Shown here piece by piece: positions 1 through 64,000 of a stretch of 64,000 nucleotides of DNA. This stretch comes from Terriglobus albidus (lineage in GTDB: Bacteria; Acidobacteriota; Terriglobia; Terriglobales; Acidobacteriaceae), in NCBI RefSeq assembly GCF_008000815.1, contig NZ_CP042806.1, positions 4,030,001 through 4,094,000 on the forward strand. Reading direction: 5' to 3'. Within the stretch, counting starts at the first letter, position 1. Each line of letters opens with the position of its first letter. The notes under the pieces are model-generated. The model was not told the DNA's origin, did no database searches, and saw only the letters and a list, made by a program, of their open reading frames with translations. The translations under genes and the position numbers were made by a program.

Positions 1-705
1 GCCTACTGTCAGGATGGTGTAGGTCTTGACCGCCGTCATCAGATCCACACCCTGCTGCAGCGTTCCGATCAACAGACCGGCAATGATATTGATCGCCGTG
101 ATAAGGATGGTCGCCATAGAGTCGCGCTGATTGAAGCGCGCGGCGCCGTCCATCGCGCCATAGAACTCAGCCTCGCGAGCGATAGCCTCTCTGCGTTTGC
201 GAGCACCCTGCTCGTCGATCAGGCCGGCGTTCATGTCGGCATCGATCGCCATCTGCTTACCCGGCAAGGCATCGAGAGTGAAACGGGCCGTAACCTCAGC
301 AGTACGAACCGCGCCGTGGCTTACCACCAGGAACTGGATAGCGATCAAAGCCAGGAACAGGACGAAGCCGACGATGTAGTTGCCGCCAACGACGAACTGT
401 CCAAAGGCCTCGATGACGTTTCCGGCGGCTCCCGTACCTTCGTGGCCATGCAGCAGAATCCGGCGGCTGGAGGCCAGGTTCAGCGACAAGCGAAACAGAG
501 TCAGCAACAGCAGGAGCGTCGGAAAGACCGAGAAGTCCACCGCGCGTCTCACCTGTACAGCCGTCAGGAACACGATGATGCTGGCCGTAATTGAGACCGC
601 CAGCAACAGATCCAGCAACAAGCCGGGCAGCGGCACCAACATGACGAAGATCATGCTGATAGCGCCTAGCGGCAGCAATACGCCATTCCACTTTTTCAGG
701 TTCAC
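1..705 (-). CDS. flhA: Flagellar export gate protein FlhA (N-terminal 235 residues; gene cut by window edge)
   Basis: FlhA is the large inner-membrane subunit of the flagellar type III export gate. The visible part is the hydrophobic N-terminal half: several membrane helices, the family-typical stretch [15 protein letters not shown] near residue 70, and the cytoplasmic loop carrying [17 protein letters not shown]. The C-terminal substrate-docking domain lies beyond base 1. The start is the GTG at 705-703, preceded by a strong GGAGG-type ribosome site and overlapping the flhB stop by 4 nt (GTGA), so it is translationally coupled to flhB. No stop or frameshift appears in the visible part. Identification is secure from the membrane-domain motifs. 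Confidence 0.95.
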
Positions 706-1796
706 ATTCCACCTCCGGCAAGGCCGCCGGCTTCACGCATCCGCTTCTCCCGTGCCTGTTGCTCAAGCTTGGTGCGGTACAGATATGCCAGGATGCCGGC
801 TACTGCCGAATACAACTCAAACGGAATCGACTGCCCAACTTCGACCATCTTGTACAAACTCCGTGCCAACGGTTTGTTCTCCATAATCGGAACCCCTGCC
901 CAGCGCGCCTGTTCGCGAATCTCAAGCGCGTGCAGGTTCTTACCCTTTGCCAAAACTTTGGGAGCGGACATCGTCTCAAAGCTGAACTCCAGCGCTACCG
1001 CGTAGTGCGTCGGGTTGGTAATCACCACGCTGGCGCGGCTAATATCCGCCTTCTCTCTGCGCTTGCGCATCTGCCGCTGGAGTTGACGAATCTTTCCCTT
1101 AATCTGGGGATTACCCATCGCCTCTTTCACTTCTTCGCGGACTTCCTGCTTGCTCATCTTGAGGCGCTTGTTCCACTGCACCCACTCCATGGCATAGTCC
1201 ACGCCGGCCCACATCACCATAACCAGGGCTGTGATCATCGCAAGGTGGTAGGCAGAGGCAAGGGTTTCCGTCAGGCGGTTGAGGCTCATCACCGGCATCC
1301 CGGCGATCAGACTGCGAATGGTTCCAACTGCGATGCCGATCACAATGGCAGCAGGGATCAGGCTCTTAGCCAGGCGCAAGATGGAGCGAGTCCCAAAGAG
1401 CTGCTTAACGTTTTCCGCCGGATTCAGCCGGGTCCACTTGGGCTGCAGCGCTTCCACACGGATCTGGGTGCCGCCGCCCTGCAGGATGCCTCCCGTGAGA
1501 GCTCCCATTAGTGCACAGCTCATTACCACGACCGCGGGCCATAGCACAGGAAGTGCGACATGCCAGATGGCATGGCGAAACATCGCCTCGTCCCAGCTTT
1601 CGCTGGTCATCGAGAGCACGTCAGAGTATGCCCCGCGCCAGCTCTGCAATACCTTCGGAGCAACTGCTCCTATCGCAGCCAGACCGGCGAGCATGGCAAG
1701 AGAACTCAGCAACTCGCGCGAGCGGACGACGTCGCCTTTTTCGCGGGCCTTCCGCTTACGTTGCGGTGTTGCCTGTTCTGTTTTCTGCTCGCTCAC
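702..1796 (-). CDS. flhB: Flagellar export switch protein FlhB
   Basis: FlhB switches export specificity from rod/hook to filament substrates through autocleavage. At 364 residues it has normal length. The N-terminal region is charged ([19 protein letters not shown]), four membrane segments lie between about residues 30 and 205, and the cytoplasmic domain carries the self-cleavage motif NPTH at residues 261-264 in the context [15 protein letters not shown]. It overlaps fliR by 4 nt upstream and flhA by 4 nt downstream, so the three export-gate genes are translationally chained. Confidence 0.97.
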
Positions 1797-2569
1797 CCTC
1801 GCACCAGCCTCTCAGCGGCATTCAACAGGTTGGTGAAGTTGTGCTCAATCCAGAGAGGCCAAATTCCGAGCGATGCGATCAGCACACCATAGCTCACCAG
1901 CGTTTTCACGGGAACATTCACCGCCATGACAGGAAGCTGCGGAGAGATACGAGCGATCAAGCCCACAACGACCTCAACCATCAGGGCCGCGCACATCACG
2001 GGAGCTGCAAGCTGAAGACCGCCCAGTAGAACACCGGCGGTCATATGCGCCAGCTCGATGCCGCTATTGGCGTGCATCGCGGCCTGACCTACAGGAATGG
2101 CGGCAAACGTCCGCATAAACGCGGCCAGCATTGTGCGCTCGAGACCACAGGCCAGCAGCACGAGGATTCCAATCCATCCCAGAAACTGGCCCAGGACCGG
2201 AGTCTCAATCTGCGAGTTCGGATCCATCAGGTTTACGAGCGAGAAACTAAAATCGATTCCCAGCAACTGACCGGCGAAGGACAGCGCTTCGTTCATCAAC
2301 GACAGAGCAAATCCGAAGACCAGGCCAACCGAAAGCTCACCCAACACGGAGGAGGCACTGATTGCCGGTGTTGGTCCCAGCTCCATCACCACCGGAGTAA
2401 GCAGGAACGCGATCGCAAAAACAAAGCCTGCTTTGATGCGCATGGGAATTGCCTTCGACGAAAACACCGGAGCAAAAAGCATCAGGCTGCTGAGACGGAT
2501 CGACACCAGCAGTCCGGTCGCGAGCAGACGTTCCCAGGTCGGCGGCAAATTTGCGAAATCGATCGGCAT
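1793..2569 (-). CDS. fliR: Flagellar export gate protein FliR
   Basis: FliR is part of the FliPQR core pore of the flagellar export gate. This 258-residue, very hydrophobic protein has about six membrane segments and the usual FliR pattern of an opening LLVSIRLSSLMLFAPVF helix and a middle NEALSFAGQLLGIDFSFS segment. The ATG lies 6 nt after the fliQ stop and the stop overlaps the flhB start by 4 nt. The order fliP-fliQ-fliR-flhB-flhA is the standard export-gate order. Confidence 0.96.
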   Translation of the reverse strand: MPIDFANLPPTWERLLATGLLVSIRLSSLMLFAPVFSSKAIPMRIKAGFVFAIAFLLTPVVMELGPTPAISASSVLGELSVGLVFGFALSLMNEALSFAGQLLGIDFSFSLVNLMDPNSQIETPVLGQFLGWIGILVLLACGLERTMLAAFMRTFAAIPVGQAAMHANSGIELAHMTAGVLLGGLQLAAPVMCAALMVEVVVGLIARISPQLPVMAVNVPVKTLVSYGVLIASLGIWPLWIEHNFTNLLNAAERLVRG

Positions 2570-2575
2570 GTTTCT

Positions 2576-2845
2576 TTATCCAAGAAAGCGGTGAAAGTCG
2601 CGCCACAACGTCACGGTGAAGGTCATCACACGGTGCAGGAACCAGGGCAACGTCACCATGGCTGCTCCCAGGACGACAAACAAGCGAGGCACGGTCGTCA
2701 GCGTCTGTTCCTGCAGGCTGGTAAGGGTCTGCAGCAAGCTCAGACCGACGGAGATCAGACATCCGCAGATCAGCAGCGGCGCGCTGAGAATCAGGGCCTC
2801 ACGCAGCAGCATTCGTCCGAGTTCAGCAACTTGGTTGGGTTCCAC
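2576..2845 (-). CDS. fliQ: Flagellar export gate protein FliQ
   Basis: FliQ is a small two-helix membrane subunit of the FliPQR export pore. The protein has 89 residues, the expected length, with two hydrophobic helices separated by the conserved loop LLQTLTSLQEQTLTTVP. Translation starts at a GTG (2845-2843). It sits between fliP and fliR with gaps of 9 and 6 nt. Confidence 0.96.
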   Translation of the reverse strand: MEPNQVAELGRMLLREALILSAPLLICGCLISVGLSLLQTLTSLQEQTLTTVPRLFVVLGAAMVTLPWFLHRVMTFTVTLWRDFHRFLG

Positions 2846-2854
2846 GATTGTTCC

Positions 2855-3748
2855 TCACGAAAAACTTTTCAGCAGCGAGCCGGTCAGCAGGTTCCAGCCA
2901 TCGACCATCACAAAGAGCAGAATCTTCAGCGGAGTTGAGATCACGACAGGCGGAAGCTGCATCATGCCGATAGAGGTCGTCACGCTTGCCACCACCAGGT
3001 CAATCAGAAGAAACGGAAGAAACAGAATCGCGCCGATCTGAAAACCAGCCTTGAGCTCGCTAAGGATGTACGCCGGAACGACAACCTGCATTGGGAGCTG
3101 TGCGCGGGTCTGAGGGCGGTCCGCCATGCCGGCAGAGGCAAACAGCGCCAGGTCCTTCTCGCGAGCGTATTTCAGCATGAAAACCTTGACCGGTTCAGAG
3201 CCTTTGGCAATCGCTTCTTCACCGCTGATCTGTCCCGCCCTAAAGGGAGCCACTGCCTGCTGGTCCACCTGGAGCAGGACTGGCTGCATCAAGAACCAGG
3301 TCATCATGAGACCGAGTCCCATCAATACCTGGTTCGACGGAGCTGTCTGTGTCCCGAGCGCCTGGCGCAGAAAGTGAAAGACAACCAGCAGCCGCACCAA
3401 CGGCGTCATCGACAGCAGAATCGCCGGCAGCAGGCTCAGCAGAGTAAGGCCGATGACGATCGACCAGGAGGTGCTGGGTTCGTTCTCGAGGCGGTGGTTG
3501 ATGGAATCTTCGCGCTTGCCCGTATTCTGGTTCGACTTTGACGGAGCCGTCGGCGCCGTAGGGGCAGTTGCGCCCGCCGCCCGACGTGCCGCTTCCGTGA
3601 CAAAGGCCAGCGCCATCCGCTGCTCTGCGACAGCGGGGCTCTCCGCCACCGTTGCAGCCGGCTGCACATGGGCTGCGCTCCGTTTTTCAGCCTGCATGGA
3701 AGCGCCTGACAACAGTACGGCGACCAGCAGGACAGGACGAACCAGCAT
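2855..3748 (-). CDS. fliP: Flagellar export gate protein FliP
   Basis: FliP forms the core of the export pore. At 297 residues it is longer than many FliP proteins because of an N-terminal region of about 95 residues: a signal-peptide-like start, then a low-complexity stretch rich in Ala, Thr and Pro (residues about 60-70). The conserved body begins near residue 95 with LTLLSLLPAILLSMT and continues through RLLVVFHFLRQALGTQ to the closing helix. A cleavable signal followed by a periplasmic segment is typical of FliP. The start abuts the fliO stop directly. Confidence 0.96.
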   Translation of the reverse strand: MLVRPVLLVAVLLSGASMQAEKRSAAHVQPAATVAESPAVAEQRMALAFVTEAARRAAGATAPTAPTAPSKSNQNTGKREDSINHRLENEPSTSWSIVIGLTLLSLLPAILLSMTPLVRLLVVFHFLRQALGTQTAPSNQVLMGLGLMMTWFLMQPVLLQVDQQAVAPFRAGQISGEEAIAKGSEPVKVFMLKYAREKDLALFASAGMADRPQTRAQLPMQVVVPAYILSELKAGFQIGAILFLPFLLIDLVVASVTTSIGMMQLPPVVISTPLKILLFVMVDGWNLLTGSLLKSFS

Positions 3749-4057
3749 CTACTCAGCCTTCCTTACCGGCATCATGGCCTGAACGCCGTGCTCGCTGCTT
3801 CCAACCAGGAACTGCTGACCTTCACACTCCACCAGCGCAAGTTGCTGCTTGTTGCCGAGCGAGACTTGTTCGAGGACACGCAGGCGCTTCTGCTCACGAG
3901 GACGTGTGGCACGTCCCTTCCAGGAACGCAGGATCCAGTGGGCCAGGCCCGCCGGTTCCGGACGACGCATCTCGGCTAGCGGAACGATCGTTCTCTGCAC
4001 GATCGCCAGTTCCGGCTTTACCACTTCGGCTTTGACCATTGCTACGCTGCGACGCAT
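3749..4057 (-). CDS. fliO: FliO-like flagellar biosynthesis protein without a membrane anchor
   Basis: FliO helps assemble the FliP ring. The C-terminal part of this 102-residue protein matches the FliO fold: RVLEQVSLGNKQQLALVECEGQQFLVGSS, the typical short beta-rich domain. I chose the ATG at 4057 because it has an AAGGAG ribosome site 7 nt upstream; the reading frame is open 16 codons further back, but that would run into fliL. With this start there is no hydrophobic N-terminal helix, whereas FliO normally has one membrane segment. Its position just before fliP supports the call. It could also be read as a stand-alone FliO-type domain protein. Confidence 0.75.
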   Translation of the reverse strand: MRRSVAMVKAEVVKPELAIVQRTIVPLAEMRRPEPAGLAHWILRSWKGRATRPREQKRLRVLEQVSLGNKQQLALVECEGQQFLVGSSEHGVQAMMPVRKAE

Positions 4058-4067
4058 CTCTGTCTCC

Positions 4068-4613
4068 TTACCGCTGGACCAGGAATTCTGTGAAGAAGAT
4101 GTCAACCACCTTCAAGCTGGGTTCACGCACAGTAAGCACGGCCTTGATCTCTTTCTTGACCTGCTCTTTGCCCTCAGGCTGCAGCAGTTCTTCTGAGCTC
4201 TTGCGACCCAGGACGTCGATCAACGCGTCCCGCACCGCGACATCTTGCTGGCCGCCGGCCTTGGGCTTCTTCTCCCCGCCCTCTTCCTTCTTCGCGTCAC
4301 CGGGCTTTTCCTCGTCGGCAACGCGCAGGGTGATCGCGGCACGCAAATAAGCGCGCCCGCCCACATCGGTCAGGTTGACTACCATCGGTTCCAGAACCTG
4401 GTCCTTGGTCTTCTGGGGCTCGGTTTTGACGACCTCAACAATCTTTGTGCCGCCACCGCCGAGCTTCCCGGTCTTCCCCATCCACCAGACCAATCCGCCG
4501 GCCGCTCCCACGGCTCCAATAACCGCAACAAAGGCGACAATCGCCAGTTGCACTATGCCCACTTTGGCCACCGGCGCTGCGGGCGTCATCTCTGCTGTCT
4601 CTGCTTTAGCCAT
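4068..4613 (-). CDS. fliL: Flagellar basal body-associated protein FliL
   Basis: FliL is a single-pass membrane protein beside the stator that supports torque. The protein has 181 residues from the ATG at 4613, with a membrane helix at about residues 22-44, a Lys/Glu/Gly-rich linker insertion (EEKPGDAKKEEGGEKKPKAGG) and the typical FliL ending VDIFFTEFLVQR. A GTG three codons upstream (4622) is an alternative start. In many flagellar operons fliM and fliN follow fliL; here fliO follows directly, so the C-ring genes must lie elsewhere or be absent. Confidence 0.9.
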   Translation of the reverse strand: MAKAETAEMTPAAPVAKVGIVQLAIVAFVAVIGAVGAAGGLVWWMGKTGKLGGGGTKIVEVVKTEPQKTKDQVLEPMVVNLTDVGGRAYLRAAITLRVADEEKPGDAKKEEGGEKKPKAGGQQDVAVRDALIDVLGRKSSEELLQPEGKEQVKKEIKAVLTVREPSLKVVDIFFTEFLVQR

Positions 4614-4627
4614 ATGTCCCACTTAAA

Positions 4628-4643
4628 TGCACCTGCCGTGCCA
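4628..4643 (-). promoter_or_regulatory. Near-consensus sigma-54 (-24/-12) promoter before fliL
   Basis: Read on the minus strand the 16 bases are TGGCACGGCAGGTGCA. Against the sigma-54 consensus TGGCACG-N4-TTGCW only one defined position (the first T of TTGC) differs, and GG/GC spacing is exact. The predicted transcription start, 12 nt past the GC, falls near 4617, only a few bases before the fliL ATG. The site also forms one arm of the 12-bp inverted repeat at 4631-4659. Function is inferred from sequence and from the sigma-54 activator gene at 15.1 kb. Confidence 0.65.
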
Positions 4644-4659
4644 TTCAGGCACGGCAGGT
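4631..4659. repeat. Perfect 12-bp inverted repeat between flgE and fliL
   Basis: Arms ACCTGCCGTGCC (4631-4642) and GGCACGGCAGGT (4648-4659) enclose a 5-base loop. In the transcript from flgE this is a strong hairpin placed about 40 nt after the flgE stop, but no T-run follows on the minus strand, so it is more like an attenuator or a 3' end stabiliser than a classic terminator. It overlaps the sigma-54-like site that reads into fliL. Confidence 0.6.
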
Positions 4660-4696
4660 ATTAGTGAGGACTCAGGAAGGCCCCAGGCCCCTACAA

Positions 4697-5929
4697 CTAA
4701 CGGATCATATTGATTGCAGACTGGGTTAGCGTGTCGTAAGCCGTAACGGTCTTGGAGTTTGCCTCGAAGGCGCGCTGGGCAACGATCAGGCGGGAAAACT
4801 CGCCGGCAATATCAACATTGGACTGTTCCAATGAATTTCCCAGCACTGTGCCGCGACCGCCCGCACCGGCGACGCCGATGGATGGCAGACCGGATGCCTG
4901 GCTGGAGATAAAGGAGTTGTTGCCAATCCGGGTCAAACCCTGGGTATCGCTGACCGTGGCGATCGCCAACTGGCCGACCACGCTGCTACGGCCGTTGCTG
5001 TACTTGGCCGAGATAATGCCGTTGGAATCGATGGAGAAGTTCTGGTAGGTACCGCTAGCATAACCGTCCTGGCTGGTGGACGCAGTAGCGGAGGCGGAGC
5101 TGGAGCTTGCGATTACACCGTTGCCGGCACTGTCATAGAGGTTCCAGTTGAAGCTGAGGTCCGCGGCGCTGTTGGTAAGTCCCGGGAAGGTAATGCCAGT
5201 GACATTGCCTGACGGGCCGGTCAGCTTACCGGTGGAGTTGAAAGTGAGCGTCCCAGTGTTGTTGGAAGGCGTACCTGTGATATCGCCGGACGGAAGTTCA
5301 ATGTCGTAGTCCCAGGTTGTATTGCTGGTCTTCGTGAACTTGACGCTCGCCAAATGGGTGTTTCCGAGGGAGTCATACACACTCACCGAGCTGGCGAAGG
5401 TTGTTCCAGTGGCCGCCGAAGAATCCAGATTAGCCTTCAGTGTGACATTTTTCGTGGTACTGGCCGCCTGGTTGGAGCCGATCGGAAGCTGGATCGGAGC
5501 CAGAGCGCCGCCGGTACCGACTGTAACGCCGTCAGTGCTCTGGAAGCCCATCACGCTTGCGCCATCCAGGGTCGTCAGATAGCCATCCTTGGCAAGCTGG
5601 AAGTCGCCGGCGCGCGTAATCTGCTGCTGGCCATGGTCCTGGATCACGAAGAAGCCATCACCGTTCAGCGCCATATCGGTCGCATTATTCGTTGTCGTCA
5701 GACCGCCCTGCGAGAAGTCACCCACCGTACCGGAAACGCGGGTACCGAGTCCGGACTGCAGCGCATTGCCCGAACCAGACTCGCCGAGCTGCTGGTAGAA
5801 GAGGTCTTCGAACTCGGTTGTAGCGCCCTTGAAGGCAACCGTGTTCAGGTTCGCAAGATTGTTGCCGATCGTATTGAGCGCCACGGTATTTGCCTTAAGG
5901 CCCGTCAACGCAATTGAAAATGCACCCAT
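4697..5929 (-). CDS. flgE: Flagellar hook protein FlgE
   Basis: FlgE is the building block of the hook. The 410-residue protein has the rod/hook N-terminal helix GAFSIALTGLKANTVALNT with the following IGNNLANLNTVAFKG motif, central beta-rich domains heavy in Ser, Thr, Gly and Asn, and the matching C-terminal coiled-coil helix ending FEANSKTVTAYDTLTQSAINMIR. It follows flgD by 42 nt with an AGGAGA ribosome site. The surface-exposed middle is poorly conserved, as usual for hook proteins. Confidence 0.96.
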   Translation of the reverse strand: MGAFSIALTGLKANTVALNTIGNNLANLNTVAFKGATTEFEDLFYQQLGESGSGNALQSGLGTRVSGTVGDFSQGGLTTTNNATDMALNGDGFFVIQDHGQQQITRAGDFQLAKDGYLTTLDGASVMGFQSTDGVTVGTGGALAPIQLPIGSNQAASTTKNVTLKANLDSSAATGTTFASSVSVYDSLGNTHLASVKFTKTSNTTWDYDIELPSGDITGTPSNNTGTLTFNSTGKLTGPSGNVTGITFPGLTNSAADLSFNWNLYDSAGNGVIASSSSASATASTSQDGYASGTYQNFSIDSNGIISAKYSNGRSSVVGQLAIATVSDTQGLTRIGNNSFISSQASGLPSIGVAGAGGRGTVLGNSLEQSNVDIAGEFSRLIVAQRAFEANSKTVTAYDTLTQSAINMIR

Positions 5930-5971
5930 CGTAATTCTCCTATCCTTTGTCCGTATTGCTGGAAATCTTTA

Positions 5972-6259
5972 TCAGTTGCTGCTGGAACTTGAATCTGTCG
6001 AGCTGGTGCCCGATGTCAGCGAGGTAATGCCCTGATTGATCGAGATCAACTGCTGCAGGCTGTTTACACTCACGAGTTGCTGCAGGTACGCGCTCGGATC
6101 GGTCGGCTGCGTGGGATCCTGGTTCTTCATCTCGGCCACCAACAGCGTCATAAAGTCACTCGCGGTGATATTGTTGCCACCACTGCTGCTACTGCTTGTT
6201 GAATTGCTCGTACTCGATGTCGAAGCCATCGGGCTTGCTTCGTTCGCATTTACCTGCAT
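5972..6259 (-). CDS. flgD: Minimal FlgD hook-capping/scaffold protein
   Basis: FlgD caps the growing hook. The diagnostic N-terminal motif is present: FMTLLVAEMKNQDPTQPTD followed by YLQQLVSVNSLQQL. The protein is only 95 residues; enterobacterial FlgD exceeds 200 residues because it adds Tudor-like and Ig-like domains that are absent here. A Ser-rich N-terminus (residues 14-28) and Ser-rich C-terminus flank the motif. Short FlgD versions are known in other bacteria, so this can still be functional. It lies between fliK and flgE, the expected neighbours for hook assembly. Confidence 0.88.
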   Translation of the reverse strand: MQVNANEASPMASTSSTSNSTSSSSSGGNNITASDFMTLLVAEMKNQDPTQPTDPSAYLQQLVSVNSLQQLISINQGITSLTSGTSSTDSSSSSN

Positions 6260-6281
6260 TTCCGTCTCTCCTTAATCCGGC

Positions 6282-8438
6282 TTATACCCGGACACTCAAC
6301 AGCCCTAAACCGCGTGATGAGGTCGACAAGGAAGGAGAAGCTCCTACCTGCCGCCACACCAGCTTTTTCTGCTCTGCCCCCGCATCGGTGCCGGAAGACT
6401 GCTGCCCACGGTCCTGTTGCGCTCTCCCGCCCAGGTCCATGTTCATGGCAGCGCTCTCCTGCATCCGGACCACCTGGACTCTGTCCACCGGCACCGTCTG
6501 CTGGCTCAGAAAACTTGTCATATGTGGTGCTTCAGCCTTCAGCACCTCGTGCGAAACCTCACTGCTCGCCATCACCACAGCCTGCACGGTGTTGTCGCTG
6601 CCCTTCTCGGCGCGCACATGCATCACACCATGCGTCTCATCCGCAATCGCAACTTCAATCTGGCGATGTCCGGCGGCTACCCATTGCGCGCCGCTCTCCT
6701 GCGCATTCGATCCTGCAGCCGCATCGAGGCGCGCGAATGGATCGTGAGAAGCTGACTGCGGCGGCTTCGAAGCATTGGCCAGATCCTGAAGATTGTTGAA
6801 GCCCGTCTCCACTTTCAGGGCAGAAACCGTATGCAGTTTGTTATCCACGGTGTGGACCGCAGGAGAATGCGCTACCTGCGGAGCAGCCGCTTCGGGAGCA
6901 GAAGTATTTTTCTCCGCAGGAGCGGAAACATCCTGCAAGGTCTTCGTTACTCCTGCCTCATCCTTCGCAGACTTTTCATCTTTTGCAGTGGCCGTTTTTT
7001 GTCGTTCTGCCACCTGAACTGGACGTCCGAACTTACCTGCAACCGCTTTAGTTGTTACCGTCTTTACCGCGACAACCGACTGAAGCGGACCCTCGACGCT
7101 ATCTCCCTGCTCCTGCTTCTGCACAGTTGGAGCCGCGGAGGTCATCGGCATGGCATTGACGGCTGCATCGCTCTGGATAATCTGCTGCTGGGGAGCAACA
7201 TTGTTTCCGGTCTCCCTGTGTGAGATCTTTCCAGAGACAGAACCCTTGCTACTGCCACGTACAGTGGAATGGGACTCAGAAGAAGACAGTGCATCTTTGC
7301 CAACCTTGGTCGGCTCGCCCCCGGCTAACTCCGCCGGCATCGCAGGAACGATAACGGCAGCAACAAGGCTCCCATCCTGACCATTGTCCTGAGCATCGTT
7401 CTTTTCGTCAGAGGACGATGGCACCTGCGGTACATCTTCTTTTGTATCGGTTGAAATCTGGCCCTTCGGGCTGTCTGCTTTTACCAGTGCGGCCGTCTGC
7501 GACACATCGCTTCCAGACCCAATGTCGATAGCGCGAACGATGGGCTGGTAGGCATATTGATGTCCGCGCGGCATGACGAGCGGAAGCGTTCCCGTACCCG
7601 CCTTCGACTCCTGTGTCTGCGACGGAACTTGTGGCTGGGGTACGGTTTCCCGTGTTGAAGTAGCTTGCTGGTCCGGAGTCGCCTGTACTGCCGTATTCGC
7701 TTGAGCCGGTATCTCTGATTGCGCGGGCGCATCCTTGGTCACAGGCGCAGGCTGTACCGGAATCGGTGGCGCAGAAGCATTTGGCTTCACGGCCACTGCG
7801 ACGGCAGGTTCCGTATCGGAAGTCTTCCCCTTATCGCTGTCTGATACAGGCGAGGCATTCTCTGATTGTGAAACTGGCTCTGCGTCTGATTCGTGCGGAG
7901 CCTGCGGCAACAGCTTAGTGTCAGCGGGCTGCGATCTATCCTGAGCCACTGGGACTGGCAATTCCTGCGCAGCCATCGTCCCCACCGCATTCTTCGGATC
8001 AGCTTGTGGCGCTTCAACATCGGGGATGCTTCCCATCGGCTGCGGGACCACATCACTTACGGCAGAAGCACCTTGTGGTGCAGTAACTGTCTGTGAAGTA
8101 GTCGGCGCGGACGCTGCTGATGTCTCGGCTGAATGCGGCACCGTTTCCACGGCGGAAGTAGTCTGCTGCAGAGATCCGCGAGAAAGATCGGGGGCTTTGT
8201 CGAATGTTCCAGCAAGCAACGTCTGCGTCGCAGGAATCTTAGTCTTGCCATCAGCCAGGACCGTCGCATCCGTCGCTGTCTGTGTTCCGGTTCCCGCTGC
8301 TGCTTCAAACATGCCGGCAAACAGCGAGTCTCCTGTGCCCGACAGATTGTCGCTAATCCCTGTCGAGTGCACGTCAGACGATATTGCCGTTCCTCGCGCG
8401 AGCGAGGGTCCGATCGTCGCTGCTGCCATGTCCATCAT
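6282..8438 (-). CDS. fliK: Flagellar hook-length control protein FliK
   Basis: FliK measures hook length and triggers the FlhB specificity switch. At 718 residues it is long for the family. Residues 1 to about 560 are a low-complexity, mostly unstructured stretch rich in Ala, Ser, Thr, Pro and Gln. The C-terminal region (about 580-680) carries the flg_hook-type domain, with IEVAIADETHGVMHVRAEKG and VQAVVMASSEVSHEVLKAEAP. The assignment rests on this domain and on position between fliJ and flgD. A sigma-54-like promoter lies directly before the ATG. Confidence 0.88.
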   Translation of the reverse strand: MMDMAAATIGPSLARGTAISSDVHSTGISDNLSGTGDSLFAGMFEAAAGTGTQTATDATVLADGKTKIPATQTLLAGTFDKAPDLSRGSLQQTTSAVETVPHSAETSAASAPTTSQTVTAPQGASAVSDVVPQPMGSIPDVEAPQADPKNAVGTMAAQELPVPVAQDRSQPADTKLLPQAPHESDAEPVSQSENASPVSDSDKGKTSDTEPAVAVAVKPNASAPPIPVQPAPVTKDAPAQSEIPAQANTAVQATPDQQATSTRETVPQPQVPSQTQESKAGTGTLPLVMPRGHQYAYQPIVRAIDIGSGSDVSQTAALVKADSPKGQISTDTKEDVPQVPSSSDEKNDAQDNGQDGSLVAAVIVPAMPAELAGGEPTKVGKDALSSSESHSTVRGSSKGSVSGKISHRETGNNVAPQQQIIQSDAAVNAMPMTSAAPTVQKQEQGDSVEGPLQSVVAVKTVTTKAVAGKFGRPVQVAERQKTATAKDEKSAKDEAGVTKTLQDVSAPAEKNTSAPEAAAPQVAHSPAVHTVDNKLHTVSALKVETGFNNLQDLANASKPPQSASHDPFARLDAAAGSNAQESGAQWVAAGHRQIEVAIADETHGVMHVRAEKGSDNTVQAVVMASSEVSHEVLKAEAPHMTSFLSQQTVPVDRVQVVRMQESAAMNMDLGGRAQQDRGQQSSGTDAGAEQKKLVWRQVGASPSLSTSSRGLGLLSVRV

Positions 8439-8450
8439 GCCCTGGATATG

Positions 8451-8466
8451 TGCAGTTCACGTTCCA
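8451..8466 (-). promoter_or_regulatory. Candidate sigma-54 (-24/-12) promoter before fliK
   Basis: The minus-strand sequence TGGAACGTGAACTGCA matches 10 of the 12 defined positions of TGGCACG-N4-TTGCW with exact GG/GC spacing. The predicted start point, near 8440, is two bases before the fliK ATG, so a transcript from here would be almost leaderless. Matches of this quality occur by chance in long sequence; the location in the small fliJ-fliK gap of a flagellar operon is what raises its value. Confidence 0.45.
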
Positions 8467-8479
8467 AAACAACAGCGCT

Positions 8480-8941
8480 TTATATTAGTGTCTCTTTAGC
8501 AATCTTTTTCTTTGCCGCATGCTGCTTGATGAGAAAGAATTCATCCGCAGCCTTCTGTGCACGAAGATCTTCTTCAGCGGCCCGAGTTCTCATCGCTTCC
8601 CGATAGAGCGACTTCATCTGTTCGAGCTTCTGTTGTTGAACGAGCATTGCCTCTTGCGCCACGCGAATGCGCTCATTCGCACGGACAAGGTCTTCGTTAA
8701 GCTGTCTCTCTTTTTGATCAGTGAACGCTGACTCCGACGACGACAGAATCCATTGCTCGGAGTCGCCGACACTTAGCGCATCCTGCGCATTCTTCTTCAG
8801 GACATCTCGTCGTGACTGGATTGTTCGAATGTTCTGTTCGATCTGTTGCCTGCGCATAAATGCCTGTTGCAGGACACCCTCTGCCTTTTCAGCTTCAGTC
8901 TCCGCAACACGCAGTAAAAGTGCAGCCCGCGCCAGCTCCAT
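8480..8941 (-). CDS. fliJ: Flagellar export chaperone FliJ
   Basis: FliJ is the small coiled-coil stalk protein of the FliH-FliI ATPase complex. The 153-residue sequence is almost wholly helical and charged, with long heptad-like stretches (for example LNEDLVRANERIRVAQEAM), as expected for FliJ, which is poorly conserved in sequence. It begins 3 nt after the fliI stop. The identification depends largely on coiled-coil character, length and position. Confidence 0.85.
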   Translation of the reverse strand: MELARAALLLRVAETEAEKAEGVLQQAFMRRQQIEQNIRTIQSRRDVLKKNAQDALSVGDSEQWILSSSESAFTDQKERQLNEDLVRANERIRVAQEAMLVQQQKLEQMKSLYREAMRTRAAEEDLRAQKAADEFFLIKQHAAKKKIAKETLI

Positions 8942-8944
8942 GGC

Positions 8945-10249
8945 TTAGCTCCCCAAACCGAGAGAGAATAATGCACGCAATACAGCGTCCCGATCGACCT
9001 GTTCATTTGCAGTCTGTTGCAGGAACCGCTGCAGCACCGGCCGCATCCGCACTGCCTCATCGAGTTCCGCATCGTTACCGGTCTGATAAGCGCCAATACG
9101 GATCAGGTCTTCTGACTTTGCATAGGCCGACAGCAGGCGGCGTACATGATTCGCGATACGCAGATGCTCAGGTGTTGTTACTGCCGGCATCAAACGGCTC
9201 ACTGAGTCCACGACGTTCACCGGCGGATACCATCCCGCTCCGGCCATCTGCCGCGAAAGCACGATATGTCCATCGACGATGGAGCGGACAGAATCCACAA
9301 TCGGATCCTGCTGATCGTCACCCTCCATCAGAACCGTATAGAACGCTGTAATGCTGCCCGTCTGAAAGTTTCCAGCCCGTTCCAGCAGCCGTGCTGTCTT
9401 GGCAAATACCGAAGGTGTATACCCCTTGCTCGCGGGCGGCTCACCGGCAGCGAGTCCAATCTCGCGCGCCGCCATGGCGAAACGAGTTACCGAATCCAGA
9501 ACCAGCAATACATTCTTGCCCTGGGCTGCGAAGTACTCTGCCACTGATGTTGCAGACATCGCCACACGCATACGCATCAGCGGAGACTGGTCGCTGGTCG
9601 CCACCATAACGACGCTACGCTTGCGTCCTTCTTCGCCGATGGCGTCCTCAAGAAACTCGCCTACCTCTCGTCCGCGTTCGCCAACGAGACCGACAACCGT
9701 AAGATCCGCCGATGTATTGCGGGTCATCATGCCGATCAGCGTGCTCTTACCGACACCCGATCCGCCAAAGATACCGATACGCTGTCCACGGCCTACCGAA
9801 AGAACTCCATCGATGACGCGCAGTCCCGTACCAAGGGGTTCACGAATCGGCTTCCGCTCCATTGGACCTGGAGGGTTCACATCCAATGGCCACCGTTCGA
9901 TCACATCGAGCGGCGGACCGCCATCGATCGGTTGGCCGCCCGCGTCGAAGACGCGGCCAAGCATCTGCTCACTTACAGAAAGCGAGGGTCTGCGACGCAT
10001 CGCAAACACCTTTGCACCGAAACGAACGCCGGCAACCGCATCTACCGGACTCAGCAGCGTGCGGCTGCCGCGAATGCCTACAACCTCGGCCTCAAGCCGG
10101 TTGCCGTCAGCGACGATTTCGCAACACTCACCTACGGAACAAGGAGGTCCGTCTGCCTCAATCAGTTGGCCTTCCGCTTCAGCAACACGTCCGCTCCATC
10201 GCCAAGAAGGCGTCGAAGACAGCCGTGCGTGAAAGCGTTGCAACCTCAT
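8945..10249 (-). CDS. fliI: Flagellum-specific ATPase FliI
   Basis: FliI is the F1-beta-like ATPase energising flagellar export. The protein has 434 residues with Walker A GGSGVGKST at 162-170, a Walker B region around NVLLVLDSVTRFAMA, and the FliI/T3SS signature motifs GERGREVGEFLED and PASKGYTPSVFAKTARLLERAG. The ATG overlaps the fliH stop by 4 nt (ATGA). Confidence 0.98.
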   Translation of the reverse strand: MRLQRFHARLSSTPSWRWSGRVAEAEGQLIEADGPPCSVGECCEIVADGNRLEAEVVGIRGSRTLLSPVDAVAGVRFGAKVFAMRRRPSLSVSEQMLGRVFDAGGQPIDGGPPLDVIERWPLDVNPPGPMERKPIREPLGTGLRVIDGVLSVGRGQRIGIFGGSGVGKSTLIGMMTRNTSADLTVVGLVGERGREVGEFLEDAIGEEGRKRSVVMVATSDQSPLMRMRVAMSATSVAEYFAAQGKNVLLVLDSVTRFAMAAREIGLAAGEPPASKGYTPSVFAKTARLLERAGNFQTGSITAFYTVLMEGDDQQDPIVDSVRSIVDGHIVLSRQMAGAGWYPPVNVVDSVSRLMPAVTTPEHLRIANHVRRLLSAYAKSEDLIRIGAYQTGNDAELDEAVRMRPVLQRFLQQTANEQVDRDAVLRALFSLGLGS

Positions 10250-10905
10250 GAGGGACGCTTTCCGAGCAGTTCGCAGAAGCTGGTCTCAATCTCAGAAAGC
10301 TGCGCTTCCACTCCCAGGTCCACAGAGCCACACTTTGTATACAGCTCACAGGACCCCGGCTGCATTACACCATCCCCTTCGACCTGAACGTCCTCGCCTT
10401 GCAGAATATCTGTCCATGCTGCAACATCGGCGCGAGGCACGCGAAGACGGACTTCATCCTCGCTGGTCATCTGTTCCACCGCCACACGCACTACGCCACG
10501 CAGCATGAGAGGATCAAGCTTCGCTTCACGATTCAGAATGCGCCGCGCCAAAGCGAGGGCAAGCTTTACGACCTCCGCTTCAGCATCGGCAAAATAACGT
10601 TTGCGCTCTGCTTCAAATGCTTCTATGGCATCACTGATCTCGCGGCGAGCTTCGGCGCGCTGCTCCTCTGCCTCTTCTTCCATTGCTGCGCGCGCCTGTT
10701 TTGCGCCCTGCTCGCGCGCCAGAGAAACGTCTGCGATACGTTGCTGCTCTGCCTGGAAAAGCGCCGCGCGAAGGCTTTCCAATTCAGCAGTTAGATCCTC
10801 TTCTGCTTCGGCGGCCTGGACCTCACGTCCAAGGCGTCCATGCGACCGGAACCGTAGCGGGCCTACAGAGTGATCACGCCCCGTAGACTCAAGCGGAAAG
10901 GTCAT
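10246..10905 (-). CDS. fliH: Flagellar export ATPase regulator FliH
   Basis: FliH is the peripheral-stalk-like partner of FliI. The 219-residue protein has an Ala/Glu-rich coiled coil (about residues 30-115, for example ARAAMEEEAEEQRAEARRE) followed by the FliH/HrpE-like domain with LALALARRILNREAKLDP and VRVAVEQMTSEDEVRLRV. The start, with a GGAG site 7 nt upstream, lies inside the end of fliG (17-nt overlap). Confidence 0.93.
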   Translation of the reverse strand: MTFPLESTGRDHSVGPLRFRSHGRLGREVQAAEAEEDLTAELESLRAALFQAEQQRIADVSLAREQGAKQARAAMEEEAEEQRAEARREISDAIEAFEAERKRYFADAEAEVVKLALALARRILNREAKLDPLMLRGVVRVAVEQMTSEDEVRLRVPRADVAAWTDILQGEDVQVEGDGVMQPGSCELYTKCGSVDLGVEAQLSEIETSFCELLGKRPS

Positions 10906-11920
10906 TATCAGTCTCCATTCTCAGCATCAGCTTCCCTTCTGCTTCAAGCCGCCGTGCCAGAGCTAACAGTTCCTGCTGGGCCTGAGCGACATCGCGCGAG
11001 CGGACAGGCCCCATCACTTCCATATCCTCGCGAAGCATTTCTGCAGCGCGCGTGCTCATCGCCTGGAACAGGTGCGCACGTAGAGATTCCTTGGCGCCCT
11101 TCATCGCGGTCGACAGAATCTTCTTGTCTGCCGCCCCGACGATCTCGCGAATGCCGGCCTGCGGTACCGTCAGCAAGTCGTCGAAGGTGAACATCAGGTT
11201 GCGGATACCAAGAGCGATCTCCGGCTGATTTTGCTCGATGTCTTCGAGAATTTTCTTGCTTAGCATCTGATCCACGCGATTCAGCATCTCGGCCACGGCC
11301 TTGAAACCTGCGTAGGAATGTTTCTTGTTCTGTCCGATCGACTCCGAACGGCGATACAGTTGCAGCGCAACTTTCTGCGCCATCTCCGGGGAGAACTGGC
11401 GCATCTCTGCAAGCCTCTTCACCACCTCTGTCCGCAGCTCCTCACTCAGGGCGATCAGAACGAGTGCGGCGCGGCCAGCTTCCAGGTGAGCCAGGACCAG
11501 TGCGACTGTCTGGGGATGCTCGCCCTCGAGGAACTTCGCCAACTGCCGTGGATCAATCTTCTGCAACATGGTGAGGTCGCTCATGGAGCGCTCACGCAGG
11601 CGCCACACTTCGTTCAACAGCTCTTCTGCGCGATTCTCTCCAAAGGCCTTCTGCAGCAGGCGACGGGCATAGTCAACACCGCCACGCGTAGCGAACTTCT
11701 GCGTCTCCTGCAGGGCATAGTACTCACCGATCACGTTGGCCAGTTCTTCCCTGGGAACCGTGCCGAGACGCATGATCTCTTCCGTCACGCGCTGGACGTC
11801 TGTTTCAGACAGATACTGAAACATCTCCTTTGCGAGGTCGTCACCTATCGCGACCATGAAGACCGCCGCTTTGCGCAGGCCTGCTGCACGGGTCATCGGC
11901 GAATTATTCTGAGAAGCCAT
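10889..11920 (-). CDS. fliG: Flagellar motor switch protein FliG
   Basis: FliG is the rotor protein that contacts the stator. At 343 residues it has standard length, with the N-terminal FliF-binding domain (about 10-90), the middle ARM domain including IDPRQLAKFLEGEHPQTVALVL, and the C-terminal charge-bearing domain with NLMFTFDDLLTVPQAGIRE near residue 225. All three regions are intact. FliM and FliN, its normal C-ring partners, are not encoded in this window. Confidence 0.98.
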   Translation of the reverse strand: MASQNNSPMTRAAGLRKAAVFMVAIGDDLAKEMFQYLSETDVQRVTEEIMRLGTVPREELANVIGEYYALQETQKFATRGGVDYARRLLQKAFGENRAEELLNEVWRLRERSMSDLTMLQKIDPRQLAKFLEGEHPQTVALVLAHLEAGRAALVLIALSEELRTEVVKRLAEMRQFSPEMAQKVALQLYRRSESIGQNKKHSYAGFKAVAEMLNRVDQMLSKKILEDIEQNQPEIALGIRNLMFTFDDLLTVPQAGIREIVGAADKKILSTAMKGAKESLRAHLFQAMSTRAAEMLREDMEVMGPVRSRDVAQAQQELLALARRLEAEGKLMLRMETDNDLSA

Positions 11921-11945
11921 TTTTCGTCACCAAGAAAGGGTTGCG

Positions 11946-13760
11946 TTACTCGTCCATGTCCGTAGCAATCCAGTGCTCAAGCAGGCGCGTGCTCTGCTTG
12001 GGTTCTGTACGGATTTGCTTCTTAACCTGTTCGAAGATCATCTGCTCTTCACTGTTCTCTGTTTTCAGACCGTTCGAGGCACCCAGTACCGGCGTATCCG
12101 GAGAGCCTTCCGTCAGGAGAGACGCTGGTTCCGTGATCGGTAGGACACCTGCTGCCGCGCCTGCACCTGCGGCAGCAAGAGCGGGAGTCTGCTGCGCCAT
12201 TAATGCAGGGGGCTCAGGTTCCTGCATCAGCGCCGCAGTCTGCTTGACCATCGGACGCAGGACGAACATCACCAGCAGCAGCCCCATCGCTACCACGCCC
12301 GCGGTGCGAACCACACCTGGGGTGCGTATCAGTTCTTGCGTTTGCTCCGTGACACGCTGCAGTGGAGTCAAGGGAACTTCCGCGCTGTTTGTCTGGAAGC
12401 TGATGTTCTCCAGCACAAGCTGATCTCCGCGTTTGGGATCAAATCCCGTGGATGCCTGTGCGAGTTGTTCCAGGCGACGCATCTCTTCACTGCTGCGGGC
12501 ATGCCAGACGGTATGCATGTCCTTACCTGCGCCTTCCAGTTGCGGACGATCGTTTACCAGAACAGCAACAGTAAGCCGCTTCAACCGGCCCGGGCCTTCC
12601 TGCATGTGGCTCAGGTGCCGGGTCACTGCATAGTTGGCACTCTCTTCACGAGCGTTGTTGCTCGTCCCGCTGCCACCCTGCGGATATACAGGCAGATTGC
12701 CGTTCTGCATCAGAGGAGGAACATTGCCCTGGCCATTCGCCTGCTGGTTAGCCGCACCATTGGCTCCGGCGGCCGCTGGTCCGCCCGCGGCATTGCTCTG
12801 TGTTCCCGGAACTCCCGCCGCGACCCTCTGGGAACCTTGCACCTGCTCGGTCCGTTGCATGCTGACGGTCGCCGAGAGTGCCGGATCATAGACCTCATCG
12901 GTTTTTTCTTCCGTGCCCTGCTCGTACTCCGCATGAACTGTAGCGTGTACATTATCCCGCCCAGCCACCGGCTCCAGCATGGAGATGAGTTGCTGCTCCA
13001 TCTGGTGAACAGCGTCAGTCTGCTGCGCCGACTGTGTCGGCGCGCTCATATTGACATGACCATCCGCATCCACCAGGTTCACCTGATCCGGCTGCAGATT
13101 CTCCACTGCGCCGGCTACCAGATTGCGAATCGATTCGGCCTCGCCCTGAGCCATGGTCGAACGGCGGAGCTTCAGCACTACCGTTGCCTTAGCCGGATGA
13201 TCCTCTGCACTGAATAGACCCTGCTTGGCCATGGCCAGGTGGACACGCGCAGAACGCACGGAGCCAAGAGTGCCAATCGTATGTTCCAACTCACCTTCAA
13301 GAGCACGCTGATAGTTGACCTTCTCATCGAACTCGGAACCAACCCAGTTCGGTTTATCGAAGATCTCAAAGCCCATGCGTCCGCTCTGCGGCATCCCTTT
13401 GCTGGCCACTTCCATACGTGCCTTGTCCAGCAACTCTTCAGGCACAAGCACTTCGCTGCCGTCGGACGAGATCTTGGCATTAATTCCTGCCGCGCTCAGT
13501 TCCTGGCTGACAGCCTGCACATCCTTTGGATCAAGCCCACTGAAAAGCATCTTCCATTCTGTGCGGGAGCCGTACCAGCTGAGAGCAGCAACTACAGCAA
13601 GCACAATTGCAGATGCCAGCATCAAACGCGAGCGCTGCGCCTTCGGTAAAGCATTCCAACGGCCCCCGACATTGCTCACCAGACGCTGCCAGGGAGCGGC
13701 GCCATCGCTGAGACCGGGGGTAGAACCTGTTTTCTGTAATTCAGTCTTCTGATCTGGCAT
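11946..13760 (-). CDS. fliF: Flagellar MS-ring protein FliF
   Basis: FliF builds the MS ring. The 604-residue protein has a first membrane helix near residues 45-65 (LASAIVLAVVAALSWYG), ring-building periplasmic domains, a Gly/Asn/Ala-rich linker around residue 320-360, and a second helix near residue 500 (VAMGLLLVMFVLRP). The C-terminal tail EQVKKQIRTEPKQSTRLLEHWI is the FliG-binding segment. It follows fliE by 9 nt. Confidence 0.97.
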   Translation of the reverse strand: MPDQKTELQKTGSTPGLSDGAAPWQRLVSNVGGRWNALPKAQRSRLMLASAIVLAVVAALSWYGSRTEWKMLFSGLDPKDVQAVSQELSAAGINAKISSDGSEVLVPEELLDKARMEVASKGMPQSGRMGFEIFDKPNWVGSEFDEKVNYQRALEGELEHTIGTLGSVRSARVHLAMAKQGLFSAEDHPAKATVVLKLRRSTMAQGEAESIRNLVAGAVENLQPDQVNLVDADGHVNMSAPTQSAQQTDAVHQMEQQLISMLEPVAGRDNVHATVHAEYEQGTEEKTDEVYDPALSATVSMQRTEQVQGSQRVAAGVPGTQSNAAGGPAAAGANGAANQQANGQGNVPPLMQNGNLPVYPQGGSGTSNNAREESANYAVTRHLSHMQEGPGRLKRLTVAVLVNDRPQLEGAGKDMHTVWHARSSEEMRRLEQLAQASTGFDPKRGDQLVLENISFQTNSAEVPLTPLQRVTEQTQELIRTPGVVRTAGVVAMGLLLVMFVLRPMVKQTAALMQEPEPPALMAQQTPALAAAGAGAAAGVLPITEPASLLTEGSPDTPVLGASNGLKTENSEEQMIFEQVKKQIRTEPKQSTRLLEHWIATDMDE

Positions 13761-13769
13761 TGTTATGTC

Positions 13770-14069
13770 TTAGAACTGCATCTGCATCATCTGCTGGTAT
13801 GCAGCTACGGCTTTATTCCGTACCTGCAGAGCTAACTCGAAGGCCATGTCCGCTTTCTGGGTTGCAATCATCGCCTCGTGAATTTCGACACCGCTACCGT
13901 CCATCAAACCCTTTACAGCCGTCTGCGCCTGCTTGTCCAACGCAGTGGCATCATGCAGCGCACCCGCCAGAACATTGGCAAAAGGAGATTCCGCCTGCTC
14001 GGTCGAAGCTGGTGGCGTGACCACATTGCCGATTCCGGGAATTGTTCCTGTTAGCCGAATCGCGTCCAT
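13770..14069 (-). CDS. fliE: Flagellar hook-basal body protein FliE
   Basis: FliE joins the MS ring to the proximal rod. The 99-residue protein shows the FliE features: a mid-helix ATQKADMAFELALQVRNK and the C-terminal ending AVAAYQQMMQMQF. The position between flgC and fliF is standard. Confidence 0.95.
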   Translation of the reverse strand: MDAIRLTGTIPGIGNVVTPPASTEQAESPFANVLAGALHDATALDKQAQTAVKGLMDGSGVEIHEAMIATQKADMAFELALQVRNKAVAAYQQMMQMQF

Positions 14070-14078
14070 ATCTGTCTC

Positions 14079-14540
14079 TTACTTCAAGATGTCCAGCGAG
14101 CTGGTGATCATGCTTTTCTCTGCCTGTACCGCCGATGCATTCATTCCGTAGCTGCGCTGCGCACTCATCAGTTCCACCATCTCGGTCAGCGGATCGATAT
14201 CGGGATAGGCAACATATCCATTCGCATCGGCGTCCGGATGTCCCGGATCAAAGCGCATAATCGGCGCTTTGGCATCATCCTGCACTCCGGCAACTTCCAC
14301 GCCTCCGGTCGCATTTGAGCTCACAGAGCCGCCATGCATTCCGAGATGCGACATAAAGGCAGCGCCGAACGTGCCATCCTGGCCGGCGGTCTGGAAGACC
14401 ACCTGCTGCCTGCGGTACGGTCCTCCATCGGCGGTGCGGGTCGTCTCCGCATTGGCCATATTGCTGGCCGTTACTTCGGCGCGAACTCTCTCGGCCTGCA
14501 GCGCGGATGCGCTGACATCCATCACACCAAACAGATTCAT
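14079..14540 (-). CDS. flgC: Flagellar proximal rod protein FlgC
   Basis: FlgC is a proximal rod subunit. It has 153 residues, with an N-terminal rod helix (MDVSASALQAERVRAEVTAS followed by NMANAETTRT) and the C-terminal motif PLTEMVELMSAQRSYGMNAS. The ATG overlaps the flgB stop by 4 nt. Confidence 0.96.
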   Translation of the reverse strand: MNLFGVMDVSASALQAERVRAEVTASNMANAETTRTADGGPYRRQQVVFQTAGQDGTFGAAFMSHLGMHGGSVSSNATGGVEVAGVQDDAKAPIMRFDPGHPDADANGYVAYPDIDPLTEMVELMSAQRSYGMNASAVQAEKSMITSSLDILK

Positions 14541-14893
14541 GCCTTACCGTCCGCTTTGATCGCGTCCATGACGCGCGAATATTCCCGCTTCAGCAGTTCC
14601 ACGCCGGTACGGAAAGCGAGCTGTGACTTTGCCAACTGCATGCCCTCGCGCTCAAGGGAGACATTGTTGCCGTCCGGCCGGGCCACCAGGCCATCAACAT
14701 CCTGCGTGCCCGGAGTAAATGTGCCGCTTGCGGTGCCCTCCATGGCGTGCCGCATCTCATCTTCGAAACTGAAACCCTGAGTCCGGTAGCCGGGAGTGTC
14801 AGCATTGGCCATATTGCTGGCCGTTAGCTTCATCTGGGAGCTGGCCAGGTCCAGATACCGCGTCAACGCATCACTGATCGCACTGGTCTGCAT
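14537..14893 (-). CDS. flgB: Flagellar proximal rod protein FlgB
   Basis: FlgB is a proximal rod subunit and here the first gene of the flagellar operon. The 118-residue sequence has the family motif LTASNMANADTPGYRTQGF near residues 23-42 and a C-terminal helix with LAFRTGVELLKREYSRV. A GGGAGAGG ribosome site precedes the ATG and a candidate sigma-54 promoter lies 47 nt upstream of it. Confidence 0.96.
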   Translation of the reverse strand: MQTSAISDALTRYLDLASSQMKLTASNMANADTPGYRTQGFSFEDEMRHAMEGTASGTFTPGTQDVDGLVARPDGNNVSLEREGMQLAKSQLAFRTGVELLKREYSRVMDAIKADGKA

Positions 14894-14939
14894 CAGACAT
14901 CCTCTCCCTCAAGCGTTTGAACTTATCGCCGATAGAGAG

Positions 14940-14955
14940 TGCAGGTTTGGCTCCA
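14940..14955 (-). promoter_or_regulatory. Candidate sigma-54 (-24/-12) promoter of the flagellar operon, before flgB
   Basis: The minus-strand sequence TGGAGCCAAACCTGCA keeps the essential GG and GC dinucleotides at exact spacing and matches about 8 of 12 defined consensus positions. The predicted start near 14929 would give a leader of about 35 nt that includes the flgB ribosome site. It is the weakest in sequence of the three candidates but the best placed. Confidence 0.45.
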
Positions 14956-15013
14956 TTCTTCAGGCAGACATCTAAGAAGCCTCTCAGCCTCAATCATTAG
15001 AGCGAAACAAGAA

Positions 15014-15031
15014 ACCGGGCTTTCGCCCGGT
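15014..15031 (-). terminator. Terminator after the sigma-54 activator gene
   Basis: Arms ACCGGGC and GCCCGGT enclose a 4-base loop. On the minus strand the stem is followed by the T-rich TTTCTTGTTT. It lies 53 nt after the activator stop, separating the regulatory trio from the flagellar operon promoter. Confidence 0.7.
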
Positions 15032-15083
15032 CTTGGAAGGAAGTGCGCTCATAAGATTGACGTCTGGAACAGATGACAATGCC

Positions 15084-16298
15084 CTATGCCCGTTTGCGAC
15101 GGAGGATCACTTCCGTCATTCCAATCTCCGGACGGTCTTCCGCCAGAATGGCCGCTCGCTCCAAAACGTGCCCTAATTCGCGGACATTTCCGGGCCAGTC
15201 GTATCCCTGGAAGGTCTCCAGGGCCGCCTGGGAGAGGCGTTTCTGCGGCATCGTTTCGCCAAGCTTATTGAGGATATGTGTCGCCAGCAGCGGGATGTCC
15301 TCTGCCCGCTCGCGCAATGCCGGAATGACCACAGGAAAAACTGCCAGCCGATGGTAGAGGTCCAGCCGGAAGGTCCGCTCCTGGCTCAGCCGTTCCAGAT
15401 CGCGGTGGGTTGCAGCGATCACACGCACATCTACCCGAACGGTCTCGTTGTCGCCTACCCGCTGCAGTTCCCCGTTCTCCAGAAAGCGCAACATCTTGGC
15501 CTGCAATGGCAGCGGCATCTCACCAATTTCGTCCAGAAACAACGTGCCGCCATTCGCTGCCTCAATGCGGCCGGTGCGTGACTGCACTGCGCCGGTAAAG
15601 GCACCGCGGGTATGCCCGAACAGTTCGGCTTCCAACAGCGCCTCCGGAATGGCGGCGCAGTTCAAGGTCACAAATGGCTTCTGGGAGCGAGGGCTGAGCC
15701 GGTGGATCGCCCTTGAAACCACCTCTTTACCTGTCCCCGTCTCTCCTTCAATCAGGACGGTCGTATCGCGGGGCGCAACCAGACGAACCATGCGAGCCAG
15801 CTCGCGCATGCCCGAGCTATTACCGATCATTCCCGGCAACAAGGCCGCATCCACAGGAAGCTCAGAGGGAACAATCACGGGGACGGGCGCCGCAGGCTCT
15901 CGCTCGGGGACTACGGCCGCCGGTGCCGGCGTCTCCACCATATCTTCCTCTGCTGCCCGTAGGACATGCAGCAACTCATGCCGCCGTGGGCTTCTCGGTC
16001 CGTCTCCCACCGGTGCACCATCGGCACGCAGAATATCGACCGATGGAAATGCCTGACGTACCCAAGCGATAAATCCATCCACTTCCAGGTCCGGCAACCA
16101 GTTGTCGACAATAAGAGCTTCCGGAATATGCTGCTCCATGCTCGCCATCGCCTCTGCGCCGCCGGAAGCGGCCTCCACCTGCCAACGCAGGCCCTCAAGC
16201 GACGTAACCCATCGAAAACGCCGGTCTCCGTCTGCGCTGACAACAACGGCATGGCGAACGGATACCGATCCGTTCGCCACCCTAGTTTCAAATGGCAT
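15084..16298 (-). CDS. Sigma-54-dependent response regulator lacking a DNA-binding domain (FlgR-like)
   Basis: This 404-residue protein remodels sigma-54 RNA polymerase. Residues about 12-95 resemble a receiver domain with a possible phosphate-accepting Asp65 (ALIVDNWLPD), but the acidic pair and conserved Lys are not clear, so it may be degenerate. A Pro/Ala linker (about 122-155) leads to a complete AAA+ domain: Walker A GETGTGKE 185-192, the sigma-54 contact loop GAFTGA 232-237, Walker B GTLFLDEIGE 251-260, arginine-finger region RLDLYHRL 311-318. The protein stops about 30 residues after WPGNVREL (368-375), so the usual Fis-type helix-turn-helix is missing. Helicobacter and Campylobacter FlgR include such HTH-less flagellar activators. 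Its start overlaps the preceding stop by 1 nt. Confidence 0.92.
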   Translation of the reverse strand: MPFETRVANGSVSVRHAVVVSADGDRRFRWVTSLEGLRWQVEAASGGAEAMASMEQHIPEALIVDNWLPDLEVDGFIAWVRQAFPSVDILRADGAPVGDGPRSPRRHELLHVLRAAEEDMVETPAPAAVVPEREPAAPVPVIVPSELPVDAALLPGMIGNSSGMRELARMVRLVAPRDTTVLIEGETGTGKEVVSRAIHRLSPRSQKPFVTLNCAAIPEALLEAELFGHTRGAFTGAVQSRTGRIEAANGGTLFLDEIGEMPLPLQAKMLRFLENGELQRVGDNETVRVDVRVIAATHRDLERLSQERTFRLDLYHRLAVFPVVIPALRERAEDIPLLATHILNKLGETMPQKRLSQAALETFQGYDWPGNVRELGHVLERAAILAEDRPEIGMTEVILRRKRA

Positions 16299-16537
16299 TA
16301 TTTAAGGTCCCCTGGCCCGTCTTGCATCGCTTCTCGAAGCTGCTGCCGCATCCGCATTGCGATGCCATTCAAGCGTTCGCATTCCGTCAGACTGTCGGCT
16401 ATGGCGCGACGCATGCCTTCCTCGTCGCCCTCCATCTCTGCCAACTCTAGACGGCACTGCAACGCCGTCAGCGGTTGGCACAGGTCATGCAGCATCACAC
16501 TCAGTTCCTGCACCTGTTCACGATCCATAATTGTCAC
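16298..16537 (-). CDS. Stand-alone histidine phosphoacceptor (DHp/HisKA-like) small protein
   Basis: This 79-residue protein has the look of a histidine-kinase dimerisation domain with nothing else: the H-box LHDLCQPLTALQ (His17), a first helix to about residue 34, a turn, and a second helix DSLTECERLNGIAMRMRQQL. No ATP-binding (N, G1, F or G2) motifs follow. By analogy with DHp and HPt domains it could pass phosphate between a distant kinase and the adjacent regulators, or act as a dimeric binding partner. It is coupled to both neighbours (GTGA overlap upstream, TAATG downstream). The start is GTG 16537; ATG 16528 is possible. The family call is by motif only. Confidence 0.75.
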   Translation of the reverse strand: MTIMDREQVQELSVMLHDLCQPLTALQCRLELAEMEGDEEGMRRAIADSLTECERLNGIAMRMRQQLREAMQDGPGDLK

Positions 16538-17295
16538 GCGTGTCGCAATATCCGTGTTGTACTACCGGCGGCTACGCTCTGTGAACCTGATTTTTCCGGA
16601 AGGCCACCGAGGAATGACATATTCCGTAACCGATAACCCTCGCCGCGAACCGTTTCAATCAACGCAGCGCCATCCGATACCCCTTGCACGGTCAGCTTCC
16701 GGCGCAGGTAGTTGATGTATACGTCCACAACATTGGTCCCAGTATGGGACGTTGTCCGCCAAACACCCTTCAGAAGCTGTGCACGGGAAACGGCCTTCCC
16801 CTTATGGAGCAGGAGGTACTCGAGCAGGGCATATTCCTTTGAGGTCAGCTCTACTTCCACGTCGGCCACGCGCACCTGACGGAGCATACGGTTCACTTCC
16901 AGGACACCGTACTTCAGAAGCTGATCGGGTACGTGCTTCTTCCGGCGCATCACAGCACGGCAGCGCGCTGTTAACTCATGGAAGCTGAATGGTTTGAGCA
17001 GATAATCGTCGGCTCCGAGATCCAGACAGCGCACCCGCTCTTCGACCTGAGTCCGCCCGGTCAGTACAAGTACGGAAGTGTGGGGCATCCTGCGGTGTAC
17101 TTCCTCAAGCAGTTGAGCTCCATCCATTTTGGGCAAACTCAGATCCAGAACGACAAGCTCCGGATTCTCTTCCATTGCGTGATGGAGCGCGGCTTCTCCA
17201 TCCTGTAACCACTCGACTTGATGACCTTCTTTTTCAAGTCCCCTCTTCAAGAGCATTCCAAGGGCTTTATCGTCTTCCACCAGCAGAATTCCCAT
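16534..17295 (-). CDS. OmpR/PhoB-family response regulator
   Basis: This is a DNA-binding response regulator of 253 residues. The receiver domain has the acidic pair (VEDD), the phosphorylation site in VVLDLSLPKMDG and the conserved Lys in LLKPFS; the C-terminal winged helix has ELTSKEYALLEYLLLHKGK and VVDVYINYLRRKL. I chose ATG 17295 because GGAG lies 6 nt before it; a TTG four codons upstream overlaps that site. A tail of about 30 Ser/Gly-rich residues extends past the winged helix. It heads the trio with the DHp-like protein and the sigma-54 activator. No cognate full-length kinase is adjacent. Confidence 0.93.
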   Translation of the reverse strand: MGILLVEDDKALGMLLKRGLEKEGHQVEWLQDGEAALHHAMEENPELVVLDLSLPKMDGAQLLEEVHRRMPHTSVLVLTGRTQVEERVRCLDLGADDYLLKPFSFHELTARCRAVMRRKKHVPDQLLKYGVLEVNRMLRQVRVADVEVELTSKEYALLEYLLLHKGKAVSRAQLLKGVWRTTSHTGTNVVDVYINYLRRKLTVQGVSDGAALIETVRGEGYRLRNMSFLGGLPEKSGSQSVAAGSTTRILRHA

Positions 17296-17407
17296 TTGTT
17301 TCTCCAATTCACTGACTAACCTAGCGAAAAGCTAAAAGTTCCGACTCTTGCGTTCGTTCACGTCTTTGCAGATAAGACTTATGTACCTACCTTGATTCGT
17401 GCACAGG

Positions 17408-17441
17408 GGTAACCGCAAGCCTGCGTTACCAGGACTTTTTT
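17408..17441 (+). terminator. Orphan terminator-like hairpin in the divergent gap before lexA
   Basis: Arms GGTAAC...GTTACC with an inner GCA/TGC pair form a stem at 17408-17430, followed on the plus strand by AGGACTTTTTT. No plus-strand gene precedes it, so it could end antisense or upstream-promoter transcripts, insulating lexA. Low certainty. Confidence 0.35.
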
Positions 17442-17505
17442 GCCGCAGCCCCAAAACGGGAATCTAAAGAGGAATTTAGCGAGTTACTTCCTAACGTCTT
17501 CTCTG

Positions 17506-17533
17506 TTGCGATTCGCTTTTTATTCGCTAAAAT
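17506..17533 (+). promoter_or_regulatory. Candidate lexA promoter
   Basis: TTGCGA (17506-17511) and TAAAAT (17528-17533) are spaced by 16 bp. A start 7-8 nt past the -10 would fall at the ATG at 17541, implying a leaderless or nearly leaderless mRNA. This fits the lack of any ribosome-binding sequence before either possible lexA start. Confidence 0.5.
17511..17528 (+). promoter_or_regulatory. Direct repeat ATTCGCT-N4-ATTCGCT, candidate LexA operator
   Basis: Two exact copies of ATTCGCT (17511-17517 and 17522-17528) with an 11-bp period lie between the -35 and -10 of the candidate lexA promoter. Alphaproteobacterial LexA boxes are direct repeats (GTTC-N7-GTTC) with the same 11-bp period; here the equivalent would be ATTC-N7-ATTC. 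Autoregulation by LexA is the usual arrangement. The operator assignment is inference. Confidence 0.4.
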
Positions 17534-17540
17534 GTCAGAC

Positions 17541-18143
17541 ATGGCAATTACCCGGCGGCAAAAGGACGTTCTCGACTTCCTCACCTCATTCACGCAGCGT
17601 TGCGGATATTCCCCTTCGTATGAGGAGATCGCCAGCGGCCTCGGCGTCAATTCGCTTGCCACCGTTCACAAGCACATCACGAACCTACAGAACAAAGGTT
17701 TGTTGCAGCGTGCACACAATCGCAGCCGTTCGATCGACGTTCTACCGGCACGTTCTTCCAAGAAAGGTACCGATCGCCTTCCACTGTTAGGCCGCATTGC
17801 CGCTGGACGGCCGGTGGAAGCAGTCGAGACGGCTGAAACCATCTCGCTCAGCGATATTCTTGGCAACCGGGAGGTCTTCGCTCTCGAGGTCCGTGGCGAT
17901 TCCATGCGGGACGAACATATCGTCTCCGGCGACTATGTTCTGGTTGAGCGTACCCGCACCGCCCGGGAGGGCGAAATTGTCGTCGCTTTGGTGGACGGTA
18001 CTGATGCCACCCTAAAGCGGTTTTACAGGGAAGGCAGCATGATTCGCCTACAACCTTCAAACTCCGAGATGGCGCCGATCTTCGCCCCGGCGGCCGCGGT
18101 AACGATCCAGGGTAAGGTCCTGGGCGTGCTACGAAAGTACTAG
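17541..18143 (+). CDS. lexA: SOS repressor LexA
   Basis: LexA represses DNA-damage genes and cleaves itself with RecA help. From ATG 17541 it has 200 residues: an N-terminal winged HTH (RRQKDVLDFLTSFTQRCGYS then VHKHITNLQNKGLL), the Ala-Gly cleavage site at A88-G89 (GRIAAGRPV), catalytic Ser121 (GDSMRDEHI) and Lys159 (ATLKRFYREG). An in-frame ATG at 17532 is an alternative; it overlaps the putative -10, which favours 17541. The stop codon TAG is shared with the left end of a palindromic element. Confidence 0.97.
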   Translation: MAITRRQKDVLDFLTSFTQRCGYSPSYEEIASGLGVNSLATVHKHITNLQNKGLLQRAHNRSRSIDVLPARSSKKGTDRLPLLGRIAAGRPVEAVETAETISLSDILGNREVFALEVRGDSMRDEHIVSGDYVLVERTRTAREGEIVVALVDGTDATLKRFYREGSMIRLQPSNSEMAPIFAPAAAVTIQGKVLGVLRKY

Positions 18144-18262
18144 AGCATTTTTCCTGTTGCTGGGTATCCCGGGAGGAGCGTGCAGCGGCGTTTTCATTGC
18201 GGAAAACGAAAACGCCCGTAGATGCGGAAACCCTACACTACGCCTACAGGAAAAATGCTCTA
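18141..18262 (+). repeat. Palindromic MITE-like element, copy 1 (122 bp)
   Basis: The ends are perfect 17-bp inverted repeats, TAGAGCATTTTTCCTGT and its complement. The interior carries GGTATCCCGGGAGGAGCG, then a GGCGTTTT...AAAACGCC hairpin with a 7-base internal duplication. TA lies at both outer ends, consistent with insertion into a TA target. It begins in the lexA stop codon; removing the element and one TA would leave TAC-TAA, so lexA is unchanged. Confidence 0.85.
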
Positions 18263-18375
18263 ACCCACCAGGCCGCCTAAGGGCGTGTCCTCTGTTACCT
18301 AACTTTCAGGGAACCAATCTCCTATTTCGCGCGTACTCCCTTCCGTAACCACCCCACCGGAGGATCAGGAGTATC

Positions 18376-19584
18376 ATGGCCGCACCCCGCAAATCCAAGC
18401 GCAAACTGTATATCTGGGGCGGCATTGCCGTCGTCGTTCTGGCCGCGGGCCTTACGTTTGCCATCAAGGCCTCCGGCTCCAGTTCGAAGATTGATGCTTC
18501 CCAGTTGTCGAAGGTGGAACGCGGCGACATCGCTCGCTCTGTAGTTGCCACCGGTAAGGTTCAGCCCATCGTCAAAGTCGAGGTCAAATCCAAGGCCTCC
18601 GGCATCGTCACTAAGCTTTTTGCCGATATCAACCAGCCGGTCAAGATCGGCCAGCCTCTTGCCCAGCTCGACCAGCAGGAACTTCTCGATCAGGTTGCCG
18701 CCCAGAAGGCGCAACTGACCGCCGCAGAATCCAACGCTCGGGCCGCCGCCGCCGCAATCGAGTTCGACAAAGTGAATGCCCAGGCTCCTGATCTGCCCAA
18801 CTTCAAAAACACTTACGAACGCGCTTTTGCGATGTCCAAGCAAGGAGTTGTCAGCCAGCAGGCGCTGGATGATGCGCAGCAGAAGTACGCTGCCGCCGCC
18901 AATGCGCGCGATAAAGCTCTTGCCCAGATCACCGTTGACACCGCCAAATTGCACCAGGCGGAGGCACAGGTTGCGCAGGCTCAGGCATCGCTCAAACAGC
19001 TTGAAGAGCAGCTCAGCTACACCAACATCGTCTCTCCGATCGACGGCATGATCCTCTCCCGGGATGTAGAGCTCGGCAATGCCGTCAGCTCCATTCTTGT
19101 GATGGGATCCACCGCCACCCTGGTCATGACCCTGGGCGATACAACCCAGGTCTACGTACAGGGCAAGGTCGATGAGAGCGATATCGGCAAGGTTTACCTG
19201 GGTCAGCCTGCTCGCATCCGCGTGGAAAGCTTCAAGGACAAAGTCTTCAACGGCAAGGTCACCAAGATCGCTCCGTTGGGTGTCGAGAAGGACAACGTTA
19301 CGACCTTCGAAGTACGGGTATCGATCGACAATCCCGGCGGCGAGTTGAAGGCCAATATGACCGCAAACGCCGAGGTCATCCTCGAAGAGCACAAGAATGT
19401 GCTCACCGTTCCGGAGCAGGCTGTTATCTACGATAAGCAGCGTAACGCCAGCATCGAGATCCCGGACTCCAAGGCAGAGAAGGGCCGCCGGAAAGTCCCC
19501 GTAAAAGTAGGCATCTCCAACGGCACAAGGACCGAGCTTCTGAGCGGTCTCAACCAGAACGACCAGGTCATTCTGCAGCAGTAA
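18376..19584 (+). CDS. Periplasmic adaptor (membrane fusion protein) of an efflux system, HlyD/MacA-like
   Basis: This 402-residue protein has an N-terminal membrane anchor (IWGGIAVVVLAAGLTFAI), a lipoyl half-motif (ASGIVTKLFADINQPVKIGQ), a long alpha-hairpin coiled coil (about residues 105-215), the second lipoyl half (SPIDGMILSRDVELGNAV) and beta-barrel domains. That is the layout of adaptors linking an inner-membrane pump to an outer-membrane channel. GGAGG and AGGAG sequences precede the ATG. No ABC or RND pump gene follows; the next gene is an exported beta-solenoid protein. The transported substrate is unknown. Confidence 0.9.
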   Translation: MAAPRKSKRKLYIWGGIAVVVLAAGLTFAIKASGSSSKIDASQLSKVERGDIARSVVATGKVQPIVKVEVKSKASGIVTKLFADINQPVKIGQPLAQLDQQELLDQVAAQKAQLTAAESNARAAAAAIEFDKVNAQAPDLPNFKNTYERAFAMSKQGVVSQQALDDAQQKYAAAANARDKALAQITVDTAKLHQAEAQVAQAQASLKQLEEQLSYTNIVSPIDGMILSRDVELGNAVSSILVMGSTATLVMTLGDTTQVYVQGKVDESDIGKVYLGQPARIRVESFKDKVFNGKVTKIAPLGVEKDNVTTFEVRVSIDNPGGELKANMTANAEVILEEHKNVLTVPEQAVIYDKQRNASIEIPDSKAEKGRRKVPVKVGISNGTRTELLSGLNQNDQVILQQ

Positions 19585-19620
19585 ACTGCGTTTTATCGTG
19601 AAACCATAGAGGGAACAACC

Positions 19621-20529
19621 ATGAAGATCCTTCGTACTCTACTTACCGCAACCGCACTCGCAGCCGTCGCCGTACTCGCCACGGCTGAGGACTTTTCCCG
19701 TACCCTCACTGTCTCCGGGTCGACCAATGTCAGCGTCTCCACTGGTTCCGGATACGTCAAGGTTGTTCCCGGCTCGAATTCGGAGGTTCGGATCGTCGGC
19801 CACGTTCGCGCCGGCTCCGGAGGATGGTTTGCCGGTAATGCCGACGAGCGCATCCGCCAGATTGTCGCCAACCCGCCCATTGTTCAGTCGGGTTCCAGCG
19901 TTACGATCGGTCAGACTCAAGGCAATAACGATCTTTACCGTAATATCGTCATCGACTACGACATCAACGTTCCGACCGCGACAAATCTCCGGGCCAACTC
20001 CGGTTCCGGTTCCGTCATGATCGGCGGAATCATGGGAGCAGTTACCGCCAATACCGGTTCCGGTGACGTTCAAGTCTCAAATATTGGCTCAGATGCGAAG
20101 CTGGAAACCGGCTCAGGATCGATCCGCGCCGACGGAATTCATGGTTCAGCGACGCTTCAGACGGGCTCTGGTGACATTGAGCTTCGCCAGTCGGCCGCCG
20201 GCGACGTGCGTGCCCAAACGGGATCCGGCTCCCTCCGGATCCACGGTTTCAACGGAGGTCTGCGGGCTGGAACCGGATCTGGAGATATCGAAATTGACGG
20301 TACGCCGTCTTCCGACTGGAAACTCGAGACCGGATCAGGCTCGGTTCGGCTTACCGTGGGGAACGCCAAGTTTTCCCTTAACGCATCTACCGGATCCGGA
20401 ACGGTGCGCGTAGCGCAGCCCATCCTGATGCAGGGTACGCTCAATCGCCACCATGTCCTTGGCGCCGTCAACGGCGGCGGACCTGTAATCAAAGCTGAGA
20501 CCGGATCAGGAGACATCGAAATTCGCTAA
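19621..20529 (+). CDS. Exported DUF4097-like beta-solenoid protein with TGSG repeats
   Basis: The 302-residue protein starts with a signal peptide (ILRTLLTATALAAVAVLATA) and is then built of repeats carrying (T/S/A)GSG followed by a beta-strand such as DIELR or SIRAD. About eleven such motifs occur; in the C-terminal half they recur every 18-19 residues, the pitch of a beta-helix coil. This matches the DUF4097/putative adhesin class seen in many bacteria, whose function is not known. It follows the adaptor gene by 36 nt and ends in a strong terminator, so the two are probably co-transcribed. Confidence 0.85.
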   Translation: MKILRTLLTATALAAVAVLATAEDFSRTLTVSGSTNVSVSTGSGYVKVVPGSNSEVRIVGHVRAGSGGWFAGNADERIRQIVANPPIVQSGSSVTIGQTQGNNDLYRNIVIDYDINVPTATNLRANSGSGSVMIGGIMGAVTANTGSGDVQVSNIGSDAKLETGSGSIRADGIHGSATLQTGSGDIELRQSAAGDVRAQTGSGSLRIHGFNGGLRAGTGSGDIEIDGTPSSDWKLETGSGSVRLTVGNAKFSLNASTGSGTVRVAQPILMQGTLNRHHVLGAVNGGGPVIKAETGSGDIEIR

Positions 20530-20548
20530 CAGGTTTAACTTCCTTACC

Positions 20549-20583
20549 GCGGCGGAGAGTGCAGACTCCGCCGCTCTTTTTTT
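20549..20583 (+). terminator. Rho-independent terminator after the DUF4097-like gene
   Basis: Stem arms GCGGCGGAG (20549-20557) and CTCCGCCGC (20566-20574) are followed by a run of eight T within 20576-20583. The strong stem and U-tract mark the end of the adaptor/solenoid operon. Confidence 0.92.
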
Positions 20584-20592
20584 AAGCCAGGC

Positions 20593-20707
20593 TAGAGCAT
20601 TTTTCCTGTAGGTGTGTGCAGGACTTGTGCACCTATGGGCGTTTTTCGCAATGAAAACGCCGCTGCACTCCCCTTCCGGAATACCCAGCAACAGGAAAAA
20701 TGCTCTA
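20593..20707 (-). repeat. Palindromic MITE-like element, copy 2 (115 bp, inverted relative to copy 1)
   Basis: The 17-bp ends are identical to copy 1 and the interior is its reverse complement with a few differences. It lies about 10 bp after the terminator T-run and about 50 bp before the phosphatase gene, so unlike the other three it does not touch a stop codon. Confidence 0.85.
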
Positions 20708-20759
20708 GGACGCCCTAGGCTTGCGCTGCACCTTCCATGCCTTGCACACTCTAGAGAGA

Positions 20760-21449
20760 ATGGCTCTACCACCCCCCTCCCAGCTTCGTCTCCTCGTCTT
20801 CGATCTCGACGGAACCCTGATCGACTCCCGGCAGGATCTCACCAATTCCGTCAATGCAATGCTGAGTCACCTGGGGAAGCCGGCTCTGCCAGACGCTGTC
20901 ATTACCACCTATATCGGCGACGGAGCATCCATGCTGGTACGCCGCGCGCTCGGCGACCCGGAGGGGGATCTACACGACGAAGAGTATGTCCAACAGGCCC
21001 TGACCTTCTTCCTGGACTACTATCGGGTACACAAGCTCGATTTCACCCTCGTCTACGACGGTGTGCTCCAATCACTTGAAGCCATCCGTATAGCTCATCC
21101 TCATCTGAAGATGGCCATACTTACGAACAAACCCGTCAATCCGTCCCGTGAAATTAGCCGTGCTTTGGGCCTGGAGCCATTTTTCTTCGAAAACTATGGA
21201 GGCAACAGCTTTCATACCAAGAAACCCGATCCATTGGGACTTGAGACACTCATGCATGAAGCTGCCGCCACACCCGGCCAAACCGTGATGATAGGGGACT
21301 CGGCCGTAGACATCCTTACTGCACAGAATGCCGGAGCATGGTCGATTGGGTGCACCTTTGGTCTGTCAGCCGACACACTGAAAACCGTAGCTCCCACCTG
21401 CCTCTGTAATTCGCCAAAACAGTGGGCATCTATCTTGGGACCGGCGTAA
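20760..21449 (+). CDS. HAD-superfamily phosphatase, phosphoglycolate phosphatase-like
   Basis: The 229-residue protein has the HAD motifs in order: FDLDGTLIDS (nucleophile and acid Asp), ILTNKP (motif II), a Lys in HTKKPDP (motif III) and MIGDSAVDILTAQNA (motif IV). A helical cap lies between motifs I and II, as in the Gph/PGP subgroup that dephosphorylates 2-phosphoglycolate. The exact substrate cannot be told from sequence. I chose ATG 20760 with AGAGAG upstream; a TTG at 20721 is in frame but has no support. Confidence 0.88.
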   Translation: MALPPPSQLRLLVFDLDGTLIDSRQDLTNSVNAMLSHLGKPALPDAVITTYIGDGASMLVRRALGDPEGDLHDEEYVQQALTFFLDYYRVHKLDFTLVYDGVLQSLEAIRIAHPHLKMAILTNKPVNPSREISRALGLEPFFFENYGGNSFHTKKPDPLGLETLMHEAAATPGQTVMIGDSAVDILTAQNAGAWSIGCTFGLSADTLKTVAPTCLCNSPKQWASILGPA

Positions 21450-21524
21450 AAATCTCTGTTCTTCGTTCAAACTTCCATATAACCTAAATGAGACACTGAG
21501 TGAGATAATAGACGTTTATTTGTG

Positions 21525-22094
21525 ATGCAGCTTATTGATACCCCTCTCAAAGACGTCAAGCGCGTCCTTCCCAAGGTCTTCGAAGACACGCGGGGCTGGT
21601 TCGCAGAAACATATTCACAGCGGACCTTCGCTCACGCGGGGTTGCCAAACAAGTTTGTCCAGGACAATCAGTCTTTCTCCCGGAAAGGTGTACTGCGCGG
21701 TCTCCACTATCAGCTCGGCAAACCGCAGGGCAAGCTCGTGCGCGCTCTTACGGGTCACATTTGGGACGTTGCCGTCGACCTTCGCCGCGACTCCCCTGAC
21801 TTCGGTAAATGGGCCAGCTTCCACCTCAGCGAAGACCGCGTTGAATACCTCTGGATTCCCGAAGGCTTTGCCCATGGCTTCCTCGTGCTTTCAGAAAGCG
21901 CCCACATCCTTTACAAAACAACCGACTTCTATCTCCCCGCGGGAGAACGTTGCATCCGCTGGGATGACGCGACGCTGGCGATTGACTGGCCTCTCGATGA
22001 AGTAGACACCGTTTTGGTCTCCCCAAAGGACGAACATGGCATGAGCTTTCTACAGGCCGAACTCCCGCCCGTAGGGGAACCTGTACATCACTAA
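21525..22094 (+). CDS. rmlC: dTDP-4-dehydrorhamnose 3,5-epimerase RmlC
   Basis: RmlC makes dTDP-4-keto-L-rhamnose in the rhamnose pathway. The 189-residue cupin has the family motifs FVQDNQSFSRKGVLRGLHYQ (catalytic His in the last five residues) and WIPEGFAHGFLVLSE. It is on the plus strand, convergent with rmlD, so rmlC and rmlB-A-D are separate units. GTG 21522 is an alternative start. Its stop TAA is shared with the left end of palindromic element copy 3. Confidence 0.95.
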   Translation: MQLIDTPLKDVKRVLPKVFEDTRGWFAETYSQRTFAHAGLPNKFVQDNQSFSRKGVLRGLHYQLGKPQGKLVRALTGHIWDVAVDLRRDSPDFGKWASFHLSEDRVEYLWIPEGFAHGFLVLSESAHILYKTTDFYLPAGERCIRWDDATLAIDWPLDEVDTVLVSPKDEHGMSFLQAELPPVGEPVHH

Positions 22095-22203
22095 AGCATT
22101 TCCCTAGGTGTAGAGTAGGGCTTCCACATCGATGGGCGTTTTCCGCAATGAAAACGCCGCTGCACGCCCCTCCCGGAATACCCAGCAACAGGGAAATGCT
22201 CTA
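22092..22203 (-). repeat. Palindromic MITE-like element, copy 3 (112 bp)
   Basis: Left end TAAAGCATTTCCCT and right end AGGGAAATGCTCTA are variants of the copy 1 termini. The core with GGCGTTTT and AAAACGCC is conserved, in the same orientation as copy 2. It begins in the rmlC stop codon; removing it with one TA leaves CAC-TAG, so the rmlC end is preserved. Confidence 0.82.
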
Positions 22204-22210
22204 GAAATGG

Positions 22211-22261
22211 AAACATACCGGAAGACGGATTCTTTACAAGAACCCGTCTTCCGGTATGTTT
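22211..22261. terminator. Bidirectional terminator between rmlC and rmlD
   Basis: A perfect 18-bp stem (AAACATACCGGAAGACGG at 22211-22228 with its complement at 22244-22261) closes a 15-base loop. AT-rich ends of the stem provide U-runs in both directions, which suits the convergent rmlC and rmlD. Confidence 0.85.
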
Positions 22262-23155
22262 TTAGATTTCCAGCATCGCTGCTCGCAGCGAGTCCTGCCA
22301 GGCCGGCATGGTAAATCCCAGCATCCGCTGTAACAGTTCACAATTTAAGCGAGAGTTGGTTGGCCTTCTGGCGGGCGTTGGATATTCCTCGGTTCTGATT
22401 GGTGTGAGCTTCGCCCAGGACTGCACTGGCTCCTTCTCCTGGGCCAGCGTCAGGAAGGCCCGCGCGAAATCAAACCATGTGGTCTCTCCGGCGTCACTGG
22501 CGTGGTAGATGCCGCCTAAGCGCCGAGCTTCGGCGAGGCAATCTCCCGCTGCTTCACAACGACGAATGGCGTGCATCGTAAGACGGGCGAGATCGCGCGC
22601 CCATGTGGGAGCTCCGTGCTGGTCAGCCACAATACGCAGCTCTTCTCTCTCCCGGGCAAACCGCAGGATAGTACGGACAAAATTTTTACCGGTGGAGTTG
22701 TAGACCCAACTCGTCCGGAAGATGAAATGCGCAGCTCCAGTTGCCGCAAGTGCACGTTCGCCTGCCAGTTTGCTGGCTCCGTAGACGCTCAACGGCCCCG
22801 TTGGATCCGTCTCGACATAGGCCGTGTTCCCTACCCCGGCAAAGACGTAGTCCGTCGAAAAGTGGATCACCACGGCATCGAGAGCAGCAGCCTCTTCTCC
22901 TAGAACCTGCGGCAACTCAGCATTGAGCCGAAATGCCATCTCCGGCTCCTGTTCTGCCTTATCCACGGCCGTATAGGCCGCCGGATTGATAATCCAGCGA
23001 GGCCGCAAGGAGCGAATATATCGCCTCACGGCATCCAGATCGCTCAGATCGAGCTCTGCTCGCCGCGGCGTGGCCATCGTTCCAAGCGGATTCAACATCG
23101 GCTCAAGCTCACTGCCGACTTGCCCGCTGGCTCCGGTTAAAAAAAACGGCCCCAT
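22262..23155 (-). CDS. rmlD: dTDP-4-dehydrorhamnose reductase RmlD
   Basis: RmlD catalyses the last step to dTDP-L-rhamnose. The 297-residue SDR enzyme has the NAD(P) motif GASGQVG near the N-terminus, the family stretch IINPAAYTAVDKAE, and the catalytic pair in YGASKLAGE. The start overlaps the rmlA stop by 1 nt, so translation is coupled. An eight-T run (FFL codons 4-6) lies just inside the start. Confidence 0.95.
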   Translation of the reverse strand: MGPFFLTGASGQVGSELEPMLNPLGTMATPRRAELDLSDLDAVRRYIRSLRPRWIINPAAYTAVDKAEQEPEMAFRLNAELPQVLGEEAAALDAVVIHFSTDYVFAGVGNTAYVETDPTGPLSVYGASKLAGERALAATGAAHFIFRTSWVYNSTGKNFVRTILRFAREREELRIVADQHGAPTWARDLARLTMHAIRRCEAAGDCLAEARRLGGIYHASDAGETTWFDFARAFLTLAQEKEPVQSWAKLTPIRTEEYPTPARRPTNSRLNCELLQRMLGFTMPAWQDSLRAAMLEI

Positions 23156-24030
23156 CAGAAGATCCGTTCTTTCAGGATGCGATGAAGATAGTTGGCATAG
23201 CTGCTCTTACCGATCCTCTTCGCCAAGGCCCCGAGCTCTTCGCTGGAAATCCATCTCTTGCGGAATGCGATCTCTTCGGGACACGCTACCTTCAGGCCCT
23301 GCCGATGCTCGATGGCATGAATAAATGTCCCCGCCTCAAGCAAGGAATCGTGCGTTCCGGTATCAAGCCAGGCTGTCCCACGACCAAGGTTCTGTACCGC
23401 AAGCTCTCCACGTTCCAGGTACCACCGATTCACGTCTGTGATTTCCAGCTCACCGCGTTCCGAAGGCTTAATGGATTCGGCAACTCGAACGATCTGAGAG
23501 TCGTAAAAATAAACTCCCGTAACGGCATACGACGACTTTGGTTCCTTAGGCTTCTCTTCGAGAGAGATCGCATTTCCGGCGGCGTCAAACTCCACCACGC
23601 CATAGCGCTCTGGGTCAGAAACCCTGTATGCGAATACGGTTGCGCCATTCGTTTTCTGCGAGGCTGCCTGTAGTTTTTTGGGCAACTCGTGGCCGAAAAA
23701 GATGTTGTCACCAAGTACCAGGCAGCAGCCCTCACCGGCCAGAAAATCTCTTCCAATCAGAAAGGCCTGTGCCAAGCCATCAGGACTCTCCTGCACCGCA
23801 TATTGAAACGACAGTCCCCATTGGCTGCCGTCTCCCAACAGTTGCTCAAATCGCGGCGTATCCTGCGGCGTCGAAATGATAAGAATTTCGCGGATATCAG
23901 ATAACATCAGCACGGACAGCGGGTAGTAAATCATCGGCTTGTCGTACACAGGCAACAATTGTTTTGACACCGCCTGCGTCACCGGATACAGCCGCGTACC
24001 AGAACCTCCGGCCAGAATGATTCCTTTCAT
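23155..24030 (-). CDS. rmlA: Glucose-1-phosphate thymidylyltransferase RmlA
   Basis: RmlA makes dTDP-glucose, the first step of the dTDP-rhamnose pathway. The 291-residue protein has the nucleotidyltransferase signature [20 protein letters not shown] followed by [12 protein letters not shown], and [12 protein letters not shown]. The ATG follows the rmlB stop directly. No lesions are visible. Confidence 0.97.
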
Positions 24031-25119
24031 CTACAACTCCGCCTTCCGAAACCCATAGTTCTTTTCAATCCACTGCTTATAGACACCACTCGTGACGTTT
24101 TCGGTCCACGTTTTGTTAGCCAGATACCACTCCACCGTCTTCCGAAGACCCGTCTCAAAACTCTCAGCCGGTTTCCACCCCAGCTCCCGCTCGACTTTTC
24201 TGGCGTCAATGGCATACCGTCTGTCGTGCCCTGGGCGATCCGTCACAAAACGGATGAGCTGCCGATGAGGCCGGAAGGCAGATTTCGGCACGAGTTCGTC
24301 CAACAGTTCGCATAGGAACGTCACGACTTCCAGATTCGTTCGCTGGTTGCAGCCTCCGATGTTGTACGTCTCGCCCACTGTTCCATTTGCCAGAACCGTC
24401 CGAATAGCTGAGCAATGGTCCTTTACGTACAGCCAGTCCCGAACCTGCAAGCCATCACCATACACCGGCAGAGGTTTCCCCTCCAATGCGTGGGTAATCA
24501 TCAGCGGAATCAGCTTTTCCGGGAAGTGATATGGCCCATAGTTATTGGAACAGTTGGTCATCAACGTCGGGAGACCGTAGGTGTGATGCCACGCTCTGAC
24601 GAGGTGGTCACTCGCAGCCTTGCTCGCCGCATAGGGGGAGTTTGGCGCGTATGGCGTTTCTTCGTGGAAAGCCGGATCCTCCGTCTTCAGTGTCCCGAAA
24701 ACTTCATCGGTAGACACATGATGGAATCGGAAGTTCTCTTTTTCCTCCCCTTCCAGGGTCCGGTAGAAGGCCAAAGCACCTCGTAACAGTTGGAAGGTCC
24801 CGTCGATATTGGTCTTTAGAAAAGCCTCCGGCCCGAGGATAGAGCGGTCAACATGGCTCTCGGCGGCGAAATGGACAATTGCCTGCGGGCGGTGACGCTC
24901 CAGCAGGTCGGCTACCAATTCCCCGTCACAGATATCCCCGTGGACGAAGGTATAGCGGGGATTGTTTTCCAGAGACGCCAGGGTTAGCGGGTTTCCGGCA
25001 TACGTCAGCTTATCGAGATTGATGACAGGTGACGACTCCGTCTCAATCCAGTCCAGTACAAAATTGCTTCCTATAAAACCGGCGCCGCCGGTCACCAGAA
25101 TCGGTTTGATTTCTGTCAT
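24031..25119 (-). CDS. rmlB: dTDP-glucose 4,6-dehydratase RmlB
   Basis: RmlB converts dTDP-glucose to the 4-keto-6-deoxy sugar. The 362-residue extended SDR has [10 protein letters not shown] at the N-terminus, [12 protein letters not shown], the active-site [11 protein letters not shown] and the catalytic YAASKAASD. It is first in the rmlB-rmlA-rmlD operon, divergent from murQ. In the 190-bp gap two AT-rich -10-like elements and a 6-bp inverted repeat (ATAATC/GATTAT, 25175-25190) lie upstream, but I cannot fix a promoter. Confidence 0.97.
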
Positions 25120-25309
25120 GCTTAGTGCTTTTGGCCCTCTTCCTCAGCAGCCTGCCCGGCAAGCCACTTCCTCAATAATCTTTGGATTATCTCTAATATT
25201 CTACCTTCCCGGAGAGGGCGCATCACTTCCGTAACGGCCATCCACAACACACATCTGTCGCATCCAAGCAACTTAGGACTAGAATGGTTCCGCCTGTATC
25301 GATACCCTT

Positions 25310-26281
25310 ATGCCAGCGCTCATGACCGAACCCCTTGCAGCTCCCGCCGCCAAATCCACAGAACGTGAGCAGTTCGACCTGCAGGCACTCGTCACGGAGC
25401 GGCCGAACGAAGCATCTGAAGGCTTTGACACTAAAAGTGCGCTTGAGATTGCCCGGATCATTAATCACGAGGATGCAAAGGTCCACCTGGCAGTCAAAAA
25501 AGCGCTTCCTGAGATCGCTCTGGTGATCGACCAGGTCGCCCGCGCCCTGCGCGATGGCGGCCGGCTAATCTACGTCGGCGCCGGCTCTTCGGGACGTATC
25601 GCTTCACTGGACTCCCAGGAGTGCCCCGCCACCTTCTCAACCCAGCCCCAGCAGATCCAGTATCTGATGTGCGGCGGCCCGAAGGCTCTTGCCTCTGCCG
25701 CTGACGTCAATGAAGATTCCCCGGAGATGGGTCAGCGCGACATTGCCAAGCGCCGCCCCACCAGAAAAGACATTGTGATTGGCGTCTCGGCCTCCGGCCA
25801 CACGCCCTATGTCGTCGGCGCGGTAGACTATGCCCGCCAGCGGGGTGCCAGGACTGCTGCAGTGGTATGTAATCCCAATAGCCGTCTTGCCGAGGTCTCC
25901 GATATCTGTATCGTTGCCGACGTAGGCCCTGAGGTCATCTCCGGGTCGACCCGCATGAAAGCGGGCACAGCCCAGAAGATGATCCTGAATATGATCACTA
26001 CAGGCGCGATGACTCGCCTTGGCTACGTGTACGAGAACCTGATGGTGAACGTCCACATGAAGAATGCCAAGCTCGTCGAGCGCGGTATCAACGTGTTGCA
26101 GCGGGTCACCGGCGTCGACCGTGAAACCGCCATCCGCGCCATCAAGTCCGCCGGCAAATCCATCCCCATCGCTGTCGTTATGCTGAAGGCTGGTGTCGAC
26201 AAGATGGAGGCGGTTCGCCGCCTTTCCAAGTCGGATGGCAATGTCCGCCTGGCGATTGAAGACTCCCGCCTTGAACTGTAG
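25310..26281 (+). CDS. murQ: N-acetylmuramic acid 6-phosphate etherase MurQ
   Basis: MurQ removes lactate from MurNAc-6-P during cell-wall recycling, giving GlcNAc-6-P. The 323-residue SIS-domain protein has LIYVGAGSSGRIASLDSQEC, the conserved VNEDSPEMGQRD loop, GVSASGHTPYVVGA and STRMKAGTAQKMILNMI. The second in-frame ATG (25322) is an equally good start. No other recycling genes (murP, anmK) are adjacent; murA, of wall synthesis, is 0.4 kb downstream. Confidence 0.95.
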   Translation: MPALMTEPLAAPAAKSTEREQFDLQALVTERPNEASEGFDTKSALEIARIINHEDAKVHLAVKKALPEIALVIDQVARALRDGGRLIYVGAGSSGRIASLDSQECPATFSTQPQQIQYLMCGGPKALASAADVNEDSPEMGQRDIAKRRPTRKDIVIGVSASGHTPYVVGAVDYARQRGARTAAVVCNPNSRLAEVSDICIVADVGPEVISGSTRMKAGTAQKMILNMITTGAMTRLGYVYENLMVNVHMKNAKLVERGINVLQRVTGVDRETAIRAIKSAGKSIPIAVVMLKAGVDKMEAVRRLSKSDGNVRLAIEDSRLEL

Positions 26282-26317
26282 GTTTTGATTTCAAAGGACG
26301 ACGTCAGACTAGCCTCA

Positions 26318-26569
26318 ATGAAGAATCCCGCTCTTCGCGGTCAACGCATTCGTGTTACCCTCTCGCTCGCCGCAACGCTGAGCGCGGTTCTGATCTGCCT
26401 TCTGGAGCACCATTTCACCCTCTCGCCATTCCATCCGGAGACCTACCCCGCGATGCTCCCGCACAAATGCGGCAAGCTGTTTCTCGTTTGCCTTTCCTGG
26501 TTCAGCATTGAGCTATTCCGTATCGCAAAGATGTTTGCTACCAGAGCATTTCATCACGCTGATATCTAG
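26318..26569 (+). CDS. Small hypothetical membrane protein
   Basis: I do not recognise a family. The 83-residue frame predicts two hydrophobic segments (VTLSLAATLSAVLICLLEHH and LFLVCLSWFSIELF) joined by a short loop, with basic residues at the N-terminus. It starts 36 nt after murQ, and no good ribosome site is visible. Support for it being real comes from its stop: the palindromic element inserted exactly at the stop TA, as with lexA and rmlC, and removal leaves TAA in frame. It could still be a chance open frame. Confidence 0.45.
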   Translation: MKNPALRGQRIRVTLSLAATLSAVLICLLEHHFTLSPFHPETYPAMLPHKCGKLFLVCLSWFSIELFRIAKMFATRAFHHADI

Positions 26570-26633
26570 AGCATTTTCCTGTTGTTGGGTATCCCGGAAG
26601 GGTGCGCATAACACCTACAGGAAAAATGCTCTA
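26567..26633 (+). repeat. Palindromic MITE-like element, copy 4 (67 bp, internally deleted)
   Basis: Both ends (TAGAGCATTTTCCTGT and ACAGGAAAAATGCTCTA) and the adjacent GGGTATCCCGGAAGGGTGCG of the family are present, but the GGCGTTTT hairpin core is missing. Same orientation as copy 1. Confidence 0.8.
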
Positions 26634-26725
26634 AGCCCTGAACCAGCCGAAGCACTCCCTTCCACAACGTAACTCCGTAGAATCAAAGAGGCGTTTACTG
26701 ATTCGTTAAGGTATCTCGTTGGCTC

Positions 26726-28006
26726 ATGGACAAGTTTGTTATTCGCGGCGGTAATCCGCTCCTCGGCACCATCAAAGTCTCCGGAGCCAAGAACTCCGCT
26801 CTCCCCTGCATGGCCGCCGCCATCCTTACCGAGGATGAGATCATCCTCGAAAATATCCCCCAGGTTCGCGATATCGAAACCGAGCGGAAGCTGCTGGAGT
26901 CCATGGGCGCCAGCGTAGAGCTCGGGTATGGCCGGGCTCAGCACCGCACCAGCATCCAGTGTGCAAATCTCTCCGATCCGGTCGCCAAGTACGAGATCGT
27001 TAAGACCATGCGCGCCAGCTCACTGGTGCTCGGCCCACTCATTGCCCGGACCGGTATGGCGCGTGTCGCTATGCCCGGAGGATGCGCCATTGGCGGCCGC
27101 CCTATCGACCTTCATCTGGCCGCACTGGAGAAGATGGGCGCCACCATCACTTACGATCACGGCTATATTGAGGCCCGTACGCAACGCCTGAAGGGCGCAC
27201 ATATCGTCTTCGACAAGATCACGGTTACGGGTACCGAGGACATCCTGATGGCCGCTGTTATGGCCGAAGGCGAGACCATACTCGAAAACTGTGCCCGCGA
27301 GCCGGAAGTCACCGATCTGGCAGCACTGCTCACGGCCATGGGCGCCCAGATTGAAGGCGCAGGATCATCCACCATCAAAGTAAAGGGTGTCGACAAGCTC
27401 CACGGAGCTCGTCACCGCATCAATCCTGACCGCATCGAAGCCGGTACCTTCCTGATTGCCGGCGCCATCACCGGTGGCGACCTGAACGTTGACTCCTGCA
27501 ACCCGGAGCATCTTGGCGCTGTCATCGGCAAGCTGGAGTCCGCCGGAGCACGCATTGATGTAGGCCGCGAGAGCGTTCGAGTCCGCAGTGAAGGTCACCT
27601 GAAGCCAGTCGACATCTCGACGGAAGAGTACCCGGGATTCCCGACCGATATGCAGGCGCAGTACATGGCGCTTGCAACGCAGTGCGATGGCACCAGCATC
27701 GTTACCGAAAACATCTTCGAGAACCGCTTCATGCACGTTCAGGAACTGAATCGCATGGGCGCCAATATCCGCACCGAGGGACGTGTGGCTACCATCGTGG
27801 GCAAGACTCCGATGCAGGCCGCAGCCGTCATGTGCTCTGACCTGCGTGCTTCAGCTTCTCTGGTGCTTGCGGCTCTGGTTGCAGACGGAGAGACGATTCT
27901 GGACCGCGTCTATCACATGGACCGCGGCTACGAACGCATTGAAGAAAAGCTTCGCGGTGTCGGCGCCCAGATTCGTCGCATGGGCGACGTCTTCGGCAAG
28001 CGCTAA
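26726..28006 (+). CDS. murA: UDP-N-acetylglucosamine 1-carboxyvinyltransferase MurA
   Basis: MurA catalyses the first committed step of peptidoglycan synthesis, moving enolpyruvate from PEP to UDP-GlcNAc. The 426-residue EPSP-synthase-fold enzyme keeps the active-site Cys at C120 in [16 protein letters not shown] (the fosfomycin-target Cys), the N-terminal [13 protein letters not shown] motif and the substrate loop [11 protein letters not shown]. The ATG follows the gap after element copy 4; a -10-like TAGAAT lies upstream without a clear -35. Confidence 0.97.
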
Positions 28007-28050
28007 CGTCTCACCAGGGTGTACCTGCTGAATTAATCACAGAACTGGGT

Positions 28051-28081
28051 ATCCCACGCATTGCACCGCAATGCGTGGGAT
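28051..28081. terminator. Perfect 14-bp hairpin between convergent murA and the MoaD-like gene
   Basis: ATCCCACGCATTGC and its exact complement enclose a 3-base loop. No long T-run follows on either strand, but the position between two convergent stops suggests a bidirectional terminator. Confidence 0.7.
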
Positions 28082-28097
28082 ATTCGATAGAACCTAG

Positions 28098-28406
28098 TTA
28101 CCCGCCGGCGATCGCTCCTATCACCAGCAGCGCTTCTTTGCCGTTCACGATCTCTGCCGGCAATACGGCATCCATGCCGATATGAGACCAGTCCTCCTCG
28201 CAGACAAAGAAGCGGAGCCATGCTCTCCTTTGCTTCGTCTCGTGTTCGCGGATAGTGCCTTCCAACGCGGGGTAATCGCGCTCCAGCACCTCCAGAACGG
28301 CAGCGATGGTCACTGGAGCAGTATCCACCGCTACTGTCACTTCATGGCCGACACCTGCGAGCCTGCAGAGATGGGCCGGCAGTTCTACCCGCACCTTTGC
28401 ACTCAC
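28098..28406 (-). CDS. MoaD/ThiS-like beta-grasp protein with C-terminal Gly-Gly
   Basis: The 102-residue protein begins at a GTG that overlaps the preceding stop by 4 nt (GTGA). [10 protein letters not shown] at the start, [21 protein letters not shown] in the middle and the end [10 protein letters not shown] fit the MoaD/ThiS fold, whose terminal Gly-Gly is adenylated and thiolated in molybdopterin or thiazole synthesis. [14 protein letters not shown] segment and VNGKEALLV are present. Neither moa nor thi genes are near; the partner is a BNR-repeat protein, so the role may differ from cofactor synthesis. Confidence 0.8.
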
Positions 28407-29518
28407 GGCAGCGTCTGGACCTCCACGGAAAGCACCGCAGGCAGATCCCGCACAATTGCCTGCCAGTTCTCGCCACCATCGGGAGACGCGTATACCTGTC
28501 CTCCGGTTGTGCCGAAGTAAATGCCGCACTCCTCCATGCGGTCGACCGACATGGCATCGCGCAGAACGTTCACGTAGCAGTCCTTCTGCGGAAGCCCCCG
28601 GCTCAACGGCTCCCACTCATTCCCTCCGGTCTTGCTGCGGAAAACTCTCAACTGTCCTTCCATGGGGAAATGCTCGGAGTCGCTCTTGATGGGCACCACG
28701 AAGATCGTCTCAGGCTCGTGCGCATGCACGTCGATCACGAACCCAAAATCTGTCGGCAGGTTGCCGCTTACTTTTGACCAGTTCTCTCCGGCGTCATCGG
28801 TCCGCATCACATCCCAGTGCTTCTGCATAAACAGGGTCTTTGGCTTGGATGGATGCATGGCAATGTGATGCACGCAGTGGCCGACCTCAGCCGTTGGATT
28901 AGGGATGTACTTCGAGTGGAGTCCTTTGTTGATAGGCTTCCAACTGCCGCCGCCATCATCGGTACGAAACGCGCCTGCTGCCGAGATCGCAATGAACATC
29001 CGCTGCTCGTCGGTGGGATCGATCACAATCGAATGCAGGCACATGCCGCCGGCGCCCGGCTGCCAGTCTTTGCCTGTGCCATGCTTCCGGAGCCCCGGCA
29101 ATTCATTCCATGTACCGCCGCCATCGGTGGTCTTGAACATGGCGGCATCTTCTACCCCTGCGAAGACTGTATCCGCGCAGCTCAGAGAAGGCTCGAGATG
29201 CCAGACACGCTTAAACTCCCATGGATGCGGCGTACCGTCGTACCACTGGTGTGTCCCGGCTTCTCCCTCATAGAGAAACTTATTGCCGACAACATTCCAG
29301 GTCTTCCCACCGTCGTCGGAACGTTGCAGCACCTGACCAGACCAGCCCGAGCTCTGTGACGCCCAGATGCGGTTAGGATCTACCGGCGAGCCCTTCATGT
29401 GATAGATCTCCCAGCCGGCGAAGAACGGGCCTTCCACGGTCCAGTCCTGACGCTTCCCGTCTGAAGTCAGCACAAAACCGCCTTTTCGTGTTCCGACCAG
29501 TAGACGTACTGTGCTCAT
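28403..29518 (-). CDS. BNR/Asp-box repeat (sialidase-fold) protein coupled to a MoaD-like carrier
   Basis: This is a 371-residue beta-propeller of the VPS10/sialidase type. At least five Asp boxes are visible: [32 protein letters not shown] and SPDGGENW. No signal peptide is apparent (start [14 protein letters not shown]), so it is probably cytoplasmic and not a secreted glycosidase. Catalytic sialidase residues are not evident. Its stop overlaps the start of the MoaD-like gene. Function unknown. Confidence 0.85.
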
Positions 29519-29621
29519 GCTCTTAATCCTCCGGGCAGGAGGGTATCAGGATTGGGCTGTTCGCGGAAACCGTGCTCGCTATCTACTGAAAATCTCGTGC
29601 GTCGCAAAAAAGATTGGCAGA

Positions 29622-29655
29622 AACGAAAAAGCGCGCCCGAAGGCGCGCTTTCGTT
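29622..29655 (-). terminator. Terminator of the ribosomal superoperon, after rplQ
   Basis: The GCGCGCC/GGCGCGC stem with a CGAA-type tetraloop is extended by AACGAAA/TTTCGTT around a 2-base bulge. On the minus strand the stem is followed by TTTTTCGTTT. It lies about 20 nt past the rplQ stop. Confidence 0.88.
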
Positions 29656-29672
29656 GTTGCAAGTCCTATTGC

Positions 29673-30146
29673 TTAGGCAGCGTTCTCGCCACCTTCAGCC
29701 TGCTGCTGCTCCTCAAGCTGCTTCTGCAGCTCTTCGCGCTTCTTGGCCTTGGCAGCTTCGCGCTTCTCGCGCTTCTCGCCGAGCTCAGCCTCAGCACCCA
29801 ACAGCTCGATGAACGCCTTCTCGCCACCGTCTCCCTTGCGGAAGCCGGTCTTGGTGATGCGGAGATAGCCGCCATTGCGATCGCCGTAGCGCGGAGCCAC
29901 GGTGGCGAACAGGCGGTCAACAGCCTGAGGCGTCTGCAGGAAGGCAGCAGCCTGGCGGCGGGCATGCACGTCACCGCGCTTGCCCAGCGTGATCATCTTC
30001 TCAACGAGGGGGCGGACAGCCTTGGCCTTGATGGCCGTGGTCTCTACGCGATCCTCAAGAATCACGGACGTCGTCAGGTTCCGCAGCAGGGCGCGGCGGT
30101 GGCTGGTGTTGCGTCCGAGTTTGAATCCTCCATTACGGTGGCGCAT
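29673..30146 (-). CDS. rplQ: 50S ribosomal protein bL17
   Basis: L17 lies at the exit-tunnel side of the 50S subunit. The start [21 protein letters not shown] is the family signature. At 157 residues it exceeds the typical length of about 120 because of a charged Glu/Lys/Gln tail (from about residue 120, [17 protein letters not shown]...). It is the last gene of the alpha operon. Confidence 0.97.
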
Positions 30147-30272
30147 ATCAATTCTCTCTCTTCGAAGTTGTCAGTTCTCAGTTGCCGATGCTCTGACAAC
30201 CTCGGAAATCTGGGTGTTACCGGACGCTTTCCGCCAGTTGCCCTGTAGAAGAGCACCTGGCGGGTAATCGTC

Positions 30273-31358
30273 TTAGAAGTTCTCAGTCTCGCTGCCCGGC
30301 AGCGAGAAGTCGTCGTCGTCCTCATCGTCGAACGAGCCATAGCTCGCAGCGAGCGTGGCAGCCGGAAGCACGGAGGTCGGTCCGGGAACGGGGTTGCCGT
30401 TCTCGTCGATCTTCATACCCAGCGAGAGGCCCATCTGAGCGAGAATCTCCTTGATCTCGTTCAGCGACTTGCGGCCGAAGTTCTTGGTCTTCAGCATCTC
30501 GGCTTCCGTCTTCTGGATCAGTTCGCCGATGGTCTGGATACCCGCGTTCTTCAGGCAGTTGTAGCTACGGACGGAGAGCTCAAGCTCTTCGACCGAGCGG
30601 TTCAGATTCTCGTTACGGATAGCAGGGCCGTCCGCGCTGCCGTCCAGACCGGTCTCCAGCTCTTCCTCAAAGTTGATGAAGATGGTCAGGTGGTCCTTCA
30701 GCAGCTTGGCAGCCAGGCCTACGGCGTCAGCCGGAAGCACGGTGCCGTTGGTCCAGACTTCGAGAGTCAGGCGGTCGTAGTCGGTGATCTGACCCAGACG
30801 AGCCGCGTCCACCGAGTAGTTCACCTTGCGGACCGGGGAGTGAATCGAGTCAACCGGGATAAAGCCAAGACCGAGATCGGAATCGAAGTTCTTGTCAGCA
30901 GAGACATAGCCACGGCCACGCTTCAGACGCATCTCCATGTCGAGCTTTCCGCCCTCGGAGACCGTCGCGATGTAGACATCCTTGTCCAGGATCTCGACGT
31001 CGCCATCCGCTTCGATCATGCCGGAGGTAACAACGCCCGGCTGGTCCACATGCAGGTACAGAGCCTTCGGTCCATCACCGTTGAGCTTGAACGGGATCTG
31101 CTTCAGGTTCAGGATGATGTCCGTCGCGTCCTCAACCACACCAGTGATCGATTGGAACTCGTGCAGCACGCCCTCAATGCGAACAGCGGTCACAGCCGCA
31201 CCCTCGATCGACGAGAGCAGCGTGCGGCGCAGTGCATTGCCAATGGTCGTACCGAAGCCACGCTCAAAAGGCTGCGCGCTGAACTTTCCGTACTTCTCTG
31301 TCAGTGTCTCGCTGTCAACAGCAAGACGCTTAGGCTTTTGGAAACCTCTCCAAAGCAT
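30273..31358 (-). CDS. rpoA: RNA polymerase alpha subunit
   Basis: The 361-residue protein has the alpha N-terminal dimerisation domain ([20 protein letters not shown]) and the C-terminal DNA/activator-binding domain ([36 protein letters not shown]). After the CTD there is an extension of about 45 residues ending in an acidic run DDEDDDDF. It lies between rpsD and rplQ, the normal alpha-operon order. Confidence 0.98.
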
Positions 31359-31450
31359 GTATCTATCCTTTCTTCCGGCTACCGTCCGCGAAGCATTCTG
31401 CGGTCCAGGCGGGTGTTACACGGTTGAGTATTCAGTTGTGGGGTCAGTCA

Positions 31451-31481
31451 AAGGGCTACGCGGCTATGCCGCGCAGCCCTT
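31451..31481 (-). promoter_or_regulatory. Intra-operon hairpin between rpsD and rpoA
   Basis: AAGGGCT-A-CGCGGC / GCCGCG-C-AGCCCTT with a TAT loop: 13 paired bases with one mismatch, 7 nt after the rpsD stop. No T-run follows. A possible mRNA processing, stabilising or attenuation site. Confidence 0.6.
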
Positions 31482-31487
31482 CAACCA

Positions 31488-32117
31488 TTACTTCGAGTAA
31501 AGTTCGACGATCAGCTGTTCGTTGACCGGGATCTGGATATCCTCGCGCTTCGGCAGAGCAATCACCTTGCCCGAGAAGTTGTCGCGGTTGATCTCCAGCC
31601 ACGCGGCCTGAGTCTGACCGGAGGCAAAATCCTTAGCAGTCTCGAGCAGAACCAGCTTCTTGGCGTTCTCGCGGATCTCAACCACATCGCCCACCTTTAC
31701 CTGGTAGGAGGGGATGTTCACCTTGCGGCCGTTGACGGTCACATGGCCGTGACGAACGACCTGGCGGGCCTGACGACGGGAGATCGCGAAGCCGAGGCGG
31801 TAAGCCACGTTGTCCAGACGGGTCTCGAGCTGCTGCAGCAACAGGTCGCCGGTAACGCCGGTCTTACGGCTGGCCTTCTCGTAGTACTCACGGAACTGGC
31901 CTTCGAGCGTGAAGTAGATACGCTTTGCCTTCTGCTTTTCGCGGAGCTGCAGACCGTAGCCAACGATCTTGGCCTTACGGTCACGGCCGTGCTGGCCGGG
32001 GGCAAAGTTACGCTTCTCGATCGGGCACTTGTCGGAGAAGCACTTGGGTCCTTTGAGGAAGAGTTTCATTCCGTCGCGGCGGCAAAGGCGGCAAACGGGT
32101 CCAGTGTAACGAGCCAT
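31488..32117 (-). CDS. rpsD: 30S ribosomal protein uS4 (zinc-binding form)
   Basis: S4 nucleates 30S assembly and in many bacteria represses the alpha operon. It has 209 residues, with four Cys near the N-terminus (C9, C12, C26, C31; CRLC and KCFSDKC), the zinc form, and the S4 RNA-binding fold [13 protein letters not shown] then [20 protein letters not shown]. Confidence 0.98.
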
Positions 32118-32202
32118 TTCTATCAGTCTCCTAAGACTTCAGGTGTCGATCGCTTTACACGCTGCTCGAGCGCTTCAATCGCGATCCGTAAACAAGGTTG
32201 TA

Positions 32203-32231
32203 CGGTGCCGGACCTTCTGGATCCGGCACCG
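32203..32231 (-). promoter_or_regulatory. Intra-operon hairpin between rpsK and rpsD
   Basis: The 10-bp perfect stem CGGTGCCGGA/TCCGGCACCG with a 9-base loop begins 7 nt after the rpsK stop. It could bear on translational control of rpsD, but no S4-binding pseudoknot can be assigned by eye. Confidence 0.55.
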
Positions 32232-32237
32232 CAGAAG

Positions 32238-32654
32238 TTATACGCGGCGGCGCTTCGGCGGACGGCAGCCGTTGTGCGGAATCGGCGTGACGTCACGGAT
32301 GCTGCGGACCTCGAGGCCAGCGGCAGCCAGTGCACGTACGGCAGACTCGCGACCCGAACCGGGGCCGGCGACGCGAACATCGACCGAGCGGAGACCATGA
32401 TCGCGAGCCATGTTGGCGGCGTTCACAGCGGCCTGCTGCGCGGCAAACGGGGTTCCCTTACGCGAACCACGGAAGCCCAGCGAGCCCGAGCTCTTCCAGC
32501 TAAGCGTGTTGCCCTGCTGGTCGGTAATGGTGACGATGGTGTTGTTGAACGAAGCCTGAATGTGGACCAGACCATACGGCACATTCTTGCGTTCGCGCTT
32601 CTTGAACTTCTTATTCTTACCGGCTTTGCCGGCTGCGCTCTGCTGTTTTGCCAT
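32238..32654 (-). CDS. rpsK: 30S ribosomal protein uS11
   Basis: S11 binds the 30S platform. It has 138 residues, with a basic N-terminus ([13 protein letters not shown]) and conserved [20 protein letters not shown] and the C-terminal [12 protein letters not shown]. Confidence 0.98.
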
Positions 32655-32657
32655 GGC

Positions 32658-33038
32658 TTACTTGGTCGCTTTCTTCTTGCCGGCAACCGTGCCCTTGCGG
32701 GGGCCCTTACGGGTGCGAGCGTTGGTGTGGGTACGCTGACCGCGAACCGGCAGGTTGCGGCGGTGGCGGATACCACGGTAGGACTGGATTTCCATCAGAC
32801 GCTTGATGTTCAGCGAAACTTCCTTGCGGAGATCGCCTTCGACCGGGGAGCCCTGCTCAATGGTCTGACGGATGCGGTTCAGCTCGTCTTCGCTCAGATC
32901 CTTCAGCTTGCGGAACGGATCGATGTCCGCAGCCTTCAGGATGGTCAGCGAGCGAGAGTCACCGATGCCGAAGATGTAGGTAAGCGAGATCCGCACCTGT
33001 TTGTTCGGTGGAAGATCTACGCCAGCAATACGTGCCAT
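32658..33038 (-). CDS. rpsM: 30S ribosomal protein uS13
   Basis: S13 bridges the 30S head to the 50S subunit. The 126-residue protein starts [20 protein letters not shown] and has [20 protein letters not shown] with a Lys-rich end. It follows rpmJ by about 150 nt and precedes rpsK by 3 nt. Confidence 0.98.
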
Positions 33039-33194
33039 CTGGTTTCCTTCTCTTGGTTGCTTCCGGACGACTTCGTCCTCAGAAGCGGTTAGGGCAGCTT
33101 GTTCCCGGGGTTCATCGCACGCCTTGACTTCGGCGAACTCGCCCCATACATGGGAGTGCTACAGGTTGATTGCCTTGCGGCAGACGCTCTGGGC

Positions 33195-33308
33195 TTAGCC
33201 CTGGCGCTGCTTGTGCTTGGCGTTTTCGCAGATCACGCGCACCACACCACGGCGGTGAACGATCTTGCACTTGTCGCAAATCTTCTTAACTGATGCACGA
33301 ACCTTCAT
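33195..33308 (-). CDS. rpmJ: 50S ribosomal protein bL36 (zinc form)
   Basis: This 37-residue protein begins [19 protein letters not shown] after the Met and ends NAKHKQRQG. Cys11, Cys14, Cys27 and His32 form the CCCH zinc site. It sits between infA and rpsM, its standard place. Confidence 0.96.
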
Positions 33309-33359
33309 TACTTCCCTCAGTTCTGTTTCTCAGCCACCGTTCCCGGCAACTGTCTTCTG

Positions 33360-33578
33360 CTACTTGTACCGGTAAACAATGCGCCCGCGGGTCAGATCGT
33401 ACGGGCTCAGTTCCACCGCTACGCGGTCGCCTGGGAGGATGCGGATGAAGTTCTTGCGCATGCGACCCGAGACGTGGGCCAGCACCTGGTGCTTATTCTC
33501 CAGCTCGACCTTGAACATGGCATTCGGCAGCGTCTCAAGGACCACTGCCATTACTTCAATCGCGTCTTCCTTCGACAA
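33360..33578 (-). CDS. infA: Translation initiation factor IF-1
   Basis: IF-1 is a 72-residue OB-fold protein occupying the ribosomal A site during initiation. The motifs [20 protein letters not shown] and [19 protein letters not shown] are intact. Translation starts at a TTG (33578-33576) with GGAG 5-6 nt upstream; this rare start may limit expression. Confidence 0.97.
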
Positions 33579-33599
33579 ACCGTCTCCTTTGCAACTACT

Positions 33600-33618
33600 G
33601 TCAGAGCCTAACTCTGAC
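33600..33618 (-). promoter_or_regulatory. Small hairpin between map and infA
   Basis: A 7-bp perfect stem, GTCAGAG/CTCTGAC, with a 5-base loop in the 71-nt gap. Weak evidence of function. Confidence 0.35.
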
Positions 33619-33649
33619 CTGCCTGGGCTCTACAAGCCCCAAAACCTTC

Positions 33650-34399
33650 TTACCGCGTTAGCACCAGGGGGCCATTTTCTGTGATGGCTACCGTGTGCTC
33701 AAAATGCGCGCTCAGGCTGCCGTCGACGGTTACTGCGGTCCAACCGTCTTTCAGCACCTTCACTTCATGGGTCCCGGCGTTGATCATCGGTTCAATCGCC
33801 AGAACCATTCCGGCCCGCAGCCTGGTTCCCTTGCCGCGCTTGCCGTAGTTCGGAACCTGCGGCTCTTCGTGCATGTTTCTGCCGATGCCGTGTCCCACAA
33901 AATCCCGTACGACGCCGTATCCCGACGCCTCACACATCTCCTGCACAGCAGCGCCGATATCGCCCAGCGTTGCCCCGACCTGAGCCTCCTGGATTGCCTG
34001 CTCCAGAGAAGCCTTGGTCACATCCAACAGCTTCCGGGCGGCCGGCGAAAGCTTCCCTACCGGGTAGGTCTCAGCCGCATCGGAGTAATACCCTTCGAGG
34101 ATCACGCCGCAGTCGACGCTGACGATATCGCCATCCTTCAGCACCGTCTTTGCAGACGGCATTCCGTGCACGACTTCCTCGTTCACCGACGTACACAGGC
34201 ACCACGGATAATCGTGGTACCCCTTGAAGGCTGGCTTAGCGCCGAGCTCGGCGATCTTCGCTTCCGCCACACGCTCCAGATCCATCGTGGTAGCGCCCGG
34301 CTTCACCGCCTGACGGATCGCTTCATGTACCTGGCGAAGGATAATCCCCGCCTGCCGCATCTTTTCGATCTCCTGCGGCGTTTTGATCATGATGGCCAT
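33650..34399 (-). CDS. map: Methionine aminopeptidase, type I
   Basis: Map removes the initiator Met. The 249-residue pita-bread enzyme has the metal ligands in VSVDCGVILEGYYSDAAETY (two Asp), GHGIGRNMHEEPQVPNYG (His), AIEPM (Glu) and the final FEHTVAITENG (Glu). It lies between adk and infA. ATG 34390 is a second in-frame start. Confidence 0.97.
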   Translation of the reverse strand: MAIMIKTPQEIEKMRQAGIILRQVHEAIRQAVKPGATTMDLERVAEAKIAELGAKPAFKGYHDYPWCLCTSVNEEVVHGMPSAKTVLKDGDIVSVDCGVILEGYYSDAAETYPVGKLSPAARKLLDVTKASLEQAIQEAQVGATLGDIGAAVQEMCEASGYGVVRDFVGHGIGRNMHEEPQVPNYGKRGKGTRLRAGMVLAIEPMINAGTHEVKVLKDGWTAVTVDGSLSAHFEHTVAITENGPLVLTR

Positions 34400-34410
34400 T
34401 GTCGATCCGC

Positions 34411-35121
34411 TTACTGCCCTTCGTTCCCTCTTAGCCGCATCAACGCAGCCACAATCTTTTCAGTAACCACCTCAACTGGATGATCACCGTCTACTGCTTC
34501 AAATCGTCCGAGAGCGCGGTAGTGCTCGATCACCGGTGCCGTCTGCGCGTCAAACACCCGCATGCGTTCGGCGAACTTCTCTTCCGTGTCGTCTGCCCGC
34601 TGTTCGAGAGCCGCACCTTCCTTATCGCACTTCCCTTCCACCTTCGGTGGATTGAAATGAACGTTATAGATGGTTTGACATACCGGGCAAGTCCTTCTGC
34701 CCGTAATGCGGCCCAGTAGTTGAGTATACCCAACTTCGATACTCACGGCAACGACGGGGAGCCCCGAGGGGTTCGTTCCCAGGTGCCCATCCAGCCATTC
34801 CGCCTGGGGCAGGGTCCGTGGGAAACCGTCCAGCAAATACCCCCGCGCGGTGTCCGGCTGTTCCAGCCGCTCGGCCACCATCTGGTTGACCAGGTCATCC
34901 GGCACCAGATGGCCGGCGGAGACGAGCTTCTGGAACTCTTTCCCCACCTCCGAACCACCCTTAATGTTGGCTCGGATAATGTCGCCGGTTGAAATCTGGG
35001 GAACACCCCAGGCCTGCATCAGAATTTGGGCCTGGGTTCCCTTACCGACTCCTGGCGCACCTAACAGCAGAACCGGCCCGGAGATGAACTCCGGCTGTCC
35101 CGGAGAGGTTACGCATTCCAT
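34411..35121 (-). CDS. adk: Adenylate kinase
   Basis: Adk interconverts ATP, ADP and AMP. From ATG 35121 it has 236 residues: P-loop GAPGVGKGTQAQ, the AMP-binding stretch GYLLDGFPRTLPQAEWL, and a long lid with CPVCQTIYNVHFNPP then GKCDKEG, suggesting a zinc-type lid (Cys-Cys-Cys-Asp). A GTG at 35157 would overlap secY by 32 nt and add 12 residues of no similarity, so I prefer the ATG. Confidence 0.95.
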   Translation of the reverse strand: MECVTSPGQPEFISGPVLLLGAPGVGKGTQAQILMQAWGVPQISTGDIIRANIKGGSEVGKEFQKLVSAGHLVPDDLVNQMVAERLEQPDTARGYLLDGFPRTLPQAEWLDGHLGTNPSGLPVVAVSIEVGYTQLLGRITGRRTCPVCQTIYNVHFNPPKVEGKCDKEGAALEQRADDTEEKFAERMRVFDAQTAPVIEHYRALGRFEAVDGDHPVEVVTEKIVAALMRLRGNEGQ

Positions 35122-35125
35122 CCCG

Positions 35126-36523
35126 TTACCAGCTCCGGCGTCCGCGGATGCGGCCACTCTTCGGCGTAAAGCCGTCGTAGTGACGCATGATCAATTGCGA
35201 CTCGATCTGGTTCACCGTGTCCATCGCCACACCCACCACGATCAGCAGCGAGGTTCCACCGAAGTAGAACTGTACGCCCATACCGTTAGTGACCCAGGTC
35301 GGCAGCTTATCGAACAGGGTACCAACCAGCCACAGGTGATTCAGGTGGATACCTGAAATCAGGAACTGCGGAATGATGGTGATGATGATCAGATATAGCG
35401 CGCCGACCAGCGTAATACGGGTCAGGATGTCATTCAGATAGTCGCTTGTGCGGCGACCCGGACGGATACCGGGAATAAAACCACCGTACTTCCGCATGTT
35501 GTCAGCGATGTCATCCGGACGGAAGACGATCGAGATGTAGAAGTAGGCAAAGAAGATAATCGCCGCGAAGAACAGGATCTCGTACCACGGTTCGCCCGGC
35601 TTCAGACCTTCGGTCAGAATACGCAGGAACTTGGTGTTCTGCACCCACGCGGCATTCGCGAAGAGCAACGGAGCCGAAAGGATCGAGCTGGCGAAGATGA
35701 CCGGCATTACGCCGCCGGAGTTTACCTTCAGCGGCAGGTGAGTCGACTGTCCGCCCATCAGACGGCGTCCTACAATACGCTTCGCATACTGCACCGGGAT
35801 GCGACGCTCAGAGCGCTCAACCCAGACAATAAACGCGACCACAGCGATCATACCGGCGACAAGGATCAACAGTGCGATCGGAGTGAAGGCTCCCCAGGCA
35901 CGGGTCGTTGCCTTCTCCCACAGATCCTGGATACCGCGCGGCAGGCCGACAACGATACCCGTAAAGATCAGCAGCGACATGCCGTTGCCGATACCGCGAT
36001 CGGTAATCTGCTCGCCCAGCCACATGATGAAGGCAGTCCCGGTAGTCAGCGTCAACACCGCCATCGCGATAAACGACCACTTGCCGATGGTCACCATCGG
36101 AGCTCCGGTCTGCGTGCTGGTCAGTGTCAGGCCGATAAAGAACGACTGCACGATCGCCAGCAGAACCGTGAGGTAGCGGGTCCACTGTGTGATCTTGCGA
36201 CGGCCGATTTCACCTTCCTTCTGCAGTTTGGCCAACGGCTCATAAATAACCGTCAGCAACTGGAAGATGATGGAGGCGGTGATATACGGCATGATGCCCA
36301 GCGCAAAGATCGTCAGCTTGCGCAGGTTGCCGCCGGAAAACAGGTCAACCAGACCCAGCGCGGAACCCGAATTCTGCTGGAAGTACTGCTGCAGCAGATC
36401 GGCATTGATACCCGGCGTCGGGATATGTGCACCCAGGCGATAGACCGCCAACAGGCCAAGCGTAAACAGAACACGCTTGCGCAGGTCGGGGATACGGAAG
36501 ATGTTGAGGAACTTATCCAGCAT
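35126..36523 (-). CDS. secY: Protein translocase subunit SecY
   Basis: SecY is the channel of the Sec translocon. From ATG 36523 it has 465 residues with ten membrane helices, the plug-region NLRKLTIFALGIMPYITASI and the cytoplasmic loop with VWVERSERRIPVQYAKR. The reading frame continues to a TTG at 36568, but that passes through the hairpin at 36569-36590 boundary and adds residues foreign to the family, so ATG is better. Confidence 0.97.
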   Translation of the reverse strand: MLDKFLNIFRIPDLRKRVLFTLGLLAVYRLGAHIPTPGINADLLQQYFQQNSGSALGLVDLFSGGNLRKLTIFALGIMPYITASIIFQLLTVIYEPLAKLQKEGEIGRRKITQWTRYLTVLLAIVQSFFIGLTLTSTQTGAPMVTIGKWSFIAMAVLTLTTGTAFIMWLGEQITDRGIGNGMSLLIFTGIVVGLPRGIQDLWEKATTRAWGAFTPIALLILVAGMIAVVAFIVWVERSERRIPVQYAKRIVGRRLMGGQSTHLPLKVNSGGVMPVIFASSILSAPLLFANAAWVQNTKFLRILTEGLKPGEPWYEILFFAAIIFFAYFYISIVFRPDDIADNMRKYGGFIPGIRPGRRTSDYLNDILTRITLVGALYLIIITIIPQFLISGIHLNHLWLVGTLFDKLPTWVTNGMGVQFYFGGTSLLIVVGVAMDTVNQIESQLIMRHYDGFTPKSGRIRGRRSW

Positions 36524-36568
36524 CTGAGAGTGAGGCCTCGAGAACTTCGGGTGAAACGAAGAGAACAA

Positions 36569-36590
36569 GGCCCGGCGCCATGGCCGGGCC
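36569..36590 (-). promoter_or_regulatory. Intra-operon hairpin between rplO and secY
   Basis: Arms GGCCCGGC and GCCGGGCC enclose 6 bases, 9 nt after the rplO stop and about 45 nt before the secY ATG. GC-only stem, no T-run. Confidence 0.55.
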
Positions 36591-36598
36591 CCTAACCA

Positions 36599-37042
36599 TT
36601 AGCCGAGAACGACAGCCTTACCGCCGGCCTTCTCAATCTTCTCCTGAGCAGCCTTGGAGAACTTATGAGCATGCACGGTAACAGCAGTGGTGATCTCGCC
36701 ATTTGCCAGAACCTTCACCAGCGCGTTCTTCTTCGCCACACCCAGAGCCTGCAGCTTCTCGATCGTCAGCTCGCTCTCGTTCAGAGAAGCGATCGTGTCC
36801 AGACCCAGAACCGTGTACTCGGTACGGAAGATGTTGGTGAAGCCGCGCTTCGGAAGACGACGGTGCAGCGGCATCTGGCCGCCCTCAAAACCGCGCATCG
36901 TGCGCGAGCCAGAGCGCGAACCCTGGCCCTTGTGGCCACGGGTCGAGGTCTTACCCATACCCGAGCCCATACCGCGGCCGATACGCTTCTTGTTGCTGTT
37001 GGCGCCCTTCGGCGCACGGAGGTTCGAAAGATTCTTTGCCAT
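36599..37042 (-). CDS. rplO: 50S ribosomal protein uL15
   Basis: The 147-residue protein has the L15 signature NLRAPKGANSNKKRIGRGMG and the Gly-rich arm SGMGKTSTRGHKGQGSRSGS. ATG 37042 has AGGA 5 nt upstream; an earlier in-frame start (37093) lacks family similarity. Confidence 0.97.
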   Translation of the reverse strand: MAKNLSNLRAPKGANSNKKRIGRGMGSGMGKTSTRGHKGQGSRSGSRTMRGFEGGQMPLHRRLPKRGFTNIFRTEYTVLGLDTIASLNESELTIEKLQALGVAKKNALVKVLANGEITTAVTVHAHKFSKAAQEKIEKAGGKAVVLG

Positions 37043-37100
37043 TATTTCCTCGCTCAACGCCGGTGAAGAGTGTTCCCTCCTCCCGACTCGCATATGTTTG

Positions 37101-37129
37101 TGGGCGATGTACTGATTCTACATCGCCCA
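37101..37129 (-). promoter_or_regulatory. Intra-operon hairpin between rpmD and rplO
   Basis: Perfect 11-bp stem TGGGCGATGTA/TACATCGCCCA, 7-base loop, 33 nt after the rpmD stop. Confidence 0.55.
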
Positions 37130-37161
37130 TGGTTTGCGCGTGAAACGCGCTTTAGTCTGAA

Positions 37162-37344
37162 CTACTCTTCGACGATACGGACCAGGTGCGGAATCGCCTT
37201 CACCATGCCGCGGATCGAGGGGGTGTCCTCACGCTCCACGATCTGGTTCAGGCGCGTAAAGCCCAGGCCCTTAACCACCAGCTTGTGCTTCACCGGCGTG
37301 GCGATCTTGGAACGGTAGTACTGGATCTTGATGGTCTTTGCCAT
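37162..37344 (-). CDS. rpmD: 50S ribosomal protein uL30
   Basis: A 60-residue protein, standard for bacterial L30, with IQYYRSKIATPVKHKLVVKG and LGFTRLNQIVEREDTPSIRG. It follows rpsE by 3 nt. Confidence 0.97.
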   Translation of the reverse strand: MAKTIKIQYYRSKIATPVKHKLVVKGLGFTRLNQIVEREDTPSIRGMVKAIPHLVRIVEE

Positions 37345-37347
37345 AAT

Positions 37348-37857
37348 TTAGAGCTCCTCAACAGCCTTGCCACGAAGGGCGGCCACTTCCTGCTTGTCAC
37401 GCAGCTGCGTCAGGGCAGCAAACGTCGCCTTGATCACGTTGTGCGGATTGGCGGTACCGAGCGACTTGGTCAGGACATTCTGCACACCGGCCGAGGTCAT
37501 AACCGCACGCACCGCGCCACCGGCGATAACGCCCGTACCTTCGGGAGCCGGCTTCAGCAGCACCTGGCCCGAACCGAAACGGCCCAGCACCTGGTGAGGA
37601 ATCGTCGTCTCGGTCAGGTTCACCTTTACGAGGTTCTTCTTAGCCGACTCGATTCCCTTACGGATCGCCTGCGGAACTTCCTTCGCCTTGCCCGAGCCGA
37701 AGCCAACCACGCCCTCGGCGGGATCGCCCACAACCACCAGCGCGGCGAAGGACATGTTCTTACCACCCTTGACGACCTTGGTCACGCGGTTGATCGCGAC
37801 GACCTGGTCCTTCAGGTTCAGCTTATTGGCATCAATCTTCTTCTTCAGAGTTGCCAT
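37348..37857 (-). CDS. rpsE: 30S ribosomal protein uS5
   Basis: S5 acts in decoding fidelity and mRNA unwinding. The 169-residue protein has the double-stranded RNA-binding domain with [20 protein letters not shown] and the C-terminal [20 protein letters not shown] motif. Confidence 0.98.
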
Positions 37858-37900
37858 TGTTTTCCTTCAATTCCTTCCGGGCACATGAGCCCTAAATCGT

Positions 37901-38266
37901 TTAGAACTCGAGTCCCGCTTCACGAGCGGCATCGGCAAGGGCCTTGATGCGTCCGTGATAGAGGTAACCACCACGGTCGAAGACCACCTTCTTGACGCCC
38001 TTCTCCTGGGCGCGCTCGGCGATCAGCTTGCCGACTGCCTTGGCCGCCTCAATATTGCCGCCGGTCTTCTTCGCATCGCCCTTCTTGGCTACAGTCGATG
38101 CCGAAGCGATCGTCACACCATTGGAATCGTCAATGAGCTGGGTGTAGATGTGGTCCAGCGAGCGGTACACGTTCAGGCGCGGACGCTCGGTCGTACCCGA
38201 AAGCTTCTCACGGATACGGGTGTGGACCCGCTGGCGGATTACATTGCGCTGTCTCTGTTGAATCAT
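37901..38266 (-). CDS. rplR: 50S ribosomal protein uL18
   Basis: L18 binds 5S rRNA. The 121-residue protein has [20 protein letters not shown] and the C-terminal [20 protein letters not shown] stretch. Confidence 0.98.
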
Positions 38267-38310
38267 CGTCTCTCTCCTAATAGCGGAGGCGCCCTGCGCC
38301 CCCGTTCGGT

Positions 38311-38850
38311 TTACTTAGCGCCGGTCTTACCGACCTTCTTCTTCAGCTTCTCGCCCGAGTAACGGACGCCCTTGTTCTTGTACGGATCCGGCTTACGCAG
38401 AGAGCGCATATCCGCCGCTACCTGACCAACCTTCTGCCGGTCGATACCGGTGACCGTCAGGTGCGTCTGCTTCGGATCGATAGTCACGTCGATGCCCGTA
38501 GGCAACGGGAACTCGATCGGATGCGAGTACCCCAGCGTGAACACCACTACTCCCTTGCCTTTCATCTCAGCGCGGTAACCGATGCCGACAATGTCCAGCT
38601 CCTTCGTCCAGCCCTTGGTGACGCCCTCAACGGCGTTGAACACCAGAGCGCGCGCCAGACCGTGAATGGCAGCCTGGGAATCGTTCTCCCGCTCGGCCAG
38701 AAGGTGACCGTCCTTCTCCACCAGCTTGATGCCGGTCGGGAGAAGCGCATTGACCGTTCCCTTGGGGCCGGTCACTTCGACAACATTGCCGTTCACCTTA
38801 TACTTCACGCTCGAGGCGAGAGCGATCGGCTTCTTTCCAATACGTGACAT
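38311..38850 (-). CDS. rplF: 50S ribosomal protein uL6
   Basis: L6 lies near the factor-binding centre. It has 179 residues with two tandem L6 domains, [20 protein letters not shown] at the start and the C-terminal [20 protein letters not shown]. Confidence 0.98.
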
Positions 38851-39021
38851 TGACTCAATCCTTTATTGGCTTGCGAGTCCCTAGTGGCTCAACACCACTC
38901 GTTCCACTGCAGCCGGGCAGCTCATCACTACCGCTTTCCTTACCTCCGGTGCAACGCACCGGCCTGAAGCTTCAACTCAGGCACGACCGGCGCGAAGCGC
39001 CCTCCCGCCGTGCGCGCAGCA

Positions 39022-39420
39022 CTACCAGACGTTGCAGAGGAGTTCGCCGCCGACGCCTTCCTTGCGCGCCTGGCGACCGGTCATCAGACCCTTCGGGGTG
39101 GTGATGATCGAGATCCCCAAACCTCCCTGAACACGGCGGATCTCGTCGCGGCCGACATACACGCGGCAACCGGGACGGGACACGCGCTCCAGGTTCTGGA
39201 TAGCAGCCTCATTATTCGCGCCGTACTTCAGATACACACGCAGAACAGTTCTGCCCTCTTCGTCAGAGGTCTTGTAGTTGGCGATGTAGCCTTCTTCCTT
39301 CAGAATGCGGGCAATCTCTGCCTTCAGCTTTGAAGCGGGAACATCCAGCTTCTGGTGGCGAGCGCGGATCGCATTGCGGATACGTGTCAGGAAGTCTGCT
39401 ACCGGATCAGTCAGGTTCAT
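39022..39420 (-). CDS. rpsH: 30S ribosomal protein uS8
   Basis: S8 binds central-domain 16S rRNA and in many bacteria represses the spc operon. The 132-residue protein has [20 protein letters not shown] and the C-terminal [20 protein letters not shown] then GGELLCNVW. The 171-bp gap to rplF holds short hairpins (CCGGTGC/GCACCGG near 38947). Confidence 0.98.
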
Positions 39421-39556
39421 CGTTTCTCCTTCATCCCCCGTTCGCTCCCGGTCTTCATACCAGGAGAACCAGCGGAGATGTTATAGCGGCTGCGGCTGTA
39501 GCGCCGACCGCCGAATTTCGTTACGCGCTCATAAGAGCGCAGTCAGTACGCCGGCG

Positions 39557-39742
39557 TTACCAGCTCGACTTGACGACGCCTGGGATCTCACCCTTCAGCG
39601 CCAGAGCACGGAAGCACAGACGGCAGATGCCGAATTTGCGCAGGAACGCACGCGGGCGTCCGCACAGCTTGCAGCGGTTGTGCTTGCGGCACTTGAACTT
39701 GGGCTTACGAGCGTCTTTTACAGCCTTTGCAGTCGTTGACAT
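39557..39742 (-). CDS. rpsN: 30S ribosomal protein uS14, zinc (type Z) form
   Basis: The 61-residue protein has the zinc ribbon Cys24, Cys27, Cys40 and Cys43 (CKLC and CRLC) and the [20 protein letters not shown] core with the C-terminal [10 protein letters not shown]. This is the short C+ form common outside Proteobacteria. Confidence 0.97.
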
Positions 39743-39763
39743 AGTCTTTTCCTAATCCCTTCC

Positions 39764-40312
39764 TTAGTTGCCCTGGCGGAAGGGCATGCCGAAGTGCTTG
39801 AGCAGCGTACGCGCGCCGTGGTCATCCTGGGCTGTGGTCACGATGGTGACGTTCATACCCTTCAGACGCTCCACCTTGGAGTAGTCGATCTCCGGGAAGA
39901 TCAACTGGTCACGCAGACCGAGCGTGTAGTTGCCGCGGCCGTCAAAGCTCTTCGGCGAAACACCCTTGAAGTCACGGACACGGGGCAGCGCGATGGTGAT
40001 CAGACGATCAAGGAACTCGTACATCGAGTCGCCACGCAGAGTGACCATCGCACCGATTGCCTGGCCCTCGCGGACCTTGAAGGCTGCGATCGACTTCTTC
40101 GCCTTGGTCAGCACCGGCTTCTGACCGGTGATCTGCGCCAGATCAGAGACCAGGGGATCCATGATCTTCGAGTTCTGGGTAGCCTCACCCAGACCCATGT
40201 TGATGACAATCTTTTCGAGCTTCGGCACGGCCATCACATTCGTGATCCCGAGGTCCTTCTGAACCGCCGACTTCAGCTCTTTCGTGTACTTCTCTTTCAG
40301 GCGTGCTGCCAT
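39764..40312 (-). CDS. rplE: 50S ribosomal protein uL5
   Basis: L5 binds 5S rRNA and contacts the 30S head. It has 182 residues with [20 protein letters not shown] and [16 protein letters not shown] plus the C-terminal [20 protein letters not shown]. Confidence 0.98.
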
Positions 40313-40343
40313 TGTGCTCTTCTCTTTCTCACGGTCCCGGAGT

Positions 40344-40361
40344 GGACTCTTTTTAGAGTCC
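40344..40361 (-). promoter_or_regulatory. Intra-operon hairpin between rplX and rplE
   Basis: The 7-bp stem GGACTCT/AGAGTCC has a 4-base loop. It lies between the rplE stop-to-start neighbours, 43 nt after the rplX stop on the plus-strand map. Modest stem. Confidence 0.4.
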
Positions 40362-40403
40362 GTATACCGTTGCGTGGGGTGATCCTAAACTCAGTTATCG
40401 TTC

Positions 40404-40727
40404 TTACTTCTTCTTTGAAGCCAGGGTCTCGCCGGTCGTTTTGGCGAAGCGCTCGCGCTTACCATCAACTACGCGGAAACCAACTCGAGTCGGGTTGCCC
40501 TGACCATCCAGCAACATCACGTTGCTGATGTGGATAGGAGCTTCCTGCTCGGCGATACCGCCCTTGATGTTGCGCTGCGGATTGGGGCGAACGTGCTTCT
40601 TCACCAGGCCCACGCCCTCAACCAGGACGCGATTGTTCTCGGAGATGACCCGCAGAACGCGGCCCTTCTTGCCCTTGCTCTTACCGGCGATCACGATCAC
40701 CGTATCGTTGCGCTGAATATTCGGCAT
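40404..40727 (-). CDS. rplX: 50S ribosomal protein uL24
   Basis: L24 starts 50S assembly. The 107-residue protein begins with the KOW motif (VIVIAGKSKGKKGRVLRVIS) and has KKHVRPNPQRNIKGGIAEQE. Confidence 0.98.
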   Translation of the reverse strand: MPNIQRNDTVIVIAGKSKGKKGRVLRVISENNRVLVEGVGLVKKHVRPNPQRNIKGGIAEQEAPIHISNVMLLDGQGNPTRVGFRVVDGKRERFAKTTGETLASKKK

Positions 40728-40947
40728 TGCTTGCTCCTTGTCCCCATGCGCATACCGCGCATGACAGGCCTCGGCGATGTACTGCGCCGGTCAGTCTTAT
40801 TGAAAGTTTGTTTTGACGGGAAACGTCGGGCGGCTTGCCTGCCCCAAGTTTTTCCGAAAGCCCCGGTCGCATCTGGGTCCCCTTACAGGGCCAGTGGTCA
40901 CCAAGACCAAACCTAAGAAGAATACCTTAAACCAACAGAAAAGTCAT

Positions 40948-40983
40948 TGGCTGGTTCAGAAGCGGCGTGCTCCGAACCAGCCA
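40948..40983 (-). promoter_or_regulatory. Intra-operon hairpin in the 265-bp rplN-rplX gap
   Basis: Perfect 10-bp stem TGGCTGGTTC/GAACCAGCCA with a 16-base loop, 10 nt after the rplN stop, followed on the minus strand by ATGACTTTTCTG. The remaining part of the gap (40728-40947) contains no gene I can support; this is the longest gap inside the ribosomal operon. Confidence 0.6.
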
Positions 40984-40992
40984 GGATATTGC

Positions 40993-41364
40993 TTAGATGA
41001 CCTCAGGGGCCAGCGAGACGATCTTCAGGAACTTCTTCTCGCGCAGCTCACGAGCGACGGGACCGAAGACGCGGGTACCCACCGGCTCGCCGGCATCGTT
41101 GATCACAACGGCCGCGTTCTGGTCAAAGCGGATGTAGGTGCCATCCTTGCGGCGCGACTCCTTACGCATCCGCACGATCACGCACTTTACAACCTTGCCC
41201 TTCTTCACCGTGCCATCCGGAGCGGCTTCCTTCACCGCTGCGGTGACCACGTCGCCAAGGCCGGCCTTCTTCCCCAGACCGCCGCCCAGCGGCAGAATCA
41301 TCTGCAGGCGGCGTGCGCCGGAGTTATCGGCCACATCAAGAATCGTTCTCATTTGAACGGACAT
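40993..41364 (-). CDS. rplN: 50S ribosomal protein uL14
   Basis: The 123-residue protein has [17 protein letters not shown] and [20 protein letters not shown]. The start SVQMRT replaces the more common MIQ; the adjacent ATG (41352) is a shorter option. Confidence 0.98.
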
Positions 41365-41427
41365 CTTCGTTCTCCTCAGTCAGCCTGCTGGCTATTCCGC
41401 CGCAGGCTCTCGTCGTTCGGGCCGGAA

Positions 41428-41748
41428 TTACTCAGCCGCAGCTTCCTTGACATCCGGCAACTGGGCCAGGGCCGAGCGGCGGACTATCTCTTCCAGCGCC
41501 CAGCGCTTCAGCTTGCTGGTGGGACGGGTCTCGCGGATGCGGACCACATCGCCCACGCGGGCCGAATTCTGCTCGTCGTGCGCGTAGAACTTCTTGTTGG
41601 ACTTCACAACGCGCTTGTACTTCGGGTGAGCCTTACGCATCTCGACCGAAACTACAATGGTCTTCTGCATCTTGGTCGAAACTACCTGGCCGACCTTCTC
41701 ATTGCGGCGCGTCGCCTGCTCGTTCTGCTGTACTTGGGTCTCTGCCAT
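41428..41748 (-). CDS. rpsQ: 30S ribosomal protein uS17
   Basis: The OB-fold 16S-binding protein has 106 residues, with [35 protein letters not shown] and [20 protein letters not shown]- and C-terminal extensions of about 15 residues exceed the E. coli form. Confidence 0.97.
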
Positions 41749-41751
41749 GGG

Positions 41752-42036
41752 TTAGTCCTTCTTCGCTGCTTTCTTGGTTGCCTTCTTGGCCGCCTTCTTC
41801 GCCTTCACCGGCTCGGCCGAAGCCTCGACCGCAGCGGCTCCGCGGACGCCCAGCTGGCGCTCACGCGAGATCGTCTTCAGGCGGGCGACATCCTTCTTCA
41901 GCCCGCGCAGCTTCTTTACGCCCTCGTTGTTGCCCAGCGAGCGCTGAAACTTCAGACGGAACAGCTGTTCGGAGGCCTTGTCGGCCTCGGTCTTCAGCTC
42001 CGTATCGCTCAGATTACGAATCTTGTTCAGTTCCAT
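41752..42036 (-). CDS. rpmC: 50S ribosomal protein uL29 with Lys/Ala-rich tail
   Basis: L29 sits by the polypeptide exit. The core (1-65) has LSDTELKTEADKASEQLFRL and VARLKTISRERQLG. It is followed by a 25-residue tail with [16 protein letters not shown], extending the usual 60-70 residues to 94. Similar tails occur on L22 and S20 in this window. Confidence 0.97.
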   Translation of the reverse strand: MELNKIRNLSDTELKTEADKASEQLFRLKFQRSLGNNEGVKKLRGLKKDVARLKTISRERQLGVRGAAAVEASAEPVKAKKAAKKATKKAAKKD

Positions 42037-42069
42037 AACTCTTCTCTCTTATCCCGTCGCCTGCCCGTA

Positions 42070-42501
42070 TTACTTGGCGGCAACAACCTTCACGTCGTGG
42101 CGCTGCACAAACGTCGTCTTCAACGGCAGCTTATTGGACGCCAGGCGCATCGCCTCTTTCGCGATTTCGGGAGCAACACCCTCCATCTCGAACAGGATCT
42201 TGCCCGGACGAACAACCGCAACCCAGTGATCCAGAGCACCCTTACCGGAACCCATACGGACTTCGGCAGGCTTCTTGGTGATCGGCTTATCCGGGAACAG
42301 ACGCAGCCACACCTTGCCGCCGCGCTTGATGAAACGCGTCATCGCGATACGGCTGGCTTCGATCTGGCGGTCAGTAATGTAACCGCACTCCATCACCTTC
42401 AAACCGTAATCTCCGAAGCTCAGCGTCGAGCCGCGCCACGCCTTGCCGCGCATCTTGCCCTTCTGCTGTTTCCGGAACTTAACTTTCTTTGGCATCAACA
42501 T
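42070..42501 (-). CDS. rplP: 50S ribosomal protein uL16
   Basis: The 143-residue protein matches the L16 start pattern ([19 protein letters not shown]), so the first ATG at 42501 is correct. [20 protein letters not shown] and [20 protein letters not shown] are conserved. Confidence 0.98.
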
Positions 42502-42579
42502 AGTGAAACCCTCTTCGCTCTTAGCTGCCGGCTACTTCGCCTTTCACCGGCAATACTTGATTCGTCAAATCATCCAACT

Positions 42580-42603
42580 GGCTGCCGGATTTCTCCGGCA
42601 GCC
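42580..42603 (-). promoter_or_regulatory. Intra-operon hairpin between rpsC and rplP
   Basis: Perfect 9-bp stem GGCTGCCGG/CCGGCAGCC with a 6-base loop, 12 nt after the rpsC stop. Confidence 0.55.
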
Positions 42604-42615
42604 CATAACCTTGCT

Positions 42616-43284
42616 TTAGAACACGCCCGAGGTCGTGACCTGGTCGCGGCGCTTCTTCTGCTCGTAGATATCACCACGGTAGATCCACGTCTTCACGCCG
42701 ATCACGCCGTACGTCGTACGAGCTTCGGCGAAGCCGTAGTCGATATCGGCGCGCAGCGTGTGCAGCGGCAGGCGGCCCTGCAGATACCACTCGGAACGCG
42801 CGATTTCGTTACCGTTCAGACGGCCGGAAACACGCACCTTGATTCCCTTGCAGCCGAAGCGCAGCGCCGAGTCGACGCTCTTACGCATTGCGCGACGGAA
42901 GCTGACGCGCTTCTCGAGCTGCAGTGCGATGTTCTCGGCAACCAGCTGGGCATCCAGTTCAGGCTTGTTGACCTCGAGGATGTCGATGAACACCTCGCGG
43001 TTGGTGCGCTTCTGGATATCGGCCTTCAGCTTGTCGATCTCCGCGCCCTTGCGTCCGATGATGATGCCCGGACGAGCCGTGCGGATGATCAGCCGCAGCT
43101 TGTTGCCGGGGCGCTCTACTTCCACCGAGCTCACGCCGGCGGCCTTCAGCTTCTCGCGGAGCTCCGCCTTCAGCTTGACGTCCTCGACCAGCAGCTTGTC
43201 ATAATCGCGCTCCACGAACCAGCGCGACTTCCACGGCTTGTTTACGCCGAGGCGAAATCCGTAAGGATGGACTTTCTGTCCCAT
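42616..43284 (-). CDS. rpsC: 30S ribosomal protein uS3
   Basis: S3 forms part of the mRNA entry tunnel. The 222-residue protein starts [20 protein letters not shown] and has a KH domain ([19 protein letters not shown]) and C-terminal domain with [20 protein letters not shown]. Confidence 0.98.
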
Positions 43285-43357
43285 AAGCTATCCCTTCACT
43301 CCATCCGCGCCGGTCCATCTATTCGGCCGGTCGCGTTCAAATCTAACTAAACCTGCG

Positions 43358-43858
43358 TTACTTGGCAGCCTTCTTCGCTGCCGCCTTCTTCGCCGGAGCC
43401 TTCTTGGCTGCCGTCTTCTTTGCAGCCTTCTTCGGAGCCGCCGCCTTCACCTCAGCCGCGCCAGCGCCTGCAGCCGCACCGGCCTGCTGCTTCTCTGCAA
43501 CGGTGATGATGATGTGCGCAAGCCGGCGCTGGTAGCGATACGCACGGCCCATCGGAGCCGGACGGATACGCTTCATACGCGGACCTTCGTTCGCGACAGC
43601 CTGCTTCACATACAGGTTGTCTACATCCAGGTCGAGGCCCTGCTCCTGTGCCAGGTAATTTGCGTTCTGCACCGCCGAACGCAGCACCTTCTCCACCAGC
43701 GGAGCGATGCGCTTCTTGGTGAACATCACGGTGGTCAACGCCGCCTCAACACGCTTGCCCTTGATCAGATCCAGCACCAGCTTGGCCTTCTGCGGGCTGG
43801 TCCGCTGGAACTTCGCTTCTGCGCGAAACTCGCGGGTCTGTTCTGCTGCCTGTGCCAT
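43358..43858 (-). CDS. rplV: 50S ribosomal protein uL22 with Lys/Ala-rich tail
   Basis: L22 lines the exit tunnel. The core (to about residue 120) has AEAKFQRTSPQKAKLVLDLI and GPRMKRIRPAPMGRAYRYQR. It ends in a tail of over 40 residues rich in Lys and Ala (KKAAKKTAAKKAPAKKAAAK), making it 166 residues instead of about 110. Confidence 0.97.
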   Translation of the reverse strand: MAQAAEQTREFRAEAKFQRTSPQKAKLVLDLIKGKRVEAALTTVMFTKKRIAPLVEKVLRSAVQNANYLAQEQGLDLDVDNLYVKQAVANEGPRMKRIRPAPMGRAYRYQRRLAHIIITVAEKQQAGAAAGAGAAEVKAAAPKKAAKKTAAKKAPAKKAAAKKAAK

Positions 43859-43909
43859 AACTCTTCTCTCTTATCTCTTCAGGGGCGCCTGGCGCTCCCC
43901 GACTTTTCT

Positions 43910-44191
43910 TTACTTCTTCGCCGCCGACTCGGTCTTAGCCGCGTGTCCCTTGAAGGTGCGCGTAGCTGCAAACTCACCCAGCTTGTGGCCAACCATGTTC
44001 TCGGTCACGTAGACCGGGATGAACTTCTTGCCGTTGTGAACAGCAAGGGTGTGACCAATGAACTCCGGGTAGATGGTCGAGCGGCGCGACCAGGTGCGGA
44101 TGACCTTCTTGTCATTCGCCTGGTTCATCGCTTCAACCTTCGTCATCAGGTGGGCGTCGATAAACGGGCCCTTCTTCATCGAACGTGCCAT
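43910..44191 (-). CDS. rpsS: 30S ribosomal protein uS19
   Basis: The 93-residue protein has [35 protein letters not shown] and [20 protein letters not shown], the standard S19 motifs. Confidence 0.98.
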
Positions 44192-44209
44192 ATCTCTTAT
44201 CCCTCGACT

Positions 44210-45034
<825 letters not shown>

Positions 45035-45129
45035 TGTCTCTGTTTCCTTGCCTGAGGCCAGCCGCATATTGTTTTCGCGGCTGGCGTCTTGAATCGTTCG
45101 GTTCACTCTTCCCTGTTGGGCTTACAGCC

Positions 45130-45423
45130 TTACAGGTTGTCGATATAATCCGGCATCTTCTCGCCGGCCTTCAGCTTCACGTACGCCTTCTTCCAGTCAG
45201 GGCGATAGCCGACAAAACGTCCGCGGCGGCGCTCCTTACCCGTAACATTGCTCGTACGTACAGTGGCAACCTTCACCTTGAAGAGAGCCTCAACAGCCTG
45301 CTTCACTTCGGTCTTGGTCGCCTCGGGAGCCACTTCAAATACCAGCGTCCCCTCGGTCTCCTTCACGCCCATGCCCTTCTCGGTAATCAGAGGGCGGCGA
45401 ATCGTCGTATACAGGGTCGGCAT
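45130..45423 (-). CDS. rplW: 50S ribosomal protein uL23
   Basis: L23 docks trigger factor and SRP at the exit site. The 97-residue protein has TLYTTIRRPLITEKGMGVKE and VNVRTSNVTGKERRRG-type sequence (here TVRTSNVTGKERRRGRFVG). It begins directly after the rplD stop. Confidence 0.97.
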   Translation of the reverse strand: MPTLYTTIRRPLITEKGMGVKETEGTLVFEVAPEATKTEVKQAVEALFKVKVATVRTSNVTGKERRRGRFVGYRPDWKKAYVKLKAGEKMPDYIDNL

Positions 45424-46095
45424 TTATGCGACCTCCTTCACAGCGGGCTTGCGCTTGGATACGGACTTCTTCAGCGTCTCCTGCAGCGCCTCCAGGGCGT
45501 CCTTGGAGAAGACTGCATGCTCGTAGCGCAGCAGATCGTAGGGATGAACCTCGGAGCTGAGCACCAGCTCAACGCCATCCAGATTGCGGGAACCGAGGAA
45601 CAGGTTGTCCGTCAGCTTCTTGCCCGACTCGACCAGCAGCGCCGTCTTCTTGGCATCCAGCTTGTCCAGAGCCTGGCGATAGAGCTTGGTCTTGGGCTCC
45701 TTCACCTCAAGGGTGTCAACCACCGTCAGCTTGCCGTCGGCCAGCTTGGCCGCAAGAGCCGAACGCAGAGCGCCCATCAGCTTCTTCTTCGGGAACTGGT
45801 ACTCATAGCTGCGCGGCTGCGGTCCGTGAACCGTGCCACCGTGACGCCAGATCGGCGAACGAACCGAACCCACACGGGCGCGGCCGGTACCCTTCTGCTT
45901 CCACAGCTTCTTGCCTGAGCCCGAAACGAGCTTCTTGTTCTTCGTAGCAGCCGTTCCCTGGCGCAGCGCCGCACGGTAGTGCTTCACTGCCTCCCACAGG
46001 AGGGCCTCGTTCACCTCTGCGCCGAAGACCTCATCAGCAAGCTGAAACTCGCCGACCTGATCTCCGCTCAGATTCACAACCTTGATGTTTGCCAT
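45424..46095 (-). CDS. rplD: 50S ribosomal protein uL4
   Basis: L4 lines the exit tunnel and in some bacteria autoregulates the S10 operon. From ATG 46095 it has 223 residues, with the internal loop WKQKGTGRARVGSVRSPIWR and GGTVHGPQPRSYEYQFPKK. A GTG or similar start 9 codons upstream is unsupported. Confidence 0.97.
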   Translation of the reverse strand: MANIKVVNLSGDQVGEFQLADEVFGAEVNEALLWEAVKHYRAALRQGTAATKNKKLVSGSGKKLWKQKGTGRARVGSVRSPIWRHGGTVHGPQPRSYEYQFPKKKLMGALRSALAAKLADGKLTVVDTLEVKEPKTKLYRQALDKLDAKKTALLVESGKKLTDNLFLGSRNLDGVELVLSSEVHPYDLLRYEHAVFSKDALEALQETLKKSVSKRKPAVKEVA

Positions 46096-46194
46096 CTTCT
46101 TTTCCTTTTGGCTCCGTTCCATTGCGGAGACCGTAACTTACTGTCTGTTTTCATCCCGCAGTCAGGCCTATAGCCCCGCAGCCGATGGATCTAC

Positions 46195-46231
46195 CGTCCA
46201 GGTGAAGCACACGAAGTGCCTCACCTGGACG
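46195..46231 (-). promoter_or_regulatory. Long intra-operon hairpin between rplC and rplD
   Basis: The outer 11-bp arms CGTCCAGGTGA/TCACCTGGACG and inner GCAC/GTGC pairs form about 15 paired bases with one mismatch and a 5-base loop. It starts 9 nt after the rplC stop; it is the strongest hairpin in the S10 part of the operon and lies upstream of rplD, the regulator gene in gammaproteobacteria. Confidence 0.65.
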
Positions 46232-46239
46232 ATCAAGCT

Positions 46240-46983
46240 TTACTTCTTCTTACCAGCCGAAGCCTTCTTCGAAGCCTTCAGCGGGTCAACCGTACCCGAA
46301 CCACCGAATCCACGACGCTCACGCGGCGGATGCTTGGCCTTCGAGATCAGCACATAACCATCACGCGGTCCTGGAACGGCACCCTCAACCATCAGAAGGT
46401 TCTCTTCGATGTCGATGCCGCGGATACGCAGGTTACGAACCGTGACCTGATCCACACCGTAGTGACCCGGCATACGCTGCCCCGGGAAGACACGGCTGGG
46501 GAACGACGAAGCGCCGATCGAACCCTGGATCTGGAACATGTGACCGTGCGACTTGGGGCCGCCGCCGAAACGGTGACGACGAACGACGCCGGCGAAACCG
46601 CGGCCCTTCGAAGTGCCGATCACATCCACAAACTTCTCGTCGGCGAAGATGTCGACCATGATGCGGTCGCCAGCCTTCACACCGTTTGTTCCCTCGCCCT
46701 CAGCTGCGGGAGTGGAGGCCTCGAGGCCAACCTCCTTCACGAACTTCACGGGAGGAACATTGCTCTTGGCAAAGTGGCCGGTCATCGGCTTGTTCACCTT
46801 GCTCGCCTTCACGAACTCAACCAGGCCGATCTGGGCGGCTTCATAGCCGTCCTTCGCCAGGCTCTTGAGCTGCGTGATTACACAGGGGCCAGCCTTCAGC
46901 ACGGTGATCGGGTGAACTTCACCCTTATCGTCGAACACCTGCGTCATGCCGATCTTCTTGCCCAGAATTCCAGTTACTGCCAT
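46240..46983 (-). CDS. rplC: 50S ribosomal protein uL3
   Basis: The 247-residue protein starts AVTGILGKKIGMTQVFDDKG and has FAGVVRRHRFGGGPKSHG and the loop GRVFPGQRMPGHYG-like sequence (here SRVFPGQRMPGHYG) that reaches the peptidyl transferase centre. It is somewhat longer than E. coli L3 (209). Confidence 0.98.
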   Translation of the reverse strand: MAVTGILGKKIGMTQVFDDKGEVHPITVLKAGPCVITQLKSLAKDGYEAAQIGLVEFVKASKVNKPMTGHFAKSNVPPVKFVKEVGLEASTPAAEGEGTNGVKAGDRIMVDIFADEKFVDVIGTSKGRGFAGVVRRHRFGGGPKSHGHMFQIQGSIGASSFPSRVFPGQRMPGHYGVDQVTVRNLRIRGIDIEENLLMVEGAVPGPRDGYVLISKAKHPPRERRGFGGSGTVDPLKASKKASAGKKK

Positions 46984-47069
46984 CTTCTTCTCTCCTCATC
47001 ATGCGTCGGCTATCTTCCCGAAGCACTGTAGGTTTGCACTGCAAACTTTAGGTTTTCACTACAAAACTT

Positions 47070-47390
47070 TTACTTGGTAACGGTCTTGATCTCGACGTCC
47101 ACACCGGCCGGAAGATCAAGCTTCATCAACGCGTCCACCGTCTGCTGCGTCGGCTCCAGAATGTCGATCAGACGCTTGTGCGTACGGATCTCGAAAGCTT
47201 CGCGCGACTTCTTGTCGACGTGGGGCGAACGCAGAACGCAGTACTTGTTCTTCAGCGTGGGAAGGGGAATCGGTCCCGCAACCTGTGCGCCGGTACGCTT
47301 TGCCGTCTCAACGATTTCGCCCGTCGACGTGTCAAGCACGCGGTAGTCATAAGCCTTCAGACGAATCCGGATTCTCTGTTGTCCTGCCAT
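47070..47390 (-). CDS. rpsJ: 30S ribosomal protein uS10
   Basis: S10 is also NusE in antitermination. The 106-residue protein has [40 protein letters not shown] and [20 protein letters not shown]. Confidence 0.98.
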
Positions 47391-47502
47391 CTTCTTCTCT
47401 TTTCCTGCTGCAAAGATCGGGTTGAGGTGTGGCTGGCGCTGGTTCCACCAGCCACCCTAATTTGCTTGTTTTCGCGGACAGCTTCCACCATCCGCTGTGG
47501 TC

Positions 47503-48690
<1,188 letters not shown>

Positions 48691-48745
48691 CTTCTTCTCC
48701 GTCCTTAGCTTCTAAGAATTCTTGAGTCCGTCTTTGACTTCAGGC

Positions 48746-50833
<2,088 letters not shown>

Positions 50834-50925
50834 TTTAGTTCTTCTCTTCTGCGAGCTTTCGCTCGCGGTTGCTTCCTAGTTGACTCCGGCGCATTGCTGC
50901 ACCGGTACGACTCTTACTTCTTGAC

Positions 50926-50948
50926 TGCGGCGGGTATTACCCGCCGCA
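50926..50948 (-). promoter_or_regulatory. Intra-operon hairpin between rpsG and fusA
   Basis: Perfect 10-bp stem TGCGGCGGGT/ACCCGCCGCA with an ATT loop, 9 nt after the rpsG stop. In E. coli S7 represses from the rpsL-rpsG gap, not this one. Confidence 0.55.
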
Positions 50949-50956
50949 GACGAAAA

Positions 50957-51466
<510 letters not shown>

Positions 51467-51528
51467 TCAAGCAACCAGGCTTTTGCTTCAGGCCGCATCC
51501 GCGACCCTCGGCAGCTAATACTCAACGA

Positions 51529-51912
51529 CTACTTGGCGGCAGCCTTCGGACGCTTGGCGCCGTACTTCGAACGGCTCTGCTTACGGTTGGCAACGCCAAC
51601 CGAATCCAGCGTGCCGCGCACGACGTGGTAACGAACACCCGGCAGATCCTTCACACGGCCACCGCGGATCAGCACAATCGAGTGCTCCTGCAGGTTGTGG
51701 CCAATGCCCGGGATATACGTCGTCACTTCGATTCCGTTCGTAAGGCGGACACGTGCCACCTTACGCAGAGCCGAGTTCGGCTTCTTGGGGGTCTGGGTGT
51801 ACACACGGGTGCAGACTCCGCGACGCTGGGGCGAACCCTGCAATGCGGGGCTGGCCGTCTTGTAGCGGGGCGCCGTGCGGCCCTTCTTCACGAGCTGATG
51901 AAACGTAGGCAC
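51529..51912 (-). CDS. rpsL: 30S ribosomal protein uS12
   Basis: S12 sits in the decoding centre. The 127-residue protein has [31 protein letters not shown] and [20 protein letters not shown]; the Lys positions linked to streptomycin resistance are the normal Lys. Translation starts at GTG 51912, with AGGAG 8 nt upstream. First gene of the superoperon. Confidence 0.98.
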
Positions 51913-52525
51913 TCTAAAACTCCTTGCAAATCGCTTCCAAACTACTTACCGGCAAGCCCGGAGCCCGCAATAAGCCCCAGAACCGCCGTCCAACCTAAAC
52001 CTTGCGCACTCGCGCAAAATCTCCAGACACCGTTTCCAGGCACCTGGACGAAGCCCACAGCTTCGAATTCCCTTTTACCCACGGCCCATCCGCAGCCACG
52101 GGGCACCACCAAACCAACCAAGCGAATAACAGTCGACGGTGGCCAGGTCTCTCCGCCCACAAACACACCTTGAGATTTTCACTCAAAGCAGCCTGCAGAC
52201 CAGCCCGACTCCGTTTCGCTGTTCCGGCCCACATAGCCCATCCCGGGAGGAGGGTGTCGCAGGCTCGATCGAGGGGTTCGCATCCGTCAAGGCCATTGGC
52301 CTCCACATTGCGATATCTCTATTCTATCCGGAATTTCGCACAGGGTTTTCCACCGGTTATCCCCAGTGATCCCTCCCGCACAGAGCTTTTTCTGCCCTAC
52401 CCGCCGCCAGGAGCTCACTTCTGCCCACACGCGGACGAGTTCCGGAAATACGCGGAACCTCCAAACAATACCAAGAAGTATAAAAAGAGTCAATTTTTGG
52501 GCCAGAGCGTGCCATCACGCAGTCT
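51913..52525. other. 613-bp non-coding region: leader of the ribosomal superoperon
   Basis: I see no convincing gene here; open frames on both strands are short and unlike known proteins. It holds the candidate promoter at 52466-52494 and, within the predicted leader, short inverted repeats: TTGCGC/GCGCAA at 52002-52017 and TCCAGG/CCTGGA at 52035-52048. A pair of 9-mers resembling DnaA boxes (52346-52354, 52357-52365) is probably chance. Confidence 0.6.
52466..52494 (-). promoter_or_regulatory. Candidate sigma-70-type promoter of the str-S10-spc-alpha operon
   Basis: On the minus strand, TTGACT (-35) and TATTGT (-10) are separated by exactly 17 bp. The downstream gene is rpsL, more than 500 bases away, so a transcript from here would carry a very long leader. 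The spacer includes an AT-rich CTTTTTATACTT stretch. Confidence 0.55.
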
Positions 52526-53275
52526 TCAGTGGGCGTGAAAGAGCCTGTGGTTGACGTCCGGCCAGAACTCCTTAATCAGGTCGCTCACGCCATCCAGGGC
52601 GACTGAGGTCACCCAGCGCTGGCCGGTCTTGGTCCAGGTCCGTTCTCTTCCCGGGTAATACAGGGTGGCGACTCCCGCGGCGGCGCCATTACCGACAACT
52701 TCTCCAAAGTTAAAGCTGCGGTGGTCACTATCCGTACGCGTCACCACCAGCCGGGAGAGCGAATACCCTGTACGCTTGATCAGCCCGCCATGGCCCATGG
52801 TGTAGTAACGCGGGTCCTGCCGCGCAATCGTCGGAACCACAGCCTCTGACATCAGGTTGCCGCCCACATTATCGGCAAAGCTGTGCCAGTAGTAGCGACC
52901 GTATCCTGCGGCGCCCTGGCGAAACTCCGGGTAGGAGTTCTGCGCCATCCCAACCCCAGCCATAATGCCGACATAGGCGAACGCCGAATAGTCAAAGCTG
53001 TCCTGCGTCATCAGCTTGAACTTTTCCTTCGGCGAGAGCGGCGGCAACACCTGATCCGCCGATACCGAGCGGAAGTTGGGCAGGACGCCGAGAATCCGCT
53101 TGGTCTGCTGGCCGTCCTCGGGATGCACCTTTGCCTGTTGCTGCGGTTGGGGAGAGTCCGGAAGAGACGACGAAACCGGTACTGCTTCTGCATGCACTAC
53201 GGGCGAAAGGGCTATACCGCCGGCAAGCAAAAGTGATCCTGCAAATCGGGTACAACATGCCAGAGTGGTTTTCAA
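52526..53275 (-). CDS. Exported protein of unknown function
   Basis: I do not recognise a named family. The 249-residue protein is best started at TTG 53275, which has AAAGAGG 8-9 nt upstream and gives a clean signal peptide (KTTLACCTRFAGSLLLAGG then cleavage near VVHA-EA). A Pro/Gln-rich linker follows, then a conserved-looking domain with aromatic and Gly-rich motifs (EFRQGAAGYGRYYWHSFADN, ARQDPRYYTMGHGG, FGEVVGNGAAAGVATLYYPG). It looks like an outer-membrane or periplasmic protein. Longer in-frame extensions run into the divergent peptidase gene. Confidence 0.75.
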   Translation of the reverse strand: MKTTLACCTRFAGSLLLAGGIALSPVVHAEAVPVSSSLPDSPQPQQQAKVHPEDGQQTKRILGVLPNFRSVSADQVLPPLSPKEKFKLMTQDSFDYSAFAYVGIMAGVGMAQNSYPEFRQGAAGYGRYYWHSFADNVGGNLMSEAVVPTIARQDPRYYTMGHGGLIKRTGYSLSRLVVTRTDSDHRSFNFGEVVGNGAAAGVATLYYPGRERTWTKTGQRWVTSVALDGVSDLIKEFWPDVNHRLFHAH

Positions 53276-53390
53276 AAAAGAGTTCCTCTTTCTCAAGAGA
53301 CGCTTGGGGCGCCAAAGTGATTCTCCTCCATGAGTCGGAATGTGTATGAAACATTCCACGCGAAGGTTCCGAGCCACTATTCTGAGACGT

Positions 53391-55457
53391 ATGCGTACGA
53401 TCGCCGCCGCCATCCTTTTTTCCGCCGCACTTCTGCCGGCGCAGCAGAGCTCTCGTATTCCGGAACTGCTTGCGGACCTCGCCCGGGTCCGGACACCTTC
53501 GGCTTCCATCCTCTCTCCCGACGGCAACTATGTTGCATGGGTGGCGCCTGGCGCGGCCGGAGATCAGTTACACCTCTCGGCCTCCAATAGTGGAGGAGAA
53601 GACCGCATTCTCTCGCCCGGAGGCAATGAACTAAAGCCCGCCTGCGCCAGCAAGAGTCCTACCTGGGGTCCGGACTCGAAGACGCTTGCCTTTCTCTCGA
53701 ATTGTTCGACGGATGGGAAACGCCAGAGACAGTGGGAGCTCTTTCTCTGGACTGCGGCCGACAATCGCTTCCAGCAACTCACCACATTAAAGGGTGCACT
53801 CACCAAACCGGCGTTCTCTCCTGACGGACACTCCGTCGCCTTTCTTTTTGTCGAAAACGCCACGCGCAGCGCGGGAGCTACCTCAGCCATGAAGCCGCCA
53901 GCCGGCGTGATCGGCGAAGATGGCATCGAAATTCAGCGGGTTGAAAAGGTCGACCTTGCCGACCGCAGCCTGCAGTATGCCATCACGCCCGCCAATCTGC
54001 ATGTCTATGAGTTCTCCTGGTCTGCCGATTCGCAGAACATCGCCTTTATTGCGGCCAATCCTCCAGGGGAAAACAACTGGTGGGTCGCCAAGCTCTATAA
54101 CCAGTCGCTGAAGAGGACCGGGGAAGCCTGCAACGGGATGGGATGCAGCGTCGGCTTCGCTTCGCCTTCGGTCATCGTCGACTCCCAAAAGGCCACGGGG
54201 TCGCTCCACGGGCTCCAGATCGCTGTTCCCCGCTTCTCGCCCGATGGTAAGACAATCGCCTTTATCGGAGGCCTGATGTCCGATGAGGGCTCCAACGGCG
54301 GCGACATCTATCTTGTTCCCACCGTCGGCGGAGATCCCCGAAACATCACGGAGGGCCGTAAATCAACTCCCTCCTGGCTTGACTGGGCTGACAACACCCA
54401 CCTCGTCGTGAGCGAACATCAGCGCGGCCAGGCCCATCTGGCCGTCCTCTCCACCTCCGGCTCCGACATGCCGATCTATCACCTCACGCTGCCGGAGTCG
54501 ATCGGTTCCGGCCAGTCGGCCATGTCGGTCTCTGTCTCCATCCCGAGCAAGAAGATGGCGCTCATTCGCCAGTCTTTGAATATGGCGCCCGAGGTCTGGG
54601 CAGGCGAGATGAAGAACCTGAAGCAGATCTCGCACCTCAATGACACATTGAAGCCGCTGAACGGCAAGGCCGAGTCCATCGAGTGGAAGAATGAGAATTT
54701 CGATGTACAGGGCTGGCTGACCCTGCCTGCCAACTACGATCCGGGTAAGAAGTACCCCCTTATTGTCTCGGTCCACGGCGGCCCCTCCTCCGAGATCACT
54801 TCCCGATACGGTGGCGAGCCGGCGCTCTTCTCGGCCCTGGGCTACTTTGTCTTCCAACCCAATCCGCGCGGTTCCTATGGCCAGGGAGAGTCATTCACCC
54901 AAGCCAACCGCAAGGATTTCGGATATGGCGATCTGCGCGACATCCTCGCGGGCCTCGATGCCGTCGAAAAGCGATTTCCCGTCGACACGGATCGAGTCGG
55001 CGTTATGGGCTGGAGCTACGGCGGCTTTATGACCATGTTCTCCATCACCCAGACCAATCGTTTCAAGGCGGCAGTCTCCGGGGCCGGCATCTCCAACTGG
55101 CAGAGCTACTACGGCGAAAACTCCATCGACCAGTGGATGATTCCTTTTTTTGGATCGTCGGTCTATGACGATCCGGCAGTGTATGCCAAATCTTCGGCGA
55201 TCAACTACATCAAGAGTGTGAAGACTCCGACTCTGATCATCGTGGGAGACTCCGACGGCGAGTGCCCCATGCCGCAGTCGTTTGAGATGTGGCACGCACT
55301 GCGCGACCTTGGAGTGACCACACAGCTCATCGTCTACCCCGGGGAAGGTCATCATTTTGCCGATGCGGGACACAACACCGACCGGCTGGAGCGGACTCTG
55401 CGCTGGTTTGAAGAAAAGATGCCTGCAAAAACTGATTCGAGCAGCGCAATGCAATAG
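53391..55457 (+). CDS. S9-family serine peptidase (acylaminoacyl/dipeptidyl peptidase type), exported
   Basis: This prolyl-oligopeptidase-fold enzyme has 688 residues from ATG 53391, beginning with a signal peptide (RTIAAAILFSAALLPAQ). An N-terminal seven-blade beta-propeller of the TolB/WD40-like kind (repeats such as FSPDGHSVAFLF, FSWSADSQNIAFIA, FSPDGKTIAFIG) precedes the alpha/beta-hydrolase domain, whose triad is Ser542 (GWSYGGF), Asp622 (GDSDGECP) and His654 (GEGHHF). It probably clips short peptides in the periplasm. A frame extension 17 codons upstream would spoil the signal peptide. Confidence 0.93.
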   Translation: MRTIAAAILFSAALLPAQQSSRIPELLADLARVRTPSASILSPDGNYVAWVAPGAAGDQLHLSASNSGGEDRILSPGGNELKPACASKSPTWGPDSKTLAFLSNCSTDGKRQRQWELFLWTAADNRFQQLTTLKGALTKPAFSPDGHSVAFLFVENATRSAGATSAMKPPAGVIGEDGIEIQRVEKVDLADRSLQYAITPANLHVYEFSWSADSQNIAFIAANPPGENNWWVAKLYNQSLKRTGEACNGMGCSVGFASPSVIVDSQKATGSLHGLQIAVPRFSPDGKTIAFIGGLMSDEGSNGGDIYLVPTVGGDPRNITEGRKSTPSWLDWADNTHLVVSEHQRGQAHLAVLSTSGSDMPIYHLTLPESIGSGQSAMSVSVSIPSKKMALIRQSLNMAPEVWAGEMKNLKQISHLNDTLKPLNGKAESIEWKNENFDVQGWLTLPANYDPGKKYPLIVSVHGGPSSEITSRYGGEPALFSALGYFVFQPNPRGSYGQGESFTQANRKDFGYGDLRDILAGLDAVEKRFPVDTDRVGVMGWSYGGFMTMFSITQTNRFKAAVSGAGISNWQSYYGENSIDQWMIPFFGSSVYDDPAVYAKSSAINYIKSVKTPTLIIVGDSDGECPMPQSFEMWHALRDLGVTTQLIVYPGEGHHFADAGHNTDRLERTLRWFEEKMPAKTDSSSAMQ

Positions 55458-55614
55458 CGAGCAGGCTCAAGATCGACACACGGGTGTGAAGGATTGCGGC
55501 GAATGACTCGTGGTGGCAATGTTTTCAAGAAGAAGACCTGCTGCTTACCATTTGCCGCTCTACCCGTCACCTTTTACACTGAAGCTTAGGAATTCCAAGC
55601 AATGGCGGTATGGA

Positions 55615-55642
55615 CCGTTCGGCGCAGATTCCTGCCGAACGG
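55615..55642 (+). promoter_or_regulatory. Hairpin abutting the ribosome site of the lipoprotein gene
   Basis: Perfect 9-bp arms CCGTTCGGC and GCCGAACGG enclose 10 bases and end exactly where the GGGAGG ribosome site begins (55642-55647), 9 nt before the ATG at 55652. A stem in this place can influence ribosome access or mRNA stability. Confidence 0.5.
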
Positions 55643-55651
55643 GGAGGTTGA

Positions 55652-57901
55652 ATGCGGCGGTTTGTTCTTCTTGCTTTTCTGGTGATGTTCTTTATTCCTG
55701 TCAGCGTCTCGATCACGGGATGCTCGCGCAATAAGAGCAGTGCCGTCTACTGCAACGGCGGCGATTCCGGTATGTTGACCGGCCAGATCACCACCATTAA
55801 CCTTGAACCCCGCCTGACCGGCGTTTCTTTGTCCAGTGGACAGATGGGCAGTGTTGGCACTGCCAGTGCCACTGACTGCAAAGGCAACAGCGTCAGCGTC
55901 AGCAACTTCACGTACGCCAGCTCGGATACGACCCACACGCTGGTCGATGTGAATCCGTCCACCGGACGCCTTTGCGCCGGTAGCTGGAACCGTAATAACG
56001 CCGGCGGCATTGCAGATTACACCTATTGCAACACCACCGGCCTCAGTGGAACCGCGACTGTTACTGCCAGCGCCGGTGGCGCCACCAGCAATACGGTCAC
56101 TGTTTACGTTCATCCCATCATCGGCAGTGTCGCCCTGACGGGAGCATCGCAGGCGGATTGCGTATCCCAAGGGAAAGCCATCACCCTTGCGGCTGATGCA
56201 TTCGACACATCCGGCAATTCAATCAGCTCGAGCATCGTCGGTAAATTTACTTTTGCGGCGCAGACCTCCGGTATCGTCACCATCGATGAGAATGGTGTGG
56301 CTACGGCGGCTCAGCCTGGATCGACTCTCATCACGGCCAGCATCTCGAATGCGACGTCAACGGCGGGCTACTTCTCCACGTGCCCCCCGACCAGCATCGC
56401 TCTGAACATCCCTGGCAGCAGCTCCACCAGCGTCAGCGTAAACCCGAACACGACGCAGCCCATTACGGCAACAGTGCTCGACAAGAACAACACCACCTTG
56501 ACGAACCTGACGCTGACCTACGTCTCCACGACACCTCGCACCATTCCGGCGGCCACCGGTTCCGTGACCCCAACCTTCCCCGGCGCTGCGGCAATTACTG
56601 CTTTCTGCTTGCCGCCGACGTGTAATCCATCCCCGACGGACCGTGTGGGCCTCTTCGGCAATGGAAAACCGGTCGCTTCAAATAACATCAACGTCACAAC
56701 AACCGGCCTGAGCAGCAACTATCTTTACCTGGCCAGCACGCAGTCGCAGTACGTCACGCAGATCGACATGACGACCGGTAACCTGGGCGCGACTCTCCGT
56801 CTGCCCTATGTGCCGAACTCGATGCAGCTCTCGACCGATGGCGCGGCCCTGTACCTGGGTACCAGCAACGAGATCATTACGCTGAATGCGACTTCGAACG
56901 CCATCACCAAGGAAGACACCTCTATCTCCGGCCGAGTGATCTCGGTCTCGCCGGACTCAGGTACGGTTGTCATCACCGACCCAAGCCGTAAGCTCATCTA
57001 TCTGTACACTTCGGCCGGTGTCGTCAGCTCCACCTATGGCGGGGTAGCGACCCGCGCTGCCTGGTCGACGGACAGCACGACCGTGTACATCACGACGGCG
57101 GATAACCAGCTCATCACCTACTCCACGCCTGCCGGCTGGCATGTTATCGACAACTCCGGTCTGACGGCCGTAAACGATGTTGCTGTTACCGTACCGTCGG
57201 TCGGTGCTTACTTCGCCGGCACGACAGCCACTGTCGGCCACACGTACTGCCACAAGACCACCTACTCCGGCACCTCCGTAAGCTCCATCGAGTACTTCCC
57301 CATCGCGGGAGGCACTGCAAGCACGGTTGCAGCTCCTCTGGATCGTATCGCCGCAACCAATGATGGCGCACATATCCTTGGCGCACGGATGCTCTCCGGC
57401 GTCCCCCAGATCACCGATATCGGCGTCTCTATGCCGATCGGAGGCTCGACGCAAGGAGGAGCCTGCCCCACGGCTAGTGGCGCTGTTCCCAACTTCATAC
57501 AGAACAGCCTGAACACCTATGCCACGACGGCTAGCGGAACGGCGGTTACCAGCATCGTTCCGGCCTCAAACTCAACAGTGGCCTTTGTGACCTACTCGGC
57601 CGGCACGACCGGGTCACCTGTCATTCCGGCTTACTTCCCTTCGACCAACACGGTCTCCAACATTGCCCTGGCCACGACCTCCGGCAAGTCCGTACCGACC
57701 GCACCGGTAAGCGGTGTGTTCAGTGCGGATGACGCAACCTTCTTCGTCAGCACGGCCGGTGACAACCAGGTGCACCTCATCACCAAGGGAACGACAAGCT
57801 ACAGCGATACTCGCCAGCTAGATCCCAAGCTTCCGGCCTTCAGCGGCAGCGGATACTCTGTGCCTGACCTGATCGCTGCCAAGCCGCGTACCTTCCAATA
57901 A
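55652..57901 (+). CDS. Large lipoprotein with Ig-like and beta-propeller domains
   Basis: The 749-residue protein has a lipoprotein signal ending SITGC (lipidated Cys24). Residues about 45-150 and 155-250 look like bacterial Ig-like (BIG2) domains (TVTASAGGATSNTVTVYV; NGVATAAQPGSTLITASI). From about residue 350 it is a beta-propeller of YVTN/NHL character (NYLYLASTQSQYVTQIDMTT; PNSMQLSTDGAALYLGT). Paired Cys occur across the protein. This suits a cell-surface protein, function unknown. Confidence 0.85.
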   Translation: MRRFVLLAFLVMFFIPVSVSITGCSRNKSSAVYCNGGDSGMLTGQITTINLEPRLTGVSLSSGQMGSVGTASATDCKGNSVSVSNFTYASSDTTHTLVDVNPSTGRLCAGSWNRNNAGGIADYTYCNTTGLSGTATVTASAGGATSNTVTVYVHPIIGSVALTGASQADCVSQGKAITLAADAFDTSGNSISSSIVGKFTFAAQTSGIVTIDENGVATAAQPGSTLITASISNATSTAGYFSTCPPTSIALNIPGSSSTSVSVNPNTTQPITATVLDKNNTTLTNLTLTYVSTTPRTIPAATGSVTPTFPGAAAITAFCLPPTCNPSPTDRVGLFGNGKPVASNNINVTTTGLSSNYLYLASTQSQYVTQIDMTTGNLGATLRLPYVPNSMQLSTDGAALYLGTSNEIITLNATSNAITKEDTSISGRVISVSPDSGTVVITDPSRKLIYLYTSAGVVSSTYGGVATRAAWSTDSTTVYITTADNQLITYSTPAGWHVIDNSGLTAVNDVAVTVPSVGAYFAGTTATVGHTYCHKTTYSGTSVSSIEYFPIAGGTASTVAAPLDRIAATNDGAHILGARMLSGVPQITDIGVSMPIGGSTQGGACPTASGAVPNFIQNSLNTYATTASGTAVTSIVPASNSTVAFVTYSAGTTGSPVIPAYFPSTNTVSNIALATTSGKSVPTAPVSGVFSADDATFFVSTAGDNQVHLITKGTTSYSDTRQLDPKLPAFSGSGYSVPDLIAAKPRTFQ

Positions 57902-57920
57902 CCAGGAGCATGCCCAAAGA

Positions 57921-57948
57921 GAAACGCCCGGAACCTTCCGGGCGTTTC
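57921..57948. terminator. Bidirectional terminator between the lipoprotein gene and nusB
   Basis: Perfect 13-bp stem GAAACGCCCGGAA/TTCCGGGCGTTTC with a 2-base loop (in practice a 4-6 base loop). T-rich ends lie in both directions between convergent genes. Confidence 0.88.
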
Positions 57949-57986
57949 TTATTTGCAATTGATTTCCAAGCCGCTGAGCTGCTTCT

Positions 57987-58421
57987 TTACTGCAGCCGTT
58001 TCTCCAGAACCTCTTTTGCGATTGCGTCCAGCACTCCGTTCAGGAAGTTGATGCTCTCCGGGGCCGAGTACTTGCGTCCGATCTCGAGTGCCTCGTTGAT
58101 GATGATCGGCGCGGGCGTTGCGCGAAAGGCTAACAGCTCGCCGGTAGCCATCCGCAGGAGATTACGGTCGACGACGGCCATGCGTTCCAGCTTCCAGCGC
58201 GCTGAATGACCCTCGATCAGCTTGTCGATCTCGTCCTGCCGTTCCGTGGCAACGCGAAAGAGATCTTCGGCGAATCCGCGGGCCTCCTCATCGACTTCCT
58301 TCTCTTCCCGTGAGCTCCAGAAGACCTTGCGGACCTGTTCCGGCGTCTGCTTTCCCAGGTCGCTCTGGTAAAGCATCTGCATCGCCATCTCGCGGCCTTT
58401 ACGACGTGTTCCTGCTGCCAT
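57987..58421 (-). CDS. nusB: Transcription antitermination factor NusB
   Basis: NusB binds S10 (NusE) and boxA RNA in rRNA antitermination. The 144-residue helical protein has GRKGREMAMQMLYQSDL-type start (here RRKGREMAMQMLYQSDLGKQ) and PIIINEALEIGRKYSAPESI then FLNGVLDAIA. It overlaps the ribH stop by 1 nt; ribH-nusB is a common bacterial pair. Confidence 0.97.
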   Translation of the reverse strand: MAAGTRRKGREMAMQMLYQSDLGKQTPEQVRKVFWSSREEKEVDEEARGFAEDLFRVATERQDEIDKLIEGHSARWKLERMAVVDRNLLRMATGELLAFRATPAPIIINEALEIGRKYSAPESINFLNGVLDAIAKEVLEKRLQ

Positions 58422-59266
58422 CAGGCACCCACCTTCTTACGGATCGACGCCATTTCAATGGCAGCAATCGCTGCTTCAAATCCCTTATTGCCCGCCTTGA
58501 CGCCGGCACGGTCCAGCGCCTGCTCCAGAGTCTCGCAGGTCAGCACGCCGAAAGCGTGCGGAATCCCGGTCTCCTGCTGGCTCTGGCCGATTCCACGCGC
58601 CACCTCGTTGTAGATAGCCTCGTAGTGCGCGGTCTCGCCGCGCAGCAGCAGCCCCAGCGTAATGATGCCGTCAAAACGCTTCTGCTCCGCGAGCGTACGT
58701 GCCGCCGAGGGAATCTCCCAGCAGCCCGGCACGCGAACGATCTCGATATCGCCGCGGCTAACGCCGCTGCGCAGCAGCCCATCGAGGGAGCCCTGCAGCA
58801 GGCGATCGGTAATGACCGCATTCCAGCGAGCGACCACGATGGCGAACTTCATCCCGGTGGCAATCAGATCGCCTTCAATCGCAACCGGCTTGCCCTTCAC
58901 CGGGTCGTCCCACTCCCAGAAACCGATCGTCATACCGCCGACCGGTTCTGCGGTGAACAGGCGCGACTTCCAGGGCTGCAGAGCAATCTCAGTCGGCGCG
59001 GGCGCTTCATTTGCCGCGGCCCAGGCCTTCACGGCCTCGTAGACGCCATCAAGCTGGGTTACTTCAACCAGCAGTGGCGGCACTTTGGGCTCCCTACCGG
59101 TCACAAACTCGATATTCCCCAGCGGCGCACGGAACGGAGCACCCTTGCCTCCGTCCAGCTCCCAGCCTTTGCCGGGCTCGAATCCAAGCGCCTCAAACAG
59201 GCTCGTCAACCGCTCAAAATCCTTGGCGGAAGGCACGCTCCGCACCAGCGTCAAACCCTTGATCAT
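58421..59266 (-). CDS. ribH: Fusion of a VOC/glyoxalase-like domain to lumazine synthase (RibH)
   Basis: Lumazine synthase makes the riboflavin precursor 6,7-dimethyl-8-ribityllumazine. Residues 139-280 are a complete RibH: FAIVVARWNAVITDRLLQGS, RVPGCWEIPSAARTLAEQ, LGLLLRGETAHYEAIYNEVA with catalytic His214, FGVLTCETLEQALDRAG and AGNKGFEAAIAAIEM. Residues 1 to about 122 resemble a VOC fold (IKGLTLVRSVPSAKDFERLT with LGNIEFVTGRE and MTIGFWEWDDP), which RibH normally lacks. No stop or start separates them, and the frame runs on without interruption. The role of the N-terminal domain is unknown. Confidence 0.88.
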   Translation of the reverse strand: MIKGLTLVRSVPSAKDFERLTSLFEALGFEPGKGWELDGGKGAPFRAPLGNIEFVTGREPKVPPLLVEVTQLDGVYEAVKAWAAANEAPAPTEIALQPWKSRLFTAEPVGGMTIGFWEWDDPVKGKPVAIEGDLIATGMKFAIVVARWNAVITDRLLQGSLDGLLRSGVSRGDIEIVRVPGCWEIPSAARTLAEQKRFDGIITLGLLLRGETAHYEAIYNEVARGIGQSQQETGIPHAFGVLTCETLEQALDRAGVKAGNKGFEAAIAAIEMASIRKKVGA

Positions 59267-59302
59267 AAGGCTCTATTGTACGGCCTTGCTATTCTAGATA
59301 CT

Positions 59303-59848
59303 GTGTTGAAGCCCTTCGTCGCCCTTCTTGCCGTTTCCCTCTCCCTGCCTCTCCTCAACGGCTGCCGCAGTAGTGCCTCGGCTGCCAGTCTGGGCATGGG
59401 CAGCACCCTCAACCGTCAGCAGATGGAAGAGATCCGTGTTGAGCTCGACCGCGAGATTCCTCCTCCTACCAAGAACCGCTACCTCACCATTCAGGATCTC
59501 TCCAACTGGGAGAACCCGGCGATCACCGTGCAGGAGAACATGGTCTCGCTTCATGTCCTGATGGCGGACGCAAACCCATCTGAATACGGCAAGGGCACGA
59601 TGATCCGGCCGGTAGCCGCACGTAAGCAGGAGCTCACCATCCGCGTTGCCGATCTTCCCGCGGCGCTCAATGCCATTCCTCGCGATGCCTGGCCTTATGG
59701 CCGCGTCATCGCCATCGAGGAGGCACATGACGCCCCGCTCGCCGTGCGGCCGACCATCCGCCGCAATATGGAAAAAGCCATGCAGACACTCAACGATCTT
59801 GGTATCGTGATCAACGAGTGGAATACACCGGGCAGCTCATCCCGCTGA
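59303..59848 (+). CDS. Putative small lipoprotein
   Basis: From the GTG at 59303 this gives 181 residues with a lipoprotein-type signal (KPFVALLAVSLSLPLLNGC, Cys at position 21). The rest (QQMEEIRVELDREIPPPTKN; DLPAALNAIPRDAWPYGRVI; NMEKAMQTLNDLGIVINEWN) is soluble and matches no family I can name. The frame extends far upstream in the plus sense, but that region is antisense to ribH and nusB. A TAGATA sequence just before the start could be a -10, giving a leaderless mRNA. Confidence 0.7.
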   Translation: MLKPFVALLAVSLSLPLLNGCRSSASAASLGMGSTLNRQQMEEIRVELDREIPPPTKNRYLTIQDLSNWENPAITVQENMVSLHVLMADANPSEYGKGTMIRPVAARKQELTIRVADLPAALNAIPRDAWPYGRVIAIEEAHDAPLAVRPTIRRNMEKAMQTLNDLGIVINEWNTPGSSSR

Positions 59849-59853
59849 CAACC

Positions 59854-60261
59854 ATGACCAATCGATCTGCTCCGCCCTCTTCGGTGATTCCAGTCCTTCG
59901 TTACCCGGACATCGTGGCAGTAGCAGCTTGGCTGAAAACGGCGTTTGGATTTCGCGAACGTCTGCGCATCGGAGGGAACCATCGCATCCAGATGCATGCA
60001 TCAGGTGGTCATCTCGTCCTGCATCAAGCGGACATCGAGCCTTCGAGAAGCGTCTCCATCATGATCCGAACCGACCGGATCGATGAACTCTTTGAAACTG
60101 CCGTCTCGCACGGAGCTGTTGCACTACAAGCTCCTCAGACCCACATGTTCGGCGAACGCCAATGCACCTTGCAGGATCCCTTCGGCCAGGTCTGGAACTT
60201 TACCCAGACGGTTGAAGATGTCGATCCGGCAAGTTGGGGTGGTGAGGCAATCGAGCTCTAA
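59854..60261 (+). CDS. VOC-superfamily (glyoxalase-like) protein
   Basis: The 135-residue protein from ATG 59854 has the VOC pattern: VIPVLRYPDIVAVAAWLKTA, HLVLHQADIEPSRSVSIMIR, RIDELFETAVSHGAVAL, and QCTLQDPFGQVWNFTQ ending. The family includes dioxygenases, glyoxalases and resistance proteins; no specific activity can be told. It begins 5 nt after the small lipoprotein stop, so the two are likely co-transcribed. Confidence 0.85.
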   Translation: MTNRSAPPSSVIPVLRYPDIVAVAAWLKTAFGFRERLRIGGNHRIQMHASGGHLVLHQADIEPSRSVSIMIRTDRIDELFETAVSHGAVALQAPQTHMFGERQCTLQDPFGQVWNFTQTVEDVDPASWGGEAIEL

Positions 60262-60312
60262 GCTTGCACCGCCGGGCGTGCACCCTGTACCCTCACCCTG
60301 AACCCTGTACCC

Positions 60313-61848
60313 ATGCCTGCGACTATTCATACGACCGCCCTGGCCGTCTTCTGCGCCTTCTTCGTCCTTGTTACGCTCGCTGGATTTTGGGCTGCCCGTT
60401 GGCGGCGTCCGGATGGCGGCATTCATTCGCTGGAAGAGTGGGGCCTGGCCGGCCGCAGCTTCGGCACATGGATCACCTGGTTCCTCATCGGTGGCGATCT
60501 CTATACCGCCTATACCGTCATCGCCGTTCCTTCGGCGCTCTACGGTGGTGGCGCCATGGCCTTCTTCGCCGTGCCTTACGCCATCATCGCCTATCCGTAC
60601 ATGATGATGGTCTTGCCCAGGTTGTGGGCCGTCAGCCATCGCCATGGCTATGTCACCTTCGCAGACTTCGTCAGCGGGCGCTTTGGAAACCGCGCGTTGA
60701 CGATTGCCATTGGCGTTACCGGCATTCTGGCGCTGATGCCATACATCGCGCTGCAGCTCGTCGGCATGCAGGCGGTGATCGCCGCGATGGGCGTACATGG
60801 CGAATGGCCACTGGTAGCGGCGTTCATCATCCTGGCCGCCTACACTTACTCCTCGGGCCTGCGTGCGCCTGCTGTCATCGCCATTGTGAAAGACATCATG
60901 CTGTATGTGATGGTCTTTACCGCCATTATTGTTCTTCCGCTCAAGCTCGGCGGTTATGGACACATCTTCTCCACAGCCGCGGCTGCACTTGCAACCCATA
61001 AACCGGCAGGCTCTCTGCTGTTGAAGCCGCCGCAATACCTTGCCTACTCTTCGCTGGCAATCGGATCGGCCATTGCGCTGATGCTTTACCCACACACTGC
61101 CACTGGTGTGCTTTCAGCGAAGAGCGCCAACGTCGTGCGCCGTAATGCCGCGCTGCTGCCGGCATACAGCTTCCTTCTCGGGCTGATCGCGCTGCTTGGC
61201 TATGTCGCGCTGACCGCGGGCATTGCACCGAAGACCGCCGCCGGCACGCTGGATAGCAGCGCCGTTGTCCCGACGCTCTTTATTTCGATGTTTCCTGGCT
61301 GGTTCTCAGGCTTCTGCCTCGCTGCCATCGGCATCGGCGCCCTCGTACCTGCAGCTATCATGTCGATCGCTGCCGCCAATCTCTTTACCCGTAATCTGCT
61401 GGCGGAGGTCATTGGCCGTCATCTGACTCCTGCCCAGGAGTCCAATACTGCCAAGATCGTCTCTCTGGTCATCAAGTTCGGAGCGCTGATCTTTGTGCTT
61501 CTGGCTTCCTCTTCGTACGCGATCGAGATGCAGTTGCTTGGCGGTATCTGGATCGGACAGATCTTCCCTGCCGTGGTGCTCGGCTGCTTCACCCGCAAGC
61601 TGCATCCATGGGCTCTCTTCTCGGGCTGGGGCGCTGGCATGATTACCGGCACATGGATGGCATGGTCTCTGCAGCTCAAGAGCTCTGCGTATCCTTTGCA
61701 CCTCTTTGGACAGACGTATACGATCTACGCCGCAATTCCGGCGCTGCTGGTGAACCTTGCTCTTGCCCTGGCCCTTACTCCGCTGTTCAACACGCTGGGG
61801 TTATGCAAGGGTACCGATCAGACGCAGCCGGAAGACTACATCGCGTAG
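60313..61848 (+). CDS. Sodium:solute symporter (SSS family, MctP-like)
   Basis: This 511-residue integral membrane protein has about 13 hydrophobic segments. The N-terminal EEWGLAGRSFGTWITWFLIG and later MLYPHTATGVLSAKSANVVR place it in the solute:sodium symporter family, subgroup near monocarboxylate permeases. The substrate is not deducible. Just before the ATG two copies of ACCCTGTACCC occur (60282-60312), perhaps a relic of duplication. Confidence 0.93.
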   Translation: MPATIHTTALAVFCAFFVLVTLAGFWAARWRRPDGGIHSLEEWGLAGRSFGTWITWFLIGGDLYTAYTVIAVPSALYGGGAMAFFAVPYAIIAYPYMMMVLPRLWAVSHRHGYVTFADFVSGRFGNRALTIAIGVTGILALMPYIALQLVGMQAVIAAMGVHGEWPLVAAFIILAAYTYSSGLRAPAVIAIVKDIMLYVMVFTAIIVLPLKLGGYGHIFSTAAAALATHKPAGSLLLKPPQYLAYSSLAIGSAIALMLYPHTATGVLSAKSANVVRRNAALLPAYSFLLGLIALLGYVALTAGIAPKTAAGTLDSSAVVPTLFISMFPGWFSGFCLAAIGIGALVPAAIMSIAAANLFTRNLLAEVIGRHLTPAQESNTAKIVSLVIKFGALIFVLLASSSYAIEMQLLGGIWIGQIFPAVVLGCFTRKLHPWALFSGWGAGMITGTWMAWSLQLKSSAYPLHLFGQTYTIYAAIPALLVNLALALALTPLFNTLGLCKGTDQTQPEDYIA

Positions 61849-61933
61849 GAGACTGCTTTCCAGGCCGCTGAAAACGGCTGACACCAATCGCTGCGGAATG
61901 ACGAACGACGAAGTCGTCTCGCTTCGCTCGATA

Positions 61934-61966
61934 CCCCACCCTTTCGCCGCTGGCGAAAGAATGGGG
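61934..61966. terminator. Imperfect hairpin between the symporter and dehydrogenase genes
   Basis: CCCCA-CC-CTTTCGCC / GGCGAAAG-AA-TGGGG with a GCT loop: 13 pairs with a 2x2 internal mismatch. It is located between two convergent stops, so a bidirectional terminator is likely; no T-run. Confidence 0.55.
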
Positions 61967-62012
61967 CAACGAATGTATGGTTTCACTGAATATCTAGACT
62001 AGATTCTCGCGT

Positions 62013-62993
62013 CTAGTACCCGGCGTCGCCCACTATGTTTTCCAGGGGTTCTCGGTTGAGATAGCGTTCCATCTGCTTGCCGATGAAGCCGAATGCACGC
62101 TCCATGAAGTTCGGTGTCAGGCCGGCGATATGCGGGGTAATCAGGCAATTGGGAGCGCTCCATAGAGGGTGCCCTTCGGGCAGAGGCTCGGGATCGGTTA
62201 CATCCAGCGCGGCGCGGATCTTCCCTTCTGCCAGCACGGCCGTCAGGTCTTCAGTCACCACAATCGGTCCGCGGGCGGCATTTACCAGCAGTGCCCCCTC
62301 TCGTAACCGTTCCAAACGTTCCCGTCCGAACATCCCCTGAGTCTCCGCAGTGAGCGGTAGCAGCAAGACCACCACATCCGCCTGCGGCAGCAGAGCATCC
62401 AGATCACCGATCGCGTGGACTTCGACCGGCTCCTTCCGCGCTGAACGAGCGACACGGAGCACGTTCTTCACACCAAATACCTTCAACTTTTCTTCGGTTG
62501 CAGCTCCGATCGATCCATAGCCGACGATCAATACTGTCCGGCCCCAAAGTTCTTCGCTGAGCACGCGATAGCGTCCGCGTGTATGGGTCTGCTCAGTTAC
62601 GAAGGGGTTCCGCAGCTTCCAATCGCCGACCCACTTCCTCTCTTCCTGAGCCTTGGCGTACACCGGTAGCCACTTCATTGAGGCCAGAATGGCCGTCATC
62701 ACCCACTCGCTGGTCGAAACATCATGGATGCCGCGTCCATCGCACAAGATTATGCCATCGCGCCTCCAGGGCAGGACCCAATCGACTCCGGCCATGGCGG
62801 ACTGCATCACCTTCACGCCCTGCACAAACGGCATCTGGCCCTCGGCTTCGACGCGATTGAAGGGGAGTACCCAGAATTCGACCTCGACCGCCTCCCGTAG
62901 GTCCTTCGGAAGCCTTACCAGCTCGATACCATTCCGCGGAAAGAACTCAAGCAACTCCTCCGGAAGATCCGCCTGCACCCCGACACGCACCAT
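62013..62993 (-). CDS. D-2-hydroxyacid dehydrogenase family protein
   Basis: This 326-residue NAD-linked oxidoreductase has the Rossmann motif VLIVGYGSIGAATEEKLKVF, the active-site Arg in NAARGPIVVTEDL, the Glu in DVTDPEPLPEGHPLW and the His in CLITPHIAGLTPNF. The N-terminal part is less conserved. The substrate (glycerate, phosphoglycerate, lactate or other) cannot be resolved. No neighbours form an obvious operon with it. Confidence 0.92.
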   Translation of the reverse strand: MVRVGVQADLPEELLEFFPRNGIELVRLPKDLREAVEVEFWVLPFNRVEAEGQMPFVQGVKVMQSAMAGVDWVLPWRRDGIILCDGRGIHDVSTSEWVMTAILASMKWLPVYAKAQEERKWVGDWKLRNPFVTEQTHTRGRYRVLSEELWGRTVLIVGYGSIGAATEEKLKVFGVKNVLRVARSARKEPVEVHAIGDLDALLPQADVVVLLLPLTAETQGMFGRERLERLREGALLVNAARGPIVVTEDLTAVLAEGKIRAALDVTDPEPLPEGHPLWSAPNCLITPHIAGLTPNFMERAFGFIGKQMERYLNREPLENIVGDAGY

Positions 62994-63039
62994 TTGCGAT
63001 TCCCTCTCCCTCTAAACACCCAATAACACACCCTAAACC

Positions 63040-63068
63040 TTGCACCTTATATCAAATTCCCGTATTCT
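63040..63068 (+). promoter_or_regulatory. Candidate rpsT promoter
   Basis: TTGCAC (-35) and TATTCT (-10) are spaced by 17 bp, about 85 bp before the rpsT ATG, leaving a leader of about 78 nt. Confidence 0.55.
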
Positions 63069-63153
63069 TAATCCTCGTAGGGAATGTGGCGCGTGAGTAG
63101 CCGCAGCCTCTCCCCAAATCCCCGACAACCGGGTTGAAAGAAAAGGTTTATCG

Positions 63154-63483
63154 ATGGCGAATCACGTCTCCTCTCTCAAGCGCGCACGTCAGACGGAGCG
63201 CAAGACTGCGGTCAACCGCGCTAACAAATCCAAGCTGCGTGGTTCGCTCCGCGAGCTTCGCGAGTCCCTCGTCGCCGGCGACGCGACTGCAGCAGCTGAG
63301 CAGTTCAAGGCCACCGTTTCGGTGCTCGACAAGTCCGTCCAGAAGGGTGTACTGCACAAGAACACCGCTTCCCGTTACAAGAGCCGTCTGGCTGCCCGCC
63401 TGAAGAATGCGGCCACCGCGACTCCCGTGGCTGCTACCGCCGCCAAGGCTAAGCCGGCGAAGAAGGCTGCCAAGAAGGCCTAA
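63154..63483 (+). CDS. rpsT: 30S ribosomal protein bS20 with Lys/Ala-rich tail
   Basis: The 109-residue protein has the S20 features [20 protein letters not shown] and [20 protein letters not shown]. It ends in a low-complexity tail with [11 protein letters not shown], lengthening the family average of about 88. A strong terminator follows. Confidence 0.97.
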
Positions 63484-63502
63484 GCTATTTCGATCTCTCT
63501 GC

Positions 63503-63526
63503 AAGCCCGCTCTTCGGAGCGGGCTT
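63503..63526. terminator. Terminator after rpsT
   Basis: Stem AAGCCCGCTC/GAGCGGGCTT with a TTCG tetraloop, extended by GCA/TGC around a T, followed by TTTGC on the plus strand. It also lies downstream of the convergent gene. Confidence 0.85.
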
Positions 63527-63536
63527 TTGCATTTCC

Positions 63537-64000
63537 CTATCTATCCCCGTCGCCGCCGGTCAGATGGATCCGCGCCCTTCCTGGCCGAGGAGCTGCGGAC
63601 AAGGCGTGCTGGAGCTCCTTTTTTTCCTGCGCCGTCGGCTGCGGCAGGTTGAAGATCTCAATCGTCCGCCCCTCTGCGACTGCCAGGCGCGAGCCATCGG
63701 GTGACAGGTCGAAGTTCAGGCCTGCCTGCTGCGGAGGAACCGCAAGAATCTTCGCCAGTGGACGTCCGCTGCTGGTCTGGTAGACCTGAATCTCCTGCCC
63801 CTGCACCGTCTCAGGCGTATTGGAGCTGGGACCGCTTCCCATGATGCTCAGAAGGCGGCTATAAGCAAAACGTCCGGCTTTGTCGGCAGTTTTCAGGGCC
63901 GCCGAATTCGAGTCCCCAGCCAGCACCATCACCCACAAAGCTTTCCCCTCCAGGTTGAATGCGCCGATCTCGGAGTGCGCTACATCGCCGCGGCAACCTA
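63537..64000 (-). CDS. Partial beta-propeller-like protein (C-terminal part; runs off the window)
   Basis: The frame is open from the right edge to a TAG at 63537, giving about 153 residues. It ends with propeller-like strands (EIGAFNLEGKALWVM; LNFDLSPDGSRLAVAEGRTI followed by EIFNLPQPTAQEKKELQH). The N-terminus is beyond base 64000, so the family cannot be fixed; WD40-like is the best guess. Confidence 0.65.
   Translation of the reverse strand, partial: GCRGDVAHSEIGAFNLEGKALWVMVLAGDSNSAALKTADKAGRFAYSRLLSIMGSGPSSNTPETVQGQEIQVYQTSSGRPLAKILAVPPQQAGLNFDLSPDGSRLAVAEGRTIEIFNLPQPTAQEKKELQHALSAAPRPGRARIHLTGGDGDR

Follow-up and report, generated by a model that had tools for sequence, protein, structure and literature searches.

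The locus described here raises the question of what a histidine phosphoacceptor (DHp) domain does when it makes up a whole protein and is encoded between two regulators. The window (the whole stretch of 64,000 nucleotides that was analysed) was found to contain such a gene, termed X, in a cassette with an OmpR/PhoB-type response regulator upstream and a sigma-54 activator, termed EBP1, downstream. The genes of the cassette are as follows.

16534..17307, minus strand: OmpR/PhoB-type response regulator (Response_reg, 1.3e-29; Trans_reg_C, 3.3e-24)
16298..16537, minus strand: X, DHp-only protein (Pfam HisKA and an alignment of 47 sequences)
15084..16298, minus strand: EBP1, sigma-54 activator of 404 aa (Sigma54_activat, 3.3e-70; Response_reg at only 0.023)

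The DHp-only protein of the window

The open reading frame of X was found at 16298-16537(-), with a GTG start and a product of 79 aa, and residue 17 was found to be the His of LHDLCQPLTALQ; the position, the length and the presence of His17 in an H-box are as an earlier sequence-only reading of this DNA had them. The start of X overlaps by 4 nt (GTGA) with the stop of the upstream regulator gene (16534-17307), followed by a 1-nt overlap (TAATG) of the X stop with the start of the EBP1 gene (15084-16298), and both overlaps noticed in that reading were seen in the window. X contained the H-box His17, the invariant Gln21, Pro22 and Thr24 and the conserved Cys28, followed by the presence of Glu52, Arg55, Met63 and Arg64 in the second helix.

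Residues 9-59 of X were found to match Pfam HisKA (PF00512) at E=7.2e-6 and 26.4 bits, slightly below the gathering score of 26.9, and the proposed HisKA similarity was thus borne out by a profile search. No match to HATPase_c or to an HPt family was found in X at E<=1, and no sensor domain was matched in the same Pfam search, which agrees with the earlier statement that X contains none of the three. A hidden catalytic (CA) domain after X is precluded because EBP1 starts on the X stop codon. X was considered as a truncated or frameshifted kinase and this was rejected, there being no room for a CA domain before EBP1 and the relatives being of similar length; X as an HPt protein was likewise rejected for want of an HPt match. 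The observation of a stand-alone DHp protein between two regulators is thereby confirmed.

Three states of the middle gene among relatives

When 200 genomes of the family were searched with X, 53 of them gave matches at E<=0.001, the best being short ORFs flanked by the OmpR-type regulator and EBP1, followed by weaker matches to longer proteins, some of which were ordinary kinases. Loci were also collected with the EBP1 N-terminus as probe, giving 80 named loci, which were the top 80 among 92 relatives, plus further loci. The order regulator-X-EBP1, proposed earlier as a check, was found to be kept in relatives, and the middle gene was found in three states. In the long state it contained 213-365 aa with a DHp domain followed by the presence of a CA-like domain, in the short state it contained about 71-106 aa where complete with a DHp domain only, and in the absent state the regulator stood immediately before EBP1. 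A raw count was made over 171 overlapping loci, which do not equal independent species, some contigs having been fetched twice. The middle gene was long in 26 loci, short in 56 and absent in 71; a further 6 contained a 235-337 nt gap that lacked a DHp, and in the other 12 the stretch fetched contained no regulator and no DHp. One of the 56 short loci, L172, is a miscounted long form with an X of 227 aa, and it was counted there with the kinase and second activator described below. A decayed DHp was searched for in the gaps of nine loci, the best E being 0.22.

The alignment of 47 short proteins contained the window's X and 46 of the 49 short X references, L036, L038 and L099 being left out as near-copies. 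L090 had been dropped earlier as cut by a contig end, L048 was kept in the alignment although its start is perhaps cut by the contig, and L093, missed by BLAST and recovered by the profile, stands outside the alignment.

EBP1 matched at E<=1e-14 in 27/297 genomes of a phylum-wide draw, all from the window's own family, the share of that draw from outside the class being only partly shown; in a draw from the class it matched at E<=1e-13 in 82/250 genomes, from families f1, f3, f5, f7, f8 and f11. This distribution points to the class Terriglobia, to which the nearest named relative by EBP1, Terriglobus albidus (L037), belongs. X was also found in a cultured laboratory strain, Terriglobus roseus DSM 18391 (L095). 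Two loci titled Rhodanobacteraceae (L057 and L067) were found within an acidobacterial clade of the tree and were taken as mislabelled bins.

Conserved residues and selection

The short form was found to contain His17, Gln21, Pro22 and Thr24 as invariant residues in 47/47 proteins, which carried out for His17 the conservation check proposed with the earlier reading. Leu16, Leu23, Leu26, Cys28, Leu30 and Arg55 were conserved in at least 90% of the 47. The His and the H...QP core were also invariant in 27/27 long forms.

X is not a chance ORF, because dozens of loci carry the same gene in this position, because 28/47 short relatives match HisKA alone at E<=0.01 (19/47 do not), and because X and its counterpart in Terriglobus albidus L037 differ at 13/240 bases and yet at only 1 residue. 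The ratio omega (Nei-Gojobori; pairs with 0.05 < pS < 0.55 and >60 codons) was 0.01-0.02 for X when L036 and L038, whose X protein equals that of the window, were compared with L037, and 0.06-0.14 in seven other close pairs, followed by 0.29-0.47 among L097, L098, L099 and L101 and 0.54-0.80 among L091, L103 and L108. The omega of X exceeded that of both neighbours in most of these pairs, the closest pairs aside. By these ratios X is under purifying selection, unevenly across pairs. X as a recent pseudogene was rejected on the low omega and the invariant residues.

A profile of the 47 short forms, searched against the PDB, matched isolated EnvZ DHp structures and chimeras with His aligned to His, at E=0.0038 for 3zrw_B and 0.015 for 1joy, these EnvZ matches being borderline, and EnvZ DHp constructs made up most of the best matches. 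The top match, 3may at E=0.0016, was by our own reading a chance local match, and a PDB search with X as a single sequence gave no meaningful match. By profile similarity X would fold as a DHp helical hairpin, which would be expected to form a four-helix-bundle dimer.

The long form in distant Terriglobia

The long form was found to match HisKA at E<=1 in 11/11 proteins scanned (best 3.5e-10) and HATPase_c in 3/11, and its profile matched whole histidine kinase cores in the PDB (7zp0, 1.2e-21). The N, G1 and G2 boxes were all intact in only 1/27 long forms (L223), as against 3/3 neighbouring FlrB-like kinases, and at least one nucleotide-binding box was degenerate in 26/27. L154 and L235 contained the N-box Asn and the G1 Asp and had lost the glycines, and L207, L209 and L211 contained part of G1. 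The long form thus looks like a pseudokinase.

In many long-form loci EBP1 was followed by the presence of an FlrB-like kinase and a second activator and then by flgB. Within the stretch fetched, this pair of genes was found in 16/26 long loci (17/27 with L172) and in 0/55 of the other short loci. The three FlrB-like kinases inspected by sequence contained intact boxes, and the two second activators inspected contained a receiver, an AAA+ domain and a C-terminal extension that was taken as a putative HTH.

Phylogeny and direction of change

A tree of the regulator and EBP1 was made by quick maximum likelihood (LG+G4, no mixture) from 134 rows and 616 columns; it is unrooted and contains some long branches. 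Its rows were obtained from 148 usable loci by a 97% identity filter, loci without the regulator gene or with an EBP1 below 300 aa being excluded. One clade with an SH-aLRT of 99 was found to contain 46 DHp-only loci and the X-less gap locus L052, and it holds the soil acidobacteria Terriglobus, Granulicella and Edaphobacter. This clade adjoins the long form L114 and the gap locus L119 (98 for the union), followed by a sister clade with 41 rows in the absent state and 2 with a gap. X was also absent from several other branches in which the regulator and EBP1 were retained. X is dispensable over evolution, because it is absent from the sister clade and from these other branches while the regulator and EBP1 stay. 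A further DHp-only protein of about 100 aa, that of L165, was found on a separate branch beside a long form (support 83). The minimum number of changes on the tree was 6 for presence and absence and 8 for the three states.

From this quick and unrooted tree we infer an erosion series that would run from pseudokinase to DHp to nothing, and X looks like the end point that a kinase reached after the loss of its ATPase, stable and still under selection. One conserved place may in this way show a sensor kinase being whittled down, from a pseudokinase with a degenerate ATP site to a DHp alone and then to nothing. The bare-DHp stage is kept across the Terriglobus, Granulicella and Edaphobacter clade, which makes the worth of a kinase His without an ATPase testable.

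The two flanking regulators

The OmpR-type regulator of the window was found to contain all of the receiver residues D-D, D, T and K, followed by the presence of a winged-helix DNA-binding domain; its listed start is TTG 17307, and ATG 17295 is also possible. The D-D, D and K residues were kept in 46/46 short rows, with the Thr site occupied by T (41) or S (5), and the acidic pair, the Asp and the Lys were present in all of the 23 long rows compared. In the 41 absent rows the two acidic positions were Asp in 38 and 39, respectively. The DHp-docking surface of the regulator was not significantly more conserved in X-bearing loci (p=0.20). Mutual information over 70 X-bearing rows gave z>4 in 19/7680 pairs between X and the regulator and in 3/7360 pairs between X and EBP1, and was not focused on the docking surface. 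Neither the conservation nor the covariation tests pointed to a partner of X.

EBP1 was found to contain an AAA+ domain with GAFTGA and an atypical receiver, in which the Asp is kept, the acidic pair is incomplete and a Thr/Lys counterpart is lacking. No Pfam HTH family was matched in the window's EBP1, the C-terminus included. Beyond the window the absence of an HTH was judged by length, the residues after GNVREL having medians of 36 in short, 43 in long and 35 in absent rows and a maximum of 87. Among the EBP1 receivers 51/56 matched Response_reg at E<=0.01, and their profile matched NtrC1 receivers best in the PDB, followed by FleR at a lower rank. The receiver Asp was invariant in 128/128 rows and, when the regulator was aligned jointly, in 134/134, loci without X included. 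The acidic pair began with Ala, Pro, Ser, Thr or Gly in 128/128 rows (non-acidic in 133/134 of the joint alignment) and its second residue was Asp in 96/128. In the joint alignment, which aligns poorly over the Thr/Lys stretch, the Thr position was occupied by Asp in 104/134 and the Lys position mostly by Ser, the listed residues including no Lys. The EBP1 residues compared were similar with and without X. A phosphorelay into EBP1 appears unlikely because its receiver is without the first acidic residue and mostly without the Thr/Lys counterparts.

Flagellar context and its loss

The cassette was found upstream of a flagellar operon on the same strand, with lexA divergent from it, as listed below.

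17532..18143, plus strand: lexA, divergent from the cassette (LexA_DNA_bind and Peptidase_S24)
14537..14893, minus strand: flgB, which opens the structural part of the flagellar operon (Flg_bb_rod at 26.5 bits, as against a cut-off of 20.7; named by position and length)
14079..14540, minus strand: flgC (Flg_bbr_C and Flg_bb_rod; named by position and length)
702..14069, minus strand: rest of the flagellar operon by Pfam, with fliE, fliF, fliG, fliH, fliI and fliJ, and also a 718-aa protein, a flgE-type gene, fliL, fliO, fliP, fliR and flhB
G000:C1:4027826-4028482, minus strand: fliA, 1.5 kb beyond the window

The fliJ product scored 27.6 bits, slightly below the cut-off of 28.4, and the 718-aa protein gave no Pfam match. 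The genome (G000) is 6.4 Mb in one contig and was found to contain rpoN. The sigma-54 promoter consensus was matched 85 times in the window, as against 71.8 (sd 8.4) expected, and as many matches were found in 7/100 shuffles. A LexA homologue was also found opposite the cassette in 9/15 short loci (L007-L021, each of only 2.3-3.2 kb).

The flagellar proteins FlgB, FlgC, FliE, FliF, FliG and FliI were searched over the whole stretch of 16 short named loci that extend at least some 2.8 kb past EBP1, and none was matched in these or in L117 and L231. In all three of the loci tested (L047, L080 and L085) the gene after EBP1 was found to be a FliA/WhiG sigma factor above the NCBIfam cut-off. Since fliA stands at the far end of the flagellar operon in the genome of the window, the structural genes were probably deleted between EBP1 and fliA. 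Among 18 genomes tested for FliF (completeness 99-100%), 16 contained X, and FliF was found in 13/16 of these and not in G095, G188 and G116 (3/16); in G064 and G220 FliF and the X cassette were on different contigs. The three X-bearing genomes without FliF argue that the cassette persists, for some time at least, after the flagellum is lost. The cassette, an OmpR-type regulator with an HTH-less sigma-54 activator, heads Terriglobia flagellar operons and persists in some relatives without flagellar genes. In G095, by our own reading, EBP1 is followed by a flgB-like start that runs into a long frame with flgK-like sequence.

Proposed mechanism and its alternatives

X is not a kinase alone, because it contains no CA domain. 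The reading that we put first, tentatively and at somewhat less than even confidence, is that X is a stripped (pseudo)kinase, a DHp dimer that would act through its His on the OmpR-type regulator, while EBP1 would be steered otherwise. The X dimer would dock the neighbouring OmpR-type regulator, and its His would take a phosphoryl group from the phosphorylated regulator or from a trans kinase and then give or lose it, as a shuttle or a sink, which would resemble the ATP-free Spo0B and ChpT. EBP1 would probably be steered by protein contacts or co-expression and not by phosphotransfer from X. Phosphoryl exchange with the OmpR-type regulator appears most plausible because the His is invariant and because a kinase alone and a plain phosphatase are disfavoured. 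The dimer, the docking partner, the phosphotransfer and the evolutionary direction are the parts of this proposal that we infer. A wider version of it is doubtful: the bare DHp, charged in trans, whether from a distant kinase or backwards from a receiver, might tune an OmpR-type regulator coupled to the HTH-less EBP1. It would then be the last functional stage of pseudokinase erosion and the conserved functional part of a cassette that is flagellar and post-flagellar.

It is unlikely that X serves as a phosphatase for the OmpR-type regulator next to it, acting as the isolated EnvZ DHp does on OmpR. The EnvZ DHp provided most of the best PDB matches, and the neighbour of X belongs to the OmpR family. 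EnvZ is reported to have phosphatase activity without its catalytic domain (Zhu et al. 2000), and FixL carries Gln at H+4. The HK853 DHp alone is described with kinase and phosphatase activity (PMC5727384), and FixL-based kinases are described as net phosphatases in one state (PMC11164954). However, a dissection of a HisKA domain assigns the acid after the His to kinase and not phosphatase activity, and Thr or Asn at H+4 to phosphatase activity (PMC3510030), and the H+4 residue was found to be Gln in 47/47 short and 27/27 long forms, so that the E/DxxT/N motif of HisKA phosphatases is lacking. The N-to-Q change at H+4 of one HisKA kinase, CrdS, left no measurable phosphatase activity according to the same source (PMC3510030). 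A phosphatase alone would, moreover, have no obvious need for an invariant His. The phosphatase option of the earlier reading is to be qualified to this extent.

That X is one half of a split kinase, phosphorylated in trans by the CA domain of another protein and then phosphorylating the OmpR-type regulator, is quite unlikely. The kinase-linked acid (Asp or Glu) after the His was found in 33/47 short and in 6/27 long forms, a count that ignores the kinship of the sequences, as if kinase chemistry had returned, and L165, the DHp-only protein of another branch, also carries HD at its H-box. The acid is absent from 14/47 short forms, however, 11 of which contain Gly. The genome (G000) contains 77 HATPase_c matches, of which four lie in open frames 90-182 aa long and one in a 59-aa frame that contains a stop, but a catalytic-domain gene was not found among the cassette neighbours in the window. 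EnvZ is described as functional when divided into two separate domains (PMC3591291), but X is without the HE/DxxN/T motif by which candidate bifunctional split kinases were chosen in that paper (PMC3591291).

It is improbable that X is a non-catalytic adaptor or sensor, which would bind the (phosphorylated) regulator or form a bridge between it and EBP1, in the way that DivL, the precedent, binds DivK~P (PMC4211667). Its position between two regulators would suit an adaptor, as would the conservation of helix residues besides His and the overlap of X with the regulator gene in at most 37/46 named loci, an upper estimate for which the start codons nearest to a 4-nt overlap were picked. The strict invariance of the His would not be expected, however, DivL having Tyr there, and the likeness of the EBP1 residues with and without X also speaks against a bridge.

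A hub passing phosphoryl between the receivers of the OmpR-type regulator and EBP1, suggested earlier for both regulators, would suit the gene position and the invariant EBP1 Asp, but the missing active-site residues of EBP1 speak against it, and it was set aside as the leading reading and is very improbable. It is hardly credible that X is decaying, has little function left or none and is briefly kept by translational coupling; the series of long, DHp-only and absent states and the relaxed omega in some Granulicella-group pairs would fit it, but X is kept in 46/47 rows of a deep clade with H, Q, P and T invariant, and omega is 0.01-0.14 in several pairs.

The interpretation given in the earlier reading was partly supported. 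Two points lie beyond it, namely that X would be derived by reduction from a longer pseudokinase and that the cassette is not tied to flagella.

Comparison with known systems

Spo0B of Bacillus is a DHp-type dimer that does not use ATP, and it has a C-terminal domain and partners. ChpT of Caulobacter is likewise such a dimer and is described as exchanging phosphoryl groups (PMC3433190). The long relatives of X, with a DHp domain followed by a degenerate CA domain, share the layout of ChpT (PMC3433190), whereas X is without the C-terminal Bergerat-like domain that ChpT contains, and the partners of ChpT are known (PMC3433190).

The DHp domains of EnvZ (1joy, 67 aa; H-box HDLxxPLT) and HK853 resemble X in domain, in similar size and in an OmpR-family partner. 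They are, however, laboratory truncations and carry Thr at H+4, whereas X occurs naturally as a gene of its own and has an invariant Gln there.

Helicobacter FlgR is not known to contain an HTH, a trait like that of EBP1. The FlrB-FlrC, FleS-FleR and FlgS-FlgR systems contain a kinase and a sigma-54 activator for flagellar genes (PMC7064773), and in relatives of the window EBP1 is followed by an FlrB-like kinase and a second activator. FlrB, FleS and FlgS contain HisKA and HATPase_c, whereas in the window EBP1 is followed by no kinase or second activator.

The CheA3-CheA4 pair and the HisKA proteins without HATPase (1556/42417 in SMART; PMC3591291) resemble X in having the phosphoacceptor domain on its own polypeptide, but CheA3 uses a P1 domain and its kinase partner is identified (PMC3591291). 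DivL resembles X in the reuse of a kinase core, without kinase activity, to read a regulator, and differs in that Tyr replaces the His and that CA and PAS domains are retained (PMC4211667).

A description of the cassette was not found in the literature searched on acidobacterial flagellar two-component genes, DHp-only proteins and HTH-less activators, in which subscription papers were mostly outside the scope; this is in line with the earlier remark that no flagellar circuit built in this way is described. Stand-alone HisKA proteins are already a known class.

EBP1 family and window neighbours

The sigma-54 activator EBP1 (window 15084-16298) and its relatives are a Terriglobia family of sigma-54 activators. 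An atypical receiver was found in this family, with an invariant Asp and a common WLPDL motif, and a DNA-binding domain was absent as judged by profile match or by length. The cassette that contains EBP1 was also found on two contigs titled Rhodanobacteraceae (L057 and L067, among the best 80 of 92 relatives), which were placed inside the acidobacterial clade of the tree and are probably mislabelled bins.

Two further features of the window were recorded.

6282-8438, minus strand: 718-aa protein encoded within the flagellar operon; a Pfam search at 1e-5 gave no match
17532-18143, plus strand: lexA, divergent from the cassette

The 718-aa protein occupies a position at which one might expect a hook-length protein. 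The divergent lexA was also found in 9 of the 15 loci with a short, DHp-only X (L007-L021).

Cassettes apart from flagellar genes

Flagellar structural genes were not found beside the cassette of OmpR-type regulator, DHp protein X and EBP1 in the fetched stretches of L047, L055, L080, L085 and others with six queries (FlgB, FlgC, FliE, FliF, FliG and FliI), and the genomes G188, G116 and G095 were found to contain the cassette with a negative genome search for FliF. A FliA/WhiG sigma factor adjoined the cassette in all three tested loci (L047, L080 and L085) where flagellar structural genes were not found.

A long frame in G095 (L241:6612-7998) was found to have a flgB-like beginning and to run on into flgK-like sequence; it resembles a scar left by a deletion in the flagellar operon. 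Beside the X-less cassette of L122 (G070), FlgC and FliF matches were found in frames of 54 aa and 179 aa, respectively, and these short frames suggest flagellar genes in decay.

Kinase and second activator

The window locus contained neither an FlrB-like kinase nor a second activator downstream of EBP1; both were found between EBP1 and flgB in L156, L158, L159, L166, L206, L207, L209, L211, L217 and other relatives. Two cassettes per genome were found in G220 (L229, L231) and G225 (L230, L245), each with one cassette containing the kinase and second activator without X and the other containing a DHp-type X.
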